64,000 nt of DNA from an uncultured Caryophanales bacterium (GTDB lineage: Bacteria > Bacillota_I > Bacilli_A > RFN20 > CAG-826), in NCBI GenBank assembly GCA_946407815.1, contig CAMJPB010000001.1, positions 186,001 through 250,000 on the forward strand, read 5' to 3'. Under the pieces are notes generated by a model. That model did not search any database. It had not been told where the DNA came from and was given only the letters and a program-made list of their open reading frames with translations. Below, piece after piece: positions 1-64,000 of this stretch. A program made the position numbers and the translations under genes. Every line of letters begins with the position of its first letter. Position 1 is the stretch's first letter.

Positions 1-1671
1 GTAGAAGGGTATAACCCTGACAACGTTATGAAACAGGTCCAAATCTATGGACTACAGATTTTATTAATCTCGTTAGGGATGTTCGCTGGAAGAATTATTT
101 TTAGATTTTTCTTATTTGGATCATCCACAAAAATAACCGAATGTTTAAGACAAGACATGTTTGATAAGTCGCTTCGACTTGACCAGACATATTACCACAA
201 TACTAAAGTAGGTAACGTTATGTCCTGGATTACATCCGACACAGAAGAGGTGCAGGAATATTTAGGTTGGGGCACAGTTATGCTCGTTGATGGCTTCTTT
301 ATGACCGCAATAGTTCTTATAAGAATGTTCATCAGAAACTGGGTTATGTCGTTATTTATTTTGCTCCCAATTCTTTTAATTGTAGTTTGGGGTTTATTAG
401 TCGAAAAAGTCATGGCAAAACTCTGGAATCAACGCCAAAGTGCTTTCGATAATCTTTATGATTATTGTGAAGAAACTTTCACAGGAATTAGAGTTATTAA
501 AGCTTTCTTAAAAGAGACCCAGCAACTTCTTCATTTCTCAAAAATTGCGAGAAAAAATAAAGACGCTGACATAAAACTTGGCGTCATTAGCGTTCTGTTT
601 GACGTTGTTATTATCGTTTTAATTGAAGGTATTGTTTCGTTAATTATTGGTTTAGGTGGCTGGTTTGTTTATATGGCCGCAACCGGAAAGCCTGCTCATA
701 TTTTTGGTTTAGAAGTTACTTTAACAACCGCTGAATTAGTCACTTTCTTAAATTATTTTATAATTTTAATCTGGCCTCTTATTGCTCTTGGTTCAGTCAT
801 TACAATGCACGCTAGAGCTAAAACTTCTTACAAAAGAATCGCTAGATTCATGGATGCTCCAGAAATTATAAAAGATAAAGAAGGCGCAATTGAGTTAAAA
901 GATGTTCAAGGCAAGATTGAATTTAAGAATCTAAATTTTGCTTATGAAGATGATAAAGTCCCAGTCCTCAAAGATATTTCTTTGGTCATTAATCCTGGTG
1001 AAAATATCGGGGTTGTTGGAAGGGTTGGTTCAGGCAAGTCAAGTTTAGTTTCGTTATTGTCTCGACTTTATAACCTTGAAGAAGGCACACTTTTCTTCGA
1101 TGACAAAGACATAATGAATTGCACTGTAAAATCAGTTAGAGAATCGGTGGCAGCTGTTCCTCAAGACAACTTCCTTTTCTCGATGTCGGTTAAAGATAAC
1201 ATTCAATTTGGTAGAGAAGATGCATTCTTTGATGAGATTGAAATAGCCGCTAAATTCTCCGATGTTGCTAAAGATATTGAGAATTTCGAGAAAAAATATG
1301 ACTCACTAACTGGAGAAAGAGGTCTTTCCCTATCTGGTGGTCAAAAACAAAGAATTGCTATTTCAAGAGCATTTATTAAAAATGCTCCTATTATGATTTT
1401 AGATGACTCAGTTTCTGCAGTTGATATTGACACTGAAGAGAAAATTCTCGCAAATATCGCTAAAGAAAGAGCTGGAAAAACAACAATTATTATTTCTTCT
1501 CGTATCTCCACAGTCAGTAAACTTAACAAAGTTATCGTTTTAAATGAAGGCAGATTAGAAGCTTTCGATACACCTGAAAATTTACTTAATATTTCACCAA
1601 CTTATAAAAAGATGGCTGAACTTCAAAAGTTAGAAGATGAATTAAAGGAGGTTAACTATGCAAGACAATAA
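1..1671 (+). CDS. ABC exporter half-transporter, degenerate-site subunit (5' partial)
   Basis: Multidrug/lipid-type ABC exporter subunit: an N-terminal membrane domain followed by a nucleotide-binding domain. The first ATG is at 28, but the frame is open back to base 1, no ribosome-binding site precedes that ATG, and the first transmembrane helix of the family is missing, so the gene is cut by the window edge. Numbered from that ATG, Walker A is at 331-338 (GRVGSGKS) and the LSGGQ signature at 435-439. Walker B ends in Asp460 instead of the catalytic Glu, and the H-loop His is replaced by Ser491. These substitutions mark the degenerate-site partner of a heterodimeric exporter (TM287, LmrC and BmrC are the known type). 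It overlaps the next gene by 14 bp, consistent with co-translation of the two halves. Substrate unknown. Confidence 0.9.
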   Translation, partial: VEGYNPDNVMKQVQIYGLQILLISLGMFAGRIIFRFFLFGSSTKITECLRQDMFDKSLRLDQTYYHNTKVGNVMSWITSDTEEVQEYLGWGTVMLVDGFFMTAIVLIRMFIRNWVMSLFILLPILLIVVWGLLVEKVMAKLWNQRQSAFDNLYDYCEETFTGIRVIKAFLKETQQLLHFSKIARKNKDADIKLGVISVLFDVVIIVLIEGIVSLIIGLGGWFVYMAATGKPAHIFGLEVTLTTAELVTFLNYFIILIWPLIALGSVITMHARAKTSYKRIARFMDAPEIIKDKEGAIELKDVQGKIEFKNLNFAYEDDKVPVLKDISLVINPGENIGVVGRVGSGKSSLVSLLSRLYNLEEGTLFFDDKDIMNCTVKSVRESVAAVPQDNFLFSMSVKDNIQFGREDAFFDEIEIAAKFSDVAKDIENFEKKYDSLTGERGLSLSGGQKQRIAISRAFIKNAPIMILDDSVSAVDIDTEEKILANIAKERAGKTTIIISSRISTVSKLNKVIVLNEGRLEAFDTPENLLNISPTYKKMAELQKLEDELKEVNYARQ

Positions 1672-3415
1672 GTCTAAATTAGTCGGCGATGTTAAGCTTC
1701 CTGTAAAAGTCATCTTGAAGCGAACTTTTAAATATTTAAAACCATACACAGGTCGTCTTTTAGTTGCGATCTTACTTATCGTCTTAAGTGTTGCTTTAGA
1801 TATTCTTGTTCCACTTATTTACCGTGATATCATTGATAACCTTAATTCGTCAAATATTGTTCTTAAAGTTTTATTTGGTGGAATTGCGGTTTATTTATCA
1901 TGCTTTGTGATATCACAAGGTATCAGATTTATTGAGACAAAAATTCTTCAAAAAGTCGGAAATAATGTTGTTTATCAGATGCGACTTGAGACATTTGAGC
2001 ACATCGAAAAAATGTCTCTTGATCAATTTGAAGTTTTACCTGTTGGTTCATTAACTACTCGAGTTTGTAACTACACATCACATATCAGTGATTTGTACAC
2101 AAATCAGTTAGCCAATTTATTTAGAAATGTAATGTCTGTTGTTGGTGTTTACGCAGTCATGATTTTTATTTCTCCAACACTTGCTTTAATCGTTTTAGGA
2201 ATTGCCTCAGTTGTTATTGTTGGTTCATTCTTCTTTAGAAAACGTATCGCAAGACTTCATAGACTTGAAAAAGGTTATTTATCTGACCTTAACACAACAC
2301 TATCTGAAGATCTTAACGGTATGAAAGTTATTCAATTATTTAATAGAGAAGAAAGCGCTCGTGAGGATTTTAGAAAAAGAAACAGCATTTACCGTAAGAA
2401 TAGATTTAAAATTATGGGTACTTTCTCATTCCATAGACCATTTGTCATTCTTGCTCAATACATCGGAACAGCTCTTTTGTTCTTCCTATCTGCAAAACTT
2501 GCATTAACTGCCGGATCAGTTGTCGTTTTCGCCTGGTTCTTGGAGAAATTCTTTGAGCCAATTCAACAAATTTCTGACCAGTTATTGCACATTGAAAGAG
2601 CTCTTACTTCCTCTGAAAGATTATTCAATTTACTTGATGTTCAACCAAAGGTTGTTGATAAAGAAGATGCAAGAGAAATTACTCACTTTGACGGCAAGAT
2701 TGAGTTTAGAAATGTCTGGTTTAGTTATGATGATAAAAACTGGGTTTTGAAGGACGTTAGTTTTGTTGTTGAAAAAGGCCAAACATTTGCTCTTGTTGGG
2801 GCAACTGGCGCCGGAAAAACGACAATTTTCTCGCTCTTAACGAAAGCCTACAAACCGCAAAAAGGTCAAATTTTGATTGATGACGTCGATATTAACGACA
2901 TTAAAGTCAGTTCAATTAGGGCTGCAATCGGTCAAATGTTACAGGACGTTTTCCTATTCTCTGGAACGATTAAATCGAACATCACATTGTTTGATGACAA
3001 GTTTAGCGATGACGAAATCAAGTCTGCTTGTGATTATGTAAATGCAAGCTACTTTATTGACAAACTTCCAAACAAATATGAAGAAAAAGTGGTGGAGCGC
3101 GGCGAGAACTTCTCGCAAGGACAAAGACAATTAATGTCTTTCGCTCGTACAATTTTGCATAAACCACAGATTTTATTGCTCGATGAAGCGACCGCAAATA
3201 TCGACACAGAAACCGAGGCTGTTATTCAAGATTCATTAAACAAAATGGCATCACTTGGAACAATGTTAGTTGTCGCTCATAGACTCTCAACAATTCAAAA
3301 AGCTGATCAAATTTTGTGTCTGCAAAATGGCGAGGTTATCGAAAAAGGCACTCATAACGAACTTTTGAAGAACAGAAGCTACTATTACAAGCTCTATAAA
3401 CTACAATTTAAATAG
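1658..3415 (+). CDS. ABC exporter half-transporter, catalytic subunit
   Basis: Partner of the preceding half-transporter, 585 residues with a six-helix membrane domain and a C-terminal ATPase domain. Walker A is at about 380-388 (GATGAGKTT), Walker B has the catalytic Glu (LLLDEATANID, about 505-515) and the H-loop His is present (VVAHRLST). The signature motif near 485 is FSQGQ rather than LSGGQ. In heterodimeric exporters this altered signature faces the degenerate ATP site of the partner, while this subunit's Walker B and H-loop complete the active site. An AAGGAGG ribosome-binding site inside the upstream gene supports the start. Substrate cannot be deduced. Confidence 0.93.
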   Translation: MQDNKSKLVGDVKLPVKVILKRTFKYLKPYTGRLLVAILLIVLSVALDILVPLIYRDIIDNLNSSNIVLKVLFGGIAVYLSCFVISQGIRFIETKILQKVGNNVVYQMRLETFEHIEKMSLDQFEVLPVGSLTTRVCNYTSHISDLYTNQLANLFRNVMSVVGVYAVMIFISPTLALIVLGIASVVIVGSFFFRKRIARLHRLEKGYLSDLNTTLSEDLNGMKVIQLFNREESAREDFRKRNSIYRKNRFKIMGTFSFHRPFVILAQYIGTALLFFLSAKLALTAGSVVVFAWFLEKFFEPIQQISDQLLHIERALTSSERLFNLLDVQPKVVDKEDAREITHFDGKIEFRNVWFSYDDKNWVLKDVSFVVEKGQTFALVGATGAGKTTIFSLLTKAYKPQKGQILIDDVDINDIKVSSIRAAIGQMLQDVFLFSGTIKSNITLFDDKFSDDEIKSACDYVNASYFIDKLPNKYEEKVVERGENFSQGQRQLMSFARTILHKPQILLLDEATANIDTETEAVIQDSLNKMASLGTMLVVAHRLSTIQKADQILCLQNGEVIEKGTHNELLKNRSYYYKLYKLQFK

Positions 3416-3430
3416 TTTATTCGCTCTGTA

Positions 3431-3458
3431 TTGTAATTTTTGAAGATTATTATATAAT
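3431..3458 (+). promoter_or_regulatory. Promoter for the 3485 membrane protein gene
   Basis: TTGTAA (3431-3436), 16-bp spacer, TATAAT (3453-3458), 26 bp before the start codon. An AAAGGA ribosome-binding site follows at about 3471-3476. Seen by motif only. Confidence 0.6.
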
Positions 3459-3484
3459 GTTAAACGTAACAAAGGACTAAAACT

Positions 3485-4195
3485 ATGTTTAGAAAAATAA
3501 TCAAAAAGTTAAACAATTTTAAATTTACAGCGACTTTAGTTGCAATTATTTCATCTTTAGCCGCACTTTACGCATTAGGATCACTTTTCCTTCACCATTT
3601 TGCTGGTGATATTGACCCAACATCTAAAGGTTTAAATAGATTTGTTGGTTTCAGTAATCTTCCTAATGGTGCACTCCTTGGAATGTTCTTGTTCTTAGCT
3701 GCAATTATTTCATTATTTATGTCAATTTATATTGCATATTCAATGATTCCATTTATCAAAAACAACGAAAAAGTTACTCCAAGAAAAGGTCTTTTGTTAG
3801 CCGGCACTGTTAGCGCAGGTTTCCAATTAGTTTTAGTTATTTTTATGATTTTGCTTTTAGCAAAAGGAAATCCAAATACAAAAGTCGGTATTATTATTAC
3901 CTTACCATTTGGCATCCTTCTTACTATTGCAAGTGCCCTTTATATCATCCCTTACTTAAAGTGTGATTTCTACATGCCAGAAATCGTCAATAAAGAACCT
4001 ACAAAAGAAGAAAAAATCGCTTCATTCAAGAAGAAAAACAATGCTGCTTTAATTTGCGCTGGTGTCCTTGCAGTTGCATTTGCACTAGTCGCAATTTTAA
4101 CTCAAGTTTTATGGTTAATGTTCATCTTCTACGGGTTTGCATTATTACTCATCTTATTTGTCATTTCCAATAAACATAAAGAAAGTCAACTTTAA
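3485..4195 (+). CDS. Polytopic membrane protein of unknown function
   Basis: 236 residues with about six hydrophobic segments: roughly 14-38, 58-85, 103-127, 132-156, 184-208 and 210-230. Between segments four and five lies a short charged stretch (KEPTKEEKIASFKKKNN) that is probably cytoplasmic. No catalytic motif or named family was recognised. It has its own promoter and ribosome-binding site and ends 20 bp before the next lipoprotein gene, so the two may share a transcript. Function unknown. Confidence 0.75.
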   Translation: MFRKIIKKLNNFKFTATLVAIISSLAALYALGSLFLHHFAGDIDPTSKGLNRFVGFSNLPNGALLGMFLFLAAIISLFMSIYIAYSMIPFIKNNEKVTPRKGLLLAGTVSAGFQLVLVIFMILLLAKGNPNTKVGIIITLPFGILLTIASALYIIPYLKCDFYMPEIVNKEPTKEEKIASFKKKNNAALICAGVLAVAFALVAILTQVLWLMFIFYGFALLLILFVISNKHKESQL

Positions 4196-4215
4196 TAAAG
4201 TTCGAAGTCATTATT

Positions 4216-4932
4216 ATGAGAAAAACTAAGTTACTTTTATCTGCATTACTTTGTGCAAGTTTTGGTTTAACTGCTTGTGATTTTAACGATGTTCTAGCCC
4301 AAATTGGTATTGGTGAGAAAAAGGTCGTTGAAGATAACGAAAATGAAAACCAAGGAACTAACACTGGTGATGAGAGCCAAGGTGGACAATCTGGTGATCA
4401 AGGTCAAGGTGGCCAAACAGGTGGCGAAACTACAATCACTCTTCAATATATTGAAGATTTAATTAAACCAATGGCTGCTGCGGTTTTTCAAATGGGTCAA
4501 GATCAACTAGAATTTATTGAGTTTGCTACTTGGGATTCAAATGAAAAATATGAAAATGTATTATATTCTCACGAACAAGAAGATCTCATGTTTGCTGGAT
4601 TTTATAATTCTCCTGACTGGGATAGTTTGGATGATACTATTGATCAATATGTTCCTTTGTTAGAGGCCCAATTACCAAGTAATGCTGTCAAAGATGAGGA
4701 ACTCTCTTCTGAAACTGACCCAGAGTATCCATATTATTTTGACTGGTATAAGGTTGGGGATTTATATTACGTAATTTATGCTAACGATGATTTCTTTGAA
4801 TATTCACTTGATATTGTTCCTCAATCTCAAGCCGATGCTTATCTCGATTATGCATATACTCAAGGTGATGACTCAACTGATTATGATGATAGCGATATTG
4901 ATTGGGAAAGTTTATTGGCTGAGAGTCGTTAA
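4216..4932 (+). CDS. Putative acidic lipoprotein
   Basis: 238 residues. The N-terminus is a lipoprotein signal peptide with lipobox LTAC, the acylated Cys being at residue 21. A low-complexity Asn/Gly/Gln/Glu-rich linker occupies about 38-73 (repeats of QGGQ and GDQG type) and would hold the folded part away from the membrane. The C-terminal part is strongly acidic and rich in Tyr and Trp, with no recognised domain. No clear ribosome-binding site is seen before the ATG. It is followed by a hairpin terminator. Likely an extracytoplasmic binding or surface protein; function unknown. Confidence 0.75.
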   Translation: MRKTKLLLSALLCASFGLTACDFNDVLAQIGIGEKKVVEDNENENQGTNTGDESQGGQSGDQGQGGQTGGETTITLQYIEDLIKPMAAAVFQMGQDQLEFIEFATWDSNEKYENVLYSHEQEDLMFAGFYNSPDWDSLDDTIDQYVPLLEAQLPSNAVKDEELSSETDPEYPYYFDWYKVGDLYYVIYANDDFFEYSLDIVPQSQADAYLDYAYTQGDDSTDYDDSDIDWESLLAESR

Positions 4933-4956
4933 AAATTAAGAAAAATTGAATTAATT

Positions 4957-4978
4957 GTCTCCTTATGGAGACTTTTAA
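4957..4978 (+). terminator. Rho-independent terminator
   Basis: Arms GTCTCC (4957-4962) and GGAGAC (4967-4972), TTAT loop, followed by TTTT. It ends the 4216 lipoprotein transcript. Confidence 0.75.
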
Positions 4979-4979
4979 T

Positions 4980-5008
4980 TTGAAATCATATATTTAGGGT
5001 GCTAAAAT
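4980..5008 (+). promoter_or_regulatory. Promoter for the 5036 lipoprotein gene
   Basis: TTGAAA (4980-4985), 17-bp spacer, TAAAAT (5003-5008). An AGAAAGGA ribosome-binding site follows before the ATG at 5036. Confidence 0.65.
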
Positions 5009-5035
5009 AATGATGAATTAGAAAGGACAACTATA

Positions 5036-5500
5036 ATGAAAAAGAGTTTATTTTTATTAGGAATGGCCTCAGCATTTGCATTAACAGGCTGCTATGGTCT
5101 TTTAAAATCTGATTACGCAAAATTCAAAGAAAAAGCAACCGAAGCTTGTAAAGAAGTTCCAGATTTCAAACAAGTTAAGATTAAAGGCGAATATGATGCT
5201 AAAAAAGTTGATTTAGTTTATGATATTCCTTCTTCAATCGGTAGTGGAATTGACTCAATTATCGATGCAGTTTCTGGTAAATACAATGCTGGTGAATTAA
5301 AAGGTATCGAAGTTGCACTAGCAAACGAAAAAGTTACTTACTTCACTGGAAGTGATGAAGGTAACGATAAGTATGCTTATTACACATTACTCGGTTTCAA
5401 AGTTGAAACTGGTTCTGCAACTTATGAGTATAACTTCTCAGGCATTCTTGCAGGTTATAAATCAGGAAGCACAACCTTCTCATTTGCTTGGGTTAAATAA
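5036..5500 (+). CDS. Small putative lipoprotein
   Basis: 154 residues. The signal peptide has lipobox LTGC with the acylated Cys at residue 19. The mature part begins with a Lys/Glu-rich helix-like stretch and continues as a probable beta-rich domain; no family was recognised. It has its own promoter, a good ribosome-binding site and a strong terminator, so it is a single-gene unit. The signal peptide resembles those of the lipoproteins at 52.9-56.8 kb, which suggests a paralogous set. Function unknown. Confidence 0.75.
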   Translation: MKKSLFLLGMASAFALTGCYGLLKSDYAKFKEKATEACKEVPDFKQVKIKGEYDAKKVDLVYDIPSSIGSGIDSIIDAVSGKYNAGELKGIEVALANEKVTYFTGSDEGNDKYAYYTLLGFKVETGSATYEYNFSGILAGYKSGSTTFSFAWVK

Positions 5501-5518
5501 TTAAAGTTTAGCATAATT

Positions 5519-5545
5519 AAGATGGACATAGTCCATCTTTTTTAT
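5519..5545 (+). terminator. Rho-independent terminator
   Basis: AAGATGGAC and GTCCATCTT form a 9-bp stem around an ATA loop, followed by a T-run. It ends the 5036 lipoprotein transcript. Confidence 0.85.
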
Positions 5546-5591
5546 TTTCAAATTTATTGTTGTCAATGATTTAAAAAATCATTATAATAAT

Positions 5592-5672
5592 GTCGCAACT
5601 TATTCTAAGTTTAACGAGCACTCCGACGTTATACCTGGATTAAGCGAAGAACTAAATAGGAGGGATAAAATT
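5592..5672 (+). promoter_or_regulatory. Candidate autoregulatory leader of rpsO
   Basis: The region before rpsO can fold into nested helices: AACTTA (5597-5602) with TAAGTT (5606-5611) inside GTCG (5592-5595) with CGAC (5624-5627), while CTCC (5621-5624) can pair with the GGAG of the ribosome-binding site (5659-5662). S15 commonly represses its own mRNA through such leaders, but the structure is not conserved between phyla, so this is an inference from pairing only. Confidence 0.35.
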
Positions 5673-5939
5673 ATGTTATCCAAAGAAAGAACTGCTGAAA
5701 TCGTTAAGAAGTATGGCAAGAACGAAAAAGACACAGGTTCAGCCCAAGTCCAAATCGCTCTTCTTACAGCACAAATTAACGACTTAACTGTGCACCTCAA
5801 AAATAATAAAAAGGATGCATCAGGCAGACGTGGATTATTCGTATTAGTTGGACAACGTAGAGCACTTCTTAACTATCTTAATAAGACAGACAGAGATGCA
5901 TACGTCAAACTCTTATCCGAATTAAAGATCCGTAAATAA
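5673..5939 (+). CDS. rpsO: 30S ribosomal protein S15
   Basis: 88 residues, the standard length for S15. It is recognisable by the start LSKERTAEIVKKYG, the KDTGSAQVQIALLTAQIN segment, the GRRGL turn and the ending LNYLNKTDRDAYVKLLSELKIRK. S15 binds the central domain of 16S rRNA early in small-subunit assembly. The AGGAGGG ribosome-binding site is strong. A terminator separates it from pnp, the usual rpsO-pnp neighbour pair of bacteria. Confidence 0.98.
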   Translation: MLSKERTAEIVKKYGKNEKDTGSAQVQIALLTAQINDLTVHLKNNKKDASGRRGLFVLVGQRRALLNYLNKTDRDAYVKLLSELKIRK

Positions 5940-5960
5940 GTGTAGTTAACTTATAAAGAT

Positions 5961-5992
5961 GGACCATTACTTAGTAATGGTCCTTTCTTTTT
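5961..5992 (+). terminator. Rho-independent terminator between rpsO and pnp
   Basis: GGACCATTA (5961-5969) and TAATGGTCC (5975-5983) form a perfect 9-bp stem with loop CTTAG, followed by TTTCTTTTT. Confidence 0.9.
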
Positions 5993-6068
5993 ATTTAAAA
6001 GTGTTATTATAAATGTATCATTTTATGATAAACTATTAATAGTTATTTTAAAGGAGAAAAAGAAGATA

Positions 6069-8228
6069 ATGAAAAAAGTATTCGAATTAGAATTCGAAGG
6101 CCGTAAGATCGTTGTTGAAGCTGGTGAAATCGCCAAGCAAACACGTGCTGCGGTATTGGTACGTTATGGCGACACTGTAGTCTTATCAAACGTTACAATG
6201 TCCAAACATACTGTTGACTGGGATTTCTTCCCACTTTCAGTTGAGTACCAAGAAAGAATGTACGCTGCTGGAAAGATTCCAGGCGGATTCTTAAGAAGAG
6301 AAGGTCGTCCAAGTTCTCATGCGATTCTCGCATCTAGAATTACTGACCGTACAATGCGTCCACTTTTCCCAGAAGGATTCCGTAATGAAGTTCAAGTCGT
6401 TTCTCAAGTAATGGCTGCTGATTACGATAATTCTCCAGAAATCACCGCAATGTTAGGTTCATCTCTTTGTGTTTGTATCTCTGACGTTCCATTTAATGGT
6501 CCTATCGCTGGTGTTTATGTCGGAAGAGTTGATGGCAAATTAGTTATCAACCCAACAGTTGAACAAAAAGCAAAATCAGATATCGATCTTTGTGTCGCAG
6601 GTACTGAAGAAGCTATTAACATGGTTGAAGCAGGTGCTGCCGAAGTTAGCGAAGAAGATATGTTAGACGCCTTAATGTTTGGTCACGAAGCAGTTAAGAA
6701 ACTCTGCCGTTTCCAAAAGGAAATTATTAAGAAAATTGGCGTAGAAAAGAATAAAGACATCCAATTCAAGGTAATTCCAGAAGATTTACGTGAAGAAGTT
6801 GTCGCAAAAGTTGACAAGAAACTTAGAAAAGCTGTCTCCACAAAAGACAAACTCGAAAGAGAAGAAAAGATTGAAGCAATCGAAAAAGAGACAGAAGAAG
6901 AATACGCAGCAAACGGTGCTGATCCAAAAGTTGTTCAACAAGTTCACGAAATTCAAGAAGACATCGTTCACCAAGAAGTTCGTAGACTTATCGCAGAAGA
7001 CAAAATTAGACCAGATGGCCGTAAGATTGATGAAATCCGTCCACTTGATGCTCAAGTCGACATCTTAGGTAGAAGAGTTCATGGCTCTGCCATGTTCACC
7101 CGTGGACAAACACAAGTTATTTCAACTACAACTTTAGGTCCTTTAAGCGACAAACAAGTTTTAGATGATTTAACCGCTGAAACCGAAAAACGTTTCATGC
7201 ATCACTATAACTTCCCACAATGGTGTGTTGGTGGTACAGGAAAAATCGGTGTCTTAGCACGTAGAGAAATCGGACATGGTGCTTTAGGCGAAAGAGCTTT
7301 AAGCTATGTCATCCCAAGCGAAGAAGAATTCCCATACACAATTAGAACAGTTTCCGAAGTTGTTGAATCAAACGGTTCATCTTCACAAGCTTCTATTTGT
7401 GCAGGTTGTATGTCCCTTATGGCAGCTGGTGTTCCTATTAAAGGAATGGTCAGCGGTATTGCTATGGGTTTAATCTCAACTGGTGACTTAAATGATCACC
7501 CATTCCAAATCTTAACCGATATCCAAGGTCTTGAAGACCACTTCGGTGATATGGACTTCAAGGTTGCAGGTACTGCAAAAGGTATTACTGCCCTTCAAAT
7601 GGACATTAAGATTGCTGGTGTTACCCGTGAAGTTTTAGCAAAAGCTTTAGCACAAGCAGGTAAAGCCAGAAAAGAAATCCGTGAAGTTATGGCTAAAGCC
7701 ATTTCTGAACCTAGACCAGATGTTTCTGAATTTGCTCCAAAACTTGATAAGATGATTGTCCCAGTTGACAAAATCAGAGAAGTTATCGGTACTGGCGGAA
7801 AAGTTATTAACGACATCATCGCACAATGCGATAACGTCCAAATCGATATTGATGATGATGGACACGTCGTTATTTACCATATGAACCGTGAAATGATCAA
7901 CAAAGCAAAAGCAATGATTGAAAATATCGTTCGTGAAGCTAAAGTTGGCGAAGTTTACGAAGGTAAAGTCACCAGAGTCGAAGACTATGGTGCATTCGTT
8001 GAACTCTTTGGAAACTGCGAAGGCTTATGCCACGTTTCAAGACTTGACTGGGGTTATGTTGCAAAAGCAAGTGACAAAGTCAAAGTTGGTGACGTCTTGA
8101 AAGTCCGTGTTTGCGAAATCGATGAACACGGGAAAGTCAAAGTTTCTCATAGAGAATTCATTGAAAAACCAGCCGGATATGTTGAAAAGCCGTTCGAAGC
8201 TAAACCACATAAAGGCCACAAGAAATAA
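6069..8228 (+). CDS. pnp: Polyribonucleotide nucleotidyltransferase (PNPase)
   Basis: 719 residues, full length. Two RNase PH-like domains flank an alpha-helical linker (about 215-300, Lys/Glu-rich); a KH domain (about 550-610, motif [12 protein letters not shown]) and an S1 domain (about 620-690, starting [20 protein letters not shown]) follow. It degrades RNA 3'-5' by phosphorolysis. The [21 protein letters not shown] and FRREGRPS-like segments of the first domain and RGQTQVI of the second are intact, so it should be active. The AAAGGAG ribosome-binding site lies slightly far upstream (about 13 nt). No terminator is visible after it, so read-through into the oxidoreductase operon 28 bp downstream is possible. 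Confidence 0.98.
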
Positions 8229-8256
8229 AAATTATATTTTTAAAGGTTAAATTGAT

Positions 8257-9699
8257 ATGTTTGATGTTATCGTAGTTGGTGCTGGCATTGTAGGCTCGCT
8301 CATCGCGCGCAAACTTTCAAGCTACCAACTATCGGTAGCGGTCTTAGAAAAAGAACCAGATGTCGGCAACGTCGTAACAATGGCTAACTCAGCTATTGTT
8401 CACTCAGGATACGATCCAGTTCCAGGCACTTTAAAGGCTAAGTTAAACGTTCTTGGTAACAAGATGATGGATAAAGTCTGCGAAGAGCTTGATGTTGAAA
8501 TGGAACGTATTGGTTCTTTAACTGTTGCTTTATATGAAAGCCAACTTCCTCTTTTAGAGGATCTTGCTAAACGAAGCAAAGAAAATGGCGTTGAAGTTAA
8601 AATTCTTAGCGCTGAAGAAACTTTAAAATTAGAACCGCATATTAATCCGAATGTGAAAGGATCTTTACTTGCCCCAACAGCAGGTATTATTAATCCTTTC
8701 ACCTTTGCGGTCCACGCCATGGAAAATGCGGTTGATAATGGTGTTAAGCTATTCTTATCTGAAAAAGTCGTTTCTATTAAGAAAAACGGCGAATTTTACG
8801 AGATAAAATGTGAAAGTGGTAATTTTTACCAAAGCAAAATTATCATTAATGCTGCTGGTATCCATAGTGATGAGATTCACAAAATGGTGGAAGACATTGA
8901 TTATTCAATTACCCCACGTAAAGGCGAATACTTCATTTTAGACCACTACACAGATGATTTAGTGAAACACACGATCTTCCCTCTTCCAAGTGAAAAGGGC
9001 AAAGGAATTTTAGTCACACCAAGTATTGGTGGAACTTATTTAGTTGGCCCATCAGCCGAAGCTATGCCATCAAAAGATGATGTTTCAACTGATAAACCAA
9101 CATTAGATGAAATTAGACGTCAAGCATTAGACATGGTTCCATCCATTCCATTTAACCAAGTAATTAGAACATTTGCTGGATCTAGACCAACTCCATCCAC
9201 ACATGACTTTATTATCGGATTTGCGAAAAATGACAATCATTTTATTAATCTTTCCGGTATTGAGTCTCCAGGACTAGTTTCTTCTCCAGCAATTGCCGAA
9301 TACGTTATTAATGAATATCTCGCTAAGATTATAAATCTTAAAGCAAATCCAAATTATAATCCTTACGTTAAAAAACGCCCTAATTTAGCTAAGATGAGCG
9401 TAGCTGAACGTAATGAGTTCATTAAGAAAAATCCAGAATATGGACAAATCGTTTGTAACTGTGAAAAGATTTCTCTTGGAGAAATATTATTTGAAATGGA
9501 GACTTCAGTGCCTCCAAAAACAATTAAAGCCGTTAAGAAACGTACTAGAGCTGGATTTGGTAAGTGCCAAGGCGGTTTCTGTCAACCAATTGTCACAAAA
9601 CTCATCTCTGAGAAGTTTGATATACCTTTAAATAAGGTATTATTCCAAAAAGAAGGATCATTTGTAATTCCTTACAAAGTTAAAGGAGGCGCAAAATGA
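8257..9699 (+). CDS. FAD-dependent oxidoreductase, GlpA-like with BFD [2Fe-2S] domain
   Basis: 480 residues. An N-terminal DAO/GlpA-type FAD domain starts with the dinucleotide-binding motif GAGIVGS (8-14). A C-terminal BFD-like [2Fe-2S] domain carries Cys in the pattern CNC (about 391-393) and KCQGGFC (about 427-433). This is the layout of anaerobic glycerol-3-phosphate dehydrogenase GlpA, although proteins of this type also act on other 2-hydroxy acids. The substrate is therefore probable, not shown. It overlaps the next gene by 4 bp, and the trio with a second flavoprotein and a DUF1667 protein is a recurrent Firmicutes operon. Confidence 0.85.
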   Translation: MFDVIVVGAGIVGSLIARKLSSYQLSVAVLEKEPDVGNVVTMANSAIVHSGYDPVPGTLKAKLNVLGNKMMDKVCEELDVEMERIGSLTVALYESQLPLLEDLAKRSKENGVEVKILSAEETLKLEPHINPNVKGSLLAPTAGIINPFTFAVHAMENAVDNGVKLFLSEKVVSIKKNGEFYEIKCESGNFYQSKIIINAAGIHSDEIHKMVEDIDYSITPRKGEYFILDHYTDDLVKHTIFPLPSEKGKGILVTPSIGGTYLVGPSAEAMPSKDDVSTDKPTLDEIRRQALDMVPSIPFNQVIRTFAGSRPTPSTHDFIIGFAKNDNHFINLSGIESPGLVSSPAIAEYVINEYLAKIINLKANPNYNPYVKKRPNLAKMSVAERNEFIKKNPEYGQIVCNCEKISLGEILFEMETSVPPKTIKAVKKRTRAGFGKCQGGFCQPIVTKLISEKFDIPLNKVLFQKEGSFVIPYKVKGGAK

Positions 9700-10952
9700 T
9701 TAAACGTAGATTAGTTATTATTGGTGGTGGTTCTGCCGGTATGGCAGCTGCTATTAGAGCCTATGATCTTGGAGAAAAAGATATTTTAATTATCGAAAAG
9801 AACGCATATTTAGGAGGTATCCTAAATCAATGTATTCATAATGGCTTCGGTCTTCACGAATTCAAAGAAGAATTAACCGGACCAGAGTTTATGACAAGAT
9901 TTTCTAACAAAGTTAAAGAGTTAGGAATTGACTATAAACTCGAATCAAATGTCTTAAATATAAGTGACGACAAAGTCGTAACTTATTCAAATGCAAAAGA
10001 AGGCATTGTTGAGGTTCAGGCTGAAGCAATTATATTAACCACAGGTTGCTATGAAAGAAATGCTGGAGCAATCCAAATTCCTGGCGATAGACCTAGTGGT
10101 GTTTATACAGCTGGACAAGCTCAACTTTACGTTAACTGCTATGGTTATTTAGTTGGTAAAAAGGTCTTTATTTTAGGATCTGGTGATATCGGCTTAATTA
10201 TGGCGCGTAGAATGACACTTGAAGGCGCAAAAGTCCTTGGTGTTGCCGAACTTATGCCTTATTCAGCAGGTTTAAATAGAAACATTGTCCAATGTTTGAA
10301 AGACTATGATATTCCTTTATATTTAAGTCACACTGTTAAACAAGTCATTGGTGATTCTCACCTTGAAAAGGTGGTTATCGCTAAAGTTGATGATAAAATG
10401 CAGTTTATTCCTGGTACAGAAATCGAATTTGAGTGCGATTGCTTACTTCTTTCTGTCGGACTTCTTCCTAACGTTGATTTATTCAATAAATTACCTTTAC
10501 ACTTCTCAAAAACTAGAGGTGCAAAAGTAACACAAGCAATGGAAAGTGAAATTCCAGGAATCTTCTCTGCTGGTAACGTTTTACACGTTCACGATTTAGT
10601 CGACTACGTAGTAGAAGAAGCTAGAGAAGCAGCAGAAGGAGCAGTTAGTTACCTTCATGGCGAGCTCACTCATAAAGGTCATGTTTATGACGTTAATCCA
10701 GGAGTTGGAATCAACTATGTTGTTCCACAAAAACTCTATATCGATGACGTAAAAGAATCATGTTCCTTTAAGTTTAGAGTCGCTAAACCAATGAAAGACA
10801 TCAATATCGTTATTGCAGAAGGTGATAACGTTATTAAAAAGATATTTAAGCCAGCAATTGTTCCATCAGAGATGGAAATTGTTAGACTTAAAAAAGAACT
10901 CTTTAAAAAAGAGGGTTCAGAAATCAAAGTATTCGTGGAGGAAAGAAAATAA
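9696..10952 (+). CDS. NAD(P)/FAD-dependent oxidoreductase, partner of the GlpA-like protein
   Basis: 418 residues. The N-terminal FAD motif is GGGSAGMAAA (about 9-18). A second nucleotide-binding motif, ILGSGDIGLIMARR (about 158-171), would bind NAD(P)H. The C-terminal part has the ATG-like FAD motif GIFSAGNVLHVHDLVD. The conserved CIHNGFG segment near 46-52 contains a Cys close to the flavin. It lies in an overlapping operon with a GlpA-like dehydrogenase and a DUF1667 protein. The likely role is to pass electrons between the dehydrogenase flavin and NAD(P). The AAAGGAGG ribosome-binding site supports the start. Confidence 0.85.
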   Translation: MIKRRLVIIGGGSAGMAAAIRAYDLGEKDILIIEKNAYLGGILNQCIHNGFGLHEFKEELTGPEFMTRFSNKVKELGIDYKLESNVLNISDDKVVTYSNAKEGIVEVQAEAIILTTGCYERNAGAIQIPGDRPSGVYTAGQAQLYVNCYGYLVGKKVFILGSGDIGLIMARRMTLEGAKVLGVAELMPYSAGLNRNIVQCLKDYDIPLYLSHTVKQVIGDSHLEKVVIAKVDDKMQFIPGTEIEFECDCLLLSVGLLPNVDLFNKLPLHFSKTRGAKVTQAMESEIPGIFSAGNVLHVHDLVDYVVEEAREAAEGAVSYLHGELTHKGHVYDVNPGVGINYVVPQKLYIDDVKESCSFKFRVAKPMKDINIVIAEGDNVIKKIFKPAIVPSEMEIVRLKKELFKKEGSEIKVFVEERK

Positions 10953-11296
10953 TGAAAGAACTTATTTGCATTACATGTCCTCGCGGATGTAGATTAAGCG
11001 TTGATGATCAACTTAATGTTACCGGAAATTTCTGTCCTAGAGGAGCAGCATATGCTAAAGCAGAGCTTACTCATCCAGTCAGAATGGTAACTTCTTCAGT
11101 GAACATTGTTTCTGAAGTTGAAGCTCGTCTTCCTGTAAAAACAAAAGAGCCAATTCCAAAGGAATTAATCTTTAAAGTAATGGAAGAAATTAGCAAAACA
11201 ATTGTTCACGCACCAATTGTTATTGGTGATGTTGTAATTAAAGATGTTTTAGGCACAGGAGTAGATATTATCGCAACCAAAAACATTGAAAGGTAA
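10952..11296 (+). CDS. DUF1667 Cys-motif protein of the oxidoreductase operon
   Basis: 114 residues. The N-terminal motif is CITCPRGC (about 5-12), with a further Cys in NFCPRGAAYAKAE (about 26-38), typical of DUF1667 and likely a metal or Fe-S site. The start codon overlaps the stop of the preceding gene (TAATG), and an AGGAGG-type ribosome-binding site precedes it. Proteins of this family accompany GlpA-like and NAD(P)/FAD flavoproteins and are assumed to be a third subunit; the exact job is not known. Confidence 0.85.
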   Translation: MKELICITCPRGCRLSVDDQLNVTGNFCPRGAAYAKAELTHPVRMVTSSVNIVSEVEARLPVKTKEPIPKELIFKVMEEISKTIVHAPIVIGDVVIKDVLGTGVDIIATKNIER

Positions 11297-11301
11297 TTTT
11301 C

Positions 11302-12975
11302 ATGGATAAAATCAAAATCATAATGCTTGGTGGGCAAGACGAAACATACAAGAACATGTATGCTATCGAAATTAATAACGATATTTTCGTCATTGAAGCC
11401 GGATATAGACTTCCAGATAAAACTAAACCTGGAATTGATTTTATCATACCTCGTTATGACTATCTTGTTGAAAACAAGGAAAGAGTTAAAGGTTACTTTA
11501 TAACTCATGGTTTTGACTCAGTAATGGGGGCCCTTCCTTATATTTATGAGAAAGTTCCTGCTCCAATTTATTGCACTAGAACAACAAATGACTTTTTGAA
11601 AGGCTTTTGTAATCACTTTAATTTAAACTACTCTCGACTTGCGATTAACATAGTTAAAACTGACGCTGATTTAGTGCTTAACAACCGTTTAATTTCATTT
11701 TTTGGAGTAACTACAAACTTTACTGAAGCAGTCGGTATAAGCTTTAATACTGATCAAGGAAACATCATTTTCATGTCTAATGCAGTTATGCATAATGACT
11801 TTGAGCCTGGGTTTACTCCTGATAAAGTTAAAATCTCAAAATTATTAAGGGATAAAACTTTAGTTTTAATGATTGATGCATTTAATGCTGATAAGCCAGG
11901 ATTTTGTTCCCCAAATTACCGCCTTTTAAATGTTTTAAAAACAGATATATTTGATAGACAAGGTCGTATTTTCTTAGCAATTGATCGACCAAATTTATTC
12001 AATATTATTGAATGTTTAAATGCGGCAATTACTCATGGTAGAAAGATTATTCCTTATGATTATCACTCTACCGAAATCATTAATGTTCTAAGCGAAGAAG
12101 GATTCCTTCACGTGAAACGTGACTCGATCGCATCAGTGGAAGATGTTAATCGTCTTAGACCACAAGATGTCTTAGTGTTTATGACTGGTTTTGGCCGTAA
12201 ACTTAATGACAAAATTGCGTTGCTCGCAACCAAAAATAATGACGAAAAGATAGTGTTTTTGACTAAAAATGATACTTTTGTCTATGGTTGCCACACCTCG
12301 CTTGAAAACGAAACATCAACAACTGAGACAATCGATGAACTTTATAAAACTGATTGTCAAATCATTAGAGCAAATCCAAAAGTATACGCTAAAATGCGTG
12401 CTTATGAAGAAGACATTAAATACTTCATTGCCACATTTAGACCTACTTATTTAATCCCAACTTCTGCTCCATTTGTTAAGCTTCTTGCCTGCGCAAAAAT
12501 TGCTCTTGCGATGAACATTGGCTTAAATCACAACAATGTATTCATTGTTGATAATGGTGATGTTATTGAATTTGAAGCTGGATTTGGAAAACTTAGCTCG
12601 CAAAAAGTACTAGTTGGAGATGTCTTTATCGATGGTAAAGGCGTTGGCGATATTGGAGCTGTAGTTTTAGAAGAAAGACAAAGATTTGCTGATGAAGGCG
12701 TTATTGTTTTAGGCGTAACAATTTCTAAAAGCGAACATAAGATTGTCGCTGGACCAGACGTCCAAGCAAGAGGCCTTGTTTTCTTAAAAGATAACGAATC
12801 GCTAATCCGTGAGATTACACGCTTATTCGTGTCTACAGTAGAAAACGAGCTTGTAAAAGAAAATTATTCACTTGCCTACATGGAAAACGCGGTTAAAGAT
12901 ATCGTGTTTAAGGCAGTTAGAAGAGCCATTAATAAGACTCCGACAATTATTCCAATTATTTCTGAAATAAATTAA
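11302..12975 (+). CDS. RNase J homologue lacking the metal-binding residues (pseudoenzyme)
   Basis: 557 residues, aligning over its whole length with RNase J: N-terminal metallo-beta-lactamase half, beta-CASP insert, and the C-terminal domain (VFIDGKGVGDIG, then IVAGPDVQARGLVFLKD, ending PIISEIN). Every metal-ligand motif is lost. The HGHEDH box reads HGFDSV (69-74), the later TTH is TTN, the SGH region reads KVYAKMRAYEED, and PxHGEYR is PTSAPFV. It should not cut RNA. Firmicutes often have a catalytic J1 and a weak J2 that form a complex, so this may be a J2-like scaffold; no active J1 lies in the window. An AAAGGTAA ribosome-binding site lies 5 bp after the DUF1667 gene, so it may be in that operon. 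Confidence 0.88.
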   Translation: MDKIKIIMLGGQDETYKNMYAIEINNDIFVIEAGYRLPDKTKPGIDFIIPRYDYLVENKERVKGYFITHGFDSVMGALPYIYEKVPAPIYCTRTTNDFLKGFCNHFNLNYSRLAINIVKTDADLVLNNRLISFFGVTTNFTEAVGISFNTDQGNIIFMSNAVMHNDFEPGFTPDKVKISKLLRDKTLVLMIDAFNADKPGFCSPNYRLLNVLKTDIFDRQGRIFLAIDRPNLFNIIECLNAAITHGRKIIPYDYHSTEIINVLSEEGFLHVKRDSIASVEDVNRLRPQDVLVFMTGFGRKLNDKIALLATKNNDEKIVFLTKNDTFVYGCHTSLENETSTTETIDELYKTDCQIIRANPKVYAKMRAYEEDIKYFIATFRPTYLIPTSAPFVKLLACAKIALAMNIGLNHNNVFIVDNGDVIEFEAGFGKLSSQKVLVGDVFIDGKGVGDIGAVVLEERQRFADEGVIVLGVTISKSEHKIVAGPDVQARGLVFLKDNESLIREITRLFVSTVENELVKENYSLAYMENAVKDIVFKAVRRAINKTPTIIPIISEIN

Positions 12976-13009
12976 TCCATTTTTGGTTTAATTTATTCTT
13001 ATATTAATT

Positions 13010-13027
13010 TATAATATTTTTTATGGT
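13010..13027 (+). promoter_or_regulatory. -10 element close to the ftsK start
   Basis: TATAAT at 13010-13015 ends 12 bp before the ftsK ATG at 13028. No Shine-Dalgarno sequence lies in between and no good -35 is evident. The transcript would have at most about six untranslated bases. Confidence 0.45.
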
Positions 13028-15631
13028 ATGAAAGAGAAATTTAGGATTAACCAAAATCACATTTCAATAATGGGTGGAATTTGTTTCATCCTTTTAGCTC
13101 TTGTCACCCTTTTTTCTTCAAATACTCCTTTCTCATTTTTAATTAAATTAATAACTTATAGCTTTGGATTTGTTGGCTTCTGGCTTTTCTTACCTTACTT
13201 ACTACTTTTAGGTTTGTACCTAATTTTGAAAAAGAAAGTCATTAAAATCCATTTAGGTGGGCAACTCTGGGGCATTTTTATCATTATAATTTGCTTCTTA
13301 ATTTTGTCGTCACATTGGGCAAGCTGGGGTGCAGTTGTAAACGGTGTTGAAATTATTGGACACGGTACAACCGAAACAGGAACCGCTAAATATTTAACAT
13401 TCTCTAACGCAATTCCAGTATTTAATGAGATTAGCGCCGCTAATCTTAATACAATAGGCCCAAGCCCAAAATTTGGTGGTGGTAAAGTTGGCTTTATTTT
13501 AGCCGGTGCTTTAAATAGCGCAATTACTCCAATTGGACTTAATATTGTTTGTTGGATTCTTTTTGGAGCGGGCATTATCATCATCTTTAACCCTCAAATT
13601 CATAAGTTTATTAAGTATTTGAAGCTTCGTAAAAAGGTTGGTAAAGACAATGTCTTTAAAGAAGTTGATTTAAATATGGCAGAAGTTGAACCTGCTGAAC
13701 CTATTAAAGTCGAAGAAGCTAAAGAAGAAGAGCCGTTCTCTTTTGACAATAAGCCTATTTTCGAAACATTCCACACAACAACTCCAATTAATAATGATAA
13801 CGAACTTAAAAAAGCTCGCTTTGTCTTAATGGATGAAAACTCTTCTTTAAGTAAAGAAGTTGCTAATGAAGAAGTCACTAAAGCTGTTTTTGAACCTCAA
13901 AAACCAGCATTTGAAGAAACTTTCAAAAGCGAAGAAGTTGAAAATAGTGAACCTCTTTCAGTAGAAAGTGAAAAAGAAGAAAAAGAATTCGTAGATCCAT
14001 TTACTGAGTCACTTAGAAACGATGCGCCTGAAAAACCAGTCGCTCCAGTTCAAGAAATTATTCCTGAACCTGTAATAAGTGAACCAGAAGTAGATTTCTT
14101 ACATAAACCTCAACCAAAGGCAACGCCTTTGAAAACATATATTTATCCTAGCATCGATCTTTTAGACAAAAATACTGCTAAAGTTGATGGAAATGCAAAC
14201 GAAGAATCTATTAAAAATAGAATTGAGATTATTAACCGTGCCCTTGCTAACTTAAAAATTGGTGCTGAAGTTGTTTCTTATACCGTTGGCCCATCTGTCA
14301 CTCGTTATGATATTAAGACAAATGACGACGTTTCAATTAACGCTGTTCAAAGATATGTTGATGACATTGCTGTTAGACTTGGTGGTCTTCCAGTCAGATT
14401 TGAGTCAATTGTCGCTGGAAAATCAACCTCTGGCTTAGAAATTCCTAACGAACATAGAACTAACGTCACAATTAGAGAAGCAATCGAAGGTTTACCAACT
14501 GATGCAAAGCATAAAATGGATATTCCATTTGGTGTTTCTATTTCAGGTGAACTTAAATTTGCTAGTTTACCAGATTTCCCACACCTTCTTGTTGCAGGTA
14601 CAACTGGTTCAGGTAAGTCAATCTTTGTTCACGCGACAATTATTTCTCTTTTAATGAGAAATAGACCAGAAGAACTTAAACTTATCATGGTTGACCCAAA
14701 GAAGGTTGAAATGAGCTTCTATGATGATATTCCACATCTTCTTTGCCCAGTTATTTCTGATCTTAAGAAAGTTCCAGCTTGCTTTAGCAAGTTAGTTGAT
14801 GAAATGGAAAGAAGATATAATCTTTTCCAAACAAATAGAGTTAGAGATATTAAAGGATTTAATGTCTTTGCAAAGCAAAATAAACTTGAACCACTCCCAT
14901 ACATTGTTGTCTTTATCGATGAATACGCTGATTTAATTGAAACTTGTAAAGAAATTAGAGAAAGCGTTGTTAGAATCGTTCAAAAGGCTCGTGCTGCTGG
15001 CATTCACATGGTCTTTGCGACCCAACGTCCAAGTGTCAATGTTATTGACGGCGTTATTAAAGGTAACGTTGCAACACGTGTCGCCTTGATGTGTGCCTCT
15101 GCAACTGACTCTATGACAGTTATTGGCTCAGGTGGTGCTGAATCGTTATTAGGAAATGGCGATATGCTTATTGATTGTCCGCTTTTATCTCGTTCAATTA
15201 AACCACGTGTCCAAGGTTGTTACGTTTCAGAAACTGAGATTATGCGTGTCTGTGACTTCTTAAGAGAACATTATCAACCTCAATTTGATCCAGTGTTTAT
15301 GAATCTTGAACCACCTGTTGAAGAAAAGAAGTTTGAAGAAGTCGAAGTTGCTCCAATTGATAAGAGCAAGAGCGAAGAAGAAGTTTATCAACGTATTAAA
15401 GATGATGCTAAACATAGAGAATATTTCTCTATCTCATATATTACTAGAACTTATGGAATGGGCTTCTCAAGAGCTGGTAAGATCTTCTATAGGCTCCAAA
15501 AGGAAGGCGTAGTCGCTGACCAAGGAGACGCTAGAGGATGTAAAGTTCTTATTTATAGCCCTTATGAATCTCAAGTTTCATCTAGCGAAGTATCAACTTT
15601 AATCCCAGATGACGGAGAAACTAGCGAATAG
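13028..15631 (+). CDS. ftsK: DNA translocase FtsK/SpoIIIE
   Basis: 867 residues. About four transmembrane helices occupy the first 200 residues. An acidic Glu/Pro/Lys-rich linker (about 210-370) follows, then the alpha domain and the RecA-like motor with Walker A TTGSGKS (about 525-531), the VDPKKVEMSFY segment and Walker B VVFIDEYADL. The C-terminal winged-helix gamma domain (TYGMGFSRAGKIFYRLQKEGVV, split by Arg/Lys) reads DNA polarity motifs. It pumps chromosomal DNA through the division septum and couples to dimer resolution. There is no Shine-Dalgarno sequence before the ATG; another ATG 5 bases upstream is out of frame. Confidence 0.96.
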   Translation: MKEKFRINQNHISIMGGICFILLALVTLFSSNTPFSFLIKLITYSFGFVGFWLFLPYLLLLGLYLILKKKVIKIHLGGQLWGIFIIIICFLILSSHWASWGAVVNGVEIIGHGTTETGTAKYLTFSNAIPVFNEISAANLNTIGPSPKFGGGKVGFILAGALNSAITPIGLNIVCWILFGAGIIIIFNPQIHKFIKYLKLRKKVGKDNVFKEVDLNMAEVEPAEPIKVEEAKEEEPFSFDNKPIFETFHTTTPINNDNELKKARFVLMDENSSLSKEVANEEVTKAVFEPQKPAFEETFKSEEVENSEPLSVESEKEEKEFVDPFTESLRNDAPEKPVAPVQEIIPEPVISEPEVDFLHKPQPKATPLKTYIYPSIDLLDKNTAKVDGNANEESIKNRIEIINRALANLKIGAEVVSYTVGPSVTRYDIKTNDDVSINAVQRYVDDIAVRLGGLPVRFESIVAGKSTSGLEIPNEHRTNVTIREAIEGLPTDAKHKMDIPFGVSISGELKFASLPDFPHLLVAGTTGSGKSIFVHATIISLLMRNRPEELKLIMVDPKKVEMSFYDDIPHLLCPVISDLKKVPACFSKLVDEMERRYNLFQTNRVRDIKGFNVFAKQNKLEPLPYIVVFIDEYADLIETCKEIRESVVRIVQKARAAGIHMVFATQRPSVNVIDGVIKGNVATRVALMCASATDSMTVIGSGGAESLLGNGDMLIDCPLLSRSIKPRVQGCYVSETEIMRVCDFLREHYQPQFDPVFMNLEPPVEEKKFEEVEVAPIDKSKSEEEVYQRIKDDAKHREYFSISYITRTYGMGFSRAGKIFYRLQKEGVVADQGDARGCKVLIYSPYESQVSSSEVSTLIPDDGETSE

Positions 15632-15657
15632 CCTTCATATAGAAGGCTTTTCTTTTA
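15631..15657 (+). terminator. Rho-independent terminator after ftsK
   Basis: GCCTTC (15631-15636) pairs with GAAGGC (15642-15647), followed by TTTTCTTTT. It overlaps the ftsK stop codon by one base. Confidence 0.8.
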
Positions 15658-15726
15658 TCAAAATCGGGAATTATCTCTTTTTAACTGATGTAAAATATTT
15701 ATTTAAATAGTTAAAGGAGATGCAAT

Positions 15727-15987
15727 ATGAACTGTGTCAATATTATTGGTTTATTAAGAGAAAATATCGATGAACATCATAGATATTTCGAATATGAACT
15801 ACCATTTTTCCAAGAAAATGATGCTGCTGTCCCTAAGATTGTTCTTAAATATTGGACAGGACAACCTAACACAAGACTTAATGCAATTCCATCTAATACG
15901 CGCGTTGCAGTAAGCGGACACTTGGACGCACACGAAAAATTTGGTACAATAATCATCGTTGAAGATCTTCAACAATTAAGTCGATAA
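15727..15987 (+). CDS. Small hypothetical protein, possible OB-fold (SSB/PriB-like)
   Basis: 86 residues, mostly alternating beta-like stretches. The segment TRVAVSGHLDAHEKFGTIII followed by VEDLQQL resembles the strand 4-5 region of single-stranded-DNA-binding OB folds (VxVxGxL...GTxxIVxxIQ). This is a weak similarity judged by eye. An AAAGGAG ribosome-binding site lies 9 nt before the start. It is followed after 2 bp by the acyltransferase gene, which lacks its own strong ribosome-binding site and may be translationally coupled. Nucleic-acid binding is a guess. Confidence 0.7.
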   Translation: MNCVNIIGLLRENIDEHHRYFEYELPFFQENDAAVPKIVLKYWTGQPNTRLNAIPSNTRVAVSGHLDAHEKFGTIIIVEDLQQLSR

Positions 15988-15989
15988 AA

Positions 15990-16814
15990 ATGTCCAAATT
16001 CCTACAATATGTAAAAATCGTGTTAGTCGCGGTGCCCGTGATTATTTATTATCACCTTTTTTACATGATTAGGTATTCAAGACATCCAGAGAAATATCCA
16101 CTTGAAAAACGTTACAAAGTAGCAAGAAAAGAAATATCTTTTGTTATTAATAGATTTCACCTTGATTATCACATGTCTAATTTAGACAAGTTCACTAATT
16201 CAAAGGAGAAATCTTTACTTATTTCTAACCATTTATCATTCTTTGATCCATTAATGATTATCATTAATAGTGAAAAACCAGTTACATTTGTTGCTAAGAA
16301 GGAAGTTTTCAAGATGCCTTTTGTTCGTCAAGTTGCCAAGGCAATTGAAGTTTTTCCACTTGATAGAGATAACATCATGTCCCAACTTAGCGAGATTAAA
16401 AAAGTTGTCTCTTATTTAAAAGATCCAAGTAAACCTTCAGTTATTATTTATATTGAAGGAACCAGAAATAAAAACCCTGAAAATCCATGTCTAGATTTCC
16501 ACGCTGGAACCTTAAAGATTGCCCAAATGGCCAACGTTCCAATTATGGTCTCAGCCACCTATGGTGGCTTTAGAGCCTTATCCATGAAATCTTGCTTAAG
16601 AAAATATCCTGTTTATTTTTCGCTTATTGAGACTTTATCAAGTGAAGAATCTCGCAAAATGAACACTAATGATTTAGCAGGAGAACTTAGAAAAAAGGTC
16701 AACGCTGAGGTCGACCATCTAAGATATTTAGATAAAACTTATATTGAATCAATGAAGATTTCAGATAAAAAGAAAGAATTAGAAACTAGAGTCGATGCTC
16801 GCGCTCAAGCGTAA
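15990..16814 (+). CDS. 1-acyl-sn-glycerol-3-phosphate acyltransferase (PlsC family)
   Basis: 274 residues. An N-terminal hydrophobic helix (about 8-27) anchors it to the membrane. The acyltransferase motif NHLSFFDP (about 80-87, the NHxxxxD box) and the acceptor-binding EGTRNK (about 155-160) are both present. It transfers a fatty acyl chain to lysophosphatidic acid in phospholipid synthesis. The gene starts 2 bp after the small OB-like gene, probably coupled, and its last 36 bp overlap the 3' end of the convergent methyltransferase gene. Related acyltransferases with other acceptors exist, so the exact substrate is inferred. Confidence 0.9.
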   Translation: MSKFLQYVKIVLVAVPVIIYYHLFYMIRYSRHPEKYPLEKRYKVARKEISFVINRFHLDYHMSNLDKFTNSKEKSLLISNHLSFFDPLMIIINSEKPVTFVAKKEVFKMPFVRQVAKAIEVFPLDRDNIMSQLSEIKKVVSYLKDPSKPSVIIYIEGTRNKNPENPCLDFHAGTLKIAQMANVPIMVSATYGGFRALSMKSCLRKYPVYFSLIETLSSEESRKMNTNDLAGELRKKVNAEVDHLRYLDKTYIESMKISDKKKELETRVDARAQA

Positions 16815-18056
16815 GCCTTTAGGATAATAATTCTTAAGCGTTCCGTTAAGGGAATAAATAACACCTAACTTCATGCCCATGTAGCTCACAAAATGGTAGC
16901 CATTCGGGCATTTTTTATTTAGCGTTTCGCCTTTTAAATACTTAATAACTTCTTCTTTAGTAAGCTCAATTGCGTTTTCTACTTTTGAAGCATGTGAGTA
17001 GTGGTGAGAAGGGATAAATTTGTCCTTAATTTGGCTTCCTAAAAATAGACCTGGACGAAGCGATAATTCTAAAAAGTTATTAGGTAATTTTGTAGGACAA
17101 ATAAACTTTTGAATTTCTTTATCTTTGCCTTTACCTTGAACTGTTCTAGTGAGCTCAATTTGAGATAATTTACTACTATGTAGTAATCCAGGTTTAGAAA
17201 TTAAGGCAATGTAGTGTCCTTCGCCTTCAAAATGAGATGGGAAAAGGTGGACACTTTCTTTAAATTTTATAGATCTAAATTCACCTTCAAAAGAAGGAAT
17301 ATTTTCTAGTTTTGCATCGCTATTTTGGAGTAAATATTCAATGACTTCCTCGTCTTCTTCATAAGAGTAAGAACAGGTCGAATAAACCATTTTTCCACCC
17401 TCTTTTAGCATCGAATAGCACATCAAAATAAGTTCTTTTTGAATGGCAGCATTCTTCAAAACTTTTTCATAAGTCCAGTCATCTTTCATTTCTTCAGATT
17501 TTCTGAACATTCCTGATCCTGAGCAAGGCGCATCAAGGATAATTTTGTCAAAATAATTAGCAAATTTTTGGTAGTGGTTTTTAAAGTCTAAGGAAGTAAT
17601 AACGGTGTTAGAAATGCCGAGTCTTTCGATGTTACTTAATAAGACATTTGCACGTGATTTTGAAAGATCATTTGCGATTATTAAGCCGCTGTTCTGCATT
17701 TTTAATGCAGTTTGAATAGTTTTTCCGCCTGGTGCAGCGCATAAATCAAGAACAACTTCTCCTGGTTTTGCGTCCAAAAAATGAGCGACAAGCATTGCGG
17801 AAGGCTCTTGAATATAATAAGCGCCTAGTTCGTGATAAATTTTCTTTCCGAGTTCATATTCATCTTTGTCGTATAAAAAACCGTTTTCTACAACAGGATG
17901 TTTTTTGAGGTTTGGAAATAGAGCCAATAAATTATCAGATGATAATTTTTCGGAATTAAGGTAAATTGCCTTCTTTTCTTTACAAGAAAAAGATTTGATG
18001 AGCTCATCAATCTCAGTTTTTGATAAATATTTCTCAAGCGATTTTTCAAAGTCCAT
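16779..18056 (-). CDS. rRNA (cytosine-C5-)-methyltransferase, RsmF/NOL1-NOP2-Sun family
   Basis: 425 residues. The S-adenosylmethionine site is LDLCAAPGGKT (about 103-113). The two cysteines of m5C methyltransferases are in DAPCSG (about 176-181) and STCSYSYEEDE (about 223-233). The C-terminal third (about 300-420), ending GYHFVSYMGMKLGVIY and PKGLRLS, matches the PUA-like tail of RsmF-type enzymes, which modify 16S rRNA. It is convergent with the PlsC gene, overlapping by 36 bp without a shared terminator. No ribosome-binding site of note is seen. Confidence 0.92.
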   Translation of the reverse strand: MDFEKSLEKYLSKTEIDELIKSFSCKEKKAIYLNSEKLSSDNLLALFPNLKKHPVVENGFLYDKDEYELGKKIYHELGAYYIQEPSAMLVAHFLDAKPGEVVLDLCAAPGGKTIQTALKMQNSGLIIANDLSKSRANVLLSNIERLGISNTVITSLDFKNHYQKFANYFDKIILDAPCSGSGMFRKSEEMKDDWTYEKVLKNAAIQKELILMCYSMLKEGGKMVYSTCSYSYEEDEEVIEYLLQNSDAKLENIPSFEGEFRSIKFKESVHLFPSHFEGEGHYIALISKPGLLHSSKLSQIELTRTVQGKGKDKEIQKFICPTKLPNNFLELSLRPGLFLGSQIKDKFIPSHHYSHASKVENAIELTKEEVIKYLKGETLNKKCPNGYHFVSYMGMKLGVIYSLNGTLKNYYPKGLRLSASIDSSF

Positions 18057-18085
18057 TTATAACATATATTTTAATTGGTTCGTAA

Positions 18086-18117
18086 AAACAAAAAAGAAAA
18101 ACCGCGAAATATTCGCG
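18086..18117 (-). terminator. Terminator of the toxin-antitoxin operon
   Basis: Read on the minus strand, CGCGAA and TTCGCG (plus-strand 18112-18117 and 18103-18108) form a stem with a 3-nt loop, followed by a T-rich run (TTTTTCTTTTTTG). Confidence 0.75.
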
Positions 18118-18139
18118 ATTTTCTTGCTAGAAAGAGATT

Positions 18140-18403
18140 TTAATCACCATAATGAGACCACATAGAAACAATCGAAACTATCTTATTTTCATCATCAATT
18201 GAATAAACTAGACGATGTTGAATATTGATTCTTTTTGAGTAGAAACCTTTTAGGTTTCCCTTTAATTTTTCTACTGGCGAATTATAAGGATCTATTTTCA
18301 AATCTTCGACAAGTTGTTTAGCTTTTTCGCCCAATTTAGCTTGTTTTAATTTTTCTAAATCCTTAATTGCATCTTTATGGATAACGACTTTAAACATTAC
18401 CAA
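18140..18403 (-). CDS. yoeB: YoeB/Txe-family ribosome-dependent mRNA interferase toxin
   Basis: 87 residues, the usual YoeB length. It has the N-terminal KDAIKDLEKL helix, the Lys/Gly-rich centre (PVEKLKGNLKGFYSKRI), the RLVYSID strand and the hallmark C-terminus with MWSHYGD, whose His-Tyr belongs to the catalytic site in YoeB. YoeB cuts mRNA in the ribosomal A site. Its start overlaps the upstream antitoxin gene by 7 bp, the normal antitoxin-first order. The toxin appears intact. Confidence 0.92.
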   Translation of the reverse strand: MVMFKVVIHKDAIKDLEKLKQAKLGEKAKQLVEDLKIDPYNSPVEKLKGNLKGFYSKRINIQHRLVYSIDDENKIVSIVSMWSHYGD

Positions 18404-18648
18404 TCCAATTTATCGACATCAACAAAATCTTCACGTGGTGCCTTACCTCTTTCATTGATTAAATCAGCAAGACCCTCAATTGAGTTGAGATACATTGTTT
18501 CAAGCAGTGCATTAAAATCTTCTTCACCAATGAGGTAGCAGTTTTTCCCATTTTTATTAGTCAATAAAACAGGCGAAGAATTTTCGTTAACTTCTTCTGC
18601 TAACTTGTAAAGATTACTTCTAGCTTCAGTAATAGATATAGTTGGCAT
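18397..18648 (-). CDS. yefM: YefM/Phd-family antitoxin
   Basis: 83 residues. The N-terminus (MPTISITEARSNLYKLAEEV) is the Phd/YefM dimerisation and DNA-binding fold. The middle has the family segment NGKNCYLIGEEDFNALLETMYLNS (split here at GEED/FNAL), and an acidic C-terminal tail would wrap around the toxin. A GGAGGTAG ribosome-binding site precedes the ATG. Such antitoxins neutralise YoeB and repress their own promoter; a matching operator lies between the -35 and -10 boxes upstream. Confidence 0.92.
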   Translation of the reverse strand: MPTISITEARSNLYKLAEEVNENSSPVLLTNKNGKNCYLIGEEDFNALLETMYLNSIEGLADLINERGKAPREDFVDVDKLDW

Positions 18649-18667
18649 ATTACTACCTCCCTAAAAT

Positions 18668-18696
18668 ATGATAACGTACGGATAAGCGGACGTCAA
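18668..18696 (-). promoter_or_regulatory. yefM-yoeB promoter with embedded operator
   Basis: On the minus strand: TTGACG (18691-18696), 17-bp spacer, TATCAT (18668-18673). The spacer region 18674-18693 is an imperfect inverted repeat with ACGT at both ends and CG/CG inside, read ACGTACGG...GCGGACGT. A repressor bound there would block polymerase, as expected for YefM autoregulation. Confidence 0.65.
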
Positions 18697-18743
18697 CATT
18701 AAATCTACTAAAATTATCCAGGTTTTCTTAGTTCTTATACGTT

Positions 18744-18771
18744 TTGTTTCTATAAATAGAAATGTTATGTT
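18744..18771 (+). promoter_or_regulatory. Promoter for the pdp-dtd-mnmA operon
   Basis: TTGTTT (18744-18749), 16-bp spacer, TATGTT (18766-18771). A GAGGT ribosome-binding site at about 18782-18787 precedes the ATG at 18797. Weak match to consensus. Confidence 0.45.
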
Positions 18772-18796
18772 ATAGTTATTATGAGGTATTATTCGT

Positions 18797-20101
18797 ATGA
18801 GAATGGTTGATATTATTACAAAAAAGAGAGACGGTGGCGTTTTAACTAACCAAGAAATCGATTTCTTTATCGATGGTTATGTTGAAGGAAAAATTCCTGA
18901 TTACCAAGTCTCTGCACTTTTAATGGCTATTGTGTTTAAAGGTATGACAAACGATGAAATCGTTCACCTTACCGATAGAATGGAACACAGTGGCGATGTT
19001 ATGGATTTAAGCTCAATCCCTGGCAAGAAAGTTGATAAACACTCTACAGGTGGTGTTGGAGATAAGACTTCTTTAGCACTTGGACCTATGGTCGCAGCTT
19101 GTGGCGCTATCGTCGCAAAAATGTCTGGTAGAGGTTTAGGCCACACCGGCGGAACTTTAGACAAATTAGAGTCAATTCCAGGAATGAATGTCTTCTTAGA
19201 AGAAGAACAATTCATGGATATTTTAAGAAGTAATGGTGTTGCCATTGCTGGTCAAACTGGAACTTTAGTTCCAGCAGATAAGAAATTATATGCATTACGT
19301 GACGTTACAGGTACAGTCGAATCAATTCCGCTTATCGCTTCTAGCGTTATGTCAAAGAAGCTTGCTTCTGGTAGCGATTGTATTCTTCTAGATGTTAAGT
19401 TTGGTAATGGCGCATTCATGAAAACTAGAGAAGATGCCAAAAAGCTCGCTAAAATCATGTGTGCTATCGGAAATTCGCTTAATAGAGACACGAGAGCTGT
19501 CTTAACTTCTATGGAACAACCTTTAGGTTTTGCTGTTGGTAACGCACTTGAAGTTAAAGAAGCTATTGATACACTTCATGGACATGGTCCAAAAGATTTC
19601 CAAGATCTTTGCTATCAATCAGGCGCAATTATGCTTGAACAAGCCGGAATTGCTAAAGACGAAGAAGAAGGTCTTGCAATGCTTCACAAAGTTGTTGAAG
19701 ATGGATCAGCCTTTGAAAAATTAAGACAAATGGTCATCGCCCAAGGCGGTGATGTTAGTTACATCGATCATCCTGAAAAATTCCCACTTGCTAAACATAT
19801 CGTTGAAGTTAAAGCTTCAAAACCAGGTTATATTAAACACATTATCGCACTTGAAATTGGCGAAAGCGCTATGCGCTTAGGTGCTGGTAGAGAGACATTT
19901 GATGATGTTATTGATATGTCAGCAGGTATCGTTTTACAAAAGAAAGTTGGCGACAAAGTTGCTAAGGGTGACACACTATGTGTCGTACACACAAATAAAG
20001 ACGACTTTGCTCAAATCTTAAAGGACATTGAAGAAGCATTTACAATTGTTGATGGCTTCGTTGAATACCCTCCAACTGTTCACGATTACATTAAAGGTTA
20101 A
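18797..20101 (+). CDS. pdp: Pyrimidine-nucleoside phosphorylase / thymidine phosphorylase
   Basis: 434 residues, full length. It contains the phosphate-binding KHSTGGVGDKTSL (about 81-93), the family signature SGRGLGHTGGTLDKLES (about 112-128) and the S/K residues of SSVMSKKLASGSD. The C-terminal domain has the lipoyl-like fold. It cleaves pyrimidine nucleosides with phosphate to base and (deoxy)ribose 1-phosphate in nucleoside salvage. It begins an operon in which dtd starts on its last base (TAATG). Distinguishing Pdp from DeoA by eye is uncertain; the length and Gram-positive context favour Pdp. Confidence 0.93.
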   Translation: MRMVDIITKKRDGGVLTNQEIDFFIDGYVEGKIPDYQVSALLMAIVFKGMTNDEIVHLTDRMEHSGDVMDLSSIPGKKVDKHSTGGVGDKTSLALGPMVAACGAIVAKMSGRGLGHTGGTLDKLESIPGMNVFLEEEQFMDILRSNGVAIAGQTGTLVPADKKLYALRDVTGTVESIPLIASSVMSKKLASGSDCILLDVKFGNGAFMKTREDAKKLAKIMCAIGNSLNRDTRAVLTSMEQPLGFAVGNALEVKEAIDTLHGHGPKDFQDLCYQSGAIMLEQAGIAKDEEEGLAMLHKVVEDGSAFEKLRQMVIAQGGDVSYIDHPEKFPLAKHIVEVKASKPGYIKHIIALEIGESAMRLGAGRETFDDVIDMSAGIVLQKKVGDKVAKGDTLCVVHTNKDDFAQILKDIEEAFTIVDGFVEYPPTVHDYIKG

Positions 20102-20553
20102 TGAGAGTAGTCATTCAAAACGTCAATCGTGCTAGTTGCACAATATCTAATAAAATCGTGGGAGAAATCTCCCGCGGTTTTTGTCTATTCGTGGGTTTCA
20201 CTCATGATGATACAAAAGAAAGAGTTGAACGCATAGTTAATAAATTAGTCTCACTGAGACTATTTGACGATGAAAACGGTAAGACTAATCTTTCATTAAG
20301 CGATATAGGCGGAGAAATTTTATCTATTTCTCAGTTTACTTTATACGCTTCAGTAAAAGACGGTAGAAGACCTTCTTTTGTCAACGCCATGAGACCTGAT
20401 GAAGCCACAAAACTATATGATTACTTTAACGAATGCTTAAAAAATACTGGAATTAAAGTTGAAACTGGTGTTTTTGGGGCAGATATGAAAATTAATTTAG
20501 AAAACAATGGTCCATTTACAACCATTTTAGATTCAAAGGAACTTGGTTTATGA
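20101..20553 (+). CDS. dtd: D-aminoacyl-tRNA deacylase
   Basis: 150 residues, standard Dtd length. The active-site motif SQFTLYA (about 79-85) and the cross-subunit motif NNGPFT (about 136-141, usually NxGPxT with a cis Gly-Pro) are present. Dtd hydrolyses D-amino acids and glycine from mischarged tRNA. The ATG overlaps the preceding stop by one base and its own stop overlaps mnmA by 4 bp, so the three genes are translationally coupled. Confidence 0.96.
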   Translation: MRVVIQNVNRASCTISNKIVGEISRGFCLFVGFTHDDTKERVERIVNKLVSLRLFDDENGKTNLSLSDIGGEILSISQFTLYASVKDGRRPSFVNAMRPDEATKLYDYFNECLKNTGIKVETGVFGADMKINLENNGPFTTILDSKELGL

Positions 20554-21677
20554 AAGTAATGGTTGGATTAAGTGGTGGCGTTGATAGCGCAGTTGCTGCC
20601 TATTTACTTAAAAAAGCAGGCTATGAAGTTGTAGCCGCTTTTATGCGTAACTGGGATGCAATGGCTAATGGCGATTACCTTGGAAATCCAACAATAAATG
20701 ACGAACAATGTCCGCAAGAAAAAGACTACCAAGATGCTCAAAAAGTTGCTGAAAAACTTGGTATTCCACTCTTTAGAGTGGATTTCATCAAAGAGTATTG
20801 GGATCATGTCTTTTCTTTCTTTATTGAAGAATACGAAAACGGACGTACCCCAAACCCTGATATTTTATGCAATAAATACATCAAATTTGACGCTTTTTTA
20901 AAGTTCGCTAAAGACAATAACTGTGACATGATTGCGATGGGTCACTACGCCAAAAGAGTGGAAAAAGATGGTCTTTATTATCTCGCTAAATGCAAAGACA
21001 CAAATAAAGACCAAACTTATTTCTTGTCACAGATAAATGAGGAACAAATTAAGTCTTGTTTGTTCCCACTTGGCGACATTGATAAAATTGAAGTTCGCCA
21101 AATTGCACACGAACTTGGGCTAGAGTCAGTCATGGACAAAAAAGACTCAACTGGTGTGTGTTTTATAGGTGAACGTAATTTCAGAGAATTCCTCAAAAAT
21201 TACATTCCTGCTCAAAAAGGCAATATCATAGATATTGACACTGGTAAAAAGGTTGGAGAACATCGTGGAGTTTATTACTACACGATAGGTCAACACAAAG
21301 GACTTGGAATCGGTGGAATTTCTGGTGAAACTGCGACTGGTTGGTTCATCGTTAAGAAAGACGCCAAGAAGAATATTCTTTATGTAACCCGCGGAGACAC
21401 TCAAAAGTATTTGATGTCCAATAAATGTATCGTGAGAAAACTCAATTTCATAAATGAAAATGAAAAATTCCCACAAAAAGTGGGAGTTAAGTTCAGATAT
21501 CGTCAACCAGATCATCCAGCGACTATTAACAAAGTTGGAGACGAAATAATCTGTGAATACGATTATTACAAAGCAGTTACTCCTGGCCAAGAAGCTGTCT
21601 TTTATAATGAAGAAGGGCTAATGATTGGTTCTGGAACAATTGACGAAGTTTATAGAGATAACAAACGTATCGATTAA
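20550..21677 (+). CDS. mnmA: tRNA-specific 2-thiouridylase MnmA
   Basis: 375 residues. The PP-loop SGGVDSAVAA (about 7-16) binds ATP. The two catalytic cysteines are in NPDILCNKYIKF (about Cys106) and STGVCFIGERNF (about Cys204). It makes the 2-thio group of the wobble uridine in tRNA Glu, Gln and Lys, with sulfur supplied by a cysteine desulfurase not in this window. It is the last gene of the operon, followed by a bidirectional terminator. Confidence 0.97.
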   Translation: MKVMVGLSGGVDSAVAAYLLKKAGYEVVAAFMRNWDAMANGDYLGNPTINDEQCPQEKDYQDAQKVAEKLGIPLFRVDFIKEYWDHVFSFFIEEYENGRTPNPDILCNKYIKFDAFLKFAKDNNCDMIAMGHYAKRVEKDGLYYLAKCKDTNKDQTYFLSQINEEQIKSCLFPLGDIDKIEVRQIAHELGLESVMDKKDSTGVCFIGERNFREFLKNYIPAQKGNIIDIDTGKKVGEHRGVYYYTIGQHKGLGIGGISGETATGWFIVKKDAKKNILYVTRGDTQKYLMSNKCIVRKLNFINENEKFPQKVGVKFRYRQPDHPATINKVGDEIICEYDYYKAVTPGQEAVFYNEEGLMIGSGTIDEVYRDNKRID

Positions 21678-21702
21678 AAAAAGGCACTATGTGCCTTTTT
21701 AT
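21677..21702. terminator. Bidirectional terminator between mnmA and the ABC transporter operon
   Basis: AAGGCAC (21681-21687) and GTGCCTT (21691-21697) around a TAT loop, with an A-run on the left and a T-run on the right, so it can stop transcription from both converging sides. Confidence 0.85.
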
Positions 21703-22796
21703 TTATCGAATAATGACTTATCAGCTTCATCGAAGAACTTAAGTAAGTCTGATGCAGTTAATTTTGCCTTCTCTTCTTTTGAGAAATCATGAATTATGTG
21801 TCCACTGTGGAACATAATTAATCTATCCCCATACATTAATGCATCTCTCATGTTATGAGTAACCATTAATGTGGTTAAGTGTTTCTCACGAACAATTCTA
21901 TTTGTGAGCTCTAAGACTTTCTTTGCTGTCTTAGGATCTAACGCAGCGGTGTGCTCATCAAGAAGAAGAATTCTTCTATCTTGGTTGAAGTTATGGAGTG
22001 CATTTGAGAAATCTAAATAGATTTCTAATAATTTCTCCTCTTCTTCATCTTTTTTAAGCTTTAAATTCTTAATTTCGTTAGTTTTATTGATGAAGATTTG
22101 CTTTTGCTCGTCATAGAACTTACCAGAAATTGCAATTGCCTCTTTTTTGAACTCTTTAAGCTCTTTCTTTAGGGAAGAAACAAGTTCTTTATTCTTATCA
22201 AGAGTTGCCTGATTAATCTTTGACCTAAGTTCACCTGAGCGAACATTATAGTACATATCAATAAACTCTTTACGAGTGTCAAGTCTAGAATCGGTAGCCG
22301 CCATTAACAAAGTTAATGCTTGACGTTGTCCACCTGACATAACACCTACTTTTTGCGACATTCTATCTTCTAGACCAAGTTGAAATTCTTGTAGTAACTT
22401 CTTGTAATAAAGTTGAATAACTGAATTAGAAAAGCCCCATTTAATTGGAGAATGTTGTTTACCTCTTCTAAAGGCAATTTCAAGATTCTCTAGGCAAGAC
22501 ATTTCACCTGTTGTTCCGACCATAGGATCTTGGAAAACACGGCCAAAATATTTTGCTCTTTCGTATTCTTTCATCTTGGTAATGTCCATACCTGAAAGCA
22601 CTACATGACCTGAATCAGGTTGAATTGAACCTGAAATAACGTTCATTGTAGTAGATTTACCAGAGCCATTACCGCCGATAATTGTGACGAATTCTCCATC
22701 ATTAATCGTTAAATTAATGTTGTTTAAAGCAATACGTCTATCTTCGATAGCGCCAGTTAGGTTGAAAACTTTTGTAACATTTTTAAATTGAATCAT
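21699..22796 (-). CDS. TrpXYZ-type ABC transporter ATPase with a large inserted charged helix region
   Basis: 365 residues; such ATPases usually have about 250-260. Walker A is GGNGSGKST (41-49), the Q-loop is around VFQDP (87-91), the signature is SGGQ (154-157), Walker B is ILLLDE (276-281) with the family segment HTAALDPKTA, and the H-loop is VTHNMRDAL. Normally about 20 residues separate signature and Walker B; here about 105 extra residues (168-273) rich in Lys, Glu and Leu intervene, probably helical or coiled-coil. All catalytic motifs remain. The start overlaps the permease gene by 14 bp. The family is predicted to energise import of tryptophan or related compounds. Confidence 0.9.
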   Translation of the reverse strand: MIQFKNVTKVFNLTGAIEDRRIALNNINLTINDGEFVTIIGGNGSGKSTTMNVISGSIQPDSGHVVLSGMDITKMKEYERAKYFGRVFQDPMVGTTGEMSCLENLEIAFRRGKQHSPIKWGFSNSVIQLYYKKLLQEFQLGLEDRMSQKVGVMSGGQRQALTLLMAATDSRLDTRKEFIDMYYNVRSGELRSKINQATLDKNKELVSSLKKELKEFKKEAIAISGKFYDEQKQIFINKTNEIKNLKLKKDEEEEKLLEIYLDFSNALHNFNQDRRILLLDEHTAALDPKTAKKVLELTNRIVREKHLTTLMVTHNMRDALMYGDRLIMFHSGHIIHDFSKEEKAKLTASDLLKFFDEADKSLFDK

Positions 22797-23763
22797 TTGT
22801 TTCAGCCTTCTTCTTTTTCAGATTACGCACTAATTCTTTAATAATAGGAATACATAATGCAATTGTAATAAGAATCGCATAGAGTAAGCTCTTCAACTGT
22901 GTTGGGAAACCAAGTCTAGTCGCGATTGTAATGATAATAAAGTAGAAAATTGAGCCCATTGCGACTGCAATTAACCAAATCTTGAATGAACGTTTACCAA
23001 AGATTGCCTCGCCAATTAAAATTGCGGCTAATCCGATAACTAAATATCCTGTCGCCGAGATGGTGGAAACAGTCTTTGCTTCTTGAACATAAAGTGAGCC
23101 ACCAAGAGCAATTAAAGCATTTGCTACGCAAACGCAAGTAATGGTCGCAATATCAACGTTAATTCCTTGTGATTTTGCCATCTTTTCGTTCATGCCAGTT
23201 GCTCTAATTGCCATGCCATATTCTGTTCCAAAGAAGAAGTAAATAATAAACATTGCAAGTAAAACAACAACTAACATAACGGCAACTTTAATAACATCAC
23301 CCCAAGGATTTACAACAATGTAGCGATTAACGCTTTCAATGTATTTCCAAGGATAGAAAAGAGTGTAAATTGTCTGGGTTTGTCCGCCTGGTTGAATGTC
23401 TGTAAATGAAACTTGTGAGGCAAATGTAGTGCCATTTGCAAAGCCCATAATTAACATTGCAATTGAGGCGGATGCAGTTAAGGTAATGATACCTGATAGT
23501 AACTTAGGTATCTTAAGATACCTATTAAGAATGCCAGTGATCATTCCGCACATAAAACCAGCAATAACAGAGATAAATGTAGCTAACCAAGGATTAACGC
23601 CTTTAACGACCAGTGCGGCCGTAACAGCGGCTCCTATCAGAAAACTACCCTCTGCAGTTAAATCAGCGAAGTCAAGTAAACGATACGTAAGGAAAATACC
23701 AAGTGCTAATAAGACACATGGAAGTCCGCTAGAAAGTATGTTTAATATAACGTCTAAAAACAT
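22783..23763 (-). CDS. TrpXYZ-type ABC transporter permease
   Basis: 326 residues with eight or more hydrophobic segments, of the BPD_transp_2 (LivH-like) fold. Typical segments are LLDFADLTAEGSFLIGAAV near the N-terminus and GTEYGMAIRATGMNEKMAKSQGI (split at MAI/RAT) in the middle, the conserved cytoplasmic loop that contacts the ATPase. It starts 10 bp after the binding-protein gene and overlaps the ATPase gene, so the three form one operon. Substrate by family: tryptophan, tyrosine or similar; not proven here. Confidence 0.92.
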   Translation of the reverse strand: MFLDVILNILSSGLPCVLLALGIFLTYRLLDFADLTAEGSFLIGAAVTAALVVKGVNPWLATFISVIAGFMCGMITGILNRYLKIPKLLSGIITLTASASIAMLIMGFANGTTFASQVSFTDIQPGGQTQTIYTLFYPWKYIESVNRYIVVNPWGDVIKVAVMLVVVLLAMFIIYFFFGTEYGMAIRATGMNEKMAKSQGINVDIATITCVCVANALIALGGSLYVQEAKTVSTISATGYLVIGLAAILIGEAIFGKRSFKIWLIAVAMGSIFYFIIITIATRLGFPTQLKSLLYAILITIALCIPIIKELVRNLKKKKAETNDSI

Positions 23764-23773
23764 TTTTAACTAT

Positions 23774-24766
23774 TTATGCAGCAGTTACATCCCTTGATTT
23801 GTTAAGAACTGATTCAGGAAGAGTAATGCCTGAACCTGCTAAATTTGCGGAAGAATAGACATATTCACATTCTTCTTTACTCATTGTACCAACTGGAATT
23901 TCACCAGGTTGTTTTTCGCCTTTAAGGATTTGTGCAGCCATTTGTCCGGTTCTTTTTCCTAATTCGCGGTAATTAATAGAAAGTGTAACGTGACCACCTG
24001 ATTGGCACATACCTTCTTCACCTGTAATGATAAGAATGCCTTTGGCATTAGCTTCTTGTTTAACTGCGTTTGTATTAGCAGCAATATTGTTGTCTGTTGG
24101 AATATAAATTGCATCTAAACCATCAACTGCACATAATGCACCTGCGGCTGTAGAAATATCAGAAGGACCTGTACATGTTTCTTGAACAACTGTAAGTCCT
24201 AAAGCTTCAGCTGCTGCCTTAGCTTGAGTAGCCTGAACAACTGAGTTTGTTTCACTTTGAGTGTAAATAATGCCGATTTTATCAGCTGCTGGTAAACATT
24301 CTTTAAGAAGTTCAATTTGAGCTTGAATTGGTTGGGCATCACTTGTACCTGTGACAAAGCCGCTGCCGTTTGCAATAGATGAGACAAGTCTTTCACCTAC
24401 TGGATCAGTAACAGCAGTGAATAAGACTGGATTGGTGGAACCTTTATCAATAGAAGCACTTAAAAGTGCTTTGGAAGCACCTGTACCAACGCCTAATGTC
24501 ATTTTGGACTCTGCGACTAATGTCTTTGAGTAGGCAACAATGTCAGCATCTTTTCCACCTGCGTTCATGAGTTTGATGGTGAAATCTTTACCCTTTACTA
24601 AGCCAGATTCTTCTAAACCGGCGACAAAACCATCAGCAGCTGCTTGAAGTGCAACGTGCTCAACTGGCATTAAAATGCCAATTTGGTTCTTTGTTGAATT
24701 ACATCCAGTGAATAATGTTGCGGTTACTGGAAGTAAAAATATAGTTTTAATGAGATTTCTTTTCAT
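23774..24766 (-). CDS. TrpX-type ABC transporter substrate-binding lipoprotein
   Basis: 330 residues. The signal peptide has lipobox FTGC with the acylated Cys at residue 22. The mature protein is a type I periplasmic-binding fold of the ABC_sub_bind (DUF534/TrpX) family: IGILMPVEHVALQAAADGF at the start, TAVTDPVGERLV in the middle and IIYTQSETNSV beginning the second lobe. It would capture the substrate outside the cell and hand it to the permease. The GGAGAAAG ribosome-binding site is good. It is the first gene of the operon, preceded by a structured leader, and diverges from the HTH-TrpB gene. Confidence 0.9.
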   Translation of the reverse strand: MKRNLIKTIFLLPVTATLFTGCNSTKNQIGILMPVEHVALQAAADGFVAGLEESGLVKGKDFTIKLMNAGGKDADIVAYSKTLVAESKMTLGVGTGASKALLSASIDKGSTNPVLFTAVTDPVGERLVSSIANGSGFVTGTSDAQPIQAQIELLKECLPAADKIGIIYTQSETNSVVQATQAKAAAEALGLTVVQETCTGPSDISTAAGALCAVDGLDAIYIPTDNNIAANTNAVKQEANAKGILIITGEEGMCQSGGHVTLSINYRELGKRTGQMAAQILKGEKQPGEIPVGTMSKEECEYVYSSANLAGSGITLPESVLNKSRDVTAA

Positions 24767-24962
24767 GTTTCTTTCTCCTTTTCAAAAAATAAATCCCGGG
24801 AGCAAACACCGGGTTATTTTTATTTCCAGGTGTTTGACTAAGTCTCCCACCTGCATTTTTAAAGTAGGAAACAATTACCTAAAATAAAAATAGCAATAAG
24901 AAAAATAGGAATTTGAGCTAGAAATAATCGCAAAATTTCTGTTCATAACCTTTTTCTCTCTT
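24767..24962 (-). promoter_or_regulatory. Structured leader with candidate transcription attenuator (orphan riboswitch?)
   Basis: Minus-strand leader of about 195 nt before the TrpX-type gene. Hairpin 1 pairs CAGGTG with CACCTG (plus-strand 24848-24853 and 24827-24832). Hairpin 2 pairs CCCGG with CCGGG (24809-24813 and 24795-24799) and is followed by a T-rich run (24785-24794), like an intrinsic terminator. CAAACACC on the 3' side of hairpin 1 is perfectly complementary to GGTGTTTG in hairpin 2 (24829-24836 and 24803-24810), so pairing them breaks both. This is attenuator logic. No T-box TGGNACCGCG sequence, no Trp-rich leader peptide and no riboswitch class I recognise is present. The rest of this 343-bp gene-free interval holds the two divergent promoters. 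Confidence 0.6.
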
Positions 24963-24968
24963 GCAATA

Positions 24969-24996
24969 ATATTATGCCAAAATAGGGATAATGCAA
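24969..24996 (-). promoter_or_regulatory. Candidate promoter of the TrpX-type transporter operon
   Basis: On the minus strand: TTGCAT (24991-24996), 16-bp spacer, TAATAT (24969-24974). It would start the transcript near 24962, giving the long leader described above. Confidence 0.5.
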
Positions 24997-25054
24997 ATAA
25001 AATTTTATTTTAAGTGCAAAATTGAACATATTTATCTTATTTATAAAGATATCA

Positions 25055-25092
25055 TTGCGCATGACATCGGAATATTATATTATTATACCGAT
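25055..25092 (+). promoter_or_regulatory. Promoter of the HTH-TrpB gene overlain by a palindrome
   Basis: TTGCGC (25055-25060), 17-bp spacer, TATTAT (25078-25083). An inverted repeat, ATCGG (25066-25070) and CCGAT (25088-25092), brackets the -10 box. Of the 13 symmetric base pairs from 25066 to 25092, 10 are complementary. Arm centres are 22 bp apart, two helical turns, which suits a dimeric DNA-binding protein. It is a candidate operator. Confidence 0.5.
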
Positions 25093-25109
25093 AGTGAGGT
25101 ATAGGAATA

Positions 25110-26510
25110 ATGTATATTTCAGTTAAAGAAGCCGCCCAAAAATGGGGGATTAACGAACGTCGTGTTCGTCTTTTATGCCAAGAAAACCGTATTGAAGGTT
25201 TAAGCAAAAAGGGTAAAGTTTATCTTATCCCAGATAACGCTCCAAAACCTTTAGATAGACGCGGAAAAACTGGCCCAATTAAATTAAATAATAATAAGGA
25301 TATAGACTTTGCAACGTATCGCAAAGAATACCCAAATGAAGATGGTTATTTTGGTCCTTATGGTGGTTCATTTGTAGATGAAAAAACAAAGAAAACTTTC
25401 CAAGAAATCTATAATGGCTATTTAACCATCTGTAAGTCCGCAAAATTCATCGCCGAATTACGTCAAATTAGACATGATTTCCAAGGTAGACCAACACCTG
25501 TTTATCATTGTGAACGTTTGTCCAATTATTTAGGCAAAGTTCAGATCTATATTAAACGTGAAGACCTCAATCATATGGGCTCACATAAACTTAATAACTG
25601 TATGGGACAAGCTCTGCTTGCTAAAACTTTAGGCAAGAAAAAACTTATCGCCGAAACTGGTGCAGGAAGCCATGGTTCAGCCGTTGCAACAGCTGCTGCA
25701 TATTTCGGTTTAAAATGTGATATTTACATGGGCGAAGTCGACATGATGAAGCAAGCTCCTAACGTGAATAGAATGAAGATTCTAGGAGCTAACGTTATCC
25801 CTGTAAAAGAAGGCACTAGAACCTTAAAAGAAGCAGTCGATGCAGCCTTAACAGCCTACCTAAAAGAACAAAAAGATGCGTTCTATTTAATGGGCTCCGC
25901 AGTCGGCCCTCATCCTTACCCATTAATCGTTCGTGAATTCCAAGAAATTATTGGTCGAGAAGCACGTGAACAATTCCAAGAAATGACTGGCGAATTACCA
26001 GACATTGTTTGTGCTTGTGTTGGTGGCGGAAGTAACGCTATCGGTATGTTTGAAGCATTCTTAAATGATCCTGTTCAAATCGTTGGAGTCGAGCCAATGG
26101 GTGAAGGAAAGGAAATTGGCAAAAATGCCGCAAGTATGACTTTCGGTAAGGAATATGTTCTTCACGGATTTAAGTCAAAGGTACTCTTAAATAAAGATGG
26201 AAGTGTTGCAAACGCCTATTCAATTGCATCTGGCTTAGATTACCCAGGTGTAGGTCCAGAACACGCATTCTTACACGATATTGGTCGCGTACAATACGAA
26301 ACTGTTACAGATGAAGAAGCGCTTGAAGCATTCATGCTTCTCTCAAGATTAGAAGGCATTATTCCTGCCATTGAATCATCTCACGCTTTAGCATATGCAA
26401 TTCGCATCGCTCGTACACGCCATTCTGGTTCGGTCTTAGTTAACCTAAGTGGTAGAGGTGACAAAGACTTAGAGTACATAATGAAAAAATACCCTGACCT
26501 ACTTAAATAA
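25110..26510 (+). CDS. Tryptophan synthase beta chain with N-terminal helix-turn-helix domain
   Basis: 466 residues against about 395-400 for normal TrpB. Residues 1-50 form an excisionase/MerR-like helix-turn-helix (start [20 protein letters not shown], then RIEG and [14 protein letters not shown]), then a basic linker to about 75. TrpB proper starts at [10 protein letters not shown] (79-88). PLP lysine is Lys160 in GSHKLNN, catalytic Glu is Glu182 in AETGAGSHG, the phosphate site is GGGSNAIG and the pyridine-nitrogen Ser is in LSGRGDKD, so it should be active. No in-frame ATG occurs between residues 2 and 155, so the fusion is real unless a non-ATG start is used. No trpA or other trp gene is in the window. 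It probably condenses indole and serine and may bind DNA. Confidence 0.93.
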
Positions 26511-26514
26511 AAGA

Positions 26515-26555
26515 AATAAAAAAACTTCGATCAATTTGCGACTCGAAGTTTTTTT
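26515..26555. terminator. Bidirectional terminator between HTH-TrpB and the PTS IIC-like gene
   Basis: AACTTCGA (26523-26530) and TCGAAGTT (26543-26550), flanked by an A-run and a T-run, between convergent genes. Confidence 0.8.
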
Positions 26556-27666
26556 ACTCTTCATCCCTCTTGAGTGAGAGATCACCTGGTTTTATCCAAC
26601 CTAATTTTCTGAACAATAAATCAATAAAGAAGACAAGGATAATTGGAAGGATTATTTGTAAAACAAATATTCCAACCCATGTTTGCCATGTATTTCCCAT
26701 TGAAGAGAACGTTCCAATTTGACCAACTAATCCTGCGGTTCCCATGCCAGATGAAGCGCCCATACATTGAAGTTTCAACCAACATGTAGAGATTGGGCCT
26801 AAAATGGCACTTGCAATGATTGTTGGGAGCCATACAATAGGTTTTCTTAAGATATTCTTAAATTGTAACATTGATGTTCCAATACCAATTGAAATGACTT
26901 GGCCAATATTATTATCTTTTCTGGATTGAACGGCAAAACCGACCATTTGGGTTGAACAACCCACAACAGCAGCGCCACTAGCAATCATTAAACCAGGAAG
27001 ATTTCCAGTGAAAATCATCGCTCCAATAGCTGCGCTTGAAATAGGAGCGGTCAAAGCCATTCCCATTAAAACAGCGACGACAATTCCCATGACAAATGGA
27101 ACTGCAGTAGTTCCTACTGAGATGAGCCATTGAATACCAAATGTGATGTATGCTGATGGATAACGAATTCCTAAAGAAAGTAAAAGTCCGATAGCCATTG
27201 AAAATAGTGGAACAATTAAAATATCAACTGATGTTTTCTTTCTAAGTACTAATCTTATTAGTAAGCCAACAGAAATACAGACCAAAAAGATTGTAAGTGG
27301 ATCGCCAACTTTTAGTGCATTATTGGTGATTAATTTGCCTTCAGTGTTCACGCTCATCGAAAAATAAGCGGCTAATTCACCAACTGCAGCAATGCAGATA
27401 GTTTTAAGCGCGTCAAATTTCAGAGCTAGAGCAATTCCGACACCAATTCCAGCGCCAGTTAAGATTTGTAAAACGTTAGAAAGTCCGGTTTTATGAGTAG
27501 AAGTCCCGATCACATCAACCATGAACTGGCAAAAGCTAGATTCTGGCCAAATGGCGAAGAATGAACCGATAGTTGCAAAAATGGTGCCGATGATTAAAGT
27601 GGCAAATAAACCATTAGCCATTCCGCCTAATGTAATCGTAAAGAAATTAAGGACTCTTTTTTTCAT
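26554..27666 (-). CDS. PTS transporter subunit IIC-like membrane protein (PTS_EIIC_2 type)
   Basis: 370 residues, about nine to ten hydrophobic segments. Gly-rich stretches such as LTGAGIGVGIALALKFD (about 69-85), LTAPISSAAIGAMIF and GCSTQMVGFAVQSRKDNNIGQ (split at FAV/QSR) match the PF13303-type IIC family, which stands apart from the classical sugar IIC proteins. No IIA or IIB gene is adjacent, so the substrate and even sugar transport are uncertain. It has its own minus-strand promoter and lacks a Shine-Dalgarno sequence. Confidence 0.8.
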   Translation of the reverse strand: MKKRVLNFFTITLGGMANGLFATLIIGTIFATIGSFFAIWPESSFCQFMVDVIGTSTHKTGLSNVLQILTGAGIGVGIALALKFDALKTICIAAVGELAAYFSMSVNTEGKLITNNALKVGDPLTIFLVCISVGLLIRLVLRKKTSVDILIVPLFSMAIGLLLSLGIRYPSAYITFGIQWLISVGTTAVPFVMGIVVAVLMGMALTAPISSAAIGAMIFTGNLPGLMIASGAAVVGCSTQMVGFAVQSRKDNNIGQVISIGIGTSMLQFKNILRKPIVWLPTIIASAILGPISTCWLKLQCMGASSGMGTAGLVGQIGTFSSMGNTWQTWVGIFVLQIILPIILVFFIDLLFRKLGWIKPGDLSLKRDEE

Positions 27667-27687
27667 AAATGCCGATGAATAGTGAGT

Positions 27688-27715
27688 ATTATATACAAAT
27701 TTTTCTGATTTACAA
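27688..27715 (-). promoter_or_regulatory. Promoter of the PTS IIC-like gene
   Basis: On the minus strand: TTGTAA (27710-27715), 16-bp spacer, TATAAT (27688-27693). The start codon at 27666 lies about 15 nt beyond the expected transcription start, with no Shine-Dalgarno sequence in between. Confidence 0.65.
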
Positions 27716-27755
27716 AAATTCTTTTTGCCTCTTAATTAAGTTTAGTGCATTTTGT

Positions 27756-27784
27756 TTGAAAAAGGATAGTGTGTTTATTATAAT
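27756..27784 (+). promoter_or_regulatory. Strong promoter of the first C11 protease gene (leaderless)
   Basis: TTGAAA (27756-27761), 17-bp spacer, TATAAT (27779-27784). Only 9 bp separate the -10 box from the ATG at 27794, leaving about 3-5 untranslated bases and no room for a Shine-Dalgarno sequence. Confidence 0.75.
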
Positions 27785-27793
27785 AAATACGCT

Positions 27794-30241
27794 ATGAAAA
27801 AGTCGGTATTTAAATTAATAGTCACCTCACTTTGTGCCGCGGCATTAAGCGGATGTTCTTTTCTTGGCTTTGGAGACGATAATAATGAAGCCCTAGGTTT
27901 AGACCTAAGAGATTACAAAACCGCCGCTGTGAAAGATTCCAAATACGAGTATTCTGGAAAAGTCTTCTTAAGGTTTGAAGACAAAGCCGATGTTGAGGTT
28001 ACCGAGAAGTGTACATATAGTACATTAGATACTTCTAAGCTCGGTAAGCAACCTTTTAAAGTTTCATTCGAAGCTAGTGCGGTTATTTTTTCAAAAACCG
28101 TTTACATTAATGTCGTTGAATCACTTTCTTTAAAAGACCTTGTAGTTGAAGGTTACACAGAAAAAGTGAAAGCTGGCGAAAGTTATTCTTTCGATGGCAA
28201 AGTTTATGCTGTTTATGATGATAATTCACGAAAAGATGTTACAAGTTCAGCCGTTTTCTCAAGTGTTGATACTTCATCTTCTGGAAAAAAGGAAATAACA
28301 GTTTCCTATACAGAAGCAAAAGTGACTAAGAAAGCTACATTCTCAATCGACGTTTTTGCAGAATTAGTCGGAATTTCTGTTTCTGGTTATTCGTCAAACT
28401 TCAATCCTGGTTCAGATTATATCTTTAACGGAAAAGTTGTCGCTAAGTATAGCGATAATTCAACTGTTGATGTAACTGAAAAAGCTGAAATTGATGCAAG
28501 TAAAGTTGATACTTCTAATGAAGGTTCTTATGAAGTGGTTGTTAGCTATACAGAAGGCGATTTAACTGTAAAACAAACAATTACAATCAAAGTCGCTGAA
28601 AAAATCAAAGAACTCCTGAAAATTGAGGCTTCTGGTTACACAAAGACCGTTAATAAGCTTGAAAAATACGTTTTTGACGGTGTTGTTATTGCAACTTATG
28701 ACGACGGAACAACTGCTGATGTTACCAAAGATAACAACTGTGAAATTCCTGAATTAAGTACTCAAACAACAGGTAAAAAGAGCCTAACAATCTCTTATAG
28801 TGAGACAACTGATGGTAGCACCATCACTAAGAAATATATAATCAGTGATATTGAAGTTATCGCAAGAGTTACTGGTATTGTCGTTCCTGACACCTTAAAT
28901 GTAACTTTAGGCAAGAGTAAATCTCTTTCATACACAGTTCAACCAACTGATGCTAAGAACAAGAATGTCACATTCTCAAGTAGCAATACAGGTGTTGCAA
29001 CAGTCGATAAAAATGGACTTGTCACTGGTGTGGCAAACGGTAATGCAACAATCACTGTAACAGCCGAAGATAACGGAATTAGCTCATCTACAGAGGTTAC
29101 AGTTTCTGCCGAATCTAAAGATGAATGGACAATTCTTCTTTATATGTGTGGTGCTGACTTAGAGAGCGATTCTAATGCTAGACTTGCTACTGCTGACTTA
29201 AAAGAAATCTTAACAGTTGCCGGTCAACCAGAAGACGTTAACTTTGTTATTGAAACCGGTGGTGCTAAGTCATGGGCTTCTACTTATGGCATTTCTTCAA
29301 GTAAACTTGAAAGATACCACGTAAGTAACAAATCTTTGGTTAGAGATGCTCAATTAAGCTATGCTTCAATGGGTTTATCTTCTACATTACAAAGCTTCTT
29401 AGAATACGGATTAACTAATTATCCTGCCGAAAAAACTGGTGTTATTTTCTGGAATCATGGTGGTGGAATGAGTGGCGTTTGTTTCGATGAAAAGAAGAAT
29501 GATGATTCACTTCTTAACACCGAAATTCAAAGTGCTGTCAAAAATGCTTTAGCAAATACTGGCCACACAGGTGAAAAATTAGAATTCATCGGTTATGATG
29601 CTTGCTTAATGCAAGTTCAAGATATTGCAATTGGAAATGCGCCATATTTCAACTATATGATTGCTTCTGAAGAATCAGAAGCCGGCGAAGGTTGGGATTA
29701 TGATACATGGGTTGACGATTTATACGCTAAAAAGACAACCCCAGAAATCTTAAAAGCTTGTGTTGATGGCTTTATCTTGGATAACGGTGGAACCTCTTCC
29801 TCAAGTAATGACCAAACTCTTTCCTACCTTGATTTATCAAAAGCTGATGAATACAAAGCTGCTTGGGAAGATATGGCTGTTGCCTTAAAATCCAAGATTA
29901 CTTCTAGCAACAAGAGTTCATTCAAAACACTTGTAAAATCTGCAAAAAGATACGCTGTTGATGGCTATAGTAGTGACTTATATTACGGCTTAGTTGACGC
30001 AAAAGACTTTGTTAATAAATTAGCATCAAATTCAACCTTTAAACCTGATGCAAGTTATACAAATGCTGTTTTTACAGCACATTCTAACTTTGTTAAATAT
30101 TCTAGCAAAGGAAAAGGCGCTGGAAATTCATATGGTCTTTGTATGTATTGGGGCCTAGATAGCGACGCAAAATCTTACTACTCATCAACATACACAACCT
30201 TATCAAATTGGCTCTATTTAGTTAACAACTTCGGTTATTAA
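27794..30241 (+). CDS. Clostripain-like (C11) cysteine protease, lipoprotein with Ig-like repeats (copy 1)
   Basis: 815 residues. The lipobox is LSGC with acylated Cys at residue 21. Then come about four Big_3-like repeats (35-355), each with a FDGKVxAxYxDxSxxDVT strand pair, and one Big_2 domain (about 362-440, with FSSSNTGVATVDKNGLVTG). The C-terminal C11 peptidase domain starts at DEWTILLYMCGADLES (about 444); the catalytic His is His555 in WNHGGG and the catalytic Cys is Cys604 in YDACLMQ. C11 enzymes cleave after Arg or Lys. It is anchored outside the cell and the repeats act as a stalk. It is the first of three tandem paralogues, each with its own signals. Confidence 0.92.
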   Translation: MKKSVFKLIVTSLCAAALSGCSFLGFGDDNNEALGLDLRDYKTAAVKDSKYEYSGKVFLRFEDKADVEVTEKCTYSTLDTSKLGKQPFKVSFEASAVIFSKTVYINVVESLSLKDLVVEGYTEKVKAGESYSFDGKVYAVYDDNSRKDVTSSAVFSSVDTSSSGKKEITVSYTEAKVTKKATFSIDVFAELVGISVSGYSSNFNPGSDYIFNGKVVAKYSDNSTVDVTEKAEIDASKVDTSNEGSYEVVVSYTEGDLTVKQTITIKVAEKIKELLKIEASGYTKTVNKLEKYVFDGVVIATYDDGTTADVTKDNNCEIPELSTQTTGKKSLTISYSETTDGSTITKKYIISDIEVIARVTGIVVPDTLNVTLGKSKSLSYTVQPTDAKNKNVTFSSSNTGVATVDKNGLVTGVANGNATITVTAEDNGISSSTEVTVSAESKDEWTILLYMCGADLESDSNARLATADLKEILTVAGQPEDVNFVIETGGAKSWASTYGISSSKLERYHVSNKSLVRDAQLSYASMGLSSTLQSFLEYGLTNYPAEKTGVIFWNHGGGMSGVCFDEKKNDDSLLNTEIQSAVKNALANTGHTGEKLEFIGYDACLMQVQDIAIGNAPYFNYMIASEESEAGEGWDYDTWVDDLYAKKTTPEILKACVDGFILDNGGTSSSSNDQTLSYLDLSKADEYKAAWEDMAVALKSKITSSNKSSFKTLVKSAKRYAVDGYSSDLYYGLVDAKDFVNKLASNSTFKPDASYTNAVFTAHSNFVKYSSKGKGAGNSYGLCMYWGLDSDAKSYYSSTYTTLSNWLYLVNNFGY

Positions 30242-30267
30242 TCTAAGGCCAAATAAATGCTTACGAA

Positions 30268-30300
30268 AGAGAATCAATTATTGGTTCTCTTTTTCTTTTT
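30268..30300 (+). terminator. Rho-independent terminator after C11 protease copy 1
   Basis: AGAGAATCAA (30268-30277) and TTGGTTCTCT (30281-30290), with one G-T wobble, followed by TTTTCTTTTT. Confidence 0.85.
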
Positions 30301-30323
30301 ATTTACAAAAGTAAAGGTTTTTA

Positions 30324-30352
30324 TTGAAGTTTAAGACTTATTTTATTAAAAT
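30324..30352 (+). promoter_or_regulatory. Promoter of the second C11 protease gene (leaderless)
   Basis: TTGAAG (30324-30329), 17-bp spacer, TAAAAT (30347-30352). The ATG at 30364 is 11 bp past the -10 box, so at most about five untranslated bases. Confidence 0.7.
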
Positions 30353-30363
30353 AATGGCTAATT

Positions 30364-32823
30364 ATGAAAAAGACATTTATAAATTTATTTATTTTGTCAC
30401 TAGCGGCCACCTCACTAGCAGGTTGCGATCTTTCTAGTATTTTTGGCCCAACAACTCCTGAGGAAGAAACCCAAGAGTATGATGACAAAAAAGTAGATCA
30501 CCTTGAACTAAAAGACTATAAAACAGCTGCCATAAAAGGTTCAAAATATGAATTTGATGGCAAAGTTTTCGCCGTTTATGAAGATAAAACAGAACAAGAT
30601 GTTACTTCTAAAGCAACTTATTCAACTCTCAACACGTCAGCATTAACTGATACTGCAAAATTCAAAGTAAGTTACGAAACAAAGGAAAAAATCTATTCAA
30701 AAACTGTCAACATCAAAGTTGTTGAATATATAAGTGTAAACAAAATTGAGATTAGTGATTATTCCGAAACAGCTGAAGTTGGTGTTGAGTATGATTTTGA
30801 TGGAAAAGTAACTGCCACATTCATTGATAGCACAACTAAAGATGTAACTGAATACGCAGTAGTTTCACCTTTAGATGTTTCTAAAAAGGGAACTTCACAA
30901 CTTGTTGTGACTTACACAGATGATGGTGGTCAAACTGCATCTGCAATTAAACCAATTGAGGTTTTATCTTTACTTAAAACAATCGCATTAACTGGTCAAA
31001 CAACCACCTATATTATAGGTGAAGAATTCCATTTTGATGGAAGAGTAAAAGCCACTTATAGTGAAGGCACAGTTCTTGATATTACTGATTACATTACAGT
31101 CGATTCTAGTGCGATTAACACTAGCCAAGTCGGTACTTATACCTTAAAGGTATCTTACACCGATTCAGAGAGCAAAACAGTCTTTGAAGATAGCGTTGAA
31201 ATCACTGTTATCGAAAGAATTCCAAACCTCGTTAGCATTTCAGCCAGTGGATATTCCACTGAAATCACTAAAAAGTCTACTTATGTCTTTGATGGTGTTG
31301 TAACTGCAACATTCGATGAAGGACCAACAGCAGATGTCACAAAAGATGCTGTTTTCTCATCAGTTTCAACACTTCAAACTGGTGTTAAAGACGTCACACT
31401 TACTTATACTGATCCAAGAACAAATATTAAACGTTCTACCACAATTCAAATCGAAGTTGTCGCTTATATAAGCGAAATTAGACTTCCAGAAACCTTAAAA
31501 GTTAGAACTGGTGGAACTGCCGAATTAAAACCGACAATTGTTCCAAATGATGCTAAAAATAAAGAAGTTACCTTTGTTTCTAGCAATCCAAGTGTTGCAA
31601 CAATTAACCAAAATGGCTTAATTAGTGGCATTAAACCTGGTTCATCAGTTGTTACAGTTACTTCTAAGGCAAATCCTGAAATTAGTGCTCAAACAACAAT
31701 TTTAGTTTCAGATGTCGTCTACAAAGATTGGTCTATTTTCCTTTATGTTTGTGGATCAAATCTTGAAACTGATGCAGCTGAAGCAACATACGATTTATAT
31801 GAAATTGATTCAGTTTATGGAAAACCAGACGATGTAAACATCGTAGTTGAAGCTGGTGGATCAAAATCATGGAATAGTTATTATTCTTCAGTAATTGATG
31901 CATCAAAGCTTAATAGATTCCATTTAACAAATAGTTCTTACGTTCAAGATGAACAAATTACTAATGCAAATATGGGTAAATCAAGCACATTACAAAGCTT
32001 CCTTGAATGGGGAATTGATGAATATCCTGCAGAAAAATACGCTTTGATTCTTTGGAATCACGGTGGTGGTTTAGCAGGTTGTTGTCAAGATGAAAATTAT
32101 AACGACATGCTTACTGATGACGAAGTCATCTCTGCAGTCGATGGCGCATTTAGAAACACTGGAACCTCCAAATTTGAATGGATTGGTTACGATTGTTGCT
32201 TAATGCAAACAATGGAAGTTGCCGAATTTAATAGTCAATATTTCAATTACCAAGTCGGTTCGCAAGAAGTTGAAAGTGGCTATGGTTGGAAATATGATGG
32301 CTGGATCGGTAATGTTTATAACAAAAAATCCACTGAAACTATCTTAACTAGCATTGTTGATTCATACATTAACCAATTCTCTGGTGGAGAAGAAGCCACT
32401 GATTCTGATTCAAATCAAACTTTATCTTATTTAGATTTATCTAAAATATCAGCCTTTAAAGGCGCTTGGGAAACACTTGCAACTAAAACAAAGGCTAAAA
32501 TTACGACATCAAATAGATCAAATTTCTGGAACAATGTTGTTCAAGCAAGCCATTATTTTGGTGGAGACATCTCTTGGGGTGCGTATGATGCTTATGATTA
32601 TCTACAAAAGTTAAAGGCAAATTCGACCTTTAACCCTGGAAGTAGTTATATTACTGCAGTTGAAAAAGCACTAAGTGCGATGATTAAGCATAATAAAGCC
32701 CAAAAAGGTGGCTCAGCTGATGCTCATGGTCTAAGTTGTTATTTCTACTATTATTATAATGATGCTCAGTATTCAAATTTCACTGAATGGATTTCATTAG
32801 TTAATAAAGTATTCGGATATTAA
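30364..32823 (+). CDS. Clostripain-like (C11) cysteine protease, lipoprotein with Ig-like repeats (copy 2)
   Basis: 819 residues, same layout as copy 1. The lipobox is LAGC (Cys at residue 21), followed by about four Big_3-like repeats and one Big_2 domain (about 374-450, with FVSSNPSVATINQNGLISG). The C11 domain starts at KDWSIFLYVCGSNLET. The catalytic His is His566 in WNHGGG. The Cys motif reads YDCCLMQ, the catalytic residue being Cys612 by alignment with DACLM, with an extra Cys just before it. The two proteins are alike along their length, which points to tandem duplication followed by divergence, perhaps to different protein targets. Confidence 0.92.
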   Translation: MKKTFINLFILSLAATSLAGCDLSSIFGPTTPEEETQEYDDKKVDHLELKDYKTAAIKGSKYEFDGKVFAVYEDKTEQDVTSKATYSTLNTSALTDTAKFKVSYETKEKIYSKTVNIKVVEYISVNKIEISDYSETAEVGVEYDFDGKVTATFIDSTTKDVTEYAVVSPLDVSKKGTSQLVVTYTDDGGQTASAIKPIEVLSLLKTIALTGQTTTYIIGEEFHFDGRVKATYSEGTVLDITDYITVDSSAINTSQVGTYTLKVSYTDSESKTVFEDSVEITVIERIPNLVSISASGYSTEITKKSTYVFDGVVTATFDEGPTADVTKDAVFSSVSTLQTGVKDVTLTYTDPRTNIKRSTTIQIEVVAYISEIRLPETLKVRTGGTAELKPTIVPNDAKNKEVTFVSSNPSVATINQNGLISGIKPGSSVVTVTSKANPEISAQTTILVSDVVYKDWSIFLYVCGSNLETDAAEATYDLYEIDSVYGKPDDVNIVVEAGGSKSWNSYYSSVIDASKLNRFHLTNSSYVQDEQITNANMGKSSTLQSFLEWGIDEYPAEKYALILWNHGGGLAGCCQDENYNDMLTDDEVISAVDGAFRNTGTSKFEWIGYDCCLMQTMEVAEFNSQYFNYQVGSQEVESGYGWKYDGWIGNVYNKKSTETILTSIVDSYINQFSGGEEATDSDSNQTLSYLDLSKISAFKGAWETLATKTKAKITTSNRSNFWNNVVQASHYFGGDISWGAYDAYDYLQKLKANSTFNPGSSYITAVEKALSAMIKHNKAQKGGSADAHGLSCYFYYYYNDAQYSNFTEWISLVNKVFGY

Positions 32824-32831
32824 AAATTTTA

Positions 32832-32856
32832 AGAGAACTTTATGTTCTCTTTTTTA
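32832..32856 (+). terminator. Rho-independent terminator after C11 protease copy 2
   Basis: AGAGAAC (32832-32838) and GTTCTCT (32844-32850) with loop TTTAT, then a T-run. Confidence 0.85.
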
Positions 32857-32884
32857 TATAAAAATTTAAGTTGGTAGGTTGTTT

Positions 32885-35800
32885 ATGAAAAGAAAAGTCG
32901 GTATATTCTCTGCAATTGCATTATCAGGTTCAGGCCTTTTAGCAATTGCCTTATCAAGCACTGGTGTTACTGGTAATTTATTCGTATTCCGAAGTGAAGC
33001 TGATTTAAGTTATACATTAACACTAAGTAACTCAAACAAATATGATGGAAATGCAACGCAATATATTTATAACGATAACAACAATTACGCTGTTCAATTC
33101 TCATATTCTGGTTGCACAACTAATCAATCAGGGCACGTTACTTTAAATGCTAATGGCACCCTAAAAAATGATCAACAGATTACATCTGTGTCAGCCATTT
33201 ATCCTGTCTTTACAGCTTCAAATGGTGCATCTTTAAAGTTTAGAGCATCTTATAATGGCACAAAATGGGGTGAATATTCTGTCTTAACATCTGAAAAAAC
33301 TTTTGATCTTGCCGCTACTAATCCTTATTTTATTGAATTAAAGGCTGATGGTGGATCAATAAACCTTACCAGTTTACGTTATACATATACCTGTGCAGCA
33401 AATCCTGCTGCTGCTTCTGGTGAAGAAGAATGGCAAATCGTAACTGATGAAAAAGATTTAGCAGTTGGTGATCAAGTTGTAATAGCCGCTGCAGAAAGTG
33501 ATGTGAGTTACGCCTTATCCACAACACAAAATTCAAATAATATAAGTGCAGTTTCAATTACAAAAGATAACGAAAAAGGAACTATTATAATAAATAATAG
33601 TGTTCAAGTTTTAACTTTAGAGGAAGGTTCATCAGATGATCTTTTCGCATTTAATACTGGAGATGGTTACTTAAAAGCATGCTCTTCTGGCAGTAATTAT
33701 TTGCGCACCGAAACAGATATAACCGCTGATTCAAGCTTTAGAATTAAAATTAGCGATGAACAAGAGACCTTAAATTATGCTACTGTAGACGCTAGAGATT
33801 CCTCGTATACACGAGATACTATCCGTTATAACCCAAATAATGGAAGCCCTATTTTTTCTTGTTATTCTTCAACAAGTACTAATACAAAACCAATTTCAAT
33901 TTATAAAAAGACTGCTTCTATCAATACACCTGCATATGAAACTGGTTTAACTGTCGAAGACGCCAAAGGAGAAGCAGGGACATATATTGTTACTGAAAAT
34001 TTTGATTCGTTCGTAGAAAATGGTGGTTTAACTGTCACTGCAATGATGTCAGATGGATCTTCGAAAAAGCTTTCAAAATCTGAGTACTCATACAAAATGA
34101 CATATGGAGGAGTTGAACAAGATCCAACTCAAAAATTCCAACACGCTGGTGAATACTCTGTAAGTATTAGTTACAAATCACTCATTCCAAACGTTTACAC
34201 AATCAATGTTGCAAATGTTGTAACTAGTGTTACTGCAACGAAGGAAACAACTTCATATCATGTCAATGACAACATTGTTTTGAATGATATAACGGCTGTT
34301 AAGAATTATGCAGTCGATGGTTCATCAAGTAGTATTGCATATAGCAATTTCTCTGCAAACGGCCTTAGCTTAGAGCTTAGAAATCCAAATAATCAACTCG
34401 TTACAAGCGGAACATTTAATGTTGCTGGAAATTGGACTGCAAAGGTTTATTTAACTGCGAATTCTGAGATTTCTAGCAGCATTACAATCTCAGTTACTGC
34501 TATTCCGGTTTCTTCTATTTCATTAAATACAGGTTCGGTAACTGTTTATGTTGGTGGTAGTAGCGAAACATTAACTGCAACAGTTTTACCTAACAACGCA
34601 ACAGATAAGACTGTTATTTGGTCTATTATTAATGATAATCCTAAAGGATGCTTATCTATTTCAAACGGAACAATTACAGGTTATTCTGCTGGTACCGCAA
34701 CAGTAGTTGCTACTGCGGGAGATAAACAAGCAACATGTAATGTTACAATCTCAACTATTGCTGTTACTGGTGTATCATTGAACAAGGATTCTTTAACCAT
34801 CTCTGCTGGCAAAACTGAAACACTAAGTGCAACTATTTCACCTGCAAACGCCTCAAATACTGCGGTTAATTGGACATCAACTAACACTAACATCGCAACT
34901 GTTAATGCTAATGGTGTTGTTACAGCCGTTGCACCTGGTACCGCAACAATTACTGTCACAACTGTTGATGGAGAAAAGACTACATCATGTAGCGTAACAG
35001 TAACAAAGATTGGAGTTACTTCAGTTACATTAAGTAAATCATCATTAGATTTATATGTCGGTGGAAGTGATGCAACCTTAACAGCTACTGTTCTTCCAAA
35101 TGATGCGACATATAAAACCGTTACATGGTCATCTAATAAATCGAACATTGCCACTGTTACTAATGGCGTTGTTCATCCAGTTGGAGTTGGAACTGCTGTT
35201 ATATCAGCAAGTGCTGATGGAGTTAGTGCAAACTGTACTGTTAATGTTGCTGCTTCTGCTCCTGAATGGATAAAGGTCACTGATGAAAATGATCTTAGTG
35301 CAGGAGATAAAGTTATTATTGGTGATGAAAACGCTAATGTAACTGCAACTAATATAAGTGGCACATATTTAGGAAAAGTTACATCGACATTCTCTGATCA
35401 AAAAGTTACTACTTTAGGTAGTGGAACAATTGAATTTACTTTAGGCGGAGAATCCGGTGCATGGACATTTATTAACGGAGATAGTGAATTAGGCGCAACA
35501 TCAACCAAAACTTTATGTTGGGACGATGGAACAACTACATGGGATATTTCCATAAGTGATGGTGACGCAACAATTTGGAGTACAACTGAATCATATGGAA
35601 GAATTTTGTATAATTCTTCAAGTCCAAGATTTACAAACTATGGTTCATCAACAAATGTTAGTGGTAGTATGCGTTTACCAGAATTATATAGACTTGAAAC
35701 AGCTGCTGTTGTTCCTGATAATCCAGTTTCTTCAATTAATTTGTCAACAACTGGTAATGTAACGAATTTATTTGCTGGTGAAACATTAACAATTAATAAA

Positions 35801-38362
35801 GAAGTTTTACCTGCAAACGCTGATAACAAGAATGTCACTTGGTCTTCAAGCGATACAAGTATCGCGACAGTTAGCCAATCTGGCGTTGTAACTGGCGTTT
35901 CTAGTGGAAGCGTAACAATAACTGCTACAGCTAAAGATGGAAGCGGCACTAAAGGAACTATTAACCTAACAGTCAACGCAAAATTAGATAGCATTGAAGT
36001 TTCCAACGAAAAGACATCGTATAAAGTCGGAGATAATTTCGTTAAACCAACAGTAACTGCCTCCTATATTGGTGGTAGCGATAAAGATGTTACAAATTCC
36101 GCAACATTTAACGGATTTAGCTCTGCTAGTGCTGGAAATTGTACTATTACTGTTTCATATACAGAAAATGGTGTTACAAAATCTACCTCATATGAAGTTA
36201 CAATCACAAATTCTGCTACACCTCAAAGCGAAAATTTCCAAATTACCTTTGCTACAGCTTCAACTGATAGCAGTAGTGAATATGGATCAGGAAGTGTTTC
36301 CGCAACTATTTTAAGTGCTGGTTCAAGTTATGTTAGCAGTTATTCCTGCAGCAAAGCTTATAAAGGAACAAGCGGAATAAAATTAGGGTCAAGTAAGTCT
36401 AGCGGTTATGTTTCATTAAACTTTTCAAGCACAATTACTTCAGTAAATGTAACTTCTATTTCTTACACCATTGCTCAATATAGTTCTGATTCGAAAAATA
36501 CATCTTTATATGTAAATGGTGGATCTAGCGCTGTTAGTACAACAAGTAATGGAAATGTCTACACTTATACATTATCAAGTCCTACATCAATAAGCAGTCT
36601 CAAGATTTCTTCACAAGCACGTGTTTATATTGTTGGAATTACTATTTCTACTCAAGCAGCTACACCAGTTGATGTTACAAGTATTTCGTTAAATCAAAGT
36701 GCAATAAATATGACCTCAGGTGAAACCTATCCATTAGTAGTTTCATATAATCCTAGTGGAGCAAATACAAATACAGGTATTACTTGGACAAGTAGCAATT
36801 CAAGTGTTGCTGAAGTTTCAAGTACAGGTGTCGTAAGTGCAAAATCTCAAGGTTATGCAACAATTACTGCAACAACCGAAAATAATAAGTCAGATACATG
36901 TACTGTCACAGTAACAAGCACACCTGTCACAAGTGTTTCTATTAATGAAGATGCCCTTGAGATGAAATCTAGTAGCACAAAACAATTATCAGCTACTGTT
37001 TTACCTTATAATGCATCAAACAAAAATGTCACCTGGAGCTCTTCAAATACTAGTGTTGCTACTGTAAGTAGCACTGGATTGGTATCTACCAAGAATGTTT
37101 CAAGTGGTTCTGCTACTATCACCGTAACAACTGCAGATGGTGGTCATACTGATACATGTAATGTAACAATTAATACTTCTTTAGCAAAATGGACAGTTTT
37201 AATGTATGTTTGTGGTGCTGATCTTGAATCTGATTATGCAGATGATAACGACGGATGCGCAACCGATGATTTAAGAGAAATTGCATCAGTTTCAGGACAA
37301 CCAAGTGATGTTAACGTGGTTGTTCAAGCTGGTGGTGCTAGTAAATGGTCCTCAGAATATTCTTCTGTAATTAATAAAGATAAGGCTAATAGATTCCATT
37401 TGAAAAATAAGAGTTTTGTTAAAGACGAACAAATTAATAAAGCTAATATGGGCCTGCAATCAACACTACAAAGTTTCTTAGCGTGGGGATTTGATGCTTA
37501 TCCAGCTGAAAATACTGCGATTATATTCTGGGATCATGGCGGTGCCATGGAAGGTTGTTGTTATGATGAACAATATGGAGACGATTCATTACTTTCATCT
37601 GAAATAACAGCCGCCATCAAAGGCGCGAGAAATACCGCTAATGAAAAGAACCTCTTAGAATTCGTCGGATACGACTGTTGCTTAATGCAAGTTCAAGATA
37701 TTGCCGGATTAAATTCTCAATATGCAAAATATCAAGTTGCTTCAGAGGAATCAGAATGGGGCTATGGTTGGTCATACGATAAATGGATTGATGATTTATT
37801 TAATAAGAGAACTACTCCAAATATCTTAAAAGCTTGTGTTGATGGTTTTGCCACTGATACAACAACTGCATATCAAAATTGGGGTGATCCAAACGATCAA
37901 ACACTATCATATTTGAACTTATCTTATTGGGGTGAATATGAGTATTATTGGGAATCTATGGCTTCCTCATTGCAGAGTATCATAACTTCATCTTCAAAAT
38001 GGACCACATATAAAAATTTAGTTAACTCTTGTCAAAAATATGGTTCTGGAAGTGGAAATGCATACAATAACGGTTATAGATTTGACGTATTTGATGCAGG
38101 TGATTACTTTAGTAAGATTTCGCAAAGTAGCACTTATAATTCAAACACAGAGCTCATGTCTTCAATTGGAAACTTACAGACTGTACATTCAAAGCTTGTT
38201 GAATATGAATGGCATGGTAGTGCTGCTGGGAATTCTACTGGCTTAACATTCTTCTGTCCAATTGGCGGGTATAATAGCAAGTCAGTTCAATATGCTACAG
38301 GCTGTACTCCATTTACTAACTGGCGTAACTTAGTTGTGTCTTACGGTAAGTGGTCCTCATAA
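32885..38362 (+). CDS. Giant secreted C11 protease with many Ig-like repeats (copy 3)
   Basis: 1825 residues from the ATG at 32885; a TTG at 32879 is in frame, but the ATG gives a normal signal peptide (MKRKVGIFSAIALSGSG...). There is no lipobox and no sortase motif, so how it is held is unclear. After a long N-terminal region come at least six Big_2 domains (examples near 560, 640, 725, 960, 1285, 1365) and Big_3-like segments. Two YHR-like stretches start with EWxxVTDExDLxxGDxVxI (about 185 and 795). The C-terminal C11 domain (about 1435 on) has His1551 in WDHGG and Cys1599 in YDCCLMQ. HGGA replaces the usual HGGG. Confidence 0.9.
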   Translation: MKRKVGIFSAIALSGSGLLAIALSSTGVTGNLFVFRSEADLSYTLTLSNSNKYDGNATQYIYNDNNNYAVQFSYSGCTTNQSGHVTLNANGTLKNDQQITSVSAIYPVFTASNGASLKFRASYNGTKWGEYSVLTSEKTFDLAATNPYFIELKADGGSINLTSLRYTYTCAANPAAASGEEEWQIVTDEKDLAVGDQVVIAAAESDVSYALSTTQNSNNISAVSITKDNEKGTIIINNSVQVLTLEEGSSDDLFAFNTGDGYLKACSSGSNYLRTETDITADSSFRIKISDEQETLNYATVDARDSSYTRDTIRYNPNNGSPIFSCYSSTSTNTKPISIYKKTASINTPAYETGLTVEDAKGEAGTYIVTENFDSFVENGGLTVTAMMSDGSSKKLSKSEYSYKMTYGGVEQDPTQKFQHAGEYSVSISYKSLIPNVYTINVANVVTSVTATKETTSYHVNDNIVLNDITAVKNYAVDGSSSSIAYSNFSANGLSLELRNPNNQLVTSGTFNVAGNWTAKVYLTANSEISSSITISVTAIPVSSISLNTGSVTVYVGGSSETLTATVLPNNATDKTVIWSIINDNPKGCLSISNGTITGYSAGTATVVATAGDKQATCNVTISTIAVTGVSLNKDSLTISAGKTETLSATISPANASNTAVNWTSTNTNIATVNANGVVTAVAPGTATITVTTVDGEKTTSCSVTVTKIGVTSVTLSKSSLDLYVGGSDATLTATVLPNDATYKTVTWSSNKSNIATVTNGVVHPVGVGTAVISASADGVSANCTVNVAASAPEWIKVTDENDLSAGDKVIIGDENANVTATNISGTYLGKVTSTFSDQKVTTLGSGTIEFTLGGESGAWTFINGDSELGATSTKTLCWDDGTTTWDISISDGDATIWSTTESYGRILYNSSSPRFTNYGSSTNVSGSMRLPELYRLETAAVVPDNPVSSINLSTTGNVTNLFAGETLTINKEVLPANADNKNVTWSSSDTSIATVSQSGVVTGVSSGSVTITATAKDGSGTKGTINLTVNAKLDSIEVSNEKTSYKVGDNFVKPTVTASYIGGSDKDVTNSATFNGFSSASAGNCTITVSYTENGVTKSTSYEVTITNSATPQSENFQITFATASTDSSSEYGSGSVSATILSAGSSYVSSYSCSKAYKGTSGIKLGSSKSSGYVSLNFSSTITSVNVTSISYTIAQYSSDSKNTSLYVNGGSSAVSTTSNGNVYTYTLSSPTSISSLKISSQARVYIVGITISTQAATPVDVTSISLNQSAINMTSGETYPLVVSYNPSGANTNTGITWTSSNSSVAEVSSTGVVSAKSQGYATITATTENNKSDTCTVTVTSTPVTSVSINEDALEMKSSSTKQLSATVLPYNASNKNVTWSSSNTSVATVSSTGLVSTKNVSSGSATITVTTADGGHTDTCNVTINTSLAKWTVLMYVCGADLESDYADDNDGCATDDLREIASVSGQPSDVNVVVQAGGASKWSSEYSSVINKDKANRFHLKNKSFVKDEQINKANMGLQSTLQSFLAWGFDAYPAENTAIIFWDHGGAMEGCCYDEQYGDDSLLSSEITAAIKGARNTANEKNLLEFVGYDCCLMQVQDIAGLNSQYAKYQVASEESEWGYGWSYDKWIDDLFNKRTTPNILKACVDGFATDTTTAYQNWGDPNDQTLSYLNLSYWGEYEYYWESMASSLQSIITSSSKWTTYKNLVNSCQKYGSGSGNAYNNGYRFDVFDAGDYFSKISQSSTYNSNTELMSSIGNLQTVHSKLVEYEWHGSAAGNSTGLTFFCPIGGYNSKSVQYATGCTPFTNWRNLVVSYGKWSS

Positions 38363-38381
38363 TCAAAACACAACGTATAAA

Positions 38382-38410
38382 GGTGGCTCTATTATTGAGC
38401 CATCTTTTAT
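38382..38410 (+). terminator. Rho-independent terminator after C11 protease copy 3
   Basis: GGTGGCTC (38382-38389) and GAGCCATC (38397-38404), one G-T wobble, followed by TTTTAT. Confidence 0.75.
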
Positions 38411-38412
38411 AT

Positions 38413-38440
38413 TTGACTGAGACTAAAATTATTGTATAAT
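38413..38440 (+). promoter_or_regulatory. Promoter of alaS
   Basis: TTGACT (38413-38418), 16-bp spacer, TATAAT (38435-38440), just ahead of the T-box leader. Confidence 0.75.
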
Positions 38441-38446
38441 TTATTC

Positions 38447-38600
38447 ACTCCCACAAAGGAAATTATATGCCACTCCTTTGGAGTCGATGAAAGTCGACGT
38501 AGTTCTGCGTTAAAGACAATTAATTAAGTGCAATACGAAGTATTGAATTAGGATGGTACCGCGTTAAAGACGTTCCTAATTGATACTTTTTTATTTTGTT
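38447..38600 (+). promoter_or_regulatory. T-box leader of alaS
   Basis: The T-box sequence TGGTACCGCG is at 38554-38563, inside a hairpin whose arms AATTAGGA (38546-38553) and TCCTAATT (38574-38581) precede a T-run, the terminator form. Upstream hairpins (CTCC/GGAG near 38473-38483, GTCGA/TCGAC near 38483-38498, CAATAC/GTATTG near 38531-38545) would make up Stem I and the linker. Uncharged tRNA-Ala should stabilise the antiterminator. The Ala specifier codon could not be assigned with certainty; GCC near 38469 and GCG near 38507 are candidates. Confidence 0.88.
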
Positions 38601-38614
38601 TAGGAGGCCGAAAA

Positions 38615-41224
38615 ATGAAGTATTTAACTGGTCAAGAAATTAGAGAAACATGGTTAAAGTTCTTTGAATCAAAAGGACACCACATTGAAAAAGGCGCAAA
38701 TTTAATACCTTACAATGATCCAACTCTTTTATGGATTAACTCTGGTGTTGCTGCCCTTAAAAAGTACATGGATGGTAGTGAAGTACCACCAAATCGTAGA
38801 ATTACAAACGTTCAAAAATCGATTCGTACAAACGACATCGAAAACGTTGGTTTTACTGCTAGACACCAAACATTATTCGAAATGTTGGGTAATTTCTCTA
38901 TCGGTGATTATTTCAAAAAAGAAGTAGTCGCTTGGGCCTATGAAATCTTAACTAATGAGAAATATTTTGGCATGCCTAAAGAGAATCTTTACTTTACTTA
39001 TAACCCAGCAGATGAAGAAACTCATAAGCTTTGGTTAGAACAAGGTGTTGAAGAATCTCATTTAATCCCACTAGAAGGAAACTATTGGGAAATTGGAGCT
39101 GGTCCAGCTGGCCCAAATACTGAAGTCTTTTTTGATAGAGGTGAAAAGTACGATCCTGAGCATTTAGGAGAACGTCTACTTAGAGAAGAAATCGAAAATG
39201 ACCGTTATATTGAAATTTGGGGCATTGTTTTCAGCCAATTCAACGCTGTTCCAGGCACTCCACGAAGTGAATACAAAGAATTGCCTTCCAAAAACATCGA
39301 TACAGGCGCAGGATTAGAGCGAATTGCCTCTGTCTTACAAGGAACCGACACCAACTTTGAAACCGACTTATTTGAGCCTATTATCAAAGCAGTCGAAAAA
39401 ATCGCTAAAGTTCCTTATAAGGCACCAAACCAAATTCCATATAGAGTTATTGCCGACCACATTCGTGCAGTTACTTTTGCTATTGGTGATGGTGAAATGT
39501 TCTCAAATGAAGGACGTGGCTACGTTTTACGTAGACTTGTTCGTAGAGCAATGAGATTTGCAAAGAAGATCGGTATTGAAAAACCATTTATGTACACTCT
39601 TGTACCAGTGGTTATTGAAAAATATAAAGATTTCTACCCAGAATACGTCTCAAAAGAAGCTCACATTGTCAAAATGTTAAAGGCTGAAGAAGAGAAATTT
39701 ATTCTTACACTTTCTAGCGGCGAAGCTTTGCTTCGTGAAATGATTGAAGGTAAGAAAAAACTTTCTGGAAAAGACGCCTTTAAGCTTTACGACACATTTG
39801 GTTTCCCACTTGATTTAACAAAAGATATTTGTAAAGAAAGCGACGTTGAAGTTGATGAAAATGGCTTCAATGTTGAAATGGAAAAGCAAAAGGAGCGCGC
39901 TAGAAACGCTCGTAGCGATGAACAAAGCATGCACAAACAGTCTAAGGACTTATTAGACTTTAAAGAGCCTTCAAACTTCTTCTATGAAGAAACCCCTCTT
40001 GATGCCAAGGTTATTGGTGTCTTTAAAGACGGTGTTAAAGTCGATTCAATTGAAGATGAAGGCGAAATTATATTAGATCAAACTAATTTCTACGCCGAAA
40101 GCGGCGGTGAAATTGCTGATACCGGTAAAATGAGCGGAGAAGGCAAAGAACTCGAGGTTTTAAGCGTTCAAAAAGCTCCAAATAAGCAAAATCTTCACTT
40201 TGTGAAGGTTCTTAATGGGTCAGTTAAAGTCGGAGATACACTCCATCTTGAATTAGACGTTGAAAAACGTGAACTTATTAAGAGAAATCACTCTGCTACT
40301 CACTTACTTCAAGCTGCTTTAGACAAAGTATTAGGCGGAGAACACATTAAGCAGATGGGTTCATACGTTTGTGACGATTATATGAGATTTGACTTCACTC
40401 ATTACGAGAAGATTTCTGCTGAACAACTCAAAGAAGTTGAACAAGAAGTTAATAATATGATTGCTAAAGCAATCCCATCAGATATTCGCATTATGAAGAA
40501 GGATGAGGCTTCTAAATTAGGAGCAAAAGCATTCTTCTCCGAAAAATACGGAGATGAAGTTAGAGTTGTTCGCTTCGGCGAAGAATCAATGGAATTCTGT
40601 GGTGGTTGTCACGTCAAAAATACATCAGATATCGGCGTTTTTGTTATTGAATCTGAATCTTCAGTAGCAGCTGGTGTCCGTCGTATTCAAGGAAGAACCT
40701 CCTTAGGAGGTTATAAACTCCTTAAAGAAAGAGAAGACGCATTAATGGAAGTTTGTAAATCAATTGGTTGTAACTCTCCAAAAGAAGCGCTCGCAAAAAC
40801 GAAAGATTTACTCGCTAAATTAAACGAAATGAGCAAGACTTTAGAATCAATGAAAGACAAACTTTCTCACCAAAATGCTAATGAAGTTTTGAAAGATTTT
40901 GAAGAATTCAAAGGTTACAAATTACTTTGCAAACATTTCCCAAATCAATCAATGGATAACATTAACTCAATTGGTGATGAATTAAAGGTGAAATTCCCTG
41001 ACTACATTTTATTCTTAGTTGGTGGATGTGACGGAGAACTTCCAATCGCCATTTTCGTCGGCGGAAAAGCCCTCGAAAGTAACAAGGCTGGTGACTTAGT
41101 AAGAGAAGTCGCAAAAGTCCTTGGAGGTGGCGGCGGAGGTCGTCCAAATATGGCCAACGGTAAAGGCCGTTTACTTGCTAAACTTGATGAAGCAACAACA
41201 ACCTTAAAAGGACTTATTAAATGA
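38615..41224 (+). CDS. alaS: Alanyl-tRNA synthetase
   Basis: 869 residues, full length. Class II catalytic core at the N-terminus (ETWLKFFESKGH, then TARHQTLFEMLGNFSIGDYFK split at GNF/SIG), an editing domain with the zinc ligands HSATH (about 558-562) and CGGCH (about 661-665), and a C-Ala domain with GGGGGGRP near 846. It charges tRNA-Ala and clears mischarged Ser and Gly. Controlled by the T-box leader. An AGGAGG ribosome-binding site supports the start. Its stop overlaps ruvX by 4 bp. Confidence 0.98.
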   Translation: MKYLTGQEIRETWLKFFESKGHHIEKGANLIPYNDPTLLWINSGVAALKKYMDGSEVPPNRRITNVQKSIRTNDIENVGFTARHQTLFEMLGNFSIGDYFKKEVVAWAYEILTNEKYFGMPKENLYFTYNPADEETHKLWLEQGVEESHLIPLEGNYWEIGAGPAGPNTEVFFDRGEKYDPEHLGERLLREEIENDRYIEIWGIVFSQFNAVPGTPRSEYKELPSKNIDTGAGLERIASVLQGTDTNFETDLFEPIIKAVEKIAKVPYKAPNQIPYRVIADHIRAVTFAIGDGEMFSNEGRGYVLRRLVRRAMRFAKKIGIEKPFMYTLVPVVIEKYKDFYPEYVSKEAHIVKMLKAEEEKFILTLSSGEALLREMIEGKKKLSGKDAFKLYDTFGFPLDLTKDICKESDVEVDENGFNVEMEKQKERARNARSDEQSMHKQSKDLLDFKEPSNFFYEETPLDAKVIGVFKDGVKVDSIEDEGEIILDQTNFYAESGGEIADTGKMSGEGKELEVLSVQKAPNKQNLHFVKVLNGSVKVGDTLHLELDVEKRELIKRNHSATHLLQAALDKVLGGEHIKQMGSYVCDDYMRFDFTHYEKISAEQLKEVEQEVNNMIAKAIPSDIRIMKKDEASKLGAKAFFSEKYGDEVRVVRFGEESMEFCGGCHVKNTSDIGVFVIESESSVAAGVRRIQGRTSLGGYKLLKEREDALMEVCKSIGCNSPKEALAKTKDLLAKLNEMSKTLESMKDKLSHQNANEVLKDFEEFKGYKLLCKHFPNQSMDNINSIGDELKVKFPDYILFLVGGCDGELPIAIFVGGKALESNKAGDLVREVAKVLGGGGGGRPNMANGKGRLLAKLDEATTTLKGLIK

Positions 41225-41649
41225 GCAAAATTTTAGGTTTAGATTTAGGCACTACAACACTTGGAATTGCTGTAACCGATTCTTTAAGAATCGCATCGCA
41301 TGGTGTTGAGACTTTTCGCTTTGAACCTGGCAACTTTAAAAAGGCCAGAGAACATGTCTTAGAAATATGCCAAAAAGAGGGCATTAAGGACATCGCATTA
41401 GGTATGCCTTTATATGAATCTGGAGATGTTTCTCCGCACGCTCAAAGTTGTTTAAGATTTAAAGATGATTTACTTAAACTTGACCCTACTTTACACATTG
41501 AAATGATTGATGAAAGTTATTCGACAATCGAGGCCGATGAAAAGCTTAAAGTGACAGGTTTAAGTTACGAGAAAAGAAAAGAAATTATCGATGAAATGGC
41601 GGCGGTCGTCATTTTAGATCGATATTTAGAAAAATTCGGAGGTAAATAA
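41221..41649 (+). CDS. ruvX: Putative pre-16S rRNA nuclease / Holliday junction resolvase YqgF
   Basis: 142 residues. The RNase H-like motif GLDLGTTTLGIAVTD (about 5-19) has the first catalytic Asp; the segment GMPLYESGD and the later DESYSTIEAD and DEMAAVVILDRYLE complete the family pattern. It finishes 16S rRNA 5' maturation and may act on branched DNA. It overlaps alaS by 4 bp, and the order alaS-ruvX-DUF1292 matches the Bacillus alaS-yrrK-yrzB region. Confidence 0.95.
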   Translation: MSKILGLDLGTTTLGIAVTDSLRIASHGVETFRFEPGNFKKAREHVLEICQKEGIKDIALGMPLYESGDVSPHAQSCLRFKDDLLKLDPTLHIEMIDESYSTIEADEKLKVTGLSYEKRKEIIDEMAAVVILDRYLEKFGGK

Positions 41650-41650
41650 G

Positions 41651-41917
41651 ATGATTTTAGATGATGAAATGATTATTACGACCGATTCAGGCGAAGAAAA
41701 GGTGATGAAGATTCTCTTCACATATGAATCTGAGCAAAGACATAAAGAATACGTGTTTCTCTATGAGAAAGATGATGAAGATAACGTCTTAGTGTTTGCT
41801 ATAAATGAAAAAGAAGGATCTCTTGAAGAAATCGAAGATGATGAAGAATATTCTGAGGCTGAAGAAGTGTTCAATGCCTACATGAATGATGAAAAAATTC
41901 AAGAGATTAAAAATTAG
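41651..41917 (+). CDS. DUF1292 family protein (YrzB-like)
   Basis: 88 residues, strongly acidic. It matches DUF1292: an N-terminal beta segment (MIITTDSGEEKVMKILFTYE), then KEYVFLYEK, VLVFAINEKEGSLEEIEDDEE and VFNAYMND. It starts 1 bp after ruvX. The family is conserved in Firmicutes next to alaS-ruvX; its function is unknown. Confidence 0.93.
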   Translation: MILDDEMIITTDSGEEKVMKILFTYESEQRHKEYVFLYEKDDEDNVLVFAINEKEGSLEEIEDDEEYSEAEEVFNAYMNDEKIQEIKN

Positions 41918-41975
41918 GTTTACATCTGAAAAGAGTATTGTTAAACTCTTTAATGCTATTTAAAGGAGAAAATCC

Positions 41976-42446
41976 ATGGTAAATAAAGTAGAACTCACAA
42001 AAGAAGGCGCAGAAAATTTAGAAAAAGAATTACGCCGTTTAATTGATATTGACCGCCCAGAATGCATCGAAGCCTTATCGGCTGCCCGTTCACAAGGCGA
42101 CTTAAGCGAGAACGCAGATTACGATGCTGCAAGAACAAAACAAGCCGAAATTGAAGGTAGAATCAAAGAAATTGAAAACATTCTCGCAAATGTCAAAATT
42201 ATCTCTGAAAAACCTAGAGCAAAAGGTGTTGTTCTTGGCTCAACAGTCACAATTAAAGATCTAAGTGATAATTCAGTTGAAACTTACACAATTGTTGGAA
42301 CAGTTGAAGCAAACCCACTTAAAGGTTTAATCTCAAACATTTCTCCACTTGGCCGTGCTGTTATTGACAAAAACGTTGGTGATGTCGTCTCAGTCCACGC
42401 AAATAGAGAATATAAAGTCGAGATTCTTAAGATCGAATCTAAGTAA
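41976..42446 (+). CDS. greA: Transcription elongation factor GreA
   Basis: 156 residues. An N-terminal antiparallel coiled coil (2-75) contains the acidic tip with SQGDLSENADYDAAR (about 41-55), whose Asp and Glu reach the RNA polymerase active site and provoke cleavage of backtracked RNA. The C-terminal globular domain ends in the family pattern SPLGRAVIDKNVGDVVSV. An AAAGGAG ribosome-binding site supports the start. Followed by a strong terminator. Confidence 0.97.
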   Translation: MVNKVELTKEGAENLEKELRRLIDIDRPECIEALSAARSQGDLSENADYDAARTKQAEIEGRIKEIENILANVKIISEKPRAKGVVLGSTVTIKDLSDNSVETYTIVGTVEANPLKGLISNISPLGRAVIDKNVGDVVSVHANREYKVEILKIESK

Positions 42447-42466
42447 AAATTAACAAAATTTAAAGA

Positions 42467-42494
42467 AGAGTCAGAAACGTTGACTCTTTTTTTA
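42467..42494 (+). terminator. Rho-independent terminator after greA
   Basis: AGAGTCA (42467-42473) and TGACTCT (42481-42487) followed by a run of T. Confidence 0.9.
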
Positions 42495-42609
42495 CGTCAA
42501 CTTCTGAAAAATTCTTAAAAAATTTTTATGTAATAAAAATATTTTAAAAAAAGTTTTTTAGCCAAAATGCCATTTTAGACCGTAATAGGTATATAGAGGG
42601 AGATAATAT

Positions 42610-42786
42610 ATGAAATACAAATTATCAAAAAAAGACATGAGAGCAATTGTTACCGGAGAAATCGCACTTGCGACCGTTCTAACAATATGCGCAATCGCGC
42701 TTATGAGCGTAGTAATTTATAAGTTATTTATGTCAAACGAAGGCTCAACTGCAGTTCCTGGTGGTTGGAAATTTACCTGGAAGTAA
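42610..42786 (+). CDS. 58-residue single-pass membrane peptide of unknown function
   Basis: Short open frame with a purine-rich ribosome-binding site (GAGGGAG). The product begins MKYKLSKKDMRAIVTGE, has one hydrophobic helix (about residues 17-41, ALATVLTICAIALMSVVIY) and ends in an outside tail STAVPGGWKFTWK. The double-Gly followed by WKFTWK is unusual. It resembles the general form of small secreted peptides (leader, helix, Gly-Gly, aromatic tail), but no peptide exporter, radical SAM enzyme or other maturation gene is next to it. Its TAA shares one base with the ATG of radC, so the two are probably translationally coupled. I do not recognise a family. Confidence 0.6.
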   Translation: MKYKLSKKDMRAIVTGEIALATVLTICAIALMSVVIYKLFMSNEGSTAVPGGWKFTWK

Positions 42787-43442
42787 TGAAGATATCTGAT
42801 ATTCCGTTAAATTTACGCCCACGTGAGAAGGCGCTTCAATATGGAATAGAAGAGTTATCCGATCAGGAACTTTTAGCTCTTATAATTGGTTCTGGAGGCA
42901 AGGGAAATTCTGCCTTAGATATTGCAGGCTCACTATTAGTGAGTCACGCAAGTTCGATGGAATCATTATCAAAGACGGATTATGTCTCGTTACTTGGCTA
43001 TTCTGGACTTAAAAAATCAATCGCGCTTCGTCTTTTGGCAACTTTCGAGTTTCACAAAAGACTTTCGCAGAATCGATACCAAGAAATCGAGAAAATTAGT
43101 AACGAAGAAGATGTTTATTTTAGGTACAAATACTTTGAAAATTTCGAGCAAGAAGTAATGGTGCTTGTGATGCTTGACACAAAGAAAAGATTTATCAAAG
43201 AAAAGATCCTTTATAAAGGCACTTCAGACTCGTTTACTTTAGATGTTAGAAACGTAATTCGTGAGCTAATTTTAGCTAATGCTAAATATTATTATTTATT
43301 ACACAATCATCCAAATGAGGAAAGTGAGGCAAGTAAAGAAGATATATTGACAACGAAAATAGTAGAAAAAGCATCAAAAAATTTTGGTATTAAACTACTA
43401 AATCATCTTATCGTCTACAAGGGTGGATTCACATCCATCTAG
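42786..43442 (+). CDS. radC: RadC family JAMM-domain protein
   Basis: 218 residues from the ATG at 42786, which overlaps the stop of the small peptide gene; an in-frame ATG at 42765 lies inside that gene and is less likely. N-terminal helix-hairpin-helix-like part (LRPREKALQYGIEELSDQELLALIIGSG split at EEL/SDQ), then the MPN/JAMM domain with Glu near 125 and the metal motif HNHPNEESEASKED (H, H and D ligands). Despite the name, a role in DNA repair is not established for the family. Confidence 0.93.
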   Translation: MKISDIPLNLRPREKALQYGIEELSDQELLALIIGSGGKGNSALDIAGSLLVSHASSMESLSKTDYVSLLGYSGLKKSIALRLLATFEFHKRLSQNRYQEIEKISNEEDVYFRYKYFENFEQEVMVLVMLDTKKRFIKEKILYKGTSDSFTLDVRNVIRELILANAKYYYLLHNHPNEESEASKEDILTTKIVEKASKNFGIKLLNHLIVYKGGFTSI

Positions 43443-43555
43443 TCCGGCTTGATAAATAGGATTCACATAACTTTCTTTCAAAAAATAAAAGATGTAGTCT
43501 ACCCTTGTGACCATAGATATTTAAAAAATTGCTTTTTCTTTATTTAGAAAACTTC

Positions 43556-43583
43556 TTTACATTATTGTTAACTAATATATAAT
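43556..43583 (+). promoter_or_regulatory. Promoter of the rplU-prp-rpmA operon
   Basis: TTTACA (43556-43561), 16-bp spacer, TATAAT (43578-43583); the transcript would begin at about 43590, where the L21 leader starts. Confidence 0.75.
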
Positions 43584-43589
43584 ATTAAG

Positions 43590-43690
43590 CGTTGTCGCCT
43601 CACGAGCTACAACCGCATAGAAAAGGTGAGCAAAACTTAATGCCAAAGGCATTAGACCTTAATAGCGAGTCCTTAGTGAGAAAGTAGAGG
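43590..43690 (+). promoter_or_regulatory. L21 leader (ribosomal protein autoregulatory RNA)
   Basis: The leader begins GTTGTCGCCTCACGAGCTAC and contains paired CTCAC/GTGAG arms (43599-43603 with 43626-43630) and an AATGCC/GGCATT hairpin with AAA loop. Sequence and position before rplU match the Firmicutes L21 leader family. It is thought to bind a product of the operon and limit its expression. The stretch 43443-43555 between radC and the promoter holds nothing I could identify. Confidence 0.7.
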
Positions 43691-43697
43691 TATTTAA

Positions 43698-44006
43698 ATG
43701 TACGCTATAATTGAAACTGGTGGAAAACAAGTCCGCGTCGAAGTTGGACAAAAGATTTTCGTCGAAAAACTCGAAGTTAAGGAAAACGAAAAATACGAAT
43801 TTGACAAAGTTCTCTTAGTCGCTGACAAAGAAGTTAAAGTTGGTACACCATACGTTGAAGGTGCAAAAGTTGTCGCTAAAGTCGTCAAAAACGGCCTTGG
43901 TAAAAAGATTCGCATCTACAAATACAAAGCTAAACACAATTCAGCACGTCGTATGATTGGTCATAGACAACCATATACATGCTTAGTTGTCGAATCAATT
44001 GCCTAA
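43698..44006 (+). CDS. rplU: 50S ribosomal protein L21
   Basis: 102 residues, standard L21. Typical start [18 protein letters not shown], then the C-terminal [26 protein letters not shown] region (split at KHN/SAR) that binds 23S rRNA. A GTAGAGGT ribosome-binding site precedes it. First gene of the conserved rplU-prp-rpmA operon. Confidence 0.98.
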
Positions 44007-44009
44007 GAT

Positions 44010-44324
44010 ATGATTAAAGCTGAGGCAATTCGTAATAAGGACGGAAAAATTGTAAGTTTAACCGTTAAAGGGCATGCCAATTCAGCTCCAAAAGGACAAG
44101 ATCTTGTCTGCGCAGCAGTCAGTACAGTCTTAGTTGGAGGATGTAACGCTCTAGAACAACCTGAATTATTTACAATCAAGTTGAATCCTGGAGACGCATA
44201 CATAGCTATTAAAGGCAACCCTAACAAACACGATCGCGATTTACTTCACATTATGTGGGTTCAACTCAAAACAATTGAGTTCTCAAATGCCGAGTATCTC
44301 CATGTGATCGAGAAAGGAAATTAG
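44010..44324 (+). CDS. prp: Ribosomal-processing cysteine protease Prp
   Basis: 104 residues. The catalytic His is in [12 protein letters not shown] (about 20-31) and the Cys in [13 protein letters not shown] (about 34). Prp removes the N-terminal extension of L27 in Firmicutes and relatives before the protein enters the ribosome. The next gene encodes an L27 with exactly such an extension, and the genes are only 2-3 bp apart. Confidence 0.95.
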
Positions 44325-44326
44325 TT

Positions 44327-44608
44327 ATGTTATTTATATTAGATCTTCAACTCTTTGCTTCTAAAAAAGGTGTCGGTTCTACCAAAAACGGACGTGACTC
44401 AGAATCAAAAAGACTTGGTGCTAAATTAAGCGACGGACAATTCTGCCATGCTGGTAGCATTATCTATCGTCAAAGAGGTACCAAAATTCTTCCAGGTGTC
44501 AACACAAAACGTGGTGGAGATGATACAATCTTCGCAACAATCGATGGCATCGTTAAATTCGAAAGAGTCGGTAAAAATAAAACTCGCGCTTCAGTTTACG
44601 CAAAGTAG
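44327..44608 (+). CDS. rpmA: 50S ribosomal protein L27 with cleavable N-terminal extension
   Basis: 93 residues. The start [20 protein letters not shown] shows the extension ending in LQLFA before SKK, the Prp cleavage site of Firmicutes L27. The mature N-terminus reaches the peptidyl-transferase centre. The rest ([14 protein letters not shown], then [27 protein letters not shown] split at GVN/TKR) is canonical. Confidence 0.98.
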
Positions 44609-44630
44609 TTTAAAAAACCAAAATGAATTA

Positions 44631-44658
44631 AAGACCACTAAATTTGTGGTCTTTTTTC
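44631..44658 (+). terminator. Rho-independent terminator after rpmA
   Basis: AGACCAC (44632-44638) and GTGGTCT (44646-44652) followed by TTTTT. Confidence 0.9.
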
Positions 44659-44670
44659 TTATTATGCGTG

Positions 44671-44676
44671 TATAAT
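44671..44676 (+). promoter_or_regulatory. -10 box of obg, close to the start codon
   Basis: TATAAT at 44671-44676, 10 bp before the ATG at 44687. No Shine-Dalgarno sequence between. It overlaps an upstream in-frame ATG at 44675, which argues against that ATG as the start. Confidence 0.55.
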
Positions 44677-44686
44677 GTATGTATAT

Positions 44687-45955
44687 ATGTTTATAGATAG
44701 AGTCGTAATTGAAGTTAGAAGCGGAAAAGGTGGAGATGGAATGATCGCTTTTCTTCGCGAAAAGTCCATGCCTAAAGGCGGACCTAGTGGCGGAAACGGT
44801 GGTCGAGGTGGCTCCATTATTTTTAAGGCTAACAAATCAATAAATACTTTATTTAATTTTAGACACTCCAAAACTTTTATTGCTGGAGATGGCGAAAAAG
44901 GTGGTCCAAAAAACAAGTATGGTCATGCAGCTGAAGACATGATTGTCGAAGTTCCATGCGGTACAGTTGTTTATGAAGAAAAAGATCATAAGTTTTTAGG
45001 TGATCTTTCTGAAAACGGACAAACCTTAATGGTCGCCAAAGGTGGTAGAGGTGGTAGAGGTAATGCCGCATTTAAATCTGACAAAAATAGAGTTCCAAAA
45101 GTCGCTGAAAACGGTCTTCCAGGCCAAACTAAGAGATTAGTGCTTGAACTTAAGCTTTTAGCAGATGTTGGATTAGTTGGTCTTCCAAATGCTGGTAAAT
45201 CAACACTTTTAAGTGTTGTTAGTAACGCTAATCCTGAAATCGCGGATTATCCATTCACAACAATTGAACCAAATTTAGGCGTAGTTAACACTAAAAACGG
45301 CTCATTTGTTATGGCCGATCTCCCGGGTCTTATCGAGGGTGCTTCAAAAGGTAAAGGTTTAGGCCTTGCGTTCTTAAGACACCTTGAGAGATGTAGAGTT
45401 ATCGTTCATTTAGTTTCGATGGAAGAAGAAAACCCATACGAAAACTTCAAAATTATTCAAAATGAGCTCAAATCTTACGGAATGGGCTTAGATAAACGCC
45501 CACTTATCGTTGTGGCATCAAAGATGGATTCTGAAGAAAGTGAAGCTGCTTTTAAAGAATTTAAAAAGCACTTTAAAAATAAGATTTTTACTTTATCTAG
45601 TTTGACAAATTTAGGTGTTAAAGAAATACTTGATGAATGTCAGGCATTACTCGCTAAAACGGATAGATTCCCACTTATGACTGGTAATGATAACCCAGAA
45701 GTTAAGGTTTATAACGCTTACGAGTCACAAAAACCAATTTTTGAAATTAAGCATGAAAAAGATCATGTCTTTAGAATTGTTGGTGAATCTATCGAAAGAA
45801 CTTATAATTTAATTAACATTTCAACTGACGAGGGTTTAATGAAACTCATTTCTTATCTTGAAAAGATAGAAATTGAAAAAGCCCTTAAAGAAAAAGGCGC
45901 AGTTGATGGAGACACAGTTATACTGTGTGACTTCGAATTTGAATATTTAGAATAA
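44687..45955 (+). CDS. obg: GTPase Obg/CgtA
   Basis: 422 residues from the ATG at 44687; the in-frame ATG at 44675 overlaps a -10 box and adds four residues (MYVY) that the family lacks. N-terminal Gly-rich Obg fold (GKGGDGMIAFLREK, PKGGPSGGNGGRGG), GTPase domain with G1 GLPNAGKST (about 163-171), G3 DLPGLIEGASKGKGLG and G4-like SKMD, then the OCT domain of Firmicutes Obg at the C-terminus. It binds the 50S subunit and is essential for ribosome assembly and growth control. Probably translated from a leaderless mRNA. Confidence 0.96.
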   Translation: MFIDRVVIEVRSGKGGDGMIAFLREKSMPKGGPSGGNGGRGGSIIFKANKSINTLFNFRHSKTFIAGDGEKGGPKNKYGHAAEDMIVEVPCGTVVYEEKDHKFLGDLSENGQTLMVAKGGRGGRGNAAFKSDKNRVPKVAENGLPGQTKRLVLELKLLADVGLVGLPNAGKSTLLSVVSNANPEIADYPFTTIEPNLGVVNTKNGSFVMADLPGLIEGASKGKGLGLAFLRHLERCRVIVHLVSMEEENPYENFKIIQNELKSYGMGLDKRPLIVVASKMDSEESEAAFKEFKKHFKNKIFTLSSLTNLGVKEILDECQALLAKTDRFPLMTGNDNPEVKVYNAYESQKPIFEIKHEKDHVFRIVGESIERTYNLINISTDEGLMKLISYLEKIEIEKALKEKGAVDGDTVILCDFEFEYLE

Positions 45956-45957
45956 TT

Positions 45958-46686
45958 ATGGAATTAAAAGAATATTTATTAGAAATTGAAAAGTTTCTTC
46001 AAGATTATCTTGAACAATCTGGCTGTAAAGGCTATGTTCTCGGTCTTTCTGGTGGTGTAGATTCTTCTTTAGTTGCAGCAATCGCTAGAAAAGCTGTCGG
46101 AAAAGACAAACTTTTCTGCTATTCGATTAGTATTGACTCCAATAAAGCTGATGTTGATGATGCAATTCAAGTTGCAAAAGAACTCGACGTAAACTTAGAA
46201 GTTATCAATTTAACTGATACTTTCCATAGTTATTTAAAGGAATTAAAAGGTGAAGAATTCATTAGATTAACTAAGTCTAACTTGATGGTTAGAATGAGAA
46301 TGGTTGCCTTATTTGCCTACGCTCAAGAACATTCTTCATTAGTCCTTGGCACCGATAACATGGATGAACGTTACGTTGGTTATTTCACCAAATATGGTGA
46401 TGGTGCTGCAGACGTTTTACCAATTGTTTATTTAACAAAATCTGAAGTTAGAGAAGCTGCTAAATTATATGGTTTATCCAAGGTTTTAGCAGAACGTGTA
46501 CCATCCGCCGGATTATTTGAAGGTCAGACCGATGAAGACGAGATGGGAATTAAGTATGCTGATTTAGATAATTTCCTTTTAGGAAAAGAAGTTGATGAAG
46601 CTACAAAAGCTCGAATTGAGCATCTTCACAAAATCTCTGAACATAAGCGTGTTGATATTCCAACTCCAAAAGAATTTAAAAGATAA
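45958..46686 (+). CDS. nadE: NH3-dependent NAD+ synthetase
   Basis: 242 residues. The PP-loop SGGVDSSLVAAIA (about 31-43) binds ATP; GTDNMDERYVGYFTKYGDG (about 136-154) is the substrate and metal site. It lacks a glutaminase domain, so ammonia is the nitrogen donor. It turns nicotinate adenine dinucleotide into NAD. It follows obg by 2 bp, has no ribosome-binding site of its own and is probably in the obg transcript, ended by a strong terminator. Confidence 0.96.
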   Translation: MELKEYLLEIEKFLQDYLEQSGCKGYVLGLSGGVDSSLVAAIARKAVGKDKLFCYSISIDSNKADVDDAIQVAKELDVNLEVINLTDTFHSYLKELKGEEFIRLTKSNLMVRMRMVALFAYAQEHSSLVLGTDNMDERYVGYFTKYGDGAADVLPIVYLTKSEVREAAKLYGLSKVLAERVPSAGLFEGQTDEDEMGIKYADLDNFLLGKEVDEATKARIEHLHKISEHKRVDIPTPKEFKR

Positions 46687-46693
46687 AGAAAAT

Positions 46694-46718
46694 ACTTCCC
46701 TTATGGGAAGTTTTTTAT
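46694..46718 (+). terminator. Rho-independent terminator after nadE
   Basis: ACTTCCC (46694-46700) and GGGAAGT (46705-46711) with a TTAT loop, then TTTTTT. Confidence 0.9.
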
Positions 46719-46750
46719 TATAATAATTATAGATAAAAGACTAGCGCTAT

Positions 46751-46787
46751 AAACACCTACGACAACAAGTCGAGAAAGGTGTTTTTT
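46751..46787 (+). promoter_or_regulatory. Hairpin plus T-run directly on the ruvA start
   Basis: AAACACCT (46751-46758) pairs perfectly with AGGTGTTT (46777-46784); inside, CGAC (46760-46763) pairs with GTCG (46769-46772). The stem is followed by TTTTTT ending at the base before the ruvA ATG. It is terminator-like, and its 3' arm contains the presumed ribosome-binding site AAAGGTG, so it could control ruvAB by termination or by hiding that site. Confidence 0.6.
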
Positions 46788-47357
46788 ATGCTATGCACAA
46801 TTAAAGGCACGGTGATTGATATCGGTTTCCGATCTTTAATCATTGAAAATTACGGTTTAGGTTACGAAGTTTTAGTCGCTGAACCAAAAACTTTCCATCT
46901 AAATCAAGATGTATTTTTGTATCTACATCATCATAGGAGCGAGGACAGCGAATACTTAGTCGGTCTTACTTCTAAAGATGAAAGAAGTATGTTTAAGCTT
47001 TTGCTTAATGTTAACGGAATTGGTCCAAAAACAGCTCTAACTATCTTATCTAAGATAAATTACAGCCAACTTTTAACAGCTGTTTCAAACAACGATTTGG
47101 AATTAATTGAGTCATTACCAGGAATTAATGGTCATATGGCCTCACAAATTTTACTAGATCTAAAACAGCACATTGGAAAATACGTGAAAGTTAACTCGGA
47201 TCAATATAGAGAGGTAAAAGAAGCCCTAAAACAGCTTAAATTTAAATCAAAAGAAATAGATAAGGTACTTCCTGGCATCTATATCGCAAATGGTTCAACC
47301 CAACAAATTTTAACCGAAGCGATTAGGAGACTTCAAAATGCCCAAAATTACGGATAA
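46788..47357 (+). CDS. ruvA: Holliday junction DNA helicase subunit RuvA
   Basis: 190 residues from the ATG at 46788; a GTG at 46779 is in frame but lies within the hairpin and the presumed ribosome-binding site. N-terminal OB fold ([13 protein letters not shown]...), two helix-hairpin-helix motifs ([15 protein letters not shown] near 75-89 and [16 protein letters not shown] near 110-125) and a C-terminal RuvB-binding helix domain. RuvA holds the four-way junction flat for RuvB. It overlaps ruvB by 20 bp. Confidence 0.96.
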
Positions 47358-48339
47358 GAAGATGTCTCAAAGTGAAGAAGAATACTTAAAATCTCTAAGA
47401 CCTCCTTATCTAAAAGACTATATTGGACAAGATATTATTAAAAATAATCTAACTGTTTTCCTAGGAGCCGCTAAATCTAGGGAAGAAGTTTTAGACCATG
47501 TCTTATTTTATGGACCGCCAGGATTAGGAAAGACAACTCTCGCCAACATCATTGCTAATGAAATGGGTGGAAATATTGTCACAATTAATGGTCCATCTAT
47601 CGAAAAACCTGGAGATTTAGCTTATCTTCTTACATCTTTACAGGCAGGAGATATTCTTTTCATTGATGAAATTCATAGGCTTCCAAGGGTAGTGGAAGAA
47701 TTACTTTATAGTGCGATGGAAGACTTCTGTTTGAATCTACTTGTTTCTAAAGAAACGTCTGCTAATTCTATGAAGGTTGATTTACCTCCTTTTACTCTTG
47801 TAGGTGCAACTACTAGGGCAGGTGATTTATCTGCTCCTCTTAGGGCTAGATTTGGTATCTTTGAGAAGATTGATTATTACTCAGTTGAAGAGCTCACTCA
47901 AATAGTTAACAGGACCGCAAACTACTTTAATTCAACTATTGATCCAGAGTCAGCGAATGAAATCGCAAAAAGATCTCGTGGAACACCTCGAATAGCAAAT
48001 CGTATTTTCCGTCGAGTGCGAGATTTCGCAAACTTTAACAATTCGTCTCACATCACTTTAGAAGACACCAAGAAAGCACTTTGTGCTTTAAGAATAGACT
48101 CAATCGGTTTAGATGAGGTCGATATTAATTACTTACAGACCCTGAATAACAGGTTTAATGGTGGACCTGTTGGTTTAGACACAATTGCGTATGCTATAGG
48201 CGAAGAAAAACCAACTCTTGAAGAAGTTTATGAGTCTTATTTACTAAAAATTGGCTTTATTGACCGCACGCCAAAAGGACGAATCTTAACAGACAAAGGA
48301 AGGGAACATTTAAAGACGATCAAAACAACTATTTACTAA
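47338..48339 (+). CDS. ruvB: Holliday junction branch-migration ATPase RuvB
   Basis: 333 residues. AAA+ ATPase with Walker [12 protein letters not shown] (about 61-71), Walker [10 protein letters not shown] (about 104-112), sensor [18 protein letters not shown] (about 160-177) and a C-terminal winged helix ([16 protein letters not shown], split at TPK/GRI). It drives branch migration with RuvA. It starts within the end of ruvA. No terminator is obvious after it. Confidence 0.97.
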
Positions 48340-48439
48340 GTAAATAAAAGACTATTTTATAATTATGTTGTGATATACAATTCTTTTCAATAATGAAAAA
48401 AATTACATATATAGCCCTAATGGATAAGTCAATATTTGC

Positions 48440-48468
48440 TTTACTTATAAAGTAAATAATAGTAAAAT
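48440..48468 (+). promoter_or_regulatory. Promoter of secDF with inverted repeat over the -35 box
   Basis: TTTACT (48440-48445), 17-bp spacer, TAAAAT (48463-48468). The sequence TTTACTTATAAAGTAAA (48440-48456) is a perfect 7-bp inverted repeat covering the -35 box and could be a repressor site. An AAAAAGGAA ribosome-binding site precedes the ATG at 48521. Confidence 0.55.
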
Positions 48469-48520
48469 CTAACGCGGTACAGAAAATCCATATTTATTAC
48501 ATAAAAAGGAACTTAAAACT

Positions 48521-51205
48521 ATGCGAAGATTAATAGCTTATATAACAACAGTCATTGCAATCATTCTTGCAATCGGGGTTGGTGCAACTCCAGTCATCTC
48601 AAAACTTAACGCTGGTCGTGAATACACAAGCAGCAAAGATTATAGAGAAATCGTTTTTAACGTTGAAAAAAGCGGAAACGAAACAGAAGACAAAACTCGT
48701 GCTTCAGTCGTTGCCGAACAAATGCGTGAGCGTTTAGATAATTACAATGTCGAAGACTACTCAGTAAAAATCCAAAGCGGTACTGAAGATGAAAAGACCG
48801 TTGAAAACTCAGTTGCTGTCGCTCTTGAAATGAACAGCAAAGAATTCAACTATGTTGCTAAATACCTCACCTTCTCTGGTGAAAGCTTTGCTTTAGTTCC
48901 TTCAAATGGTAACCCAGCACGTAATGATCACAAGTTATTCAATGCTGATGAAATTAGAATCGATTATAAAGGTGACGCAAATGTTCCTGTTGTCGTTATT
49001 CCTTTAACAGATGAAGGAAAACAAGACGTCAAAGATCTTTGTAAAGAATTCGGTGGTGACGATGATGATTCTTCTAAAGCTGCTCCTGTAAGAGTTGATG
49101 CCGAAGGAGAAGAAAGCGAAGACACACCAAAAAATTACCTTTATCTTTGGGCAAACTATGAAGAAGGTGAAACCTTAGAAACCTTAGATGTTGATCCATT
49201 AGTAAGAGATAAAGTCTTAATGGCATTTAATGTCGACAATATTTGGTACGAAGATTCTAAAGAAGCAGAAACTGAAATTTATTTCATGTGTGCTACTGCT
49301 GAAGAAGATAACCCAAATCAATTAGACATTTCTGGCTTAAAAGATGATAACGCAAGAGCAAACTTCCTCGTTGGAATGTTAAAGGCAAGCAAATATAAAT
49401 TTGAAGTTACCTGCCCAACAGTTGAAATTTCTTCAACCACAATGACAGTTGACTATTATAAAAATGCTAGACCTTTATCAGCATCTGCTGAACCAATCTT
49501 AACATTTGGTAATAACGTCAATATCAGAATGTCCAAGACATTTATTGCTTTAGCAATAGCAATCGTTATCGTTTCATTACTCTTAGTCGTTTACTATCGT
49601 TTAAGCGCCTTAGCAATGATCGCAACAAGCCTTGGTACAGTCTTTATTACCCTTATCTCATTCTCAACAATGCACGTTTTATTCAATATTCCTGCAGTTA
49701 TTGGTTTCATTCTCTTATCTGCTGGTTCATTATTTGGACAAATCGTCTATGTTAACCGCTTCAAAGAAGAGGTCTATAAAGGACGTACAATCAAGAAAGC
49801 AAATCAAGAAGCAAGCAAGAAATCAAATCTTCTTACTTTAGATTCTGTTATCGTCCTTGCATTTGCCGGTTTAATGCTTTATGCATTAGGCGGAACAGCC
49901 TTAAAACCAATGGGTGTTGTCTTATTCTTTGGTGCAATCTTCACAGTTTTGATGAACTTACTTACCTTCAAACTATTAATGTACTTAGTAACAAACTCCA
50001 CAAATTTACAAAGTAAATATGGTGTATTTAATATTGATGGTGATAAAGTTCCAAGCATTATGGACAATGAAGAAAAACCAGCTTATGAAGCTCCATATGA
50101 AAATGTTGATTTCACAAAGAGAAAAACTCTTATTTCTATCATTTTCAGTGCTTTAACTGTTGGCGCACTTGCATGTATCATCGCCTTTGGTGTTACATCT
50201 GCATCAAAATCACCATTAAATGTTGAAAAAGCAGTCAGTGATACAACTGTTGTATATACAAAAGTGAAAGCTGATACAGAAAATCCACTTATTTCTGATG
50301 CTCAATCATATGTTCAATATGTCTTAGTTGGTACAGAATATGCTGAACAAAAAGGTATTGAAAATGAAATTTCTTTCAAGAAAGTTTCTCAAGATGTCTA
50401 CGAAGATGATGTTAAGACAACTAACACATATTACTATTTCACATTAAATATCGATAAAACACTTTCTGAAACAGATCGTGAAAAACTCGAAACGACATTA
50501 AATTCAAACTTAGACGATGTCTTTATTGCTCGTGATGAAAATTACACAAAAGCAAGCATTAAGACATCTAAAGAGCTTGTTTATACTCCAAATCAAGGCT
50601 TAGTTGCTTTAGCAACAGGAATCACAATCTTAGGCATCTCATTATACTTTGCATTCAGATTCCGCCCATCAAGAGCACTTGCTGTTTGTGCAACAACCGT
50701 TGGTGCAACAACTATCGCATATGGCGCAATCGTTGGTATGCACTTCATCGGAACAACAGCAATTACTTCCTTAGCAATGCCAGTTGTCGCAGTTTCCATG
50801 ATGCTTGCATCATTATTCTTCCTTTCAACTGAAAAAGCTATGCTTAAAGAAGGTCGTGTTGAATTAACTAGAGAAGCTAGAAAAGATATCTTAGTTAAAG
50901 CTCTTGGCAAATCAGCATCTGCTTTATTTGTCTTTATGCTCATCTTTGCTTATATCTTAATTAACTTCTTCGGATTTGGTGTTGAAAATACCGCAATCTT
51001 ATTTGCTTCTGCAATTATTGGTGAAATCTTTGCTGTTATTGCTTTACTCTCAGTCACTGGCCCACTTGCCTTAGGCTTAGAAAAATTATTTAGCAAGATT
51101 CATCTTCCAAAGATTAAGTTATTCAATAAAGAAAAACCAAAACAACAAGCAAAACGCAATTCAAGCGAACCAGAAGAAACTGTCTTTATTGGTATTAATG
51201 ATTAA
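48521..51205 (+). CDS. secDF: Divergent SecDF fusion protein
   Basis: 894 residues with two RND-like halves. Each has an N-terminal helix, an extracytoplasmic domain (about 30-335 and 560-690) and about five C-terminal helices (335-490 and 700-860). Position between ruvAB and recJ matches Bacilli, which supports SecDF. The identity motifs are eroded: the LGLDLxGG entry of SecD is replaced by a Ser/Lys/Tyr stretch near 33-45, GIDFTGG of SecF is not found, and the proton-relay segment usually read AVDANVLI is SAGSLFGQIVYV (about 400-411), with no Asp. SecDF pulls exported proteins outward using the proton gradient; whether this one does is doubtful. Confidence 0.8.
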   Translation: MRRLIAYITTVIAIILAIGVGATPVISKLNAGREYTSSKDYREIVFNVEKSGNETEDKTRASVVAEQMRERLDNYNVEDYSVKIQSGTEDEKTVENSVAVALEMNSKEFNYVAKYLTFSGESFALVPSNGNPARNDHKLFNADEIRIDYKGDANVPVVVIPLTDEGKQDVKDLCKEFGGDDDDSSKAAPVRVDAEGEESEDTPKNYLYLWANYEEGETLETLDVDPLVRDKVLMAFNVDNIWYEDSKEAETEIYFMCATAEEDNPNQLDISGLKDDNARANFLVGMLKASKYKFEVTCPTVEISSTTMTVDYYKNARPLSASAEPILTFGNNVNIRMSKTFIALAIAIVIVSLLLVVYYRLSALAMIATSLGTVFITLISFSTMHVLFNIPAVIGFILLSAGSLFGQIVYVNRFKEEVYKGRTIKKANQEASKKSNLLTLDSVIVLAFAGLMLYALGGTALKPMGVVLFFGAIFTVLMNLLTFKLLMYLVTNSTNLQSKYGVFNIDGDKVPSIMDNEEKPAYEAPYENVDFTKRKTLISIIFSALTVGALACIIAFGVTSASKSPLNVEKAVSDTTVVYTKVKADTENPLISDAQSYVQYVLVGTEYAEQKGIENEISFKKVSQDVYEDDVKTTNTYYYFTLNIDKTLSETDREKLETTLNSNLDDVFIARDENYTKASIKTSKELVYTPNQGLVALATGITILGISLYFAFRFRPSRALAVCATTVGATTIAYGAIVGMHFIGTTAITSLAMPVVAVSMMLASLFFLSTEKAMLKEGRVELTREARKDILVKALGKSASALFVFMLIFAYILINFFGFGVENTAILFASAIIGEIFAVIALLSVTGPLALGLEKLFSKIHLPKIKLFNKEKPKQQAKRNSSEPEETVFIGIND

Positions 51206-51211
51206 TTATAT

Positions 51212-51232
51212 AAGGGCTTTTAGCCCTTTTTA
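51212..51232 (+). terminator. Rho-independent terminator after secDF
   Basis: AAGGGCT (51212-51218) and AGCCCTT (51222-51228), TTT loop, then TTTT. It ends only about 7 bp before the recJ start codon, so recJ depends on read-through or on a promoter not evident here. Confidence 0.8.
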
Positions 51233-51238
51233 TTTGCT

Positions 51239-52798
51239 ATGGATTTTAGACAAAAAATAATCGATTTTTACGCTTTAACGGAGGAAGAATATAACGAGCT
51301 AATTAAGCCAGTTGATGAACTAACTCTTCCTGATTTTAACTTGCCTCCTGACATGAACAAAATTAAGGAACGCATTTTTAAGGCAATCGAGAATAAAGAA
51401 AAGATTATTATCTATGGAGATTATGACTGTGATGGCATTTGTTCGACTGCAATTATGGTCAGAACTTTTGAAAAATTAAATTATCCGGTTAGTTATTATA
51501 TTCCTATTAGATATCTAGACGGCTATGGTCTTAACGTTAATAACGTTATCAAGATGAAAAAAGCTGGTTTTAGCCTTATTATTACGGTTGATAACGGCAT
51601 TAGCCAACACGAGGCCATAAATAAGGCAAATGAACTTGGAATGGACGTCATTGTTATCGATCACCACGAAGTTCGTGAAGAACAAGTTAATGCCTTAGGC
51701 ATAATTCACCCAAGTGTCTCGAAAATTTCCGAAGTTTTTGGATGCGGTGGTTTTATGTCTTTAATCACATCCGGAGGTTTACTTGGTCATTATGATCCGT
51801 TTTTGATTACTTTAGCAGGTTTAAGTACCATTTCTGACATGATGGAATTAAAGGCATTTAATAGAAGTGTAGTTAGGATTGCTTTAGAGAATCTAAAAAC
51901 TTACAAATATAAGCCTTTAATGTCCTTGTTAGACTCCTCAACAATTACCGAGAAAAGCTTCAGTTTGGAAGTTGCTCCAAAAATCAATGCAGTTGGTCGC
52001 TTAGTTGACGATAAAAACATCAATCTTTTGGTGAGATTTTTGCTAAGTGAGAATGATGACGAGATTTTCAAACTTTCGAGCTGGATTAAGAATACAAATG
52101 AGTTAAGAAAAACGCTCACAAAAGAAGCAGTTGAGGCCCTTCCGAAAGACTTGCTAAACGAAGAAGGAATTGTCTTAAAATTAGACATAAAAGAAGGATT
52201 AATTGGACTTATCGCGAACCGACTTTTAAACGAATATAACGTTCCAACAATTATTTTTACAGAAGACTCTACTGATAAAAACTTCCTAAAAGGAAGCATT
52301 CGTTCAAAAGAAGGGTTTAATGTCCAAAAAGCATTCGAATCTTTATCAAAATACATGGTCGCAGGTGGTGGTCATGCTTTGGCAGGCGGACTTACAATTA
52401 ATGCGAGCGATTTTGAAGCATTCAAAGCCGATTTTATTGCTCTTGCGAAAGCTTATAAATTTACAAAAGCCGAACCACCTTCAATTGAGTTAAAATTACA
52501 AGATATTAACTTCACAAATTACGATATTTTGCTCGAATTTTCACCTTTCGGAATTGGTTTTCCTGAACCAATTTTTTCACTTAGAGATTTACCAACAAAA
52601 TCACTCCAATTTATTAGCTTTGGTAAACATTTATCAACCCCAGTTTCGATTAACTCAAAAATATTAGGATTTAATATTTCAGAATCTGAGGTCAAATCAC
52701 ATTTATCTATTGATTTATTTGGTAACTTAACAACCTCTACTTTTAGAGAAAAAACCTCGATTGAATTTAGAGTTAGTGATTATATCACTAGAGATTAA
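51239..52798 (+). CDS. recJ: Single-stranded-DNA exonuclease RecJ (short form)
   Basis: 519 residues. DHH phosphoesterase motifs are present: IYGDYDCDGICSTAIM (about 60-75), the DHH motif in VIDHHEVRE (about 139-147), and the DHHA1 GGGHALAGG (about 377-385). A C-terminal OB-like region follows. RecJ degrades single-stranded DNA 5'-3' in recombination and mismatch repair. It is shorter than the roughly 780-residue Bacillus RecJ, lacking the extra C-terminal domain. There is no ribosome-binding site; a terminator hairpin ends 7 bp before the ATG. Confidence 0.93.
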   Translation: MDFRQKIIDFYALTEEEYNELIKPVDELTLPDFNLPPDMNKIKERIFKAIENKEKIIIYGDYDCDGICSTAIMVRTFEKLNYPVSYYIPIRYLDGYGLNVNNVIKMKKAGFSLIITVDNGISQHEAINKANELGMDVIVIDHHEVREEQVNALGIIHPSVSKISEVFGCGGFMSLITSGGLLGHYDPFLITLAGLSTISDMMELKAFNRSVVRIALENLKTYKYKPLMSLLDSSTITEKSFSLEVAPKINAVGRLVDDKNINLLVRFLLSENDDEIFKLSSWIKNTNELRKTLTKEAVEALPKDLLNEEGIVLKLDIKEGLIGLIANRLLNEYNVPTIIFTEDSTDKNFLKGSIRSKEGFNVQKAFESLSKYMVAGGGHALAGGLTINASDFEAFKADFIALAKAYKFTKAEPPSIELKLQDINFTNYDILLEFSPFGIGFPEPIFSLRDLPTKSLQFISFGKHLSTPVSINSKILGFNISESEVKSHLSIDLFGNLTTSTFREKTSIEFRVSDYITRD

Positions 52799-52889
52799 TA
52801 TTAACCTTTACATACGTGCCTATACACAAAATGCGCTTAAATGTACGCGCAATTTTGTTATAATGAAATAAATATAAGAGGAAGAGCTT

Positions 52890-54593
52890 ATGAAAAAGAA
52901 ATCGCTTCTAATTTTGCCAATAGCATTCTTGCTTTCAGCATGTACAATTACCGATCCATCAACTTGGTTCGATTTTTTAAAGAAAAAAGAAAATACTGAT
53001 CAACCTGATGAAGGCGAAGTCATTGATGGACCAGGTGAAATGCATACGCACGCAACATCTTTAAGTCAAACTCCAAATGCTCCATTTTATCTAAAAGTTG
53101 GTGAAGTTAAAGATATTTCAGTAACTTTATCGCCATCTCCAGATTTATCAGAAGAAAAGATTTTCACTTGGAATTTAACTGGTAATTATGTTGATTATGT
53201 CGTAGATTCAACATCTTCTAACAAAGTTAGAGTTACAGGCAAAAGTGAAGGAACTTCTTATTTGACTGCTACTAATACATATAACCCTTTACTAACAAAA
53301 ACTTTCACCATTAAAGTTATTGATGTAGAAGAAGATGACACCTATTTATGGCAATATAATTCTTCTAATGATTTAAAGAAATTCGATGGAAGAAAGAATG
53401 GTCGCGCCAACCTAAACGGCGTTGAATGGGATTTTGAAAGAAGTAAAGGCGAAAATACCGGAACTTATTACGGTGGATTGTCTTTAGGTGGTTCAAAAAA
53501 TCCAGAAACTTCAATAAAATTGAAAGCGCATATATTTAGGCCTGTTAAAAACATCTCAATTGAATGCGCATCAATGAATTCATGGCACAAAATGAGTGTT
53601 AAAGTTGGTGAAACAACATTTATTGATAATAAACCAATTGAACGCGTTTATAACGATGCAATGAGTTTGTATAGTTCTCCTTTAAATCTTGAAGCGGCAA
53701 CTGGTGACATTGAAATTGATATTAGTTGTGATGAATATAAAGTTCCTGAAGGGATGGAACCCAGCGATTTTCAAGGTCCAGGTACTTTCTGGCTTAAATC
53801 AATTACTATCATCTTTGATGATGCTCCTTCAACTGTGACAGAAAAAACATTCAATTTTAAAGAAATGTATGATGATGAAAATGACACTATTCTTCATAAT
53901 TTAACTACAAGTCCAAAAGAAATTTCTTTTGAAGAAGATAATTTTAATATAAGGTTTGCCAAAGTTAAAAAAGAAGCTTCATCAAATGAAAAAATTCCTG
54001 GATACGCACATAGCAGTGGTGCAATTGATGTTAAATTAAACAAAGCTGATGAAGTTATTTCAAAAGTCGAATTCAAATTTACCTATGGTGAGATGAGCAG
54101 CAAGAATTATTATTCCTTAGAAACATCAAAGAGTAGTGGATTTGTTTATTCTTCTTCAAACATCACGAATAATAATGAAGGTTTATTAAGATCATACATT
54201 TTCGTTGAAAATGTTAATTCAATAAGATTCAATGTGCAAAATTCATATAATGTTGGTCTTGAATATTTGAAGATTTATACAAGAAGTGGTGAATCAGGAA
54301 CAATAAACAACTTAATCGTTCCTGAAAAACTTGAGCCAACAAAAACTGAATATACAGCAGGGCAATTGTTTGACAGTGCTGGTATCGATGTTTTTAAACT
54401 TACATTTAATGAAGCAAATGTTCCAAATGAAATAATTAACTCTTATCAATTAGATTGGTATGATGGTACATCATATGAATCAGATCCTGAAAATGCAGTA
54501 AAAAAACTACAGGTAGGGACAACTTCAGTCTATGGTGTACTTTCAGAATATGTATTTAAAGTATCTGGCATTACCGTTACTCCTAAAGCTTAA
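52890..54593 (+). CDS. Putative lipoprotein with Ig-like domain
   Basis: 567 residues. The lipobox is LSAC with Cys at residue 18. A Big_2-like segment (about 50-145) contains TSLSQTPNAPFYLKVGEVKD and ends GTSYLTATNTYNP. Two further beta-rich parts (about 150-320 and 325-465) may be carbohydrate- or ligand-binding modules, and a C-terminal Big_3-like segment begins near 472 (LIVPEKLEPTKTEYTAGQ). No enzyme motif was seen. An AAGAGGAAGAG ribosome-binding site precedes it. First gene of a cassette of lipoprotein and membrane-protein genes between recJ and rel. Likely surface adhesion or binding. Confidence 0.75.
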   Translation: MKKKSLLILPIAFLLSACTITDPSTWFDFLKKKENTDQPDEGEVIDGPGEMHTHATSLSQTPNAPFYLKVGEVKDISVTLSPSPDLSEEKIFTWNLTGNYVDYVVDSTSSNKVRVTGKSEGTSYLTATNTYNPLLTKTFTIKVIDVEEDDTYLWQYNSSNDLKKFDGRKNGRANLNGVEWDFERSKGENTGTYYGGLSLGGSKNPETSIKLKAHIFRPVKNISIECASMNSWHKMSVKVGETTFIDNKPIERVYNDAMSLYSSPLNLEAATGDIEIDISCDEYKVPEGMEPSDFQGPGTFWLKSITIIFDDAPSTVTEKTFNFKEMYDDENDTILHNLTTSPKEISFEEDNFNIRFAKVKKEASSNEKIPGYAHSSGAIDVKLNKADEVISKVEFKFTYGEMSSKNYYSLETSKSSGFVYSSSNITNNNEGLLRSYIFVENVNSIRFNVQNSYNVGLEYLKIYTRSGESGTINNLIVPEKLEPTKTEYTAGQLFDSAGIDVFKLTFNEANVPNEIINSYQLDWYDGTSYESDPENAVKKLQVGTTSVYGVLSEYVFKVSGITVTPKA

Positions 54594-54632
54594 TAACTTA
54601 GACTAAAACTATTAACTTAATTATTAATAATT

Positions 54633-54662
54633 AAACCAGTCTTAATTGGCTGGTTTCTTTAT
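54633..54662 (+). terminator. Rho-independent terminator after the 52890 lipoprotein gene
   Basis: AAACCAG (54633-54639) and CTGGTTT (54650-54656), then CTTTAT. Confidence 0.65.
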
Positions 54663-54780
54663 ATTTACATTTATTAAATGGAAATAGAAAATGTAGTCTT
54701 GTATAATATAAGCTGTATAAAGAAGTGGAAAACGTACGATTCCATTTCTGTTACAAAAAGTAATAGGAAAGGAGAAAAAC

Positions 54781-55449
54781 ATGAAAAAAAGATTATTCTT
54801 ATTACCATTAGTTGGCGGCTTCTTACTTTCTGGTTGTACTTTTAACCTTTTCGGTAAAGAAATCACAATCAATTTCCCTTGGGAAAAAGCTGAAAAACAA
54901 GAAGGCGAAGGCGGCTCAGGCGGCGGATCCGGTGGCGGTTCTGGCGAAGGCGGCGGAGGCTCTGGCGGCGGTTCCGGTGGCGGAAGCAGCCAAGGTGGCG
55001 GCGGTCAAGCTGGCACTGGTTTAGCAAAAGTCAATTTATACAATTTTGAAGATTGTGTTGACAAATCTGCTTCACCAATCGAATTCGTTCATGGTGGATG
55101 TAAGGTAACTGTTTCGCAAGGTTCATCAACCACAGCTTTATCACAAGCCGTGACAAATTCAAAGACTTTTGAATTTAGAGTTTATAAAAAATTCAATATT
55201 ACCTTTGAAGCAGATACCAATTTTTCAAAACTCGAAATCATCTATTCAACATTCCAAGAAAAAGACGGAACTACATACTATTTTGATTTTGAAGACATTC
55301 CAGGTACAACCAATTCTATAGACAATGACTATAATACTGAAAAGAAACAAGGAAAAGCTATCTTATCCCTTGATCAAGCAGCAAAATCATTAAGTTACGA
55401 AAGTGTTGGCCATCAAACAAGAATCGCATCTGTCGAATTCATTGCATAA
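54781..55449 (+). CDS. Putative lipoprotein with Gly/Ser spacer
   Basis: 222 residues. The lipobox is LSGC with Cys at residue 19. Residues about 40-77 are an almost pure Gly/Ser/Glu linker (repeats of GGGSG). The remaining 140 residues form a beta-rich domain with no family recognised. The linker DNA (54901-55015) is GC-rich, unlike its surroundings. The first 27 bases are identical to those of the 56059 lipoprotein gene. A strong GGAAAGGAG ribosome-binding site and a terminator make it a stand-alone unit. Function unknown. Confidence 0.75.
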   Translation: MKKRLFLLPLVGGFLLSGCTFNLFGKEITINFPWEKAEKQEGEGGSGGGSGGGSGEGGGGSGGGSGGGSSQGGGGQAGTGLAKVNLYNFEDCVDKSASPIEFVHGGCKVTVSQGSSTTALSQAVTNSKTFEFRVYKKFNITFEADTNFSKLEIIYSTFQEKDGTTYYFDFEDIPGTTNSIDNDYNTEKKQGKAILSLDQAAKSLSYESVGHQTRIASVEFIA

Positions 55450-55471
55450 GAATATTTATTCCTAATTACTT

Positions 55472-55499
55472 AAGTGCGGACTTCGGTTCGCACTTTTTT
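55472..55499 (+). terminator. Rho-independent terminator
   Basis: AAGTGCG (55472-55478) and CGCACTT (55489-55495) followed by TTTTT. Confidence 0.85.
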
Positions 55500-55518
55500 A
55501 TAATATAATTATAAGTTA

Positions 55519-55546
55519 TTTACAAATTTTCAAATTTTGCTAAAAT
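55519..55546 (+). promoter_or_regulatory. Promoter of the 55566 membrane protein gene
   Basis: TTTACA (55519-55524), 16-bp spacer, TAAAAT (55541-55546), followed by ribosome-binding site GTGGAGG. Confidence 0.7.
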
Positions 55547-55565
55547 ATTTAGTGGAGGAAAAATA

Positions 55566-55964
55566 ATGAAACAAGTTGGTAAAATTTTACTTTTGATCTC
55601 CGGCATCTGCTTACTCGCAGTTGGCGTGTGGTCACTTGTCACCGCAATTCTTGGTTTACTCGCAATTATTGCTGGTGCAGCCGCTGGTGATGAAGTCGGT
55701 ACAGCAGCCCTTATTGTTGGCATTGTTGTATTTGTTATTTCACTTCTTACCTTACTCTTCTACGTCTTCGCAGGAGTTAGAGGTATCAAGACTTACACTA
55801 AAGGTGACGATAAGAATGTTAACAAAGCATTTGTTTGGGCAATTATCATCTTAATTCTCAACGTTGCAGGTCTCGTCTTAAATGGTGGAACTGCTGGTAT
55901 CGTTGGTCTTGTCATTGATGTTGCTTACATTGCTGGCGCATTCATGGTCAAATTATCAAAATAA
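55566..55964 (+). CDS. Small four-helix membrane protein of unknown function
   Basis: 132 residues, four hydrophobic segments (about 8-38, 46-72, 88-107 and 109-128) separated by short turns; the only clearly charged loop is RGIKTYTKGDDKNVNKA (about 73-88). No family recognised. It has its own promoter, ribosome-binding site and terminator. It sits within the lipoprotein cassette between recJ and rel. Confidence 0.75.
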   Translation: MKQVGKILLLISGICLLAVGVWSLVTAILGLLAIIAGAAAGDEVGTAALIVGIVVFVISLLTLLFYVFAGVRGIKTYTKGDDKNVNKAFVWAIIILILNVAGLVLNGGTAGIVGLVIDVAYIAGAFMVKLSK

Positions 55965-55983
55965 GTAAGAAAACCATTAAAAT

Positions 55984-56011
55984 AGCATCCCTCGTGGATG
56001 CTTTTTCTTTT
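55984..56011 (+). terminator. Rho-independent terminator
   Basis: GCATCC (55985-55990) and GGATGC (55996-56001) with loop CTCGT, then TTTTTCTTTT. Confidence 0.85.
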
Positions 56012-56058
56012 CATTGATAATGAATAATGTATAATATAATTATAAAAAGGGGAATATT

Positions 56059-56820
56059 ATGAAAAAAAGATTATTCTTATTACCAATTATGGCTGGTTTA
56101 GCTTTAACTGGCTGTGATTTCGATTTCTTTGGTTTATTTGGTGGCGGAGACAAATCTGCTCAAGCACTCCAACAATTAGTCGATAACGGTGCAGCTTTAA
56201 AGACATTCCGCGAATACACAATTGCTACTAAGGTAGAAGATGGTGGCGAATACTTAATGGGTGTCTATAGAAAAAATGAAGACCTTATGAGATTTGCTAA
56301 TGGCGAATACCATAAAGATGCAGCAGGCACTTACCCATTCTATATGGCAACAGTCTCAAAAGAGACTTCTGAAGCCGCTACAGTTAAAGTCAAATTCCAT
56401 ACTAAGGAAAAATTCTCACTTCAACTTTCCTGCCCAGGAAAACCATGGGATGGAAAATATATTGGATTTTATCCTGCAAAGGCAACAAAGAACTTCGTTT
56501 CCTCAATTGCATTATTAGATGATCCAACCCAAAAGATTTATAACACAATTCCAAATCATCAAAATCCAACATCAGAACAAAAGAACTGCTATGGCTTATT
56601 CACATGGTTTGATTATTGTGAAGGAATGCCAGTTTGTGCTCCTGGTATCACATATCAACATCCTGATGTTGACGAAGAACCAGTTCCAAAGTTCATGGGT
56701 ACAGGACATGATGCAGATGCCGCTACAAAAGGTGATTACACATCAATCGATGCTAAATCATGGGAAGCAGCAACCGATAACGAAGCTTACGATTTAATGC
56801 ATCTATACGAAAAGAAATAA
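56059..56820 (+). CDS. Putative lipoprotein
   Basis: 253 residues. The lipobox is LTGC with Cys at residue 19. The mature domain is Lys- and aromatic-rich, with three Cys after residue 115, and no family was recognised. The first 27 bases match the 54781 lipoprotein gene exactly, while the mature parts are unrelated. A ribosome-binding site (AAAAAGGGG) lies upstream. It ends the cassette and is followed by a terminator. Function unknown. Confidence 0.75.
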   Translation: MKKRLFLLPIMAGLALTGCDFDFFGLFGGGDKSAQALQQLVDNGAALKTFREYTIATKVEDGGEYLMGVYRKNEDLMRFANGEYHKDAAGTYPFYMATVSKETSEAATVKVKFHTKEKFSLQLSCPGKPWDGKYIGFYPAKATKNFVSSIALLDDPTQKIYNTIPNHQNPTSEQKNCYGLFTWFDYCEGMPVCAPGITYQHPDVDEEPVPKFMGTGHDADAATKGDYTSIDAKSWEAATDNEAYDLMHLYEKK

Positions 56821-56840
56821 TCTATTTTATAAACACATAA

Positions 56841-56868
56841 GGGTAGCTAATTGCTATCCTTTTTTCTT
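56841..56868 (+). terminator. Rho-independent terminator before rel
   Basis: GGGTAGC (56841-56847) and GCTATCC (56853-56859), then TTTTTTC. Confidence 0.85.
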
Positions 56869-56888
56869 TCAAAGAAAGTAAAATGATG

Positions 56889-56894
56889 TATAAT
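56889..56894 (+). promoter_or_regulatory. -10 box of rel, close to the start codon
   Basis: TATAAT at 56889-56894 with a weak -35 TTTCAA (56867-56872) 16 bp upstream. The ATG at 56906 is 11 bp downstream and no Shine-Dalgarno sequence intervenes. Confidence 0.5.
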
Positions 56895-56905
56895 TACACG
56901 TAAGT

Positions 56906-59110
56906 ATGCAAAGAAGAAGTAGTCAAACCAGTCAAAAATTACATACTTTCCAAGAAGTTAAGGAAAAGTTTTTCTTATACATTTCTTCTCCTGAAGCTAG
57001 AGCCAAAGTAGAGGAAGCTTATAAGTTTGCAGAAGCAGCCCATAAAGGCCAAATGCGTAAATCTGGCGAGCCTTATATTCATCATTTGATCGAAGTTTGT
57101 TACATTTTGGCAGATATCGGTTGCGGCCCTTCTACTTTAATTGCCGGCTTACTCCATGACGTTGTCGAAGACACTGATGTCTCTTTAGAGACAATTAAAG
57201 AAAAATTCGGCGAAGATGTCATGAATATTGTTGATTCTTTAACTAAGATTCAACGTTTAAAACTCTCCCATAAGAGCGAAGCAGAATTCGTTTTTGAGGA
57301 TCATCGTAAGATTTTCCTTGGAATGGCAAAAGATGTCCGCGCTATTCTTATTAAACTCGCGGATAGACTTCATAACATGCGTACTCTTTCTTCGCTTTCA
57401 GAAGAGAGACAAAAAGTACTTTCAAGAGAAACTCTTGAGGTTTTCGCTCCAATCGCTCACCGTTTAGGTATGAACATGATTAAGTCTGAACTTGAAGACT
57501 TATCTTTAAAGCACCTTGAACCTGAAAAATATAAAGAAATTAAAACACTTGTCGATAATAAGGTGAAAAACGGTCAAAAATCATTAGAGCAAATGTCAAA
57601 AAAGATTGCCGATGACTTGTTTGAAAAAGGCATTAAGTTTGAAATGTCTTCTAGAGTTAAATCAATCTATTCTATATATAGAAAAATCTACTTAAAAGGC
57701 CGTAAATTCGAAGAAATCTTTGATATTTTAGCCTTACGTATTATTACCGAAACCGAACTTAACTGTTACGAGATTTTGGGTATTATTCACGCTACATATA
57801 AGCCAATTCCAGGCCGTTTTAAAGATTATATTGCTATGCCAAAACCAAACATGTATCAATCACTTCATACATGTATTTTATCTGGTGACGGAAATGAATT
57901 TGAAGTTCAAATTAGAACAAAGCAAATGGATGCAATCGCTGAGTCCGGTGTTGCTGCTCACTGGCGTTATAAAGAGGGTTCTAACTACAACCCTAAGAAA
58001 GAACAAAAGGAAATTGAGGAGCAATTGCATTGGTTTAGAGATCTTGTTAACATGAGTGAAGATAACGCCGACGCAAAAGAGTATGTTAATACTCTTTCAA
58101 ATGACATCTTTAACGCTAACGTTTACGTCTTTACTCCGCTTGGAAAAGTTATTGAACTTCCTACTGGCGCAACCCCAATTGATTTTGCCTATAAAATCCA
58201 CACAGGGGTGGCAGAGCATGCTGTTGGAGCAATTGTTAACCATGTAATGGTTCCGCTCGGCAGAGAGCTTAAAACAGGTGATATCGTTGAAATAAAAACA
58301 AGTGAAAAGTCACAAGGACCAAACGAAGGTTGGCTTAACATTGCGACAACTAACTTTGCGAAAGCTCACATTCGAAAATTTTTAACCAAAAAGAACGCTG
58401 AGTTTACAAAAGAAGAAAAAATTAATAGAGGTAAAACCTCTGTTATCGAAGCATTTAAACAAGTTGGTATCAGTGATCTTGAAGCAATGAGACTGGTGGA
58501 CAGTCAAGCTGTTTTTGACAAGTTTAATGTCAAAGATTTAGATGATCTTTTTGTTGCTGTTTCTAACAAAAATCCGATCCCTGGAGCGATCATTGATTTC
58601 TTGAATTTAAGAAAGCCTGACGACGTCATAAAACTCTCTAAAATTAGAGAAAGTGACATCAATAAATCACCGGTTTACGTGAGCGGGAATATAGGTGATA
58701 TTGCCATCACTTTAGGCAACTGCTGTACACCTATCCCTGGAGACGAAATTGTCGGGTATATTACCAAAGGTAAAGGTATCACAGTTCACCGTAAAGATTG
58801 CCCAAATATTGCCAATGAAAAACGTCGTTTAATTGAGGTATTTTGGAAAGATAATTTGAAAGAATCAACCTACCCAGTTGACCTCAAAATTGAGTGTTAC
58901 GAAAGAAGCGATTTAATGCTCGATGTAATGTCAGTTTTCAGTCAGAAAAAGATCAACGTTACAGCTGTTAACGGCGTCTTCCATCCAAACACAATGACCA
59001 CGACAATTGCCGTCACAATTTATGTCGCAAATGCGGAAATTTTGCGTGATGTAATTGCCTATTTACTTAACGTTAAATCTGTCTACGAAGTTAATCGTTC
59101 GACTCACTAA
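56906..59110 (+). CDS. rel: Bifunctional (p)ppGpp synthetase/hydrolase (RSH family)
   Basis: 734 residues, full-length RSH. The hydrolase HD domain has the motif HDVVEDT (about 88-94). The synthetase domain has RVKSIYSIYRK (about 250-260) and GRFKDYIAMPKPNMYQSLHT (about 305-324). A TGS domain (VYVFTPLGKVIELPTGATP, about 409-427) and a C-terminal zinc-finger-like/ACT part (NCCTPIPGDEI; HRKDCPNI) follow. RFKD in the synthetase is the charge pattern associated with bifunctional enzymes. It controls the stringent response. The order rel-hisS-aspS is typical of Bacilli. Apparently leaderless. Confidence 0.96.
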   Translation: MQRRSSQTSQKLHTFQEVKEKFFLYISSPEARAKVEEAYKFAEAAHKGQMRKSGEPYIHHLIEVCYILADIGCGPSTLIAGLLHDVVEDTDVSLETIKEKFGEDVMNIVDSLTKIQRLKLSHKSEAEFVFEDHRKIFLGMAKDVRAILIKLADRLHNMRTLSSLSEERQKVLSRETLEVFAPIAHRLGMNMIKSELEDLSLKHLEPEKYKEIKTLVDNKVKNGQKSLEQMSKKIADDLFEKGIKFEMSSRVKSIYSIYRKIYLKGRKFEEIFDILALRIITETELNCYEILGIIHATYKPIPGRFKDYIAMPKPNMYQSLHTCILSGDGNEFEVQIRTKQMDAIAESGVAAHWRYKEGSNYNPKKEQKEIEEQLHWFRDLVNMSEDNADAKEYVNTLSNDIFNANVYVFTPLGKVIELPTGATPIDFAYKIHTGVAEHAVGAIVNHVMVPLGRELKTGDIVEIKTSEKSQGPNEGWLNIATTNFAKAHIRKFLTKKNAEFTKEEKINRGKTSVIEAFKQVGISDLEAMRLVDSQAVFDKFNVKDLDDLFVAVSNKNPIPGAIIDFLNLRKPDDVIKLSKIRESDINKSPVYVSGNIGDIAITLGNCCTPIPGDEIVGYITKGKGITVHRKDCPNIANEKRRLIEVFWKDNLKESTYPVDLKIECYERSDLMLDVMSVFSQKKINVTAVNGVFHPNTMTTTIAVTIYVANAEILRDVIAYLLNVKSVYEVNRSTH

Positions 59111-59143
59111 TTCTAGATAAAAATATTACTCCGTATCAATCTA

Positions 59144-59172
59144 TTGTGTTTATAGTTATTATGAACTATAAT
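59144..59172 (+). promoter_or_regulatory. Promoter of hisS
   Basis: TTGTGT (59144-59149), 17-bp spacer, TATAAT (59167-59172), followed by the ribosome-binding site TTAGGAGT. No T-box is seen in this short leader. Confidence 0.65.
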
Positions 59173-59201
59173 ATCAGTGATTATATTAGGAGTATTTTTT
59201 T

Positions 59202-60512
59202 ATGGAAATCAACCCAGTTAAAGGAACACACGATATAATTGCTGACGAAGCAAATCTTTATACAATGATTGAAAATACCGCGATGGGTATTGCTTCACTA
59301 TACGGTTATAAAGAAATTCGTACTCCAATTTTAGAGCACACCCCACTTTTCTTAAGAAGTGTCGGTGAATCCAGCGATATCGTTAATAAAGAAATGTACA
59401 CTTTTGAGGACAAAGGTGGTAGAAGCGTTACCCTTCGTCCTGAACTTACAGCCGGAGTAATGCGTAGCATTGTTTCTAACAAATTGTACGCAAACGCCGA
59501 TCTTCCACTTAAATATTGCTATGTTGGTCCATGTTTTAGATATGAAAGACCACAAGCTGGAAGATACCGTCAATTCAACCAATTTGGCGTTGAAGCTGTC
59601 GGCGCGCCAAGCATCTATCAAGATGCAGAAGTCATCTCCATTGGTCATCGTTTATTAAACACAATGGGTTTATACGATGTTAAAGTTTTAATCAACTCCC
59701 TTGGTGATGAAGCTTCCCGTAAAGCTTATAAAGAAGCACTTAGAGATTATTTCTCTAAACATATTGATAAAATGTGTCCTGACTGCAAAAGAAGGTTAGA
59801 AGTTAACCCTCTTAGAATTTTGGATTGCAAAGTTCCTGAAGACGTTGAAATCGTAAAAGGCGCTCCAAAGATGACAGAGTATCTGTCCCCAGAATCAAAG
59901 ATGTATCTTCAAAGTGTTATTTCGATTCTCGAAAAGGCAGGAATTGAAACTGAGATTGATACAAACCTTGTTAGAGGTCTTGATTATTATACTGGCATCG
60001 TTTTTGAATACCATTTCGTCCATAGAGATGGTGTTGATAACGTCGGTGCACTCGGTGGAGGAGGTCACTATGCTAATTTATTAGCAGAAGTTGGCGGACC
60101 AGCTCTTGAAGGCATCGGTTTAGCAATGGGGATCGAAAGATTAGCCTACATTATTAGAACTCTTATCAATCCAAACACAAATCTTGGACCAGATTTCTAC
60201 TTAATGGGCATGACCGATGATATCATCGAGAAAAACTTTGTGTTAGCAGATATGCTTCGTAATACAGGATTTATTGTCGAAATGAACTATGCGACAAAAT
60301 CTATGGGAGCTTTATTTAAAGCTGCTAACCGCAAAAACGCTAAATTTGCGATGATTATTGGCGAAAACGAAGTTGCTAATAGAGAAGTCGCAGTTAAAAA
60401 TTTAAGAACTCAAACACAAACTCTAGTGAAACTAGATGATTTAGAAAATGTATTGCATTCATTACTCGACAAGTATTATGCAGACGATGAGCATCATATC
60501 GAGGAGGAATAA
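59202..60512 (+). CDS. hisS: Histidyl-tRNA synthetase
   Basis: 436 residues. Class II core with the start VKGTHDI, motif 2 CYVGPCFRYERPQAGRYRQF (about 107-126), RPELTAGVMRSI, the His-specific motif LVRGLDYYTGIVFEYH (about 251-266), motif 3 GIGLAMGIERL and the C-terminal anticodon-binding domain. It charges tRNA-His. It is followed 2 bp later by aspS, as in Bacillus. Confidence 0.98.
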   Translation: MEINPVKGTHDIIADEANLYTMIENTAMGIASLYGYKEIRTPILEHTPLFLRSVGESSDIVNKEMYTFEDKGGRSVTLRPELTAGVMRSIVSNKLYANADLPLKYCYVGPCFRYERPQAGRYRQFNQFGVEAVGAPSIYQDAEVISIGHRLLNTMGLYDVKVLINSLGDEASRKAYKEALRDYFSKHIDKMCPDCKRRLEVNPLRILDCKVPEDVEIVKGAPKMTEYLSPESKMYLQSVISILEKAGIETEIDTNLVRGLDYYTGIVFEYHFVHRDGVDNVGALGGGGHYANLLAEVGGPALEGIGLAMGIERLAYIIRTLINPNTNLGPDFYLMGMTDDIIEKNFVLADMLRNTGFIVEMNYATKSMGALFKAANRKNAKFAMIIGENEVANREVAVKNLRTQTQTLVKLDDLENVLHSLLDKYYADDEHHIEEE

Positions 60513-60514
60513 AA

Positions 60515-62239
60515 ATGTTAAGAAGTTCATACAATACCGATTTAGGTTTAAAAGATGTCGGTAAAGAAGTTAGCTTAGTTGGCTGGGTTTCAAAGAAAAG
60601 AAACCTCGGAAGCCTCGTTTTTATCGATTTAAGAGATAGAACTGGCATCATCCAATTAACCGTTAACGAATCAACCGAAATTCCTGATATTCGAAGTGAA
60701 TATGTTATTCAAGCAAAAGGAAAAGTCGTTAAAAAAGAAGTTCCAAACAAGAACTTAAAGACCGGTGAAATCGAAGTTTTAGTAAGTGAAATCAAAGTAC
60801 TTAGCAAAGCTAAGACAACACCTATGATTATCGCTGATGAAACTGACGCGCTTGAAGATTTACGCTTAAAATACAGATATCTTGATTTACGTAGACCTTG
60901 TTTACAAGAAAACCTCAAAAAGAGAGCCAAAATCGTCCATTGTGCTCACGAGTATTTTGACGAAAACGGCTTTATAGAGGTCGAAACTCCTTGTTTAACA
61001 CTTTCTACTCCAGAAGGTGCAAGAGACTACATTGTTCCAAGTAGAATTACTCATGGAGCATTCTATGCTCTTCCTCAATCTCCACAATTATTCAAACAAC
61101 TTTTGATGATTGGTGGAATGGAAAGATACTATCAAATCGCTCGTTGCTTTAGAGATGAAGATTTACGTCAAGATAGACAACCTGAGTTCACTCAGATTGA
61201 CTTAGAAATGTCATTCCTTGATCAAGATGAAATCCTTACCATTATGGAAGGTTTCTTAAAGAAAACATTCAAAGAAACTATCGGTGTTGATATCAAAACT
61301 CCACTCCGTAGAATGGATTATGCTGAAGCTGTCGATAAATATGGTAGCGATAAACCAGATACAAGATTTGAGTTACATCTTAAAGATGTCACTGAAGTTT
61401 TAAAGAAAACTGAATTCAATGGCTATAAAGAAGCAAAATGCATTAAGGCAATTGTTATTCCTGGTCAAGCACCTGAAACTTCTAGAAAAGTTATCGATTC
61501 ATTAACACTTGAAGCTAAGAAATTTGGCTTCGGTGGTATTGGTGTTTACAAAGTAAACGAAAGCGGAGTTGAATCTTCACTTCTTAAATTCATGAACGAA
61601 GAACAAGTTAATAACTTGATTGATGCAACTGAAGCTAAAGCCGGCGACTTAATTCTTGTTCTTGCGGGCGAACACGATAAGGTCTGTTTTGCCCTTGGTG
61701 CTTTACGTAGCCAATACGCTCATAAACTTGGCCTTGTTAAGCCTAATACATACGATTTATTATGGGTTGTGAACTTCCCATTATTCGAATTCAGTGAAAC
61801 TGAAAATAGATACAAAGCTTTACATCACCCATTCACACGTCCAACACCTGAGACAGAAAAATACTTAGACTCTGATCCAAGTAAAGTTCTTTCAGCCGCT
61901 TATGACATTGTCATTAACGGTTATGAAGCTGGTGGTGGCTCACTCCGTATTTATGACCAAGACATGCAAAAGAAGATATTTAATATCTTAGGCTTCTCTG
62001 ATGAAGATATTGCACGTAAATTTGGTTATTTCGTTAAAGCCTTCGAATACGGTACTCCTCCTCATGGCGGAATCGCATTCGGGCTTGAAAGATTATCTAT
62101 GATAATCTGTGGAACAGATAACATTCGTGACGTTATCGCCTTCCCAAAAAATCTTAAAGCAAGTTGTCCAATGAGTAACGCTCCAAGCGGAGTCGATGAA
62201 GCTCAACTTATAGACTTAGGCATCAAAATTGCTGAATAA
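60515..62239 (+). CDS. aspS: Aspartyl-tRNA synthetase
   Basis: 574 residues. N-terminal OB anticodon-binding domain (VSLVGWVSKKRNLGSLVFID), class II core with motif 2 (YYQIARCFRDEDLRQDRQPE, FTQID), a bacterial GAD insertion (about 285-410), and motif 3 FGLERLSMII. The signature YALPQSPQLFKQLLM is intact. It charges tRNA-Asp; the Asn/Asp discriminating type cannot be judged by eye. The GAGGAGG ribosome-binding site is strong. Confidence 0.98.
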   Translation: MLRSSYNTDLGLKDVGKEVSLVGWVSKKRNLGSLVFIDLRDRTGIIQLTVNESTEIPDIRSEYVIQAKGKVVKKEVPNKNLKTGEIEVLVSEIKVLSKAKTTPMIIADETDALEDLRLKYRYLDLRRPCLQENLKKRAKIVHCAHEYFDENGFIEVETPCLTLSTPEGARDYIVPSRITHGAFYALPQSPQLFKQLLMIGGMERYYQIARCFRDEDLRQDRQPEFTQIDLEMSFLDQDEILTIMEGFLKKTFKETIGVDIKTPLRRMDYAEAVDKYGSDKPDTRFELHLKDVTEVLKKTEFNGYKEAKCIKAIVIPGQAPETSRKVIDSLTLEAKKFGFGGIGVYKVNESGVESSLLKFMNEEQVNNLIDATEAKAGDLILVLAGEHDKVCFALGALRSQYAHKLGLVKPNTYDLLWVVNFPLFEFSETENRYKALHHPFTRPTPETEKYLDSDPSKVLSAAYDIVINGYEAGGGSLRIYDQDMQKKIFNILGFSDEDIARKFGYFVKAFEYGTPPHGGIAFGLERLSMIICGTDNIRDVIAFPKNLKASCPMSNAPSGVDEAQLIDLGIKIAE

Positions 62240-62251
62240 AGGAGAACAAAA

Positions 62252-64000
62252 ATGAACGAAAAAGAATTACAACAATTATCAATCAACGCTATTAGAGCCA
62301 CTGTTATTGATACAATCAATAAAGCAAAAAGTGGTCACCCAGGTATGGCACTTGGAAGTGCACCTATTATGTACACACTTTTTACACGCCATTTAGTCGC
62401 TGATCCAAAAGATCCAATGTGGTTTAATAGAGACCGTTTCGTTTTATCTGCAGGACATGCAAGCTCACTTTTATACACAATGCTTCATGTTTCTGGCTAT
62501 GATGTCACAATTGATGACTTGAAGTCATTCAGACAACTCCACAGCCGCACTCCAGGCCACCCAGAATTTAGAGATACTGCTGGTGTTGATGCCACAAGTG
62601 GACCTTTAGGTCAAGGCATCGCCCAAGCCGTTGGTATGGCTATGGCTGAAAGAGCTGTAAAAGCACAATATCCACAAGGAAAGGTTCTTTGTGACCATTA
62701 TACATACGCATTATGCGGTGACGGATGCTTACAAGAAGGCATTTCTCAAGAAGCCATCTCCTTAGCAGGTCACCAAAAATTAAATAAATTAATTTTATTC
62801 TACGATTCAAATGCAATTACATTAGATGGAAAGCTCGATTTAAGTTTCTCAGAAAACGTAAAAATGCGTTTCAAAGCTTCTGAATGGAATGTTTTAGAAG
62901 TTGAGGAGGGAAATGATGTTGAAGCGATTGATGAAGCAATTTGCAAAGCAAAAACATCAAAATCTAAACCAACTTTAATTATCGTCCACACAGTTATTGG
63001 CTTTGGTTCAGCAAAACAAGGAACTAATAAAGTTCATGGTAGCCCACTTGGCGAAGAAGATGGTGCTAATGCTAAGGCATTATATGGCTATAAATATGGA
63101 CAATTTGAAATTCCAAACAAAGTTTATAACCACTTCAAAGATACATTTGCTAAACGTGGTCAAGAAGCCCATAAAAATTATGAAAAGGATGTTTCTGAAT
63201 GGAAAGCAGGCCACGCTAGTGCTGCAAAACGTTTTGAAAAAGCACTTGCAGGCGATGTTTCTAGCTACTTCGGCAAAGAACCTAAATTCGCAGAAGATGA
63301 TGCTTTAGCATCAAGAAATTCTTCTGGTAAATGTTTAAACGAACTTTATAACAAGATTCCATTCTTAATGGGTGGATCAGCCGACGTTGCTGGTTCAGTT
63401 ATGACAAAAATCACTGATGGAATCGACTTTACTCCAAAATCTGCCAGAGGCAGAAATATCAACTGGGGTATTAGAGAATTCGCAATGGCATCCGCTCAAA
63501 ACGGTATGTTATTACATGGTGGCGTTAAAACTTATGTTGGCTGTTTCTTAGTCTTTGCTGACTACATGAAAGCCGCAGTTAGAATGGCTGCTTTAAGCAA
63601 ATTACCTGCAATTTATTTATTCTCACATGACTCAATCGCAGTTGGTGAAGATGGTCCAACCCATCAACCAATTGAAACCTTAGCTATGCTAAGAAGTATT
63701 CCAAATTGTAACATTATCCGTCCATGTGATTCCCGTGAGACATACGCAGCATGGGAAAGAGCACTTAAGAGTCAAGAAACTCCAACTGCTTTAATTCTTT
63801 CTAGACAAAATCTTCCTATATTAGGAAGCAAATATAAAGATGTCGCTAAAGGAGCTTATGTTATTTCTAAAGAAAAAGCTCATTTAGATGCAACTCTTAT
63901 TGCAACTGGTTCTGAAGTTTCATTAGCAGTTGAAGCTCAAAAAGAACTTTTATCAAAAGGAATCGATGTCAGAGTCGTTTCTATGCCTTCATGGTTTGAT
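62252..64000 (+). CDS. tkt: Transketolase (3' partial)
   Basis: 583 codons to the window end, about 80 short of the usual 660. The start MNEKELQQLSINAIRATVID follows ribosome-binding site AAAGGAG. It has SGHPGMALGSAP (about 28-39), the thiamine-diphosphate motif GDGCLQEGISQEA (about 154-166), and the second domain with WGIREFAMASAQNGM and HDSIAVGEDGPTHQPIE. It moves two-carbon units between sugar phosphates in the pentose phosphate pathway. It is 12 bp after aspS and probably shares its transcript. Confidence 0.97.
   Translation, partial: MNEKELQQLSINAIRATVIDTINKAKSGHPGMALGSAPIMYTLFTRHLVADPKDPMWFNRDRFVLSAGHASSLLYTMLHVSGYDVTIDDLKSFRQLHSRTPGHPEFRDTAGVDATSGPLGQGIAQAVGMAMAERAVKAQYPQGKVLCDHYTYALCGDGCLQEGISQEAISLAGHQKLNKLILFYDSNAITLDGKLDLSFSENVKMRFKASEWNVLEVEEGNDVEAIDEAICKAKTSKSKPTLIIVHTVIGFGSAKQGTNKVHGSPLGEEDGANAKALYGYKYGQFEIPNKVYNHFKDTFAKRGQEAHKNYEKDVSEWKAGHASAAKRFEKALAGDVSSYFGKEPKFAEDDALASRNSSGKCLNELYNKIPFLMGGSADVAGSVMTKITDGIDFTPKSARGRNINWGIREFAMASAQNGMLLHGGVKTYVGCFLVFADYMKAAVRMAALSKLPAIYLFSHDSIAVGEDGPTHQPIETLAMLRSIPNCNIIRPCDSRETYAAWERALKSQETPTALILSRQNLPILGSKYKDVAKGAYVISKEKAHLDATLIATGSEVSLAVEAQKELLSKGIDVRVVSMPSWFD

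Follow-up and report, generated by a model that had tools for sequence, protein, structure and literature searches.

The leader at 24767-24962 of the window (the whole 64,000-nucleotide stretch analysed here) lies on the minus strand, and a domain search places a three-gene ABC importer operon directly 3' of it (Table 1). The question is what this leader senses and by what means. The original prediction took it for an orphan attenuator or riboswitch candidate with a sensor of a kind other than the T-box. The structural elements on which that was based are in place on the minus strand: a first hairpin (CAGGTG 24853-24848 with CACCTG 24832-24827), a second GC-rich hairpin (CCCGG 24813-24809 with CCGGG 24799-24795) followed by ATTTATTTTTT, and an 8-base complementarity (CAAACACC 24836-24829 with GGTGTTTG 24810-24803) that joins both hairpins. 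A length of about 195 nt is plausible because of the promoter-like element listed in Table 1, and of 200 dinucleotide shuffles, 197 fold less well than the 196-nt leader (z -2.56). The absence of a T-box also held up: the Rfam model search of the window returned neither a T-box nor any other family at its threshold, and around the leader there was nothing meaningful even at E up to 10. As modelled below, the leader is very probably a ribosome-mediated transcription attenuator that senses the charging of tRNA-Tyr and probably also of tRNA-Phe. The sensor is almost certainly a ribosome that translates a leader peptide rich in Tyr and Phe.

Table 1. Features of the importer operon and its leader in the window.
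Feature	Coordinates	Strand	Basis or remark
TrpX-type substrate-binding lipoprotein	23774..24766	-	PF04392, 208.7 bits
ABC permease	22783..23763	-	PF02653
ABC ATPase	21699..22796	-	PF00005
Promoter-like TTGCAT-16 nt-TAATAT	24969..24996	-	read from sequence; consensus match only
Leader peptide ORF MNRNFAIISSSNSYFSYCYFYFR	24875..24946	-	ATG at 24946; Shine-Dalgarno weak (GAGAG / AAGG close to ATG)
Tyr/Phe codon run, codons 14-22 (Y F S Y C Y F Y F), proposed stall sites	24881..24907	-	
UAUUUUUAUUUUAGGU within leader ORF	24877..24892	-	predicted without ribosome to pair with 24815-24831, terminator staying free
Segment A, GUUUCCUACUU	24862..24872	-	begins 3 nt past stop codon; partner B
Segment B, AGGUGGGAGAC	24842..24852	-	partner A, or (as CAGGUG 24848-24853) C
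Segment C, CAAACACCUG	24827..24836	-	CACCUG with B; CAAACACC with D (antiterminator)
Segment D, CCCGGUGUUUG	24803..24813	-	terminator 5' arm; also partner of C
Segment E (CCGGG 24795-24799) and U-tract, intrinsic terminator	24784..24799	-	
Shine-Dalgarno AAGGAG of transporter gene	24775..24780	-	read from sequence

The leader peptide was correctly described in the original prediction as having no Trp, but its load of Tyr and Phe codons was missed. There are four Tyr and four Phe in 23 codons, the densest stretch has six aromatic residues in eight, and the ORF stops just 5' of the first pairing segment. That density was matched by 14 of 3000 shuffles of the window leader, and among the 34 window genes of at least 200 aa, such an ORF precedes the transporter gene only (next best, four in eight). 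Relatives of the binding protein were gathered at the genus, order and class level. An ATG ORF of 10-45 codons in which Tyr and Phe are densely clustered is present at 80 of the 103 homologous transporter loci of the order, with runs such as FNFYFYYYYM, YFYFYYFYFR, YYYYYYYY and GFYYYYYYYR. The same arrangement recurs in several families of the class beyond the order (QFYIYYYYYF in L125, RYYYYYYYF in L126, VYYYYYY in L157 and NYYYYYYSKK in L175), and the leader is accordingly no orphan. The order leaders comprise 68 distinct peptides with 3-9 Tyr and 0-5 Phe in each. Since at least three Tyr are present in all 68 while Phe is missing from two, Tyr is the constant residue; both amino acids are encoded by both their codons. 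Seven or more aromatic residues in eight occur in 57 of the 68 real leaders and in none of 3400 composition-matched shuffles. This is the short, translated-looking ORF enriched in sensed codons that characterizes a leader-peptide attenuator, and the terminator that belongs between such an ORF and its gene is found in 79 of the 80 order leaders, the one with no recognised terminator being L066.

The five segments in the window can form two competing sets of helices. When the stall is at the last Tyr codon, the minimum-energy fold contains A:B and C:D; with the ribosome at the stop codon, it contains B:C and D:E; and without a ribosome, the terminator forms again in the full-length fold. In the mechanism we propose, scarcity of Tyr or Phe would cause the leading ribosome to stall on the Tyr/Phe codons and leave segment A, just behind the stop codon, free. 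A would then pair with B, and C would capture D as the antiterminator, allowing the importer operon to be transcribed. When Tyr and Phe are plentiful, the ribosome would reach the stop codon, and its footprint would cover A. Since A would be masked there, B:C and the terminator D:E could form, and transcription would presumably terminate in vivo. If there were no translation at all, the codon run would pair with the C region, and the terminator would form in that case too. Three points about the window itself count against the attenuator: the Shine-Dalgarno of the leader ORF is weak, the minimum-energy fold retains the terminator if the ribosome stalls at the first Tyr codon, and the probability that D is captured before E has been synthesised goes only from 0.80 to 0.76. 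Since the capture measure shifts so little there, the case for a switch in the window is built on the full-length folds and on the relatives.

For the relatives, each leader was folded with everything 5' of a moving point blocked, as by a ribosome. Segment D is complementary to the upstream C beyond shuffles (p<=0.05) in 59 of 78 order leaders. Averaged over the leaders, C's capture of D is high at upstream ribosome positions and minimal where the first free base is roughly +10 to +13 relative to the stop codon, which in this model corresponds to the footprint of a ribosome sitting on the stop codon. At that same position, terminator formation is predicted to peak locally. Capture of D is greater at the stall than at the stop in 75 of 79 order leaders; counted by unique peptide, it is so in 64 of 67, whereas shuffled controls give this result in 52% of cases. 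Of 32 leaders from other families of the class, 25 were positive in the test, the other seven having no stall/stop difference in the expected direction. In these folding calculations, then, the choice of structure is set by whether the ribosome is at the stall or at the stop codon.

All the helices covary. For the 12 leaders of the window's own group, none of the 500 shuffles and none of the slid controls reaches the covariation score of either the on-state or the off-state helices. The on-state helices of a second group, of 31 leaders, likewise outscore every one of the 500 shuffles and every slide; the off-state helices there are the weakest of the set, with one slide scoring higher. Absence of covariation in homologous leaders had been named in advance as evidence against an attenuator, and it did not occur; the mutually exclusive antiterminator and terminator pairings are conserved with covariation, if less strongly in the off state of the second group.

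A metabolite-binding riboswitch for Tyr, Phe, Trp, indole or something else might control the terminator, with the ORF being incidental, and the related trpB motif was ranked as a strong riboswitch candidate by its authors (PMC11109978). A riboswitch should have a conserved ligand-binding core, but no sequence-constant core exists across the groups. There is no conserved aptamer-like sequence, the helix sequences vary freely from group to group, the sole constant feature is the Tyr/Phe-rich reading frame, and the switch point matches a ribosome at the stop codon. We regard a riboswitch as unlikely in the extreme, and the idea of a sensor of another kind is replaced by a leader peptide read by the ribosome. 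Also very unlikely is an arrest of the TnaC type, in which the nascent peptide would bind free Tyr or Phe in the ribosome and codon starvation would play no part. One group of leaders, ending in PRGNQ, does have a well-conserved peptide C-terminus, as such an arrest would predict, but the conserved PRGNQ codons double as base-pairing sequence. Arrest peptides usually need a fixed sequence, whereas the run length, order and flanks of these leaders vary widely (YYYYYYYY, YFYFYYFYF, GFYYYFSYYY).

There is practically no chance, in our estimation, that the regulator is a T-box or a protein-dependent attenuator and the aromatic ORF a by-product of AT-rich sequence. The T-box model (RF00230) has no match at the Rfam threshold in the window and none in 20 Tyr-leader loci, and composition-matched shuffles never reached seven aromatic residues in eight. 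In its favour, genomes of this genus mostly have 4-5 T-boxes each, and several paralogues of the transporter gene carry a T-box instead. The paralogue T-boxes are over the Rfam threshold in L083, L102, L103, L106, L107, L168 and L183 and below it in L075, L089, L090 and L108; a Trp specifier can be read in some of them, by eye only. The window also has a compact (~140 nt) T-box at 38441-38580 (+), scoring 56.7 bits (below the Rfam cut-off of 93), directly before alaS (38615-41224), and similar short sub-threshold matches are found in most genomes of the genus.

The type of regulation tracks the protein tree, with 5 changes of the T-box character versus 20 expected, where the T-box assignment of some loci is based solely on the GGTGGNAY motif. 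The genus paralogues L017-L019, L021, L022 and L024-L027 have no leader. Tandem paralogues can differ in their leader codons, as in L175, where YYYYYY stands beside FNFFFFYF (L175b). Similarly, beside the YYYYRY leader of L016 is one that reads INWWR and has a terminator of its own (L029), and the leader of L172 is FFFFFR. A scan of viral contigs with transporter proteins or leader patterns gave nothing useful.

The Tyr/Phe attenuator shares with the classical leader-peptide attenuators (E. coli trp, his and pheA; His leaders) a short ORF rich in the sensed codons and a mutually exclusive antiterminator and terminator set by ribosome position. It differs from them in its Tyr/Phe codons, its target, an ABC importer, its five pairing segments, and its occurrence in Bacilli, where T-boxes usually do such sensing. 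Within the Firmicutes, leader-peptide attenuators are already known for His, including His leaders in Erysipelotrichales and Bacillus (PMC9413887) and one for hisS paralogues in Bacilli (PMC2965389). For Phe, one has been proposed: uORFC-13-1, with 24 representatives, before aroF in Acholeplasma (PMC8632094), a low-GC Gram-positive relative. Like the window leader, it has a Phe-containing uORF and a terminator, but its target is a biosynthetic gene and no Tyr run is described. The trpXYZ operon of Streptococcus suis, which has a Trp-specific T-box (PMC9382623), belongs to the same transporter family and follows the same logic of tRNA charging and terminator control; there, however, the RNA binds the tRNA directly, the specifier is Trp, and there is no leader peptide. 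In the open-licence literature, our search turned up no Tyr/Phe leader for the TrpX-type transporter family. What appears to be new here is the Tyr/Phe variant and the reinterpretation of two Rfam families, RF04312 and RF02863. A match to a known class was the other finding named in advance as contrary to the original prediction; the window has none, but some of its relatives match these two families.

RF04312 (trpB motif, SRC-39-1), a family of >900 members that lie mostly 5' of an uncharacterised amino-acid ABC transporter, was put forward in 2024 as a strong candidate for a riboswitch; no leader ORF was described, and the authors could not exclude a classic attenuator (PMC11109978). It resembles the window device in having a P1 and a terminator, with the antiterminator in the right shoulder of P1. 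The codons are Trp rather than Tyr/Phe, and the model does not match the window, which is absent among matches to E 10 (threshold 59 bits) and was rejected as a member. No genome of the genus has an over-threshold match. Since searches of the class and of two smaller groups also gave zero over-threshold members, only three RF04312 leaders were examined. L204 (69.8 bits) has the leader MTQLSNVKEMHQSWQNWRR directly upstream, and L332 of Fusobacterium vincentii (68.5 bits) has MKQILTTTMRYWQNWHR, both with two Trp codons and a strong Shine-Dalgarno; L205, at a sub-threshold 48.9 bits, has MNLSKRISAENKKNWRSWRR. In all three, the Trp-Trp leader ORF is ~20 nt 5' of the motif, and D capture drops with the ribosome at the stop codon. 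Since L204 and L332 are both of the over-threshold members found, the trpB motif looks like a Trp version of the same leader-peptide device, judging from the sequences of these three loci. No transporter gene was seen directly 3' of the motif in L332. Sub-threshold matches in L192, L194 and L195, which lack a leader ORF, were rejected as chance terminators. The unverified 'phage' records OR846587, OR848665 and OR846821 (L204-L206) contain operons for TrpX-type transporters and seem to be DNA of bacterial hosts, and the 2.1-Mb 'plasmid' NZ_CP084075 (L332) looks like a Fusobacterium chromosome.

RF02863 (Enterococcus sRNA 2410) is catalogued as a small RNA and does not match the window either, but like the window it has a TrpX-type gene 3' and a Phe/Tyr leader peptide (ending F/Y-F-S-Y-F-R before the stop). 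The model starts within the leader codons, where UUAGCUACUUUAGAUAG spans S-Y-F-R-stop. The window was rejected as a member, not reaching 61 bits; the only relatives that do are L163, a class relative with a leader ending in SYFFSYFR (76 bits, with RF04312 below threshold), L206 (215 bits, leader MRTNINQIAPTQLNNFYFSYFR) and L202 of Enterococcus gallinarum (89.5 bits, leader MKLLLSPQLNIAYFSYFR). A quick D-capture test of L206 and L202 gave no stall/stop difference, the terminator picked there being uncertain. Two more class genomes, L187 and L188, have a sub-threshold sRNA_2410-like element at ~1470-1650 (+) with the Tyr leaders MNSNLTTRFYYSYYC and MNSTLTNLYDYSYYC, before a BrnQ-type transporter gene. 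Since a Tyr leader precedes it, this gene may import an aromatic amino acid. Another sRNA_2410-like match (38.8 bits) is at 1501-1701 (+) in L189, before an SNF-family sodium symporter gene, with no clear leader ORF visible.

It is likely, then, that importers of the TrpX type and others, throughout Bacilli and Fusobacteria, are under the control of a superfamily of Tyr, Phe and Trp leader-peptide attenuators, to which the trpB motif would belong as the Trp version and sRNA 2410 as the Tyr/Phe version. Since tandem paralogous transporters differ in their leader codons, the leader in this reading would report the substrate of each transporter, and the Tyr, Phe and Trp versions would provide a sequence readout of specificity. 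The family is usually labelled as a tryptophan/tyrosine transporter; if the attenuator reads the charging of tRNA-Tyr (with Phe), the 'TrpX-type' transporter of the window's group is predicted to be a Tyr/Phe importer. An orphan riboswitch guess is thus exchanged for a testable mechanism, leader-peptide attenuation appears frequent in a lineage for which T-boxes would be expected, and a concrete answer is offered to the open classification of the trpB motif.

Divergent from the transporter operon, at 25110-26510 (+), is a gene for a TrpB-like PLP enzyme whose N-terminus weakly matches a helix-turn-helix. In sister genomes, the leaderless paralogues have the same HTH-type gene start divergent to them. 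Farther along the window (27794-30241 and 32879-38362, both +), two secreted proteins of very large size are encoded; both have bacterial Ig-like repeats, and their C-terminal domains are similar and appear clostripain-like by eye.
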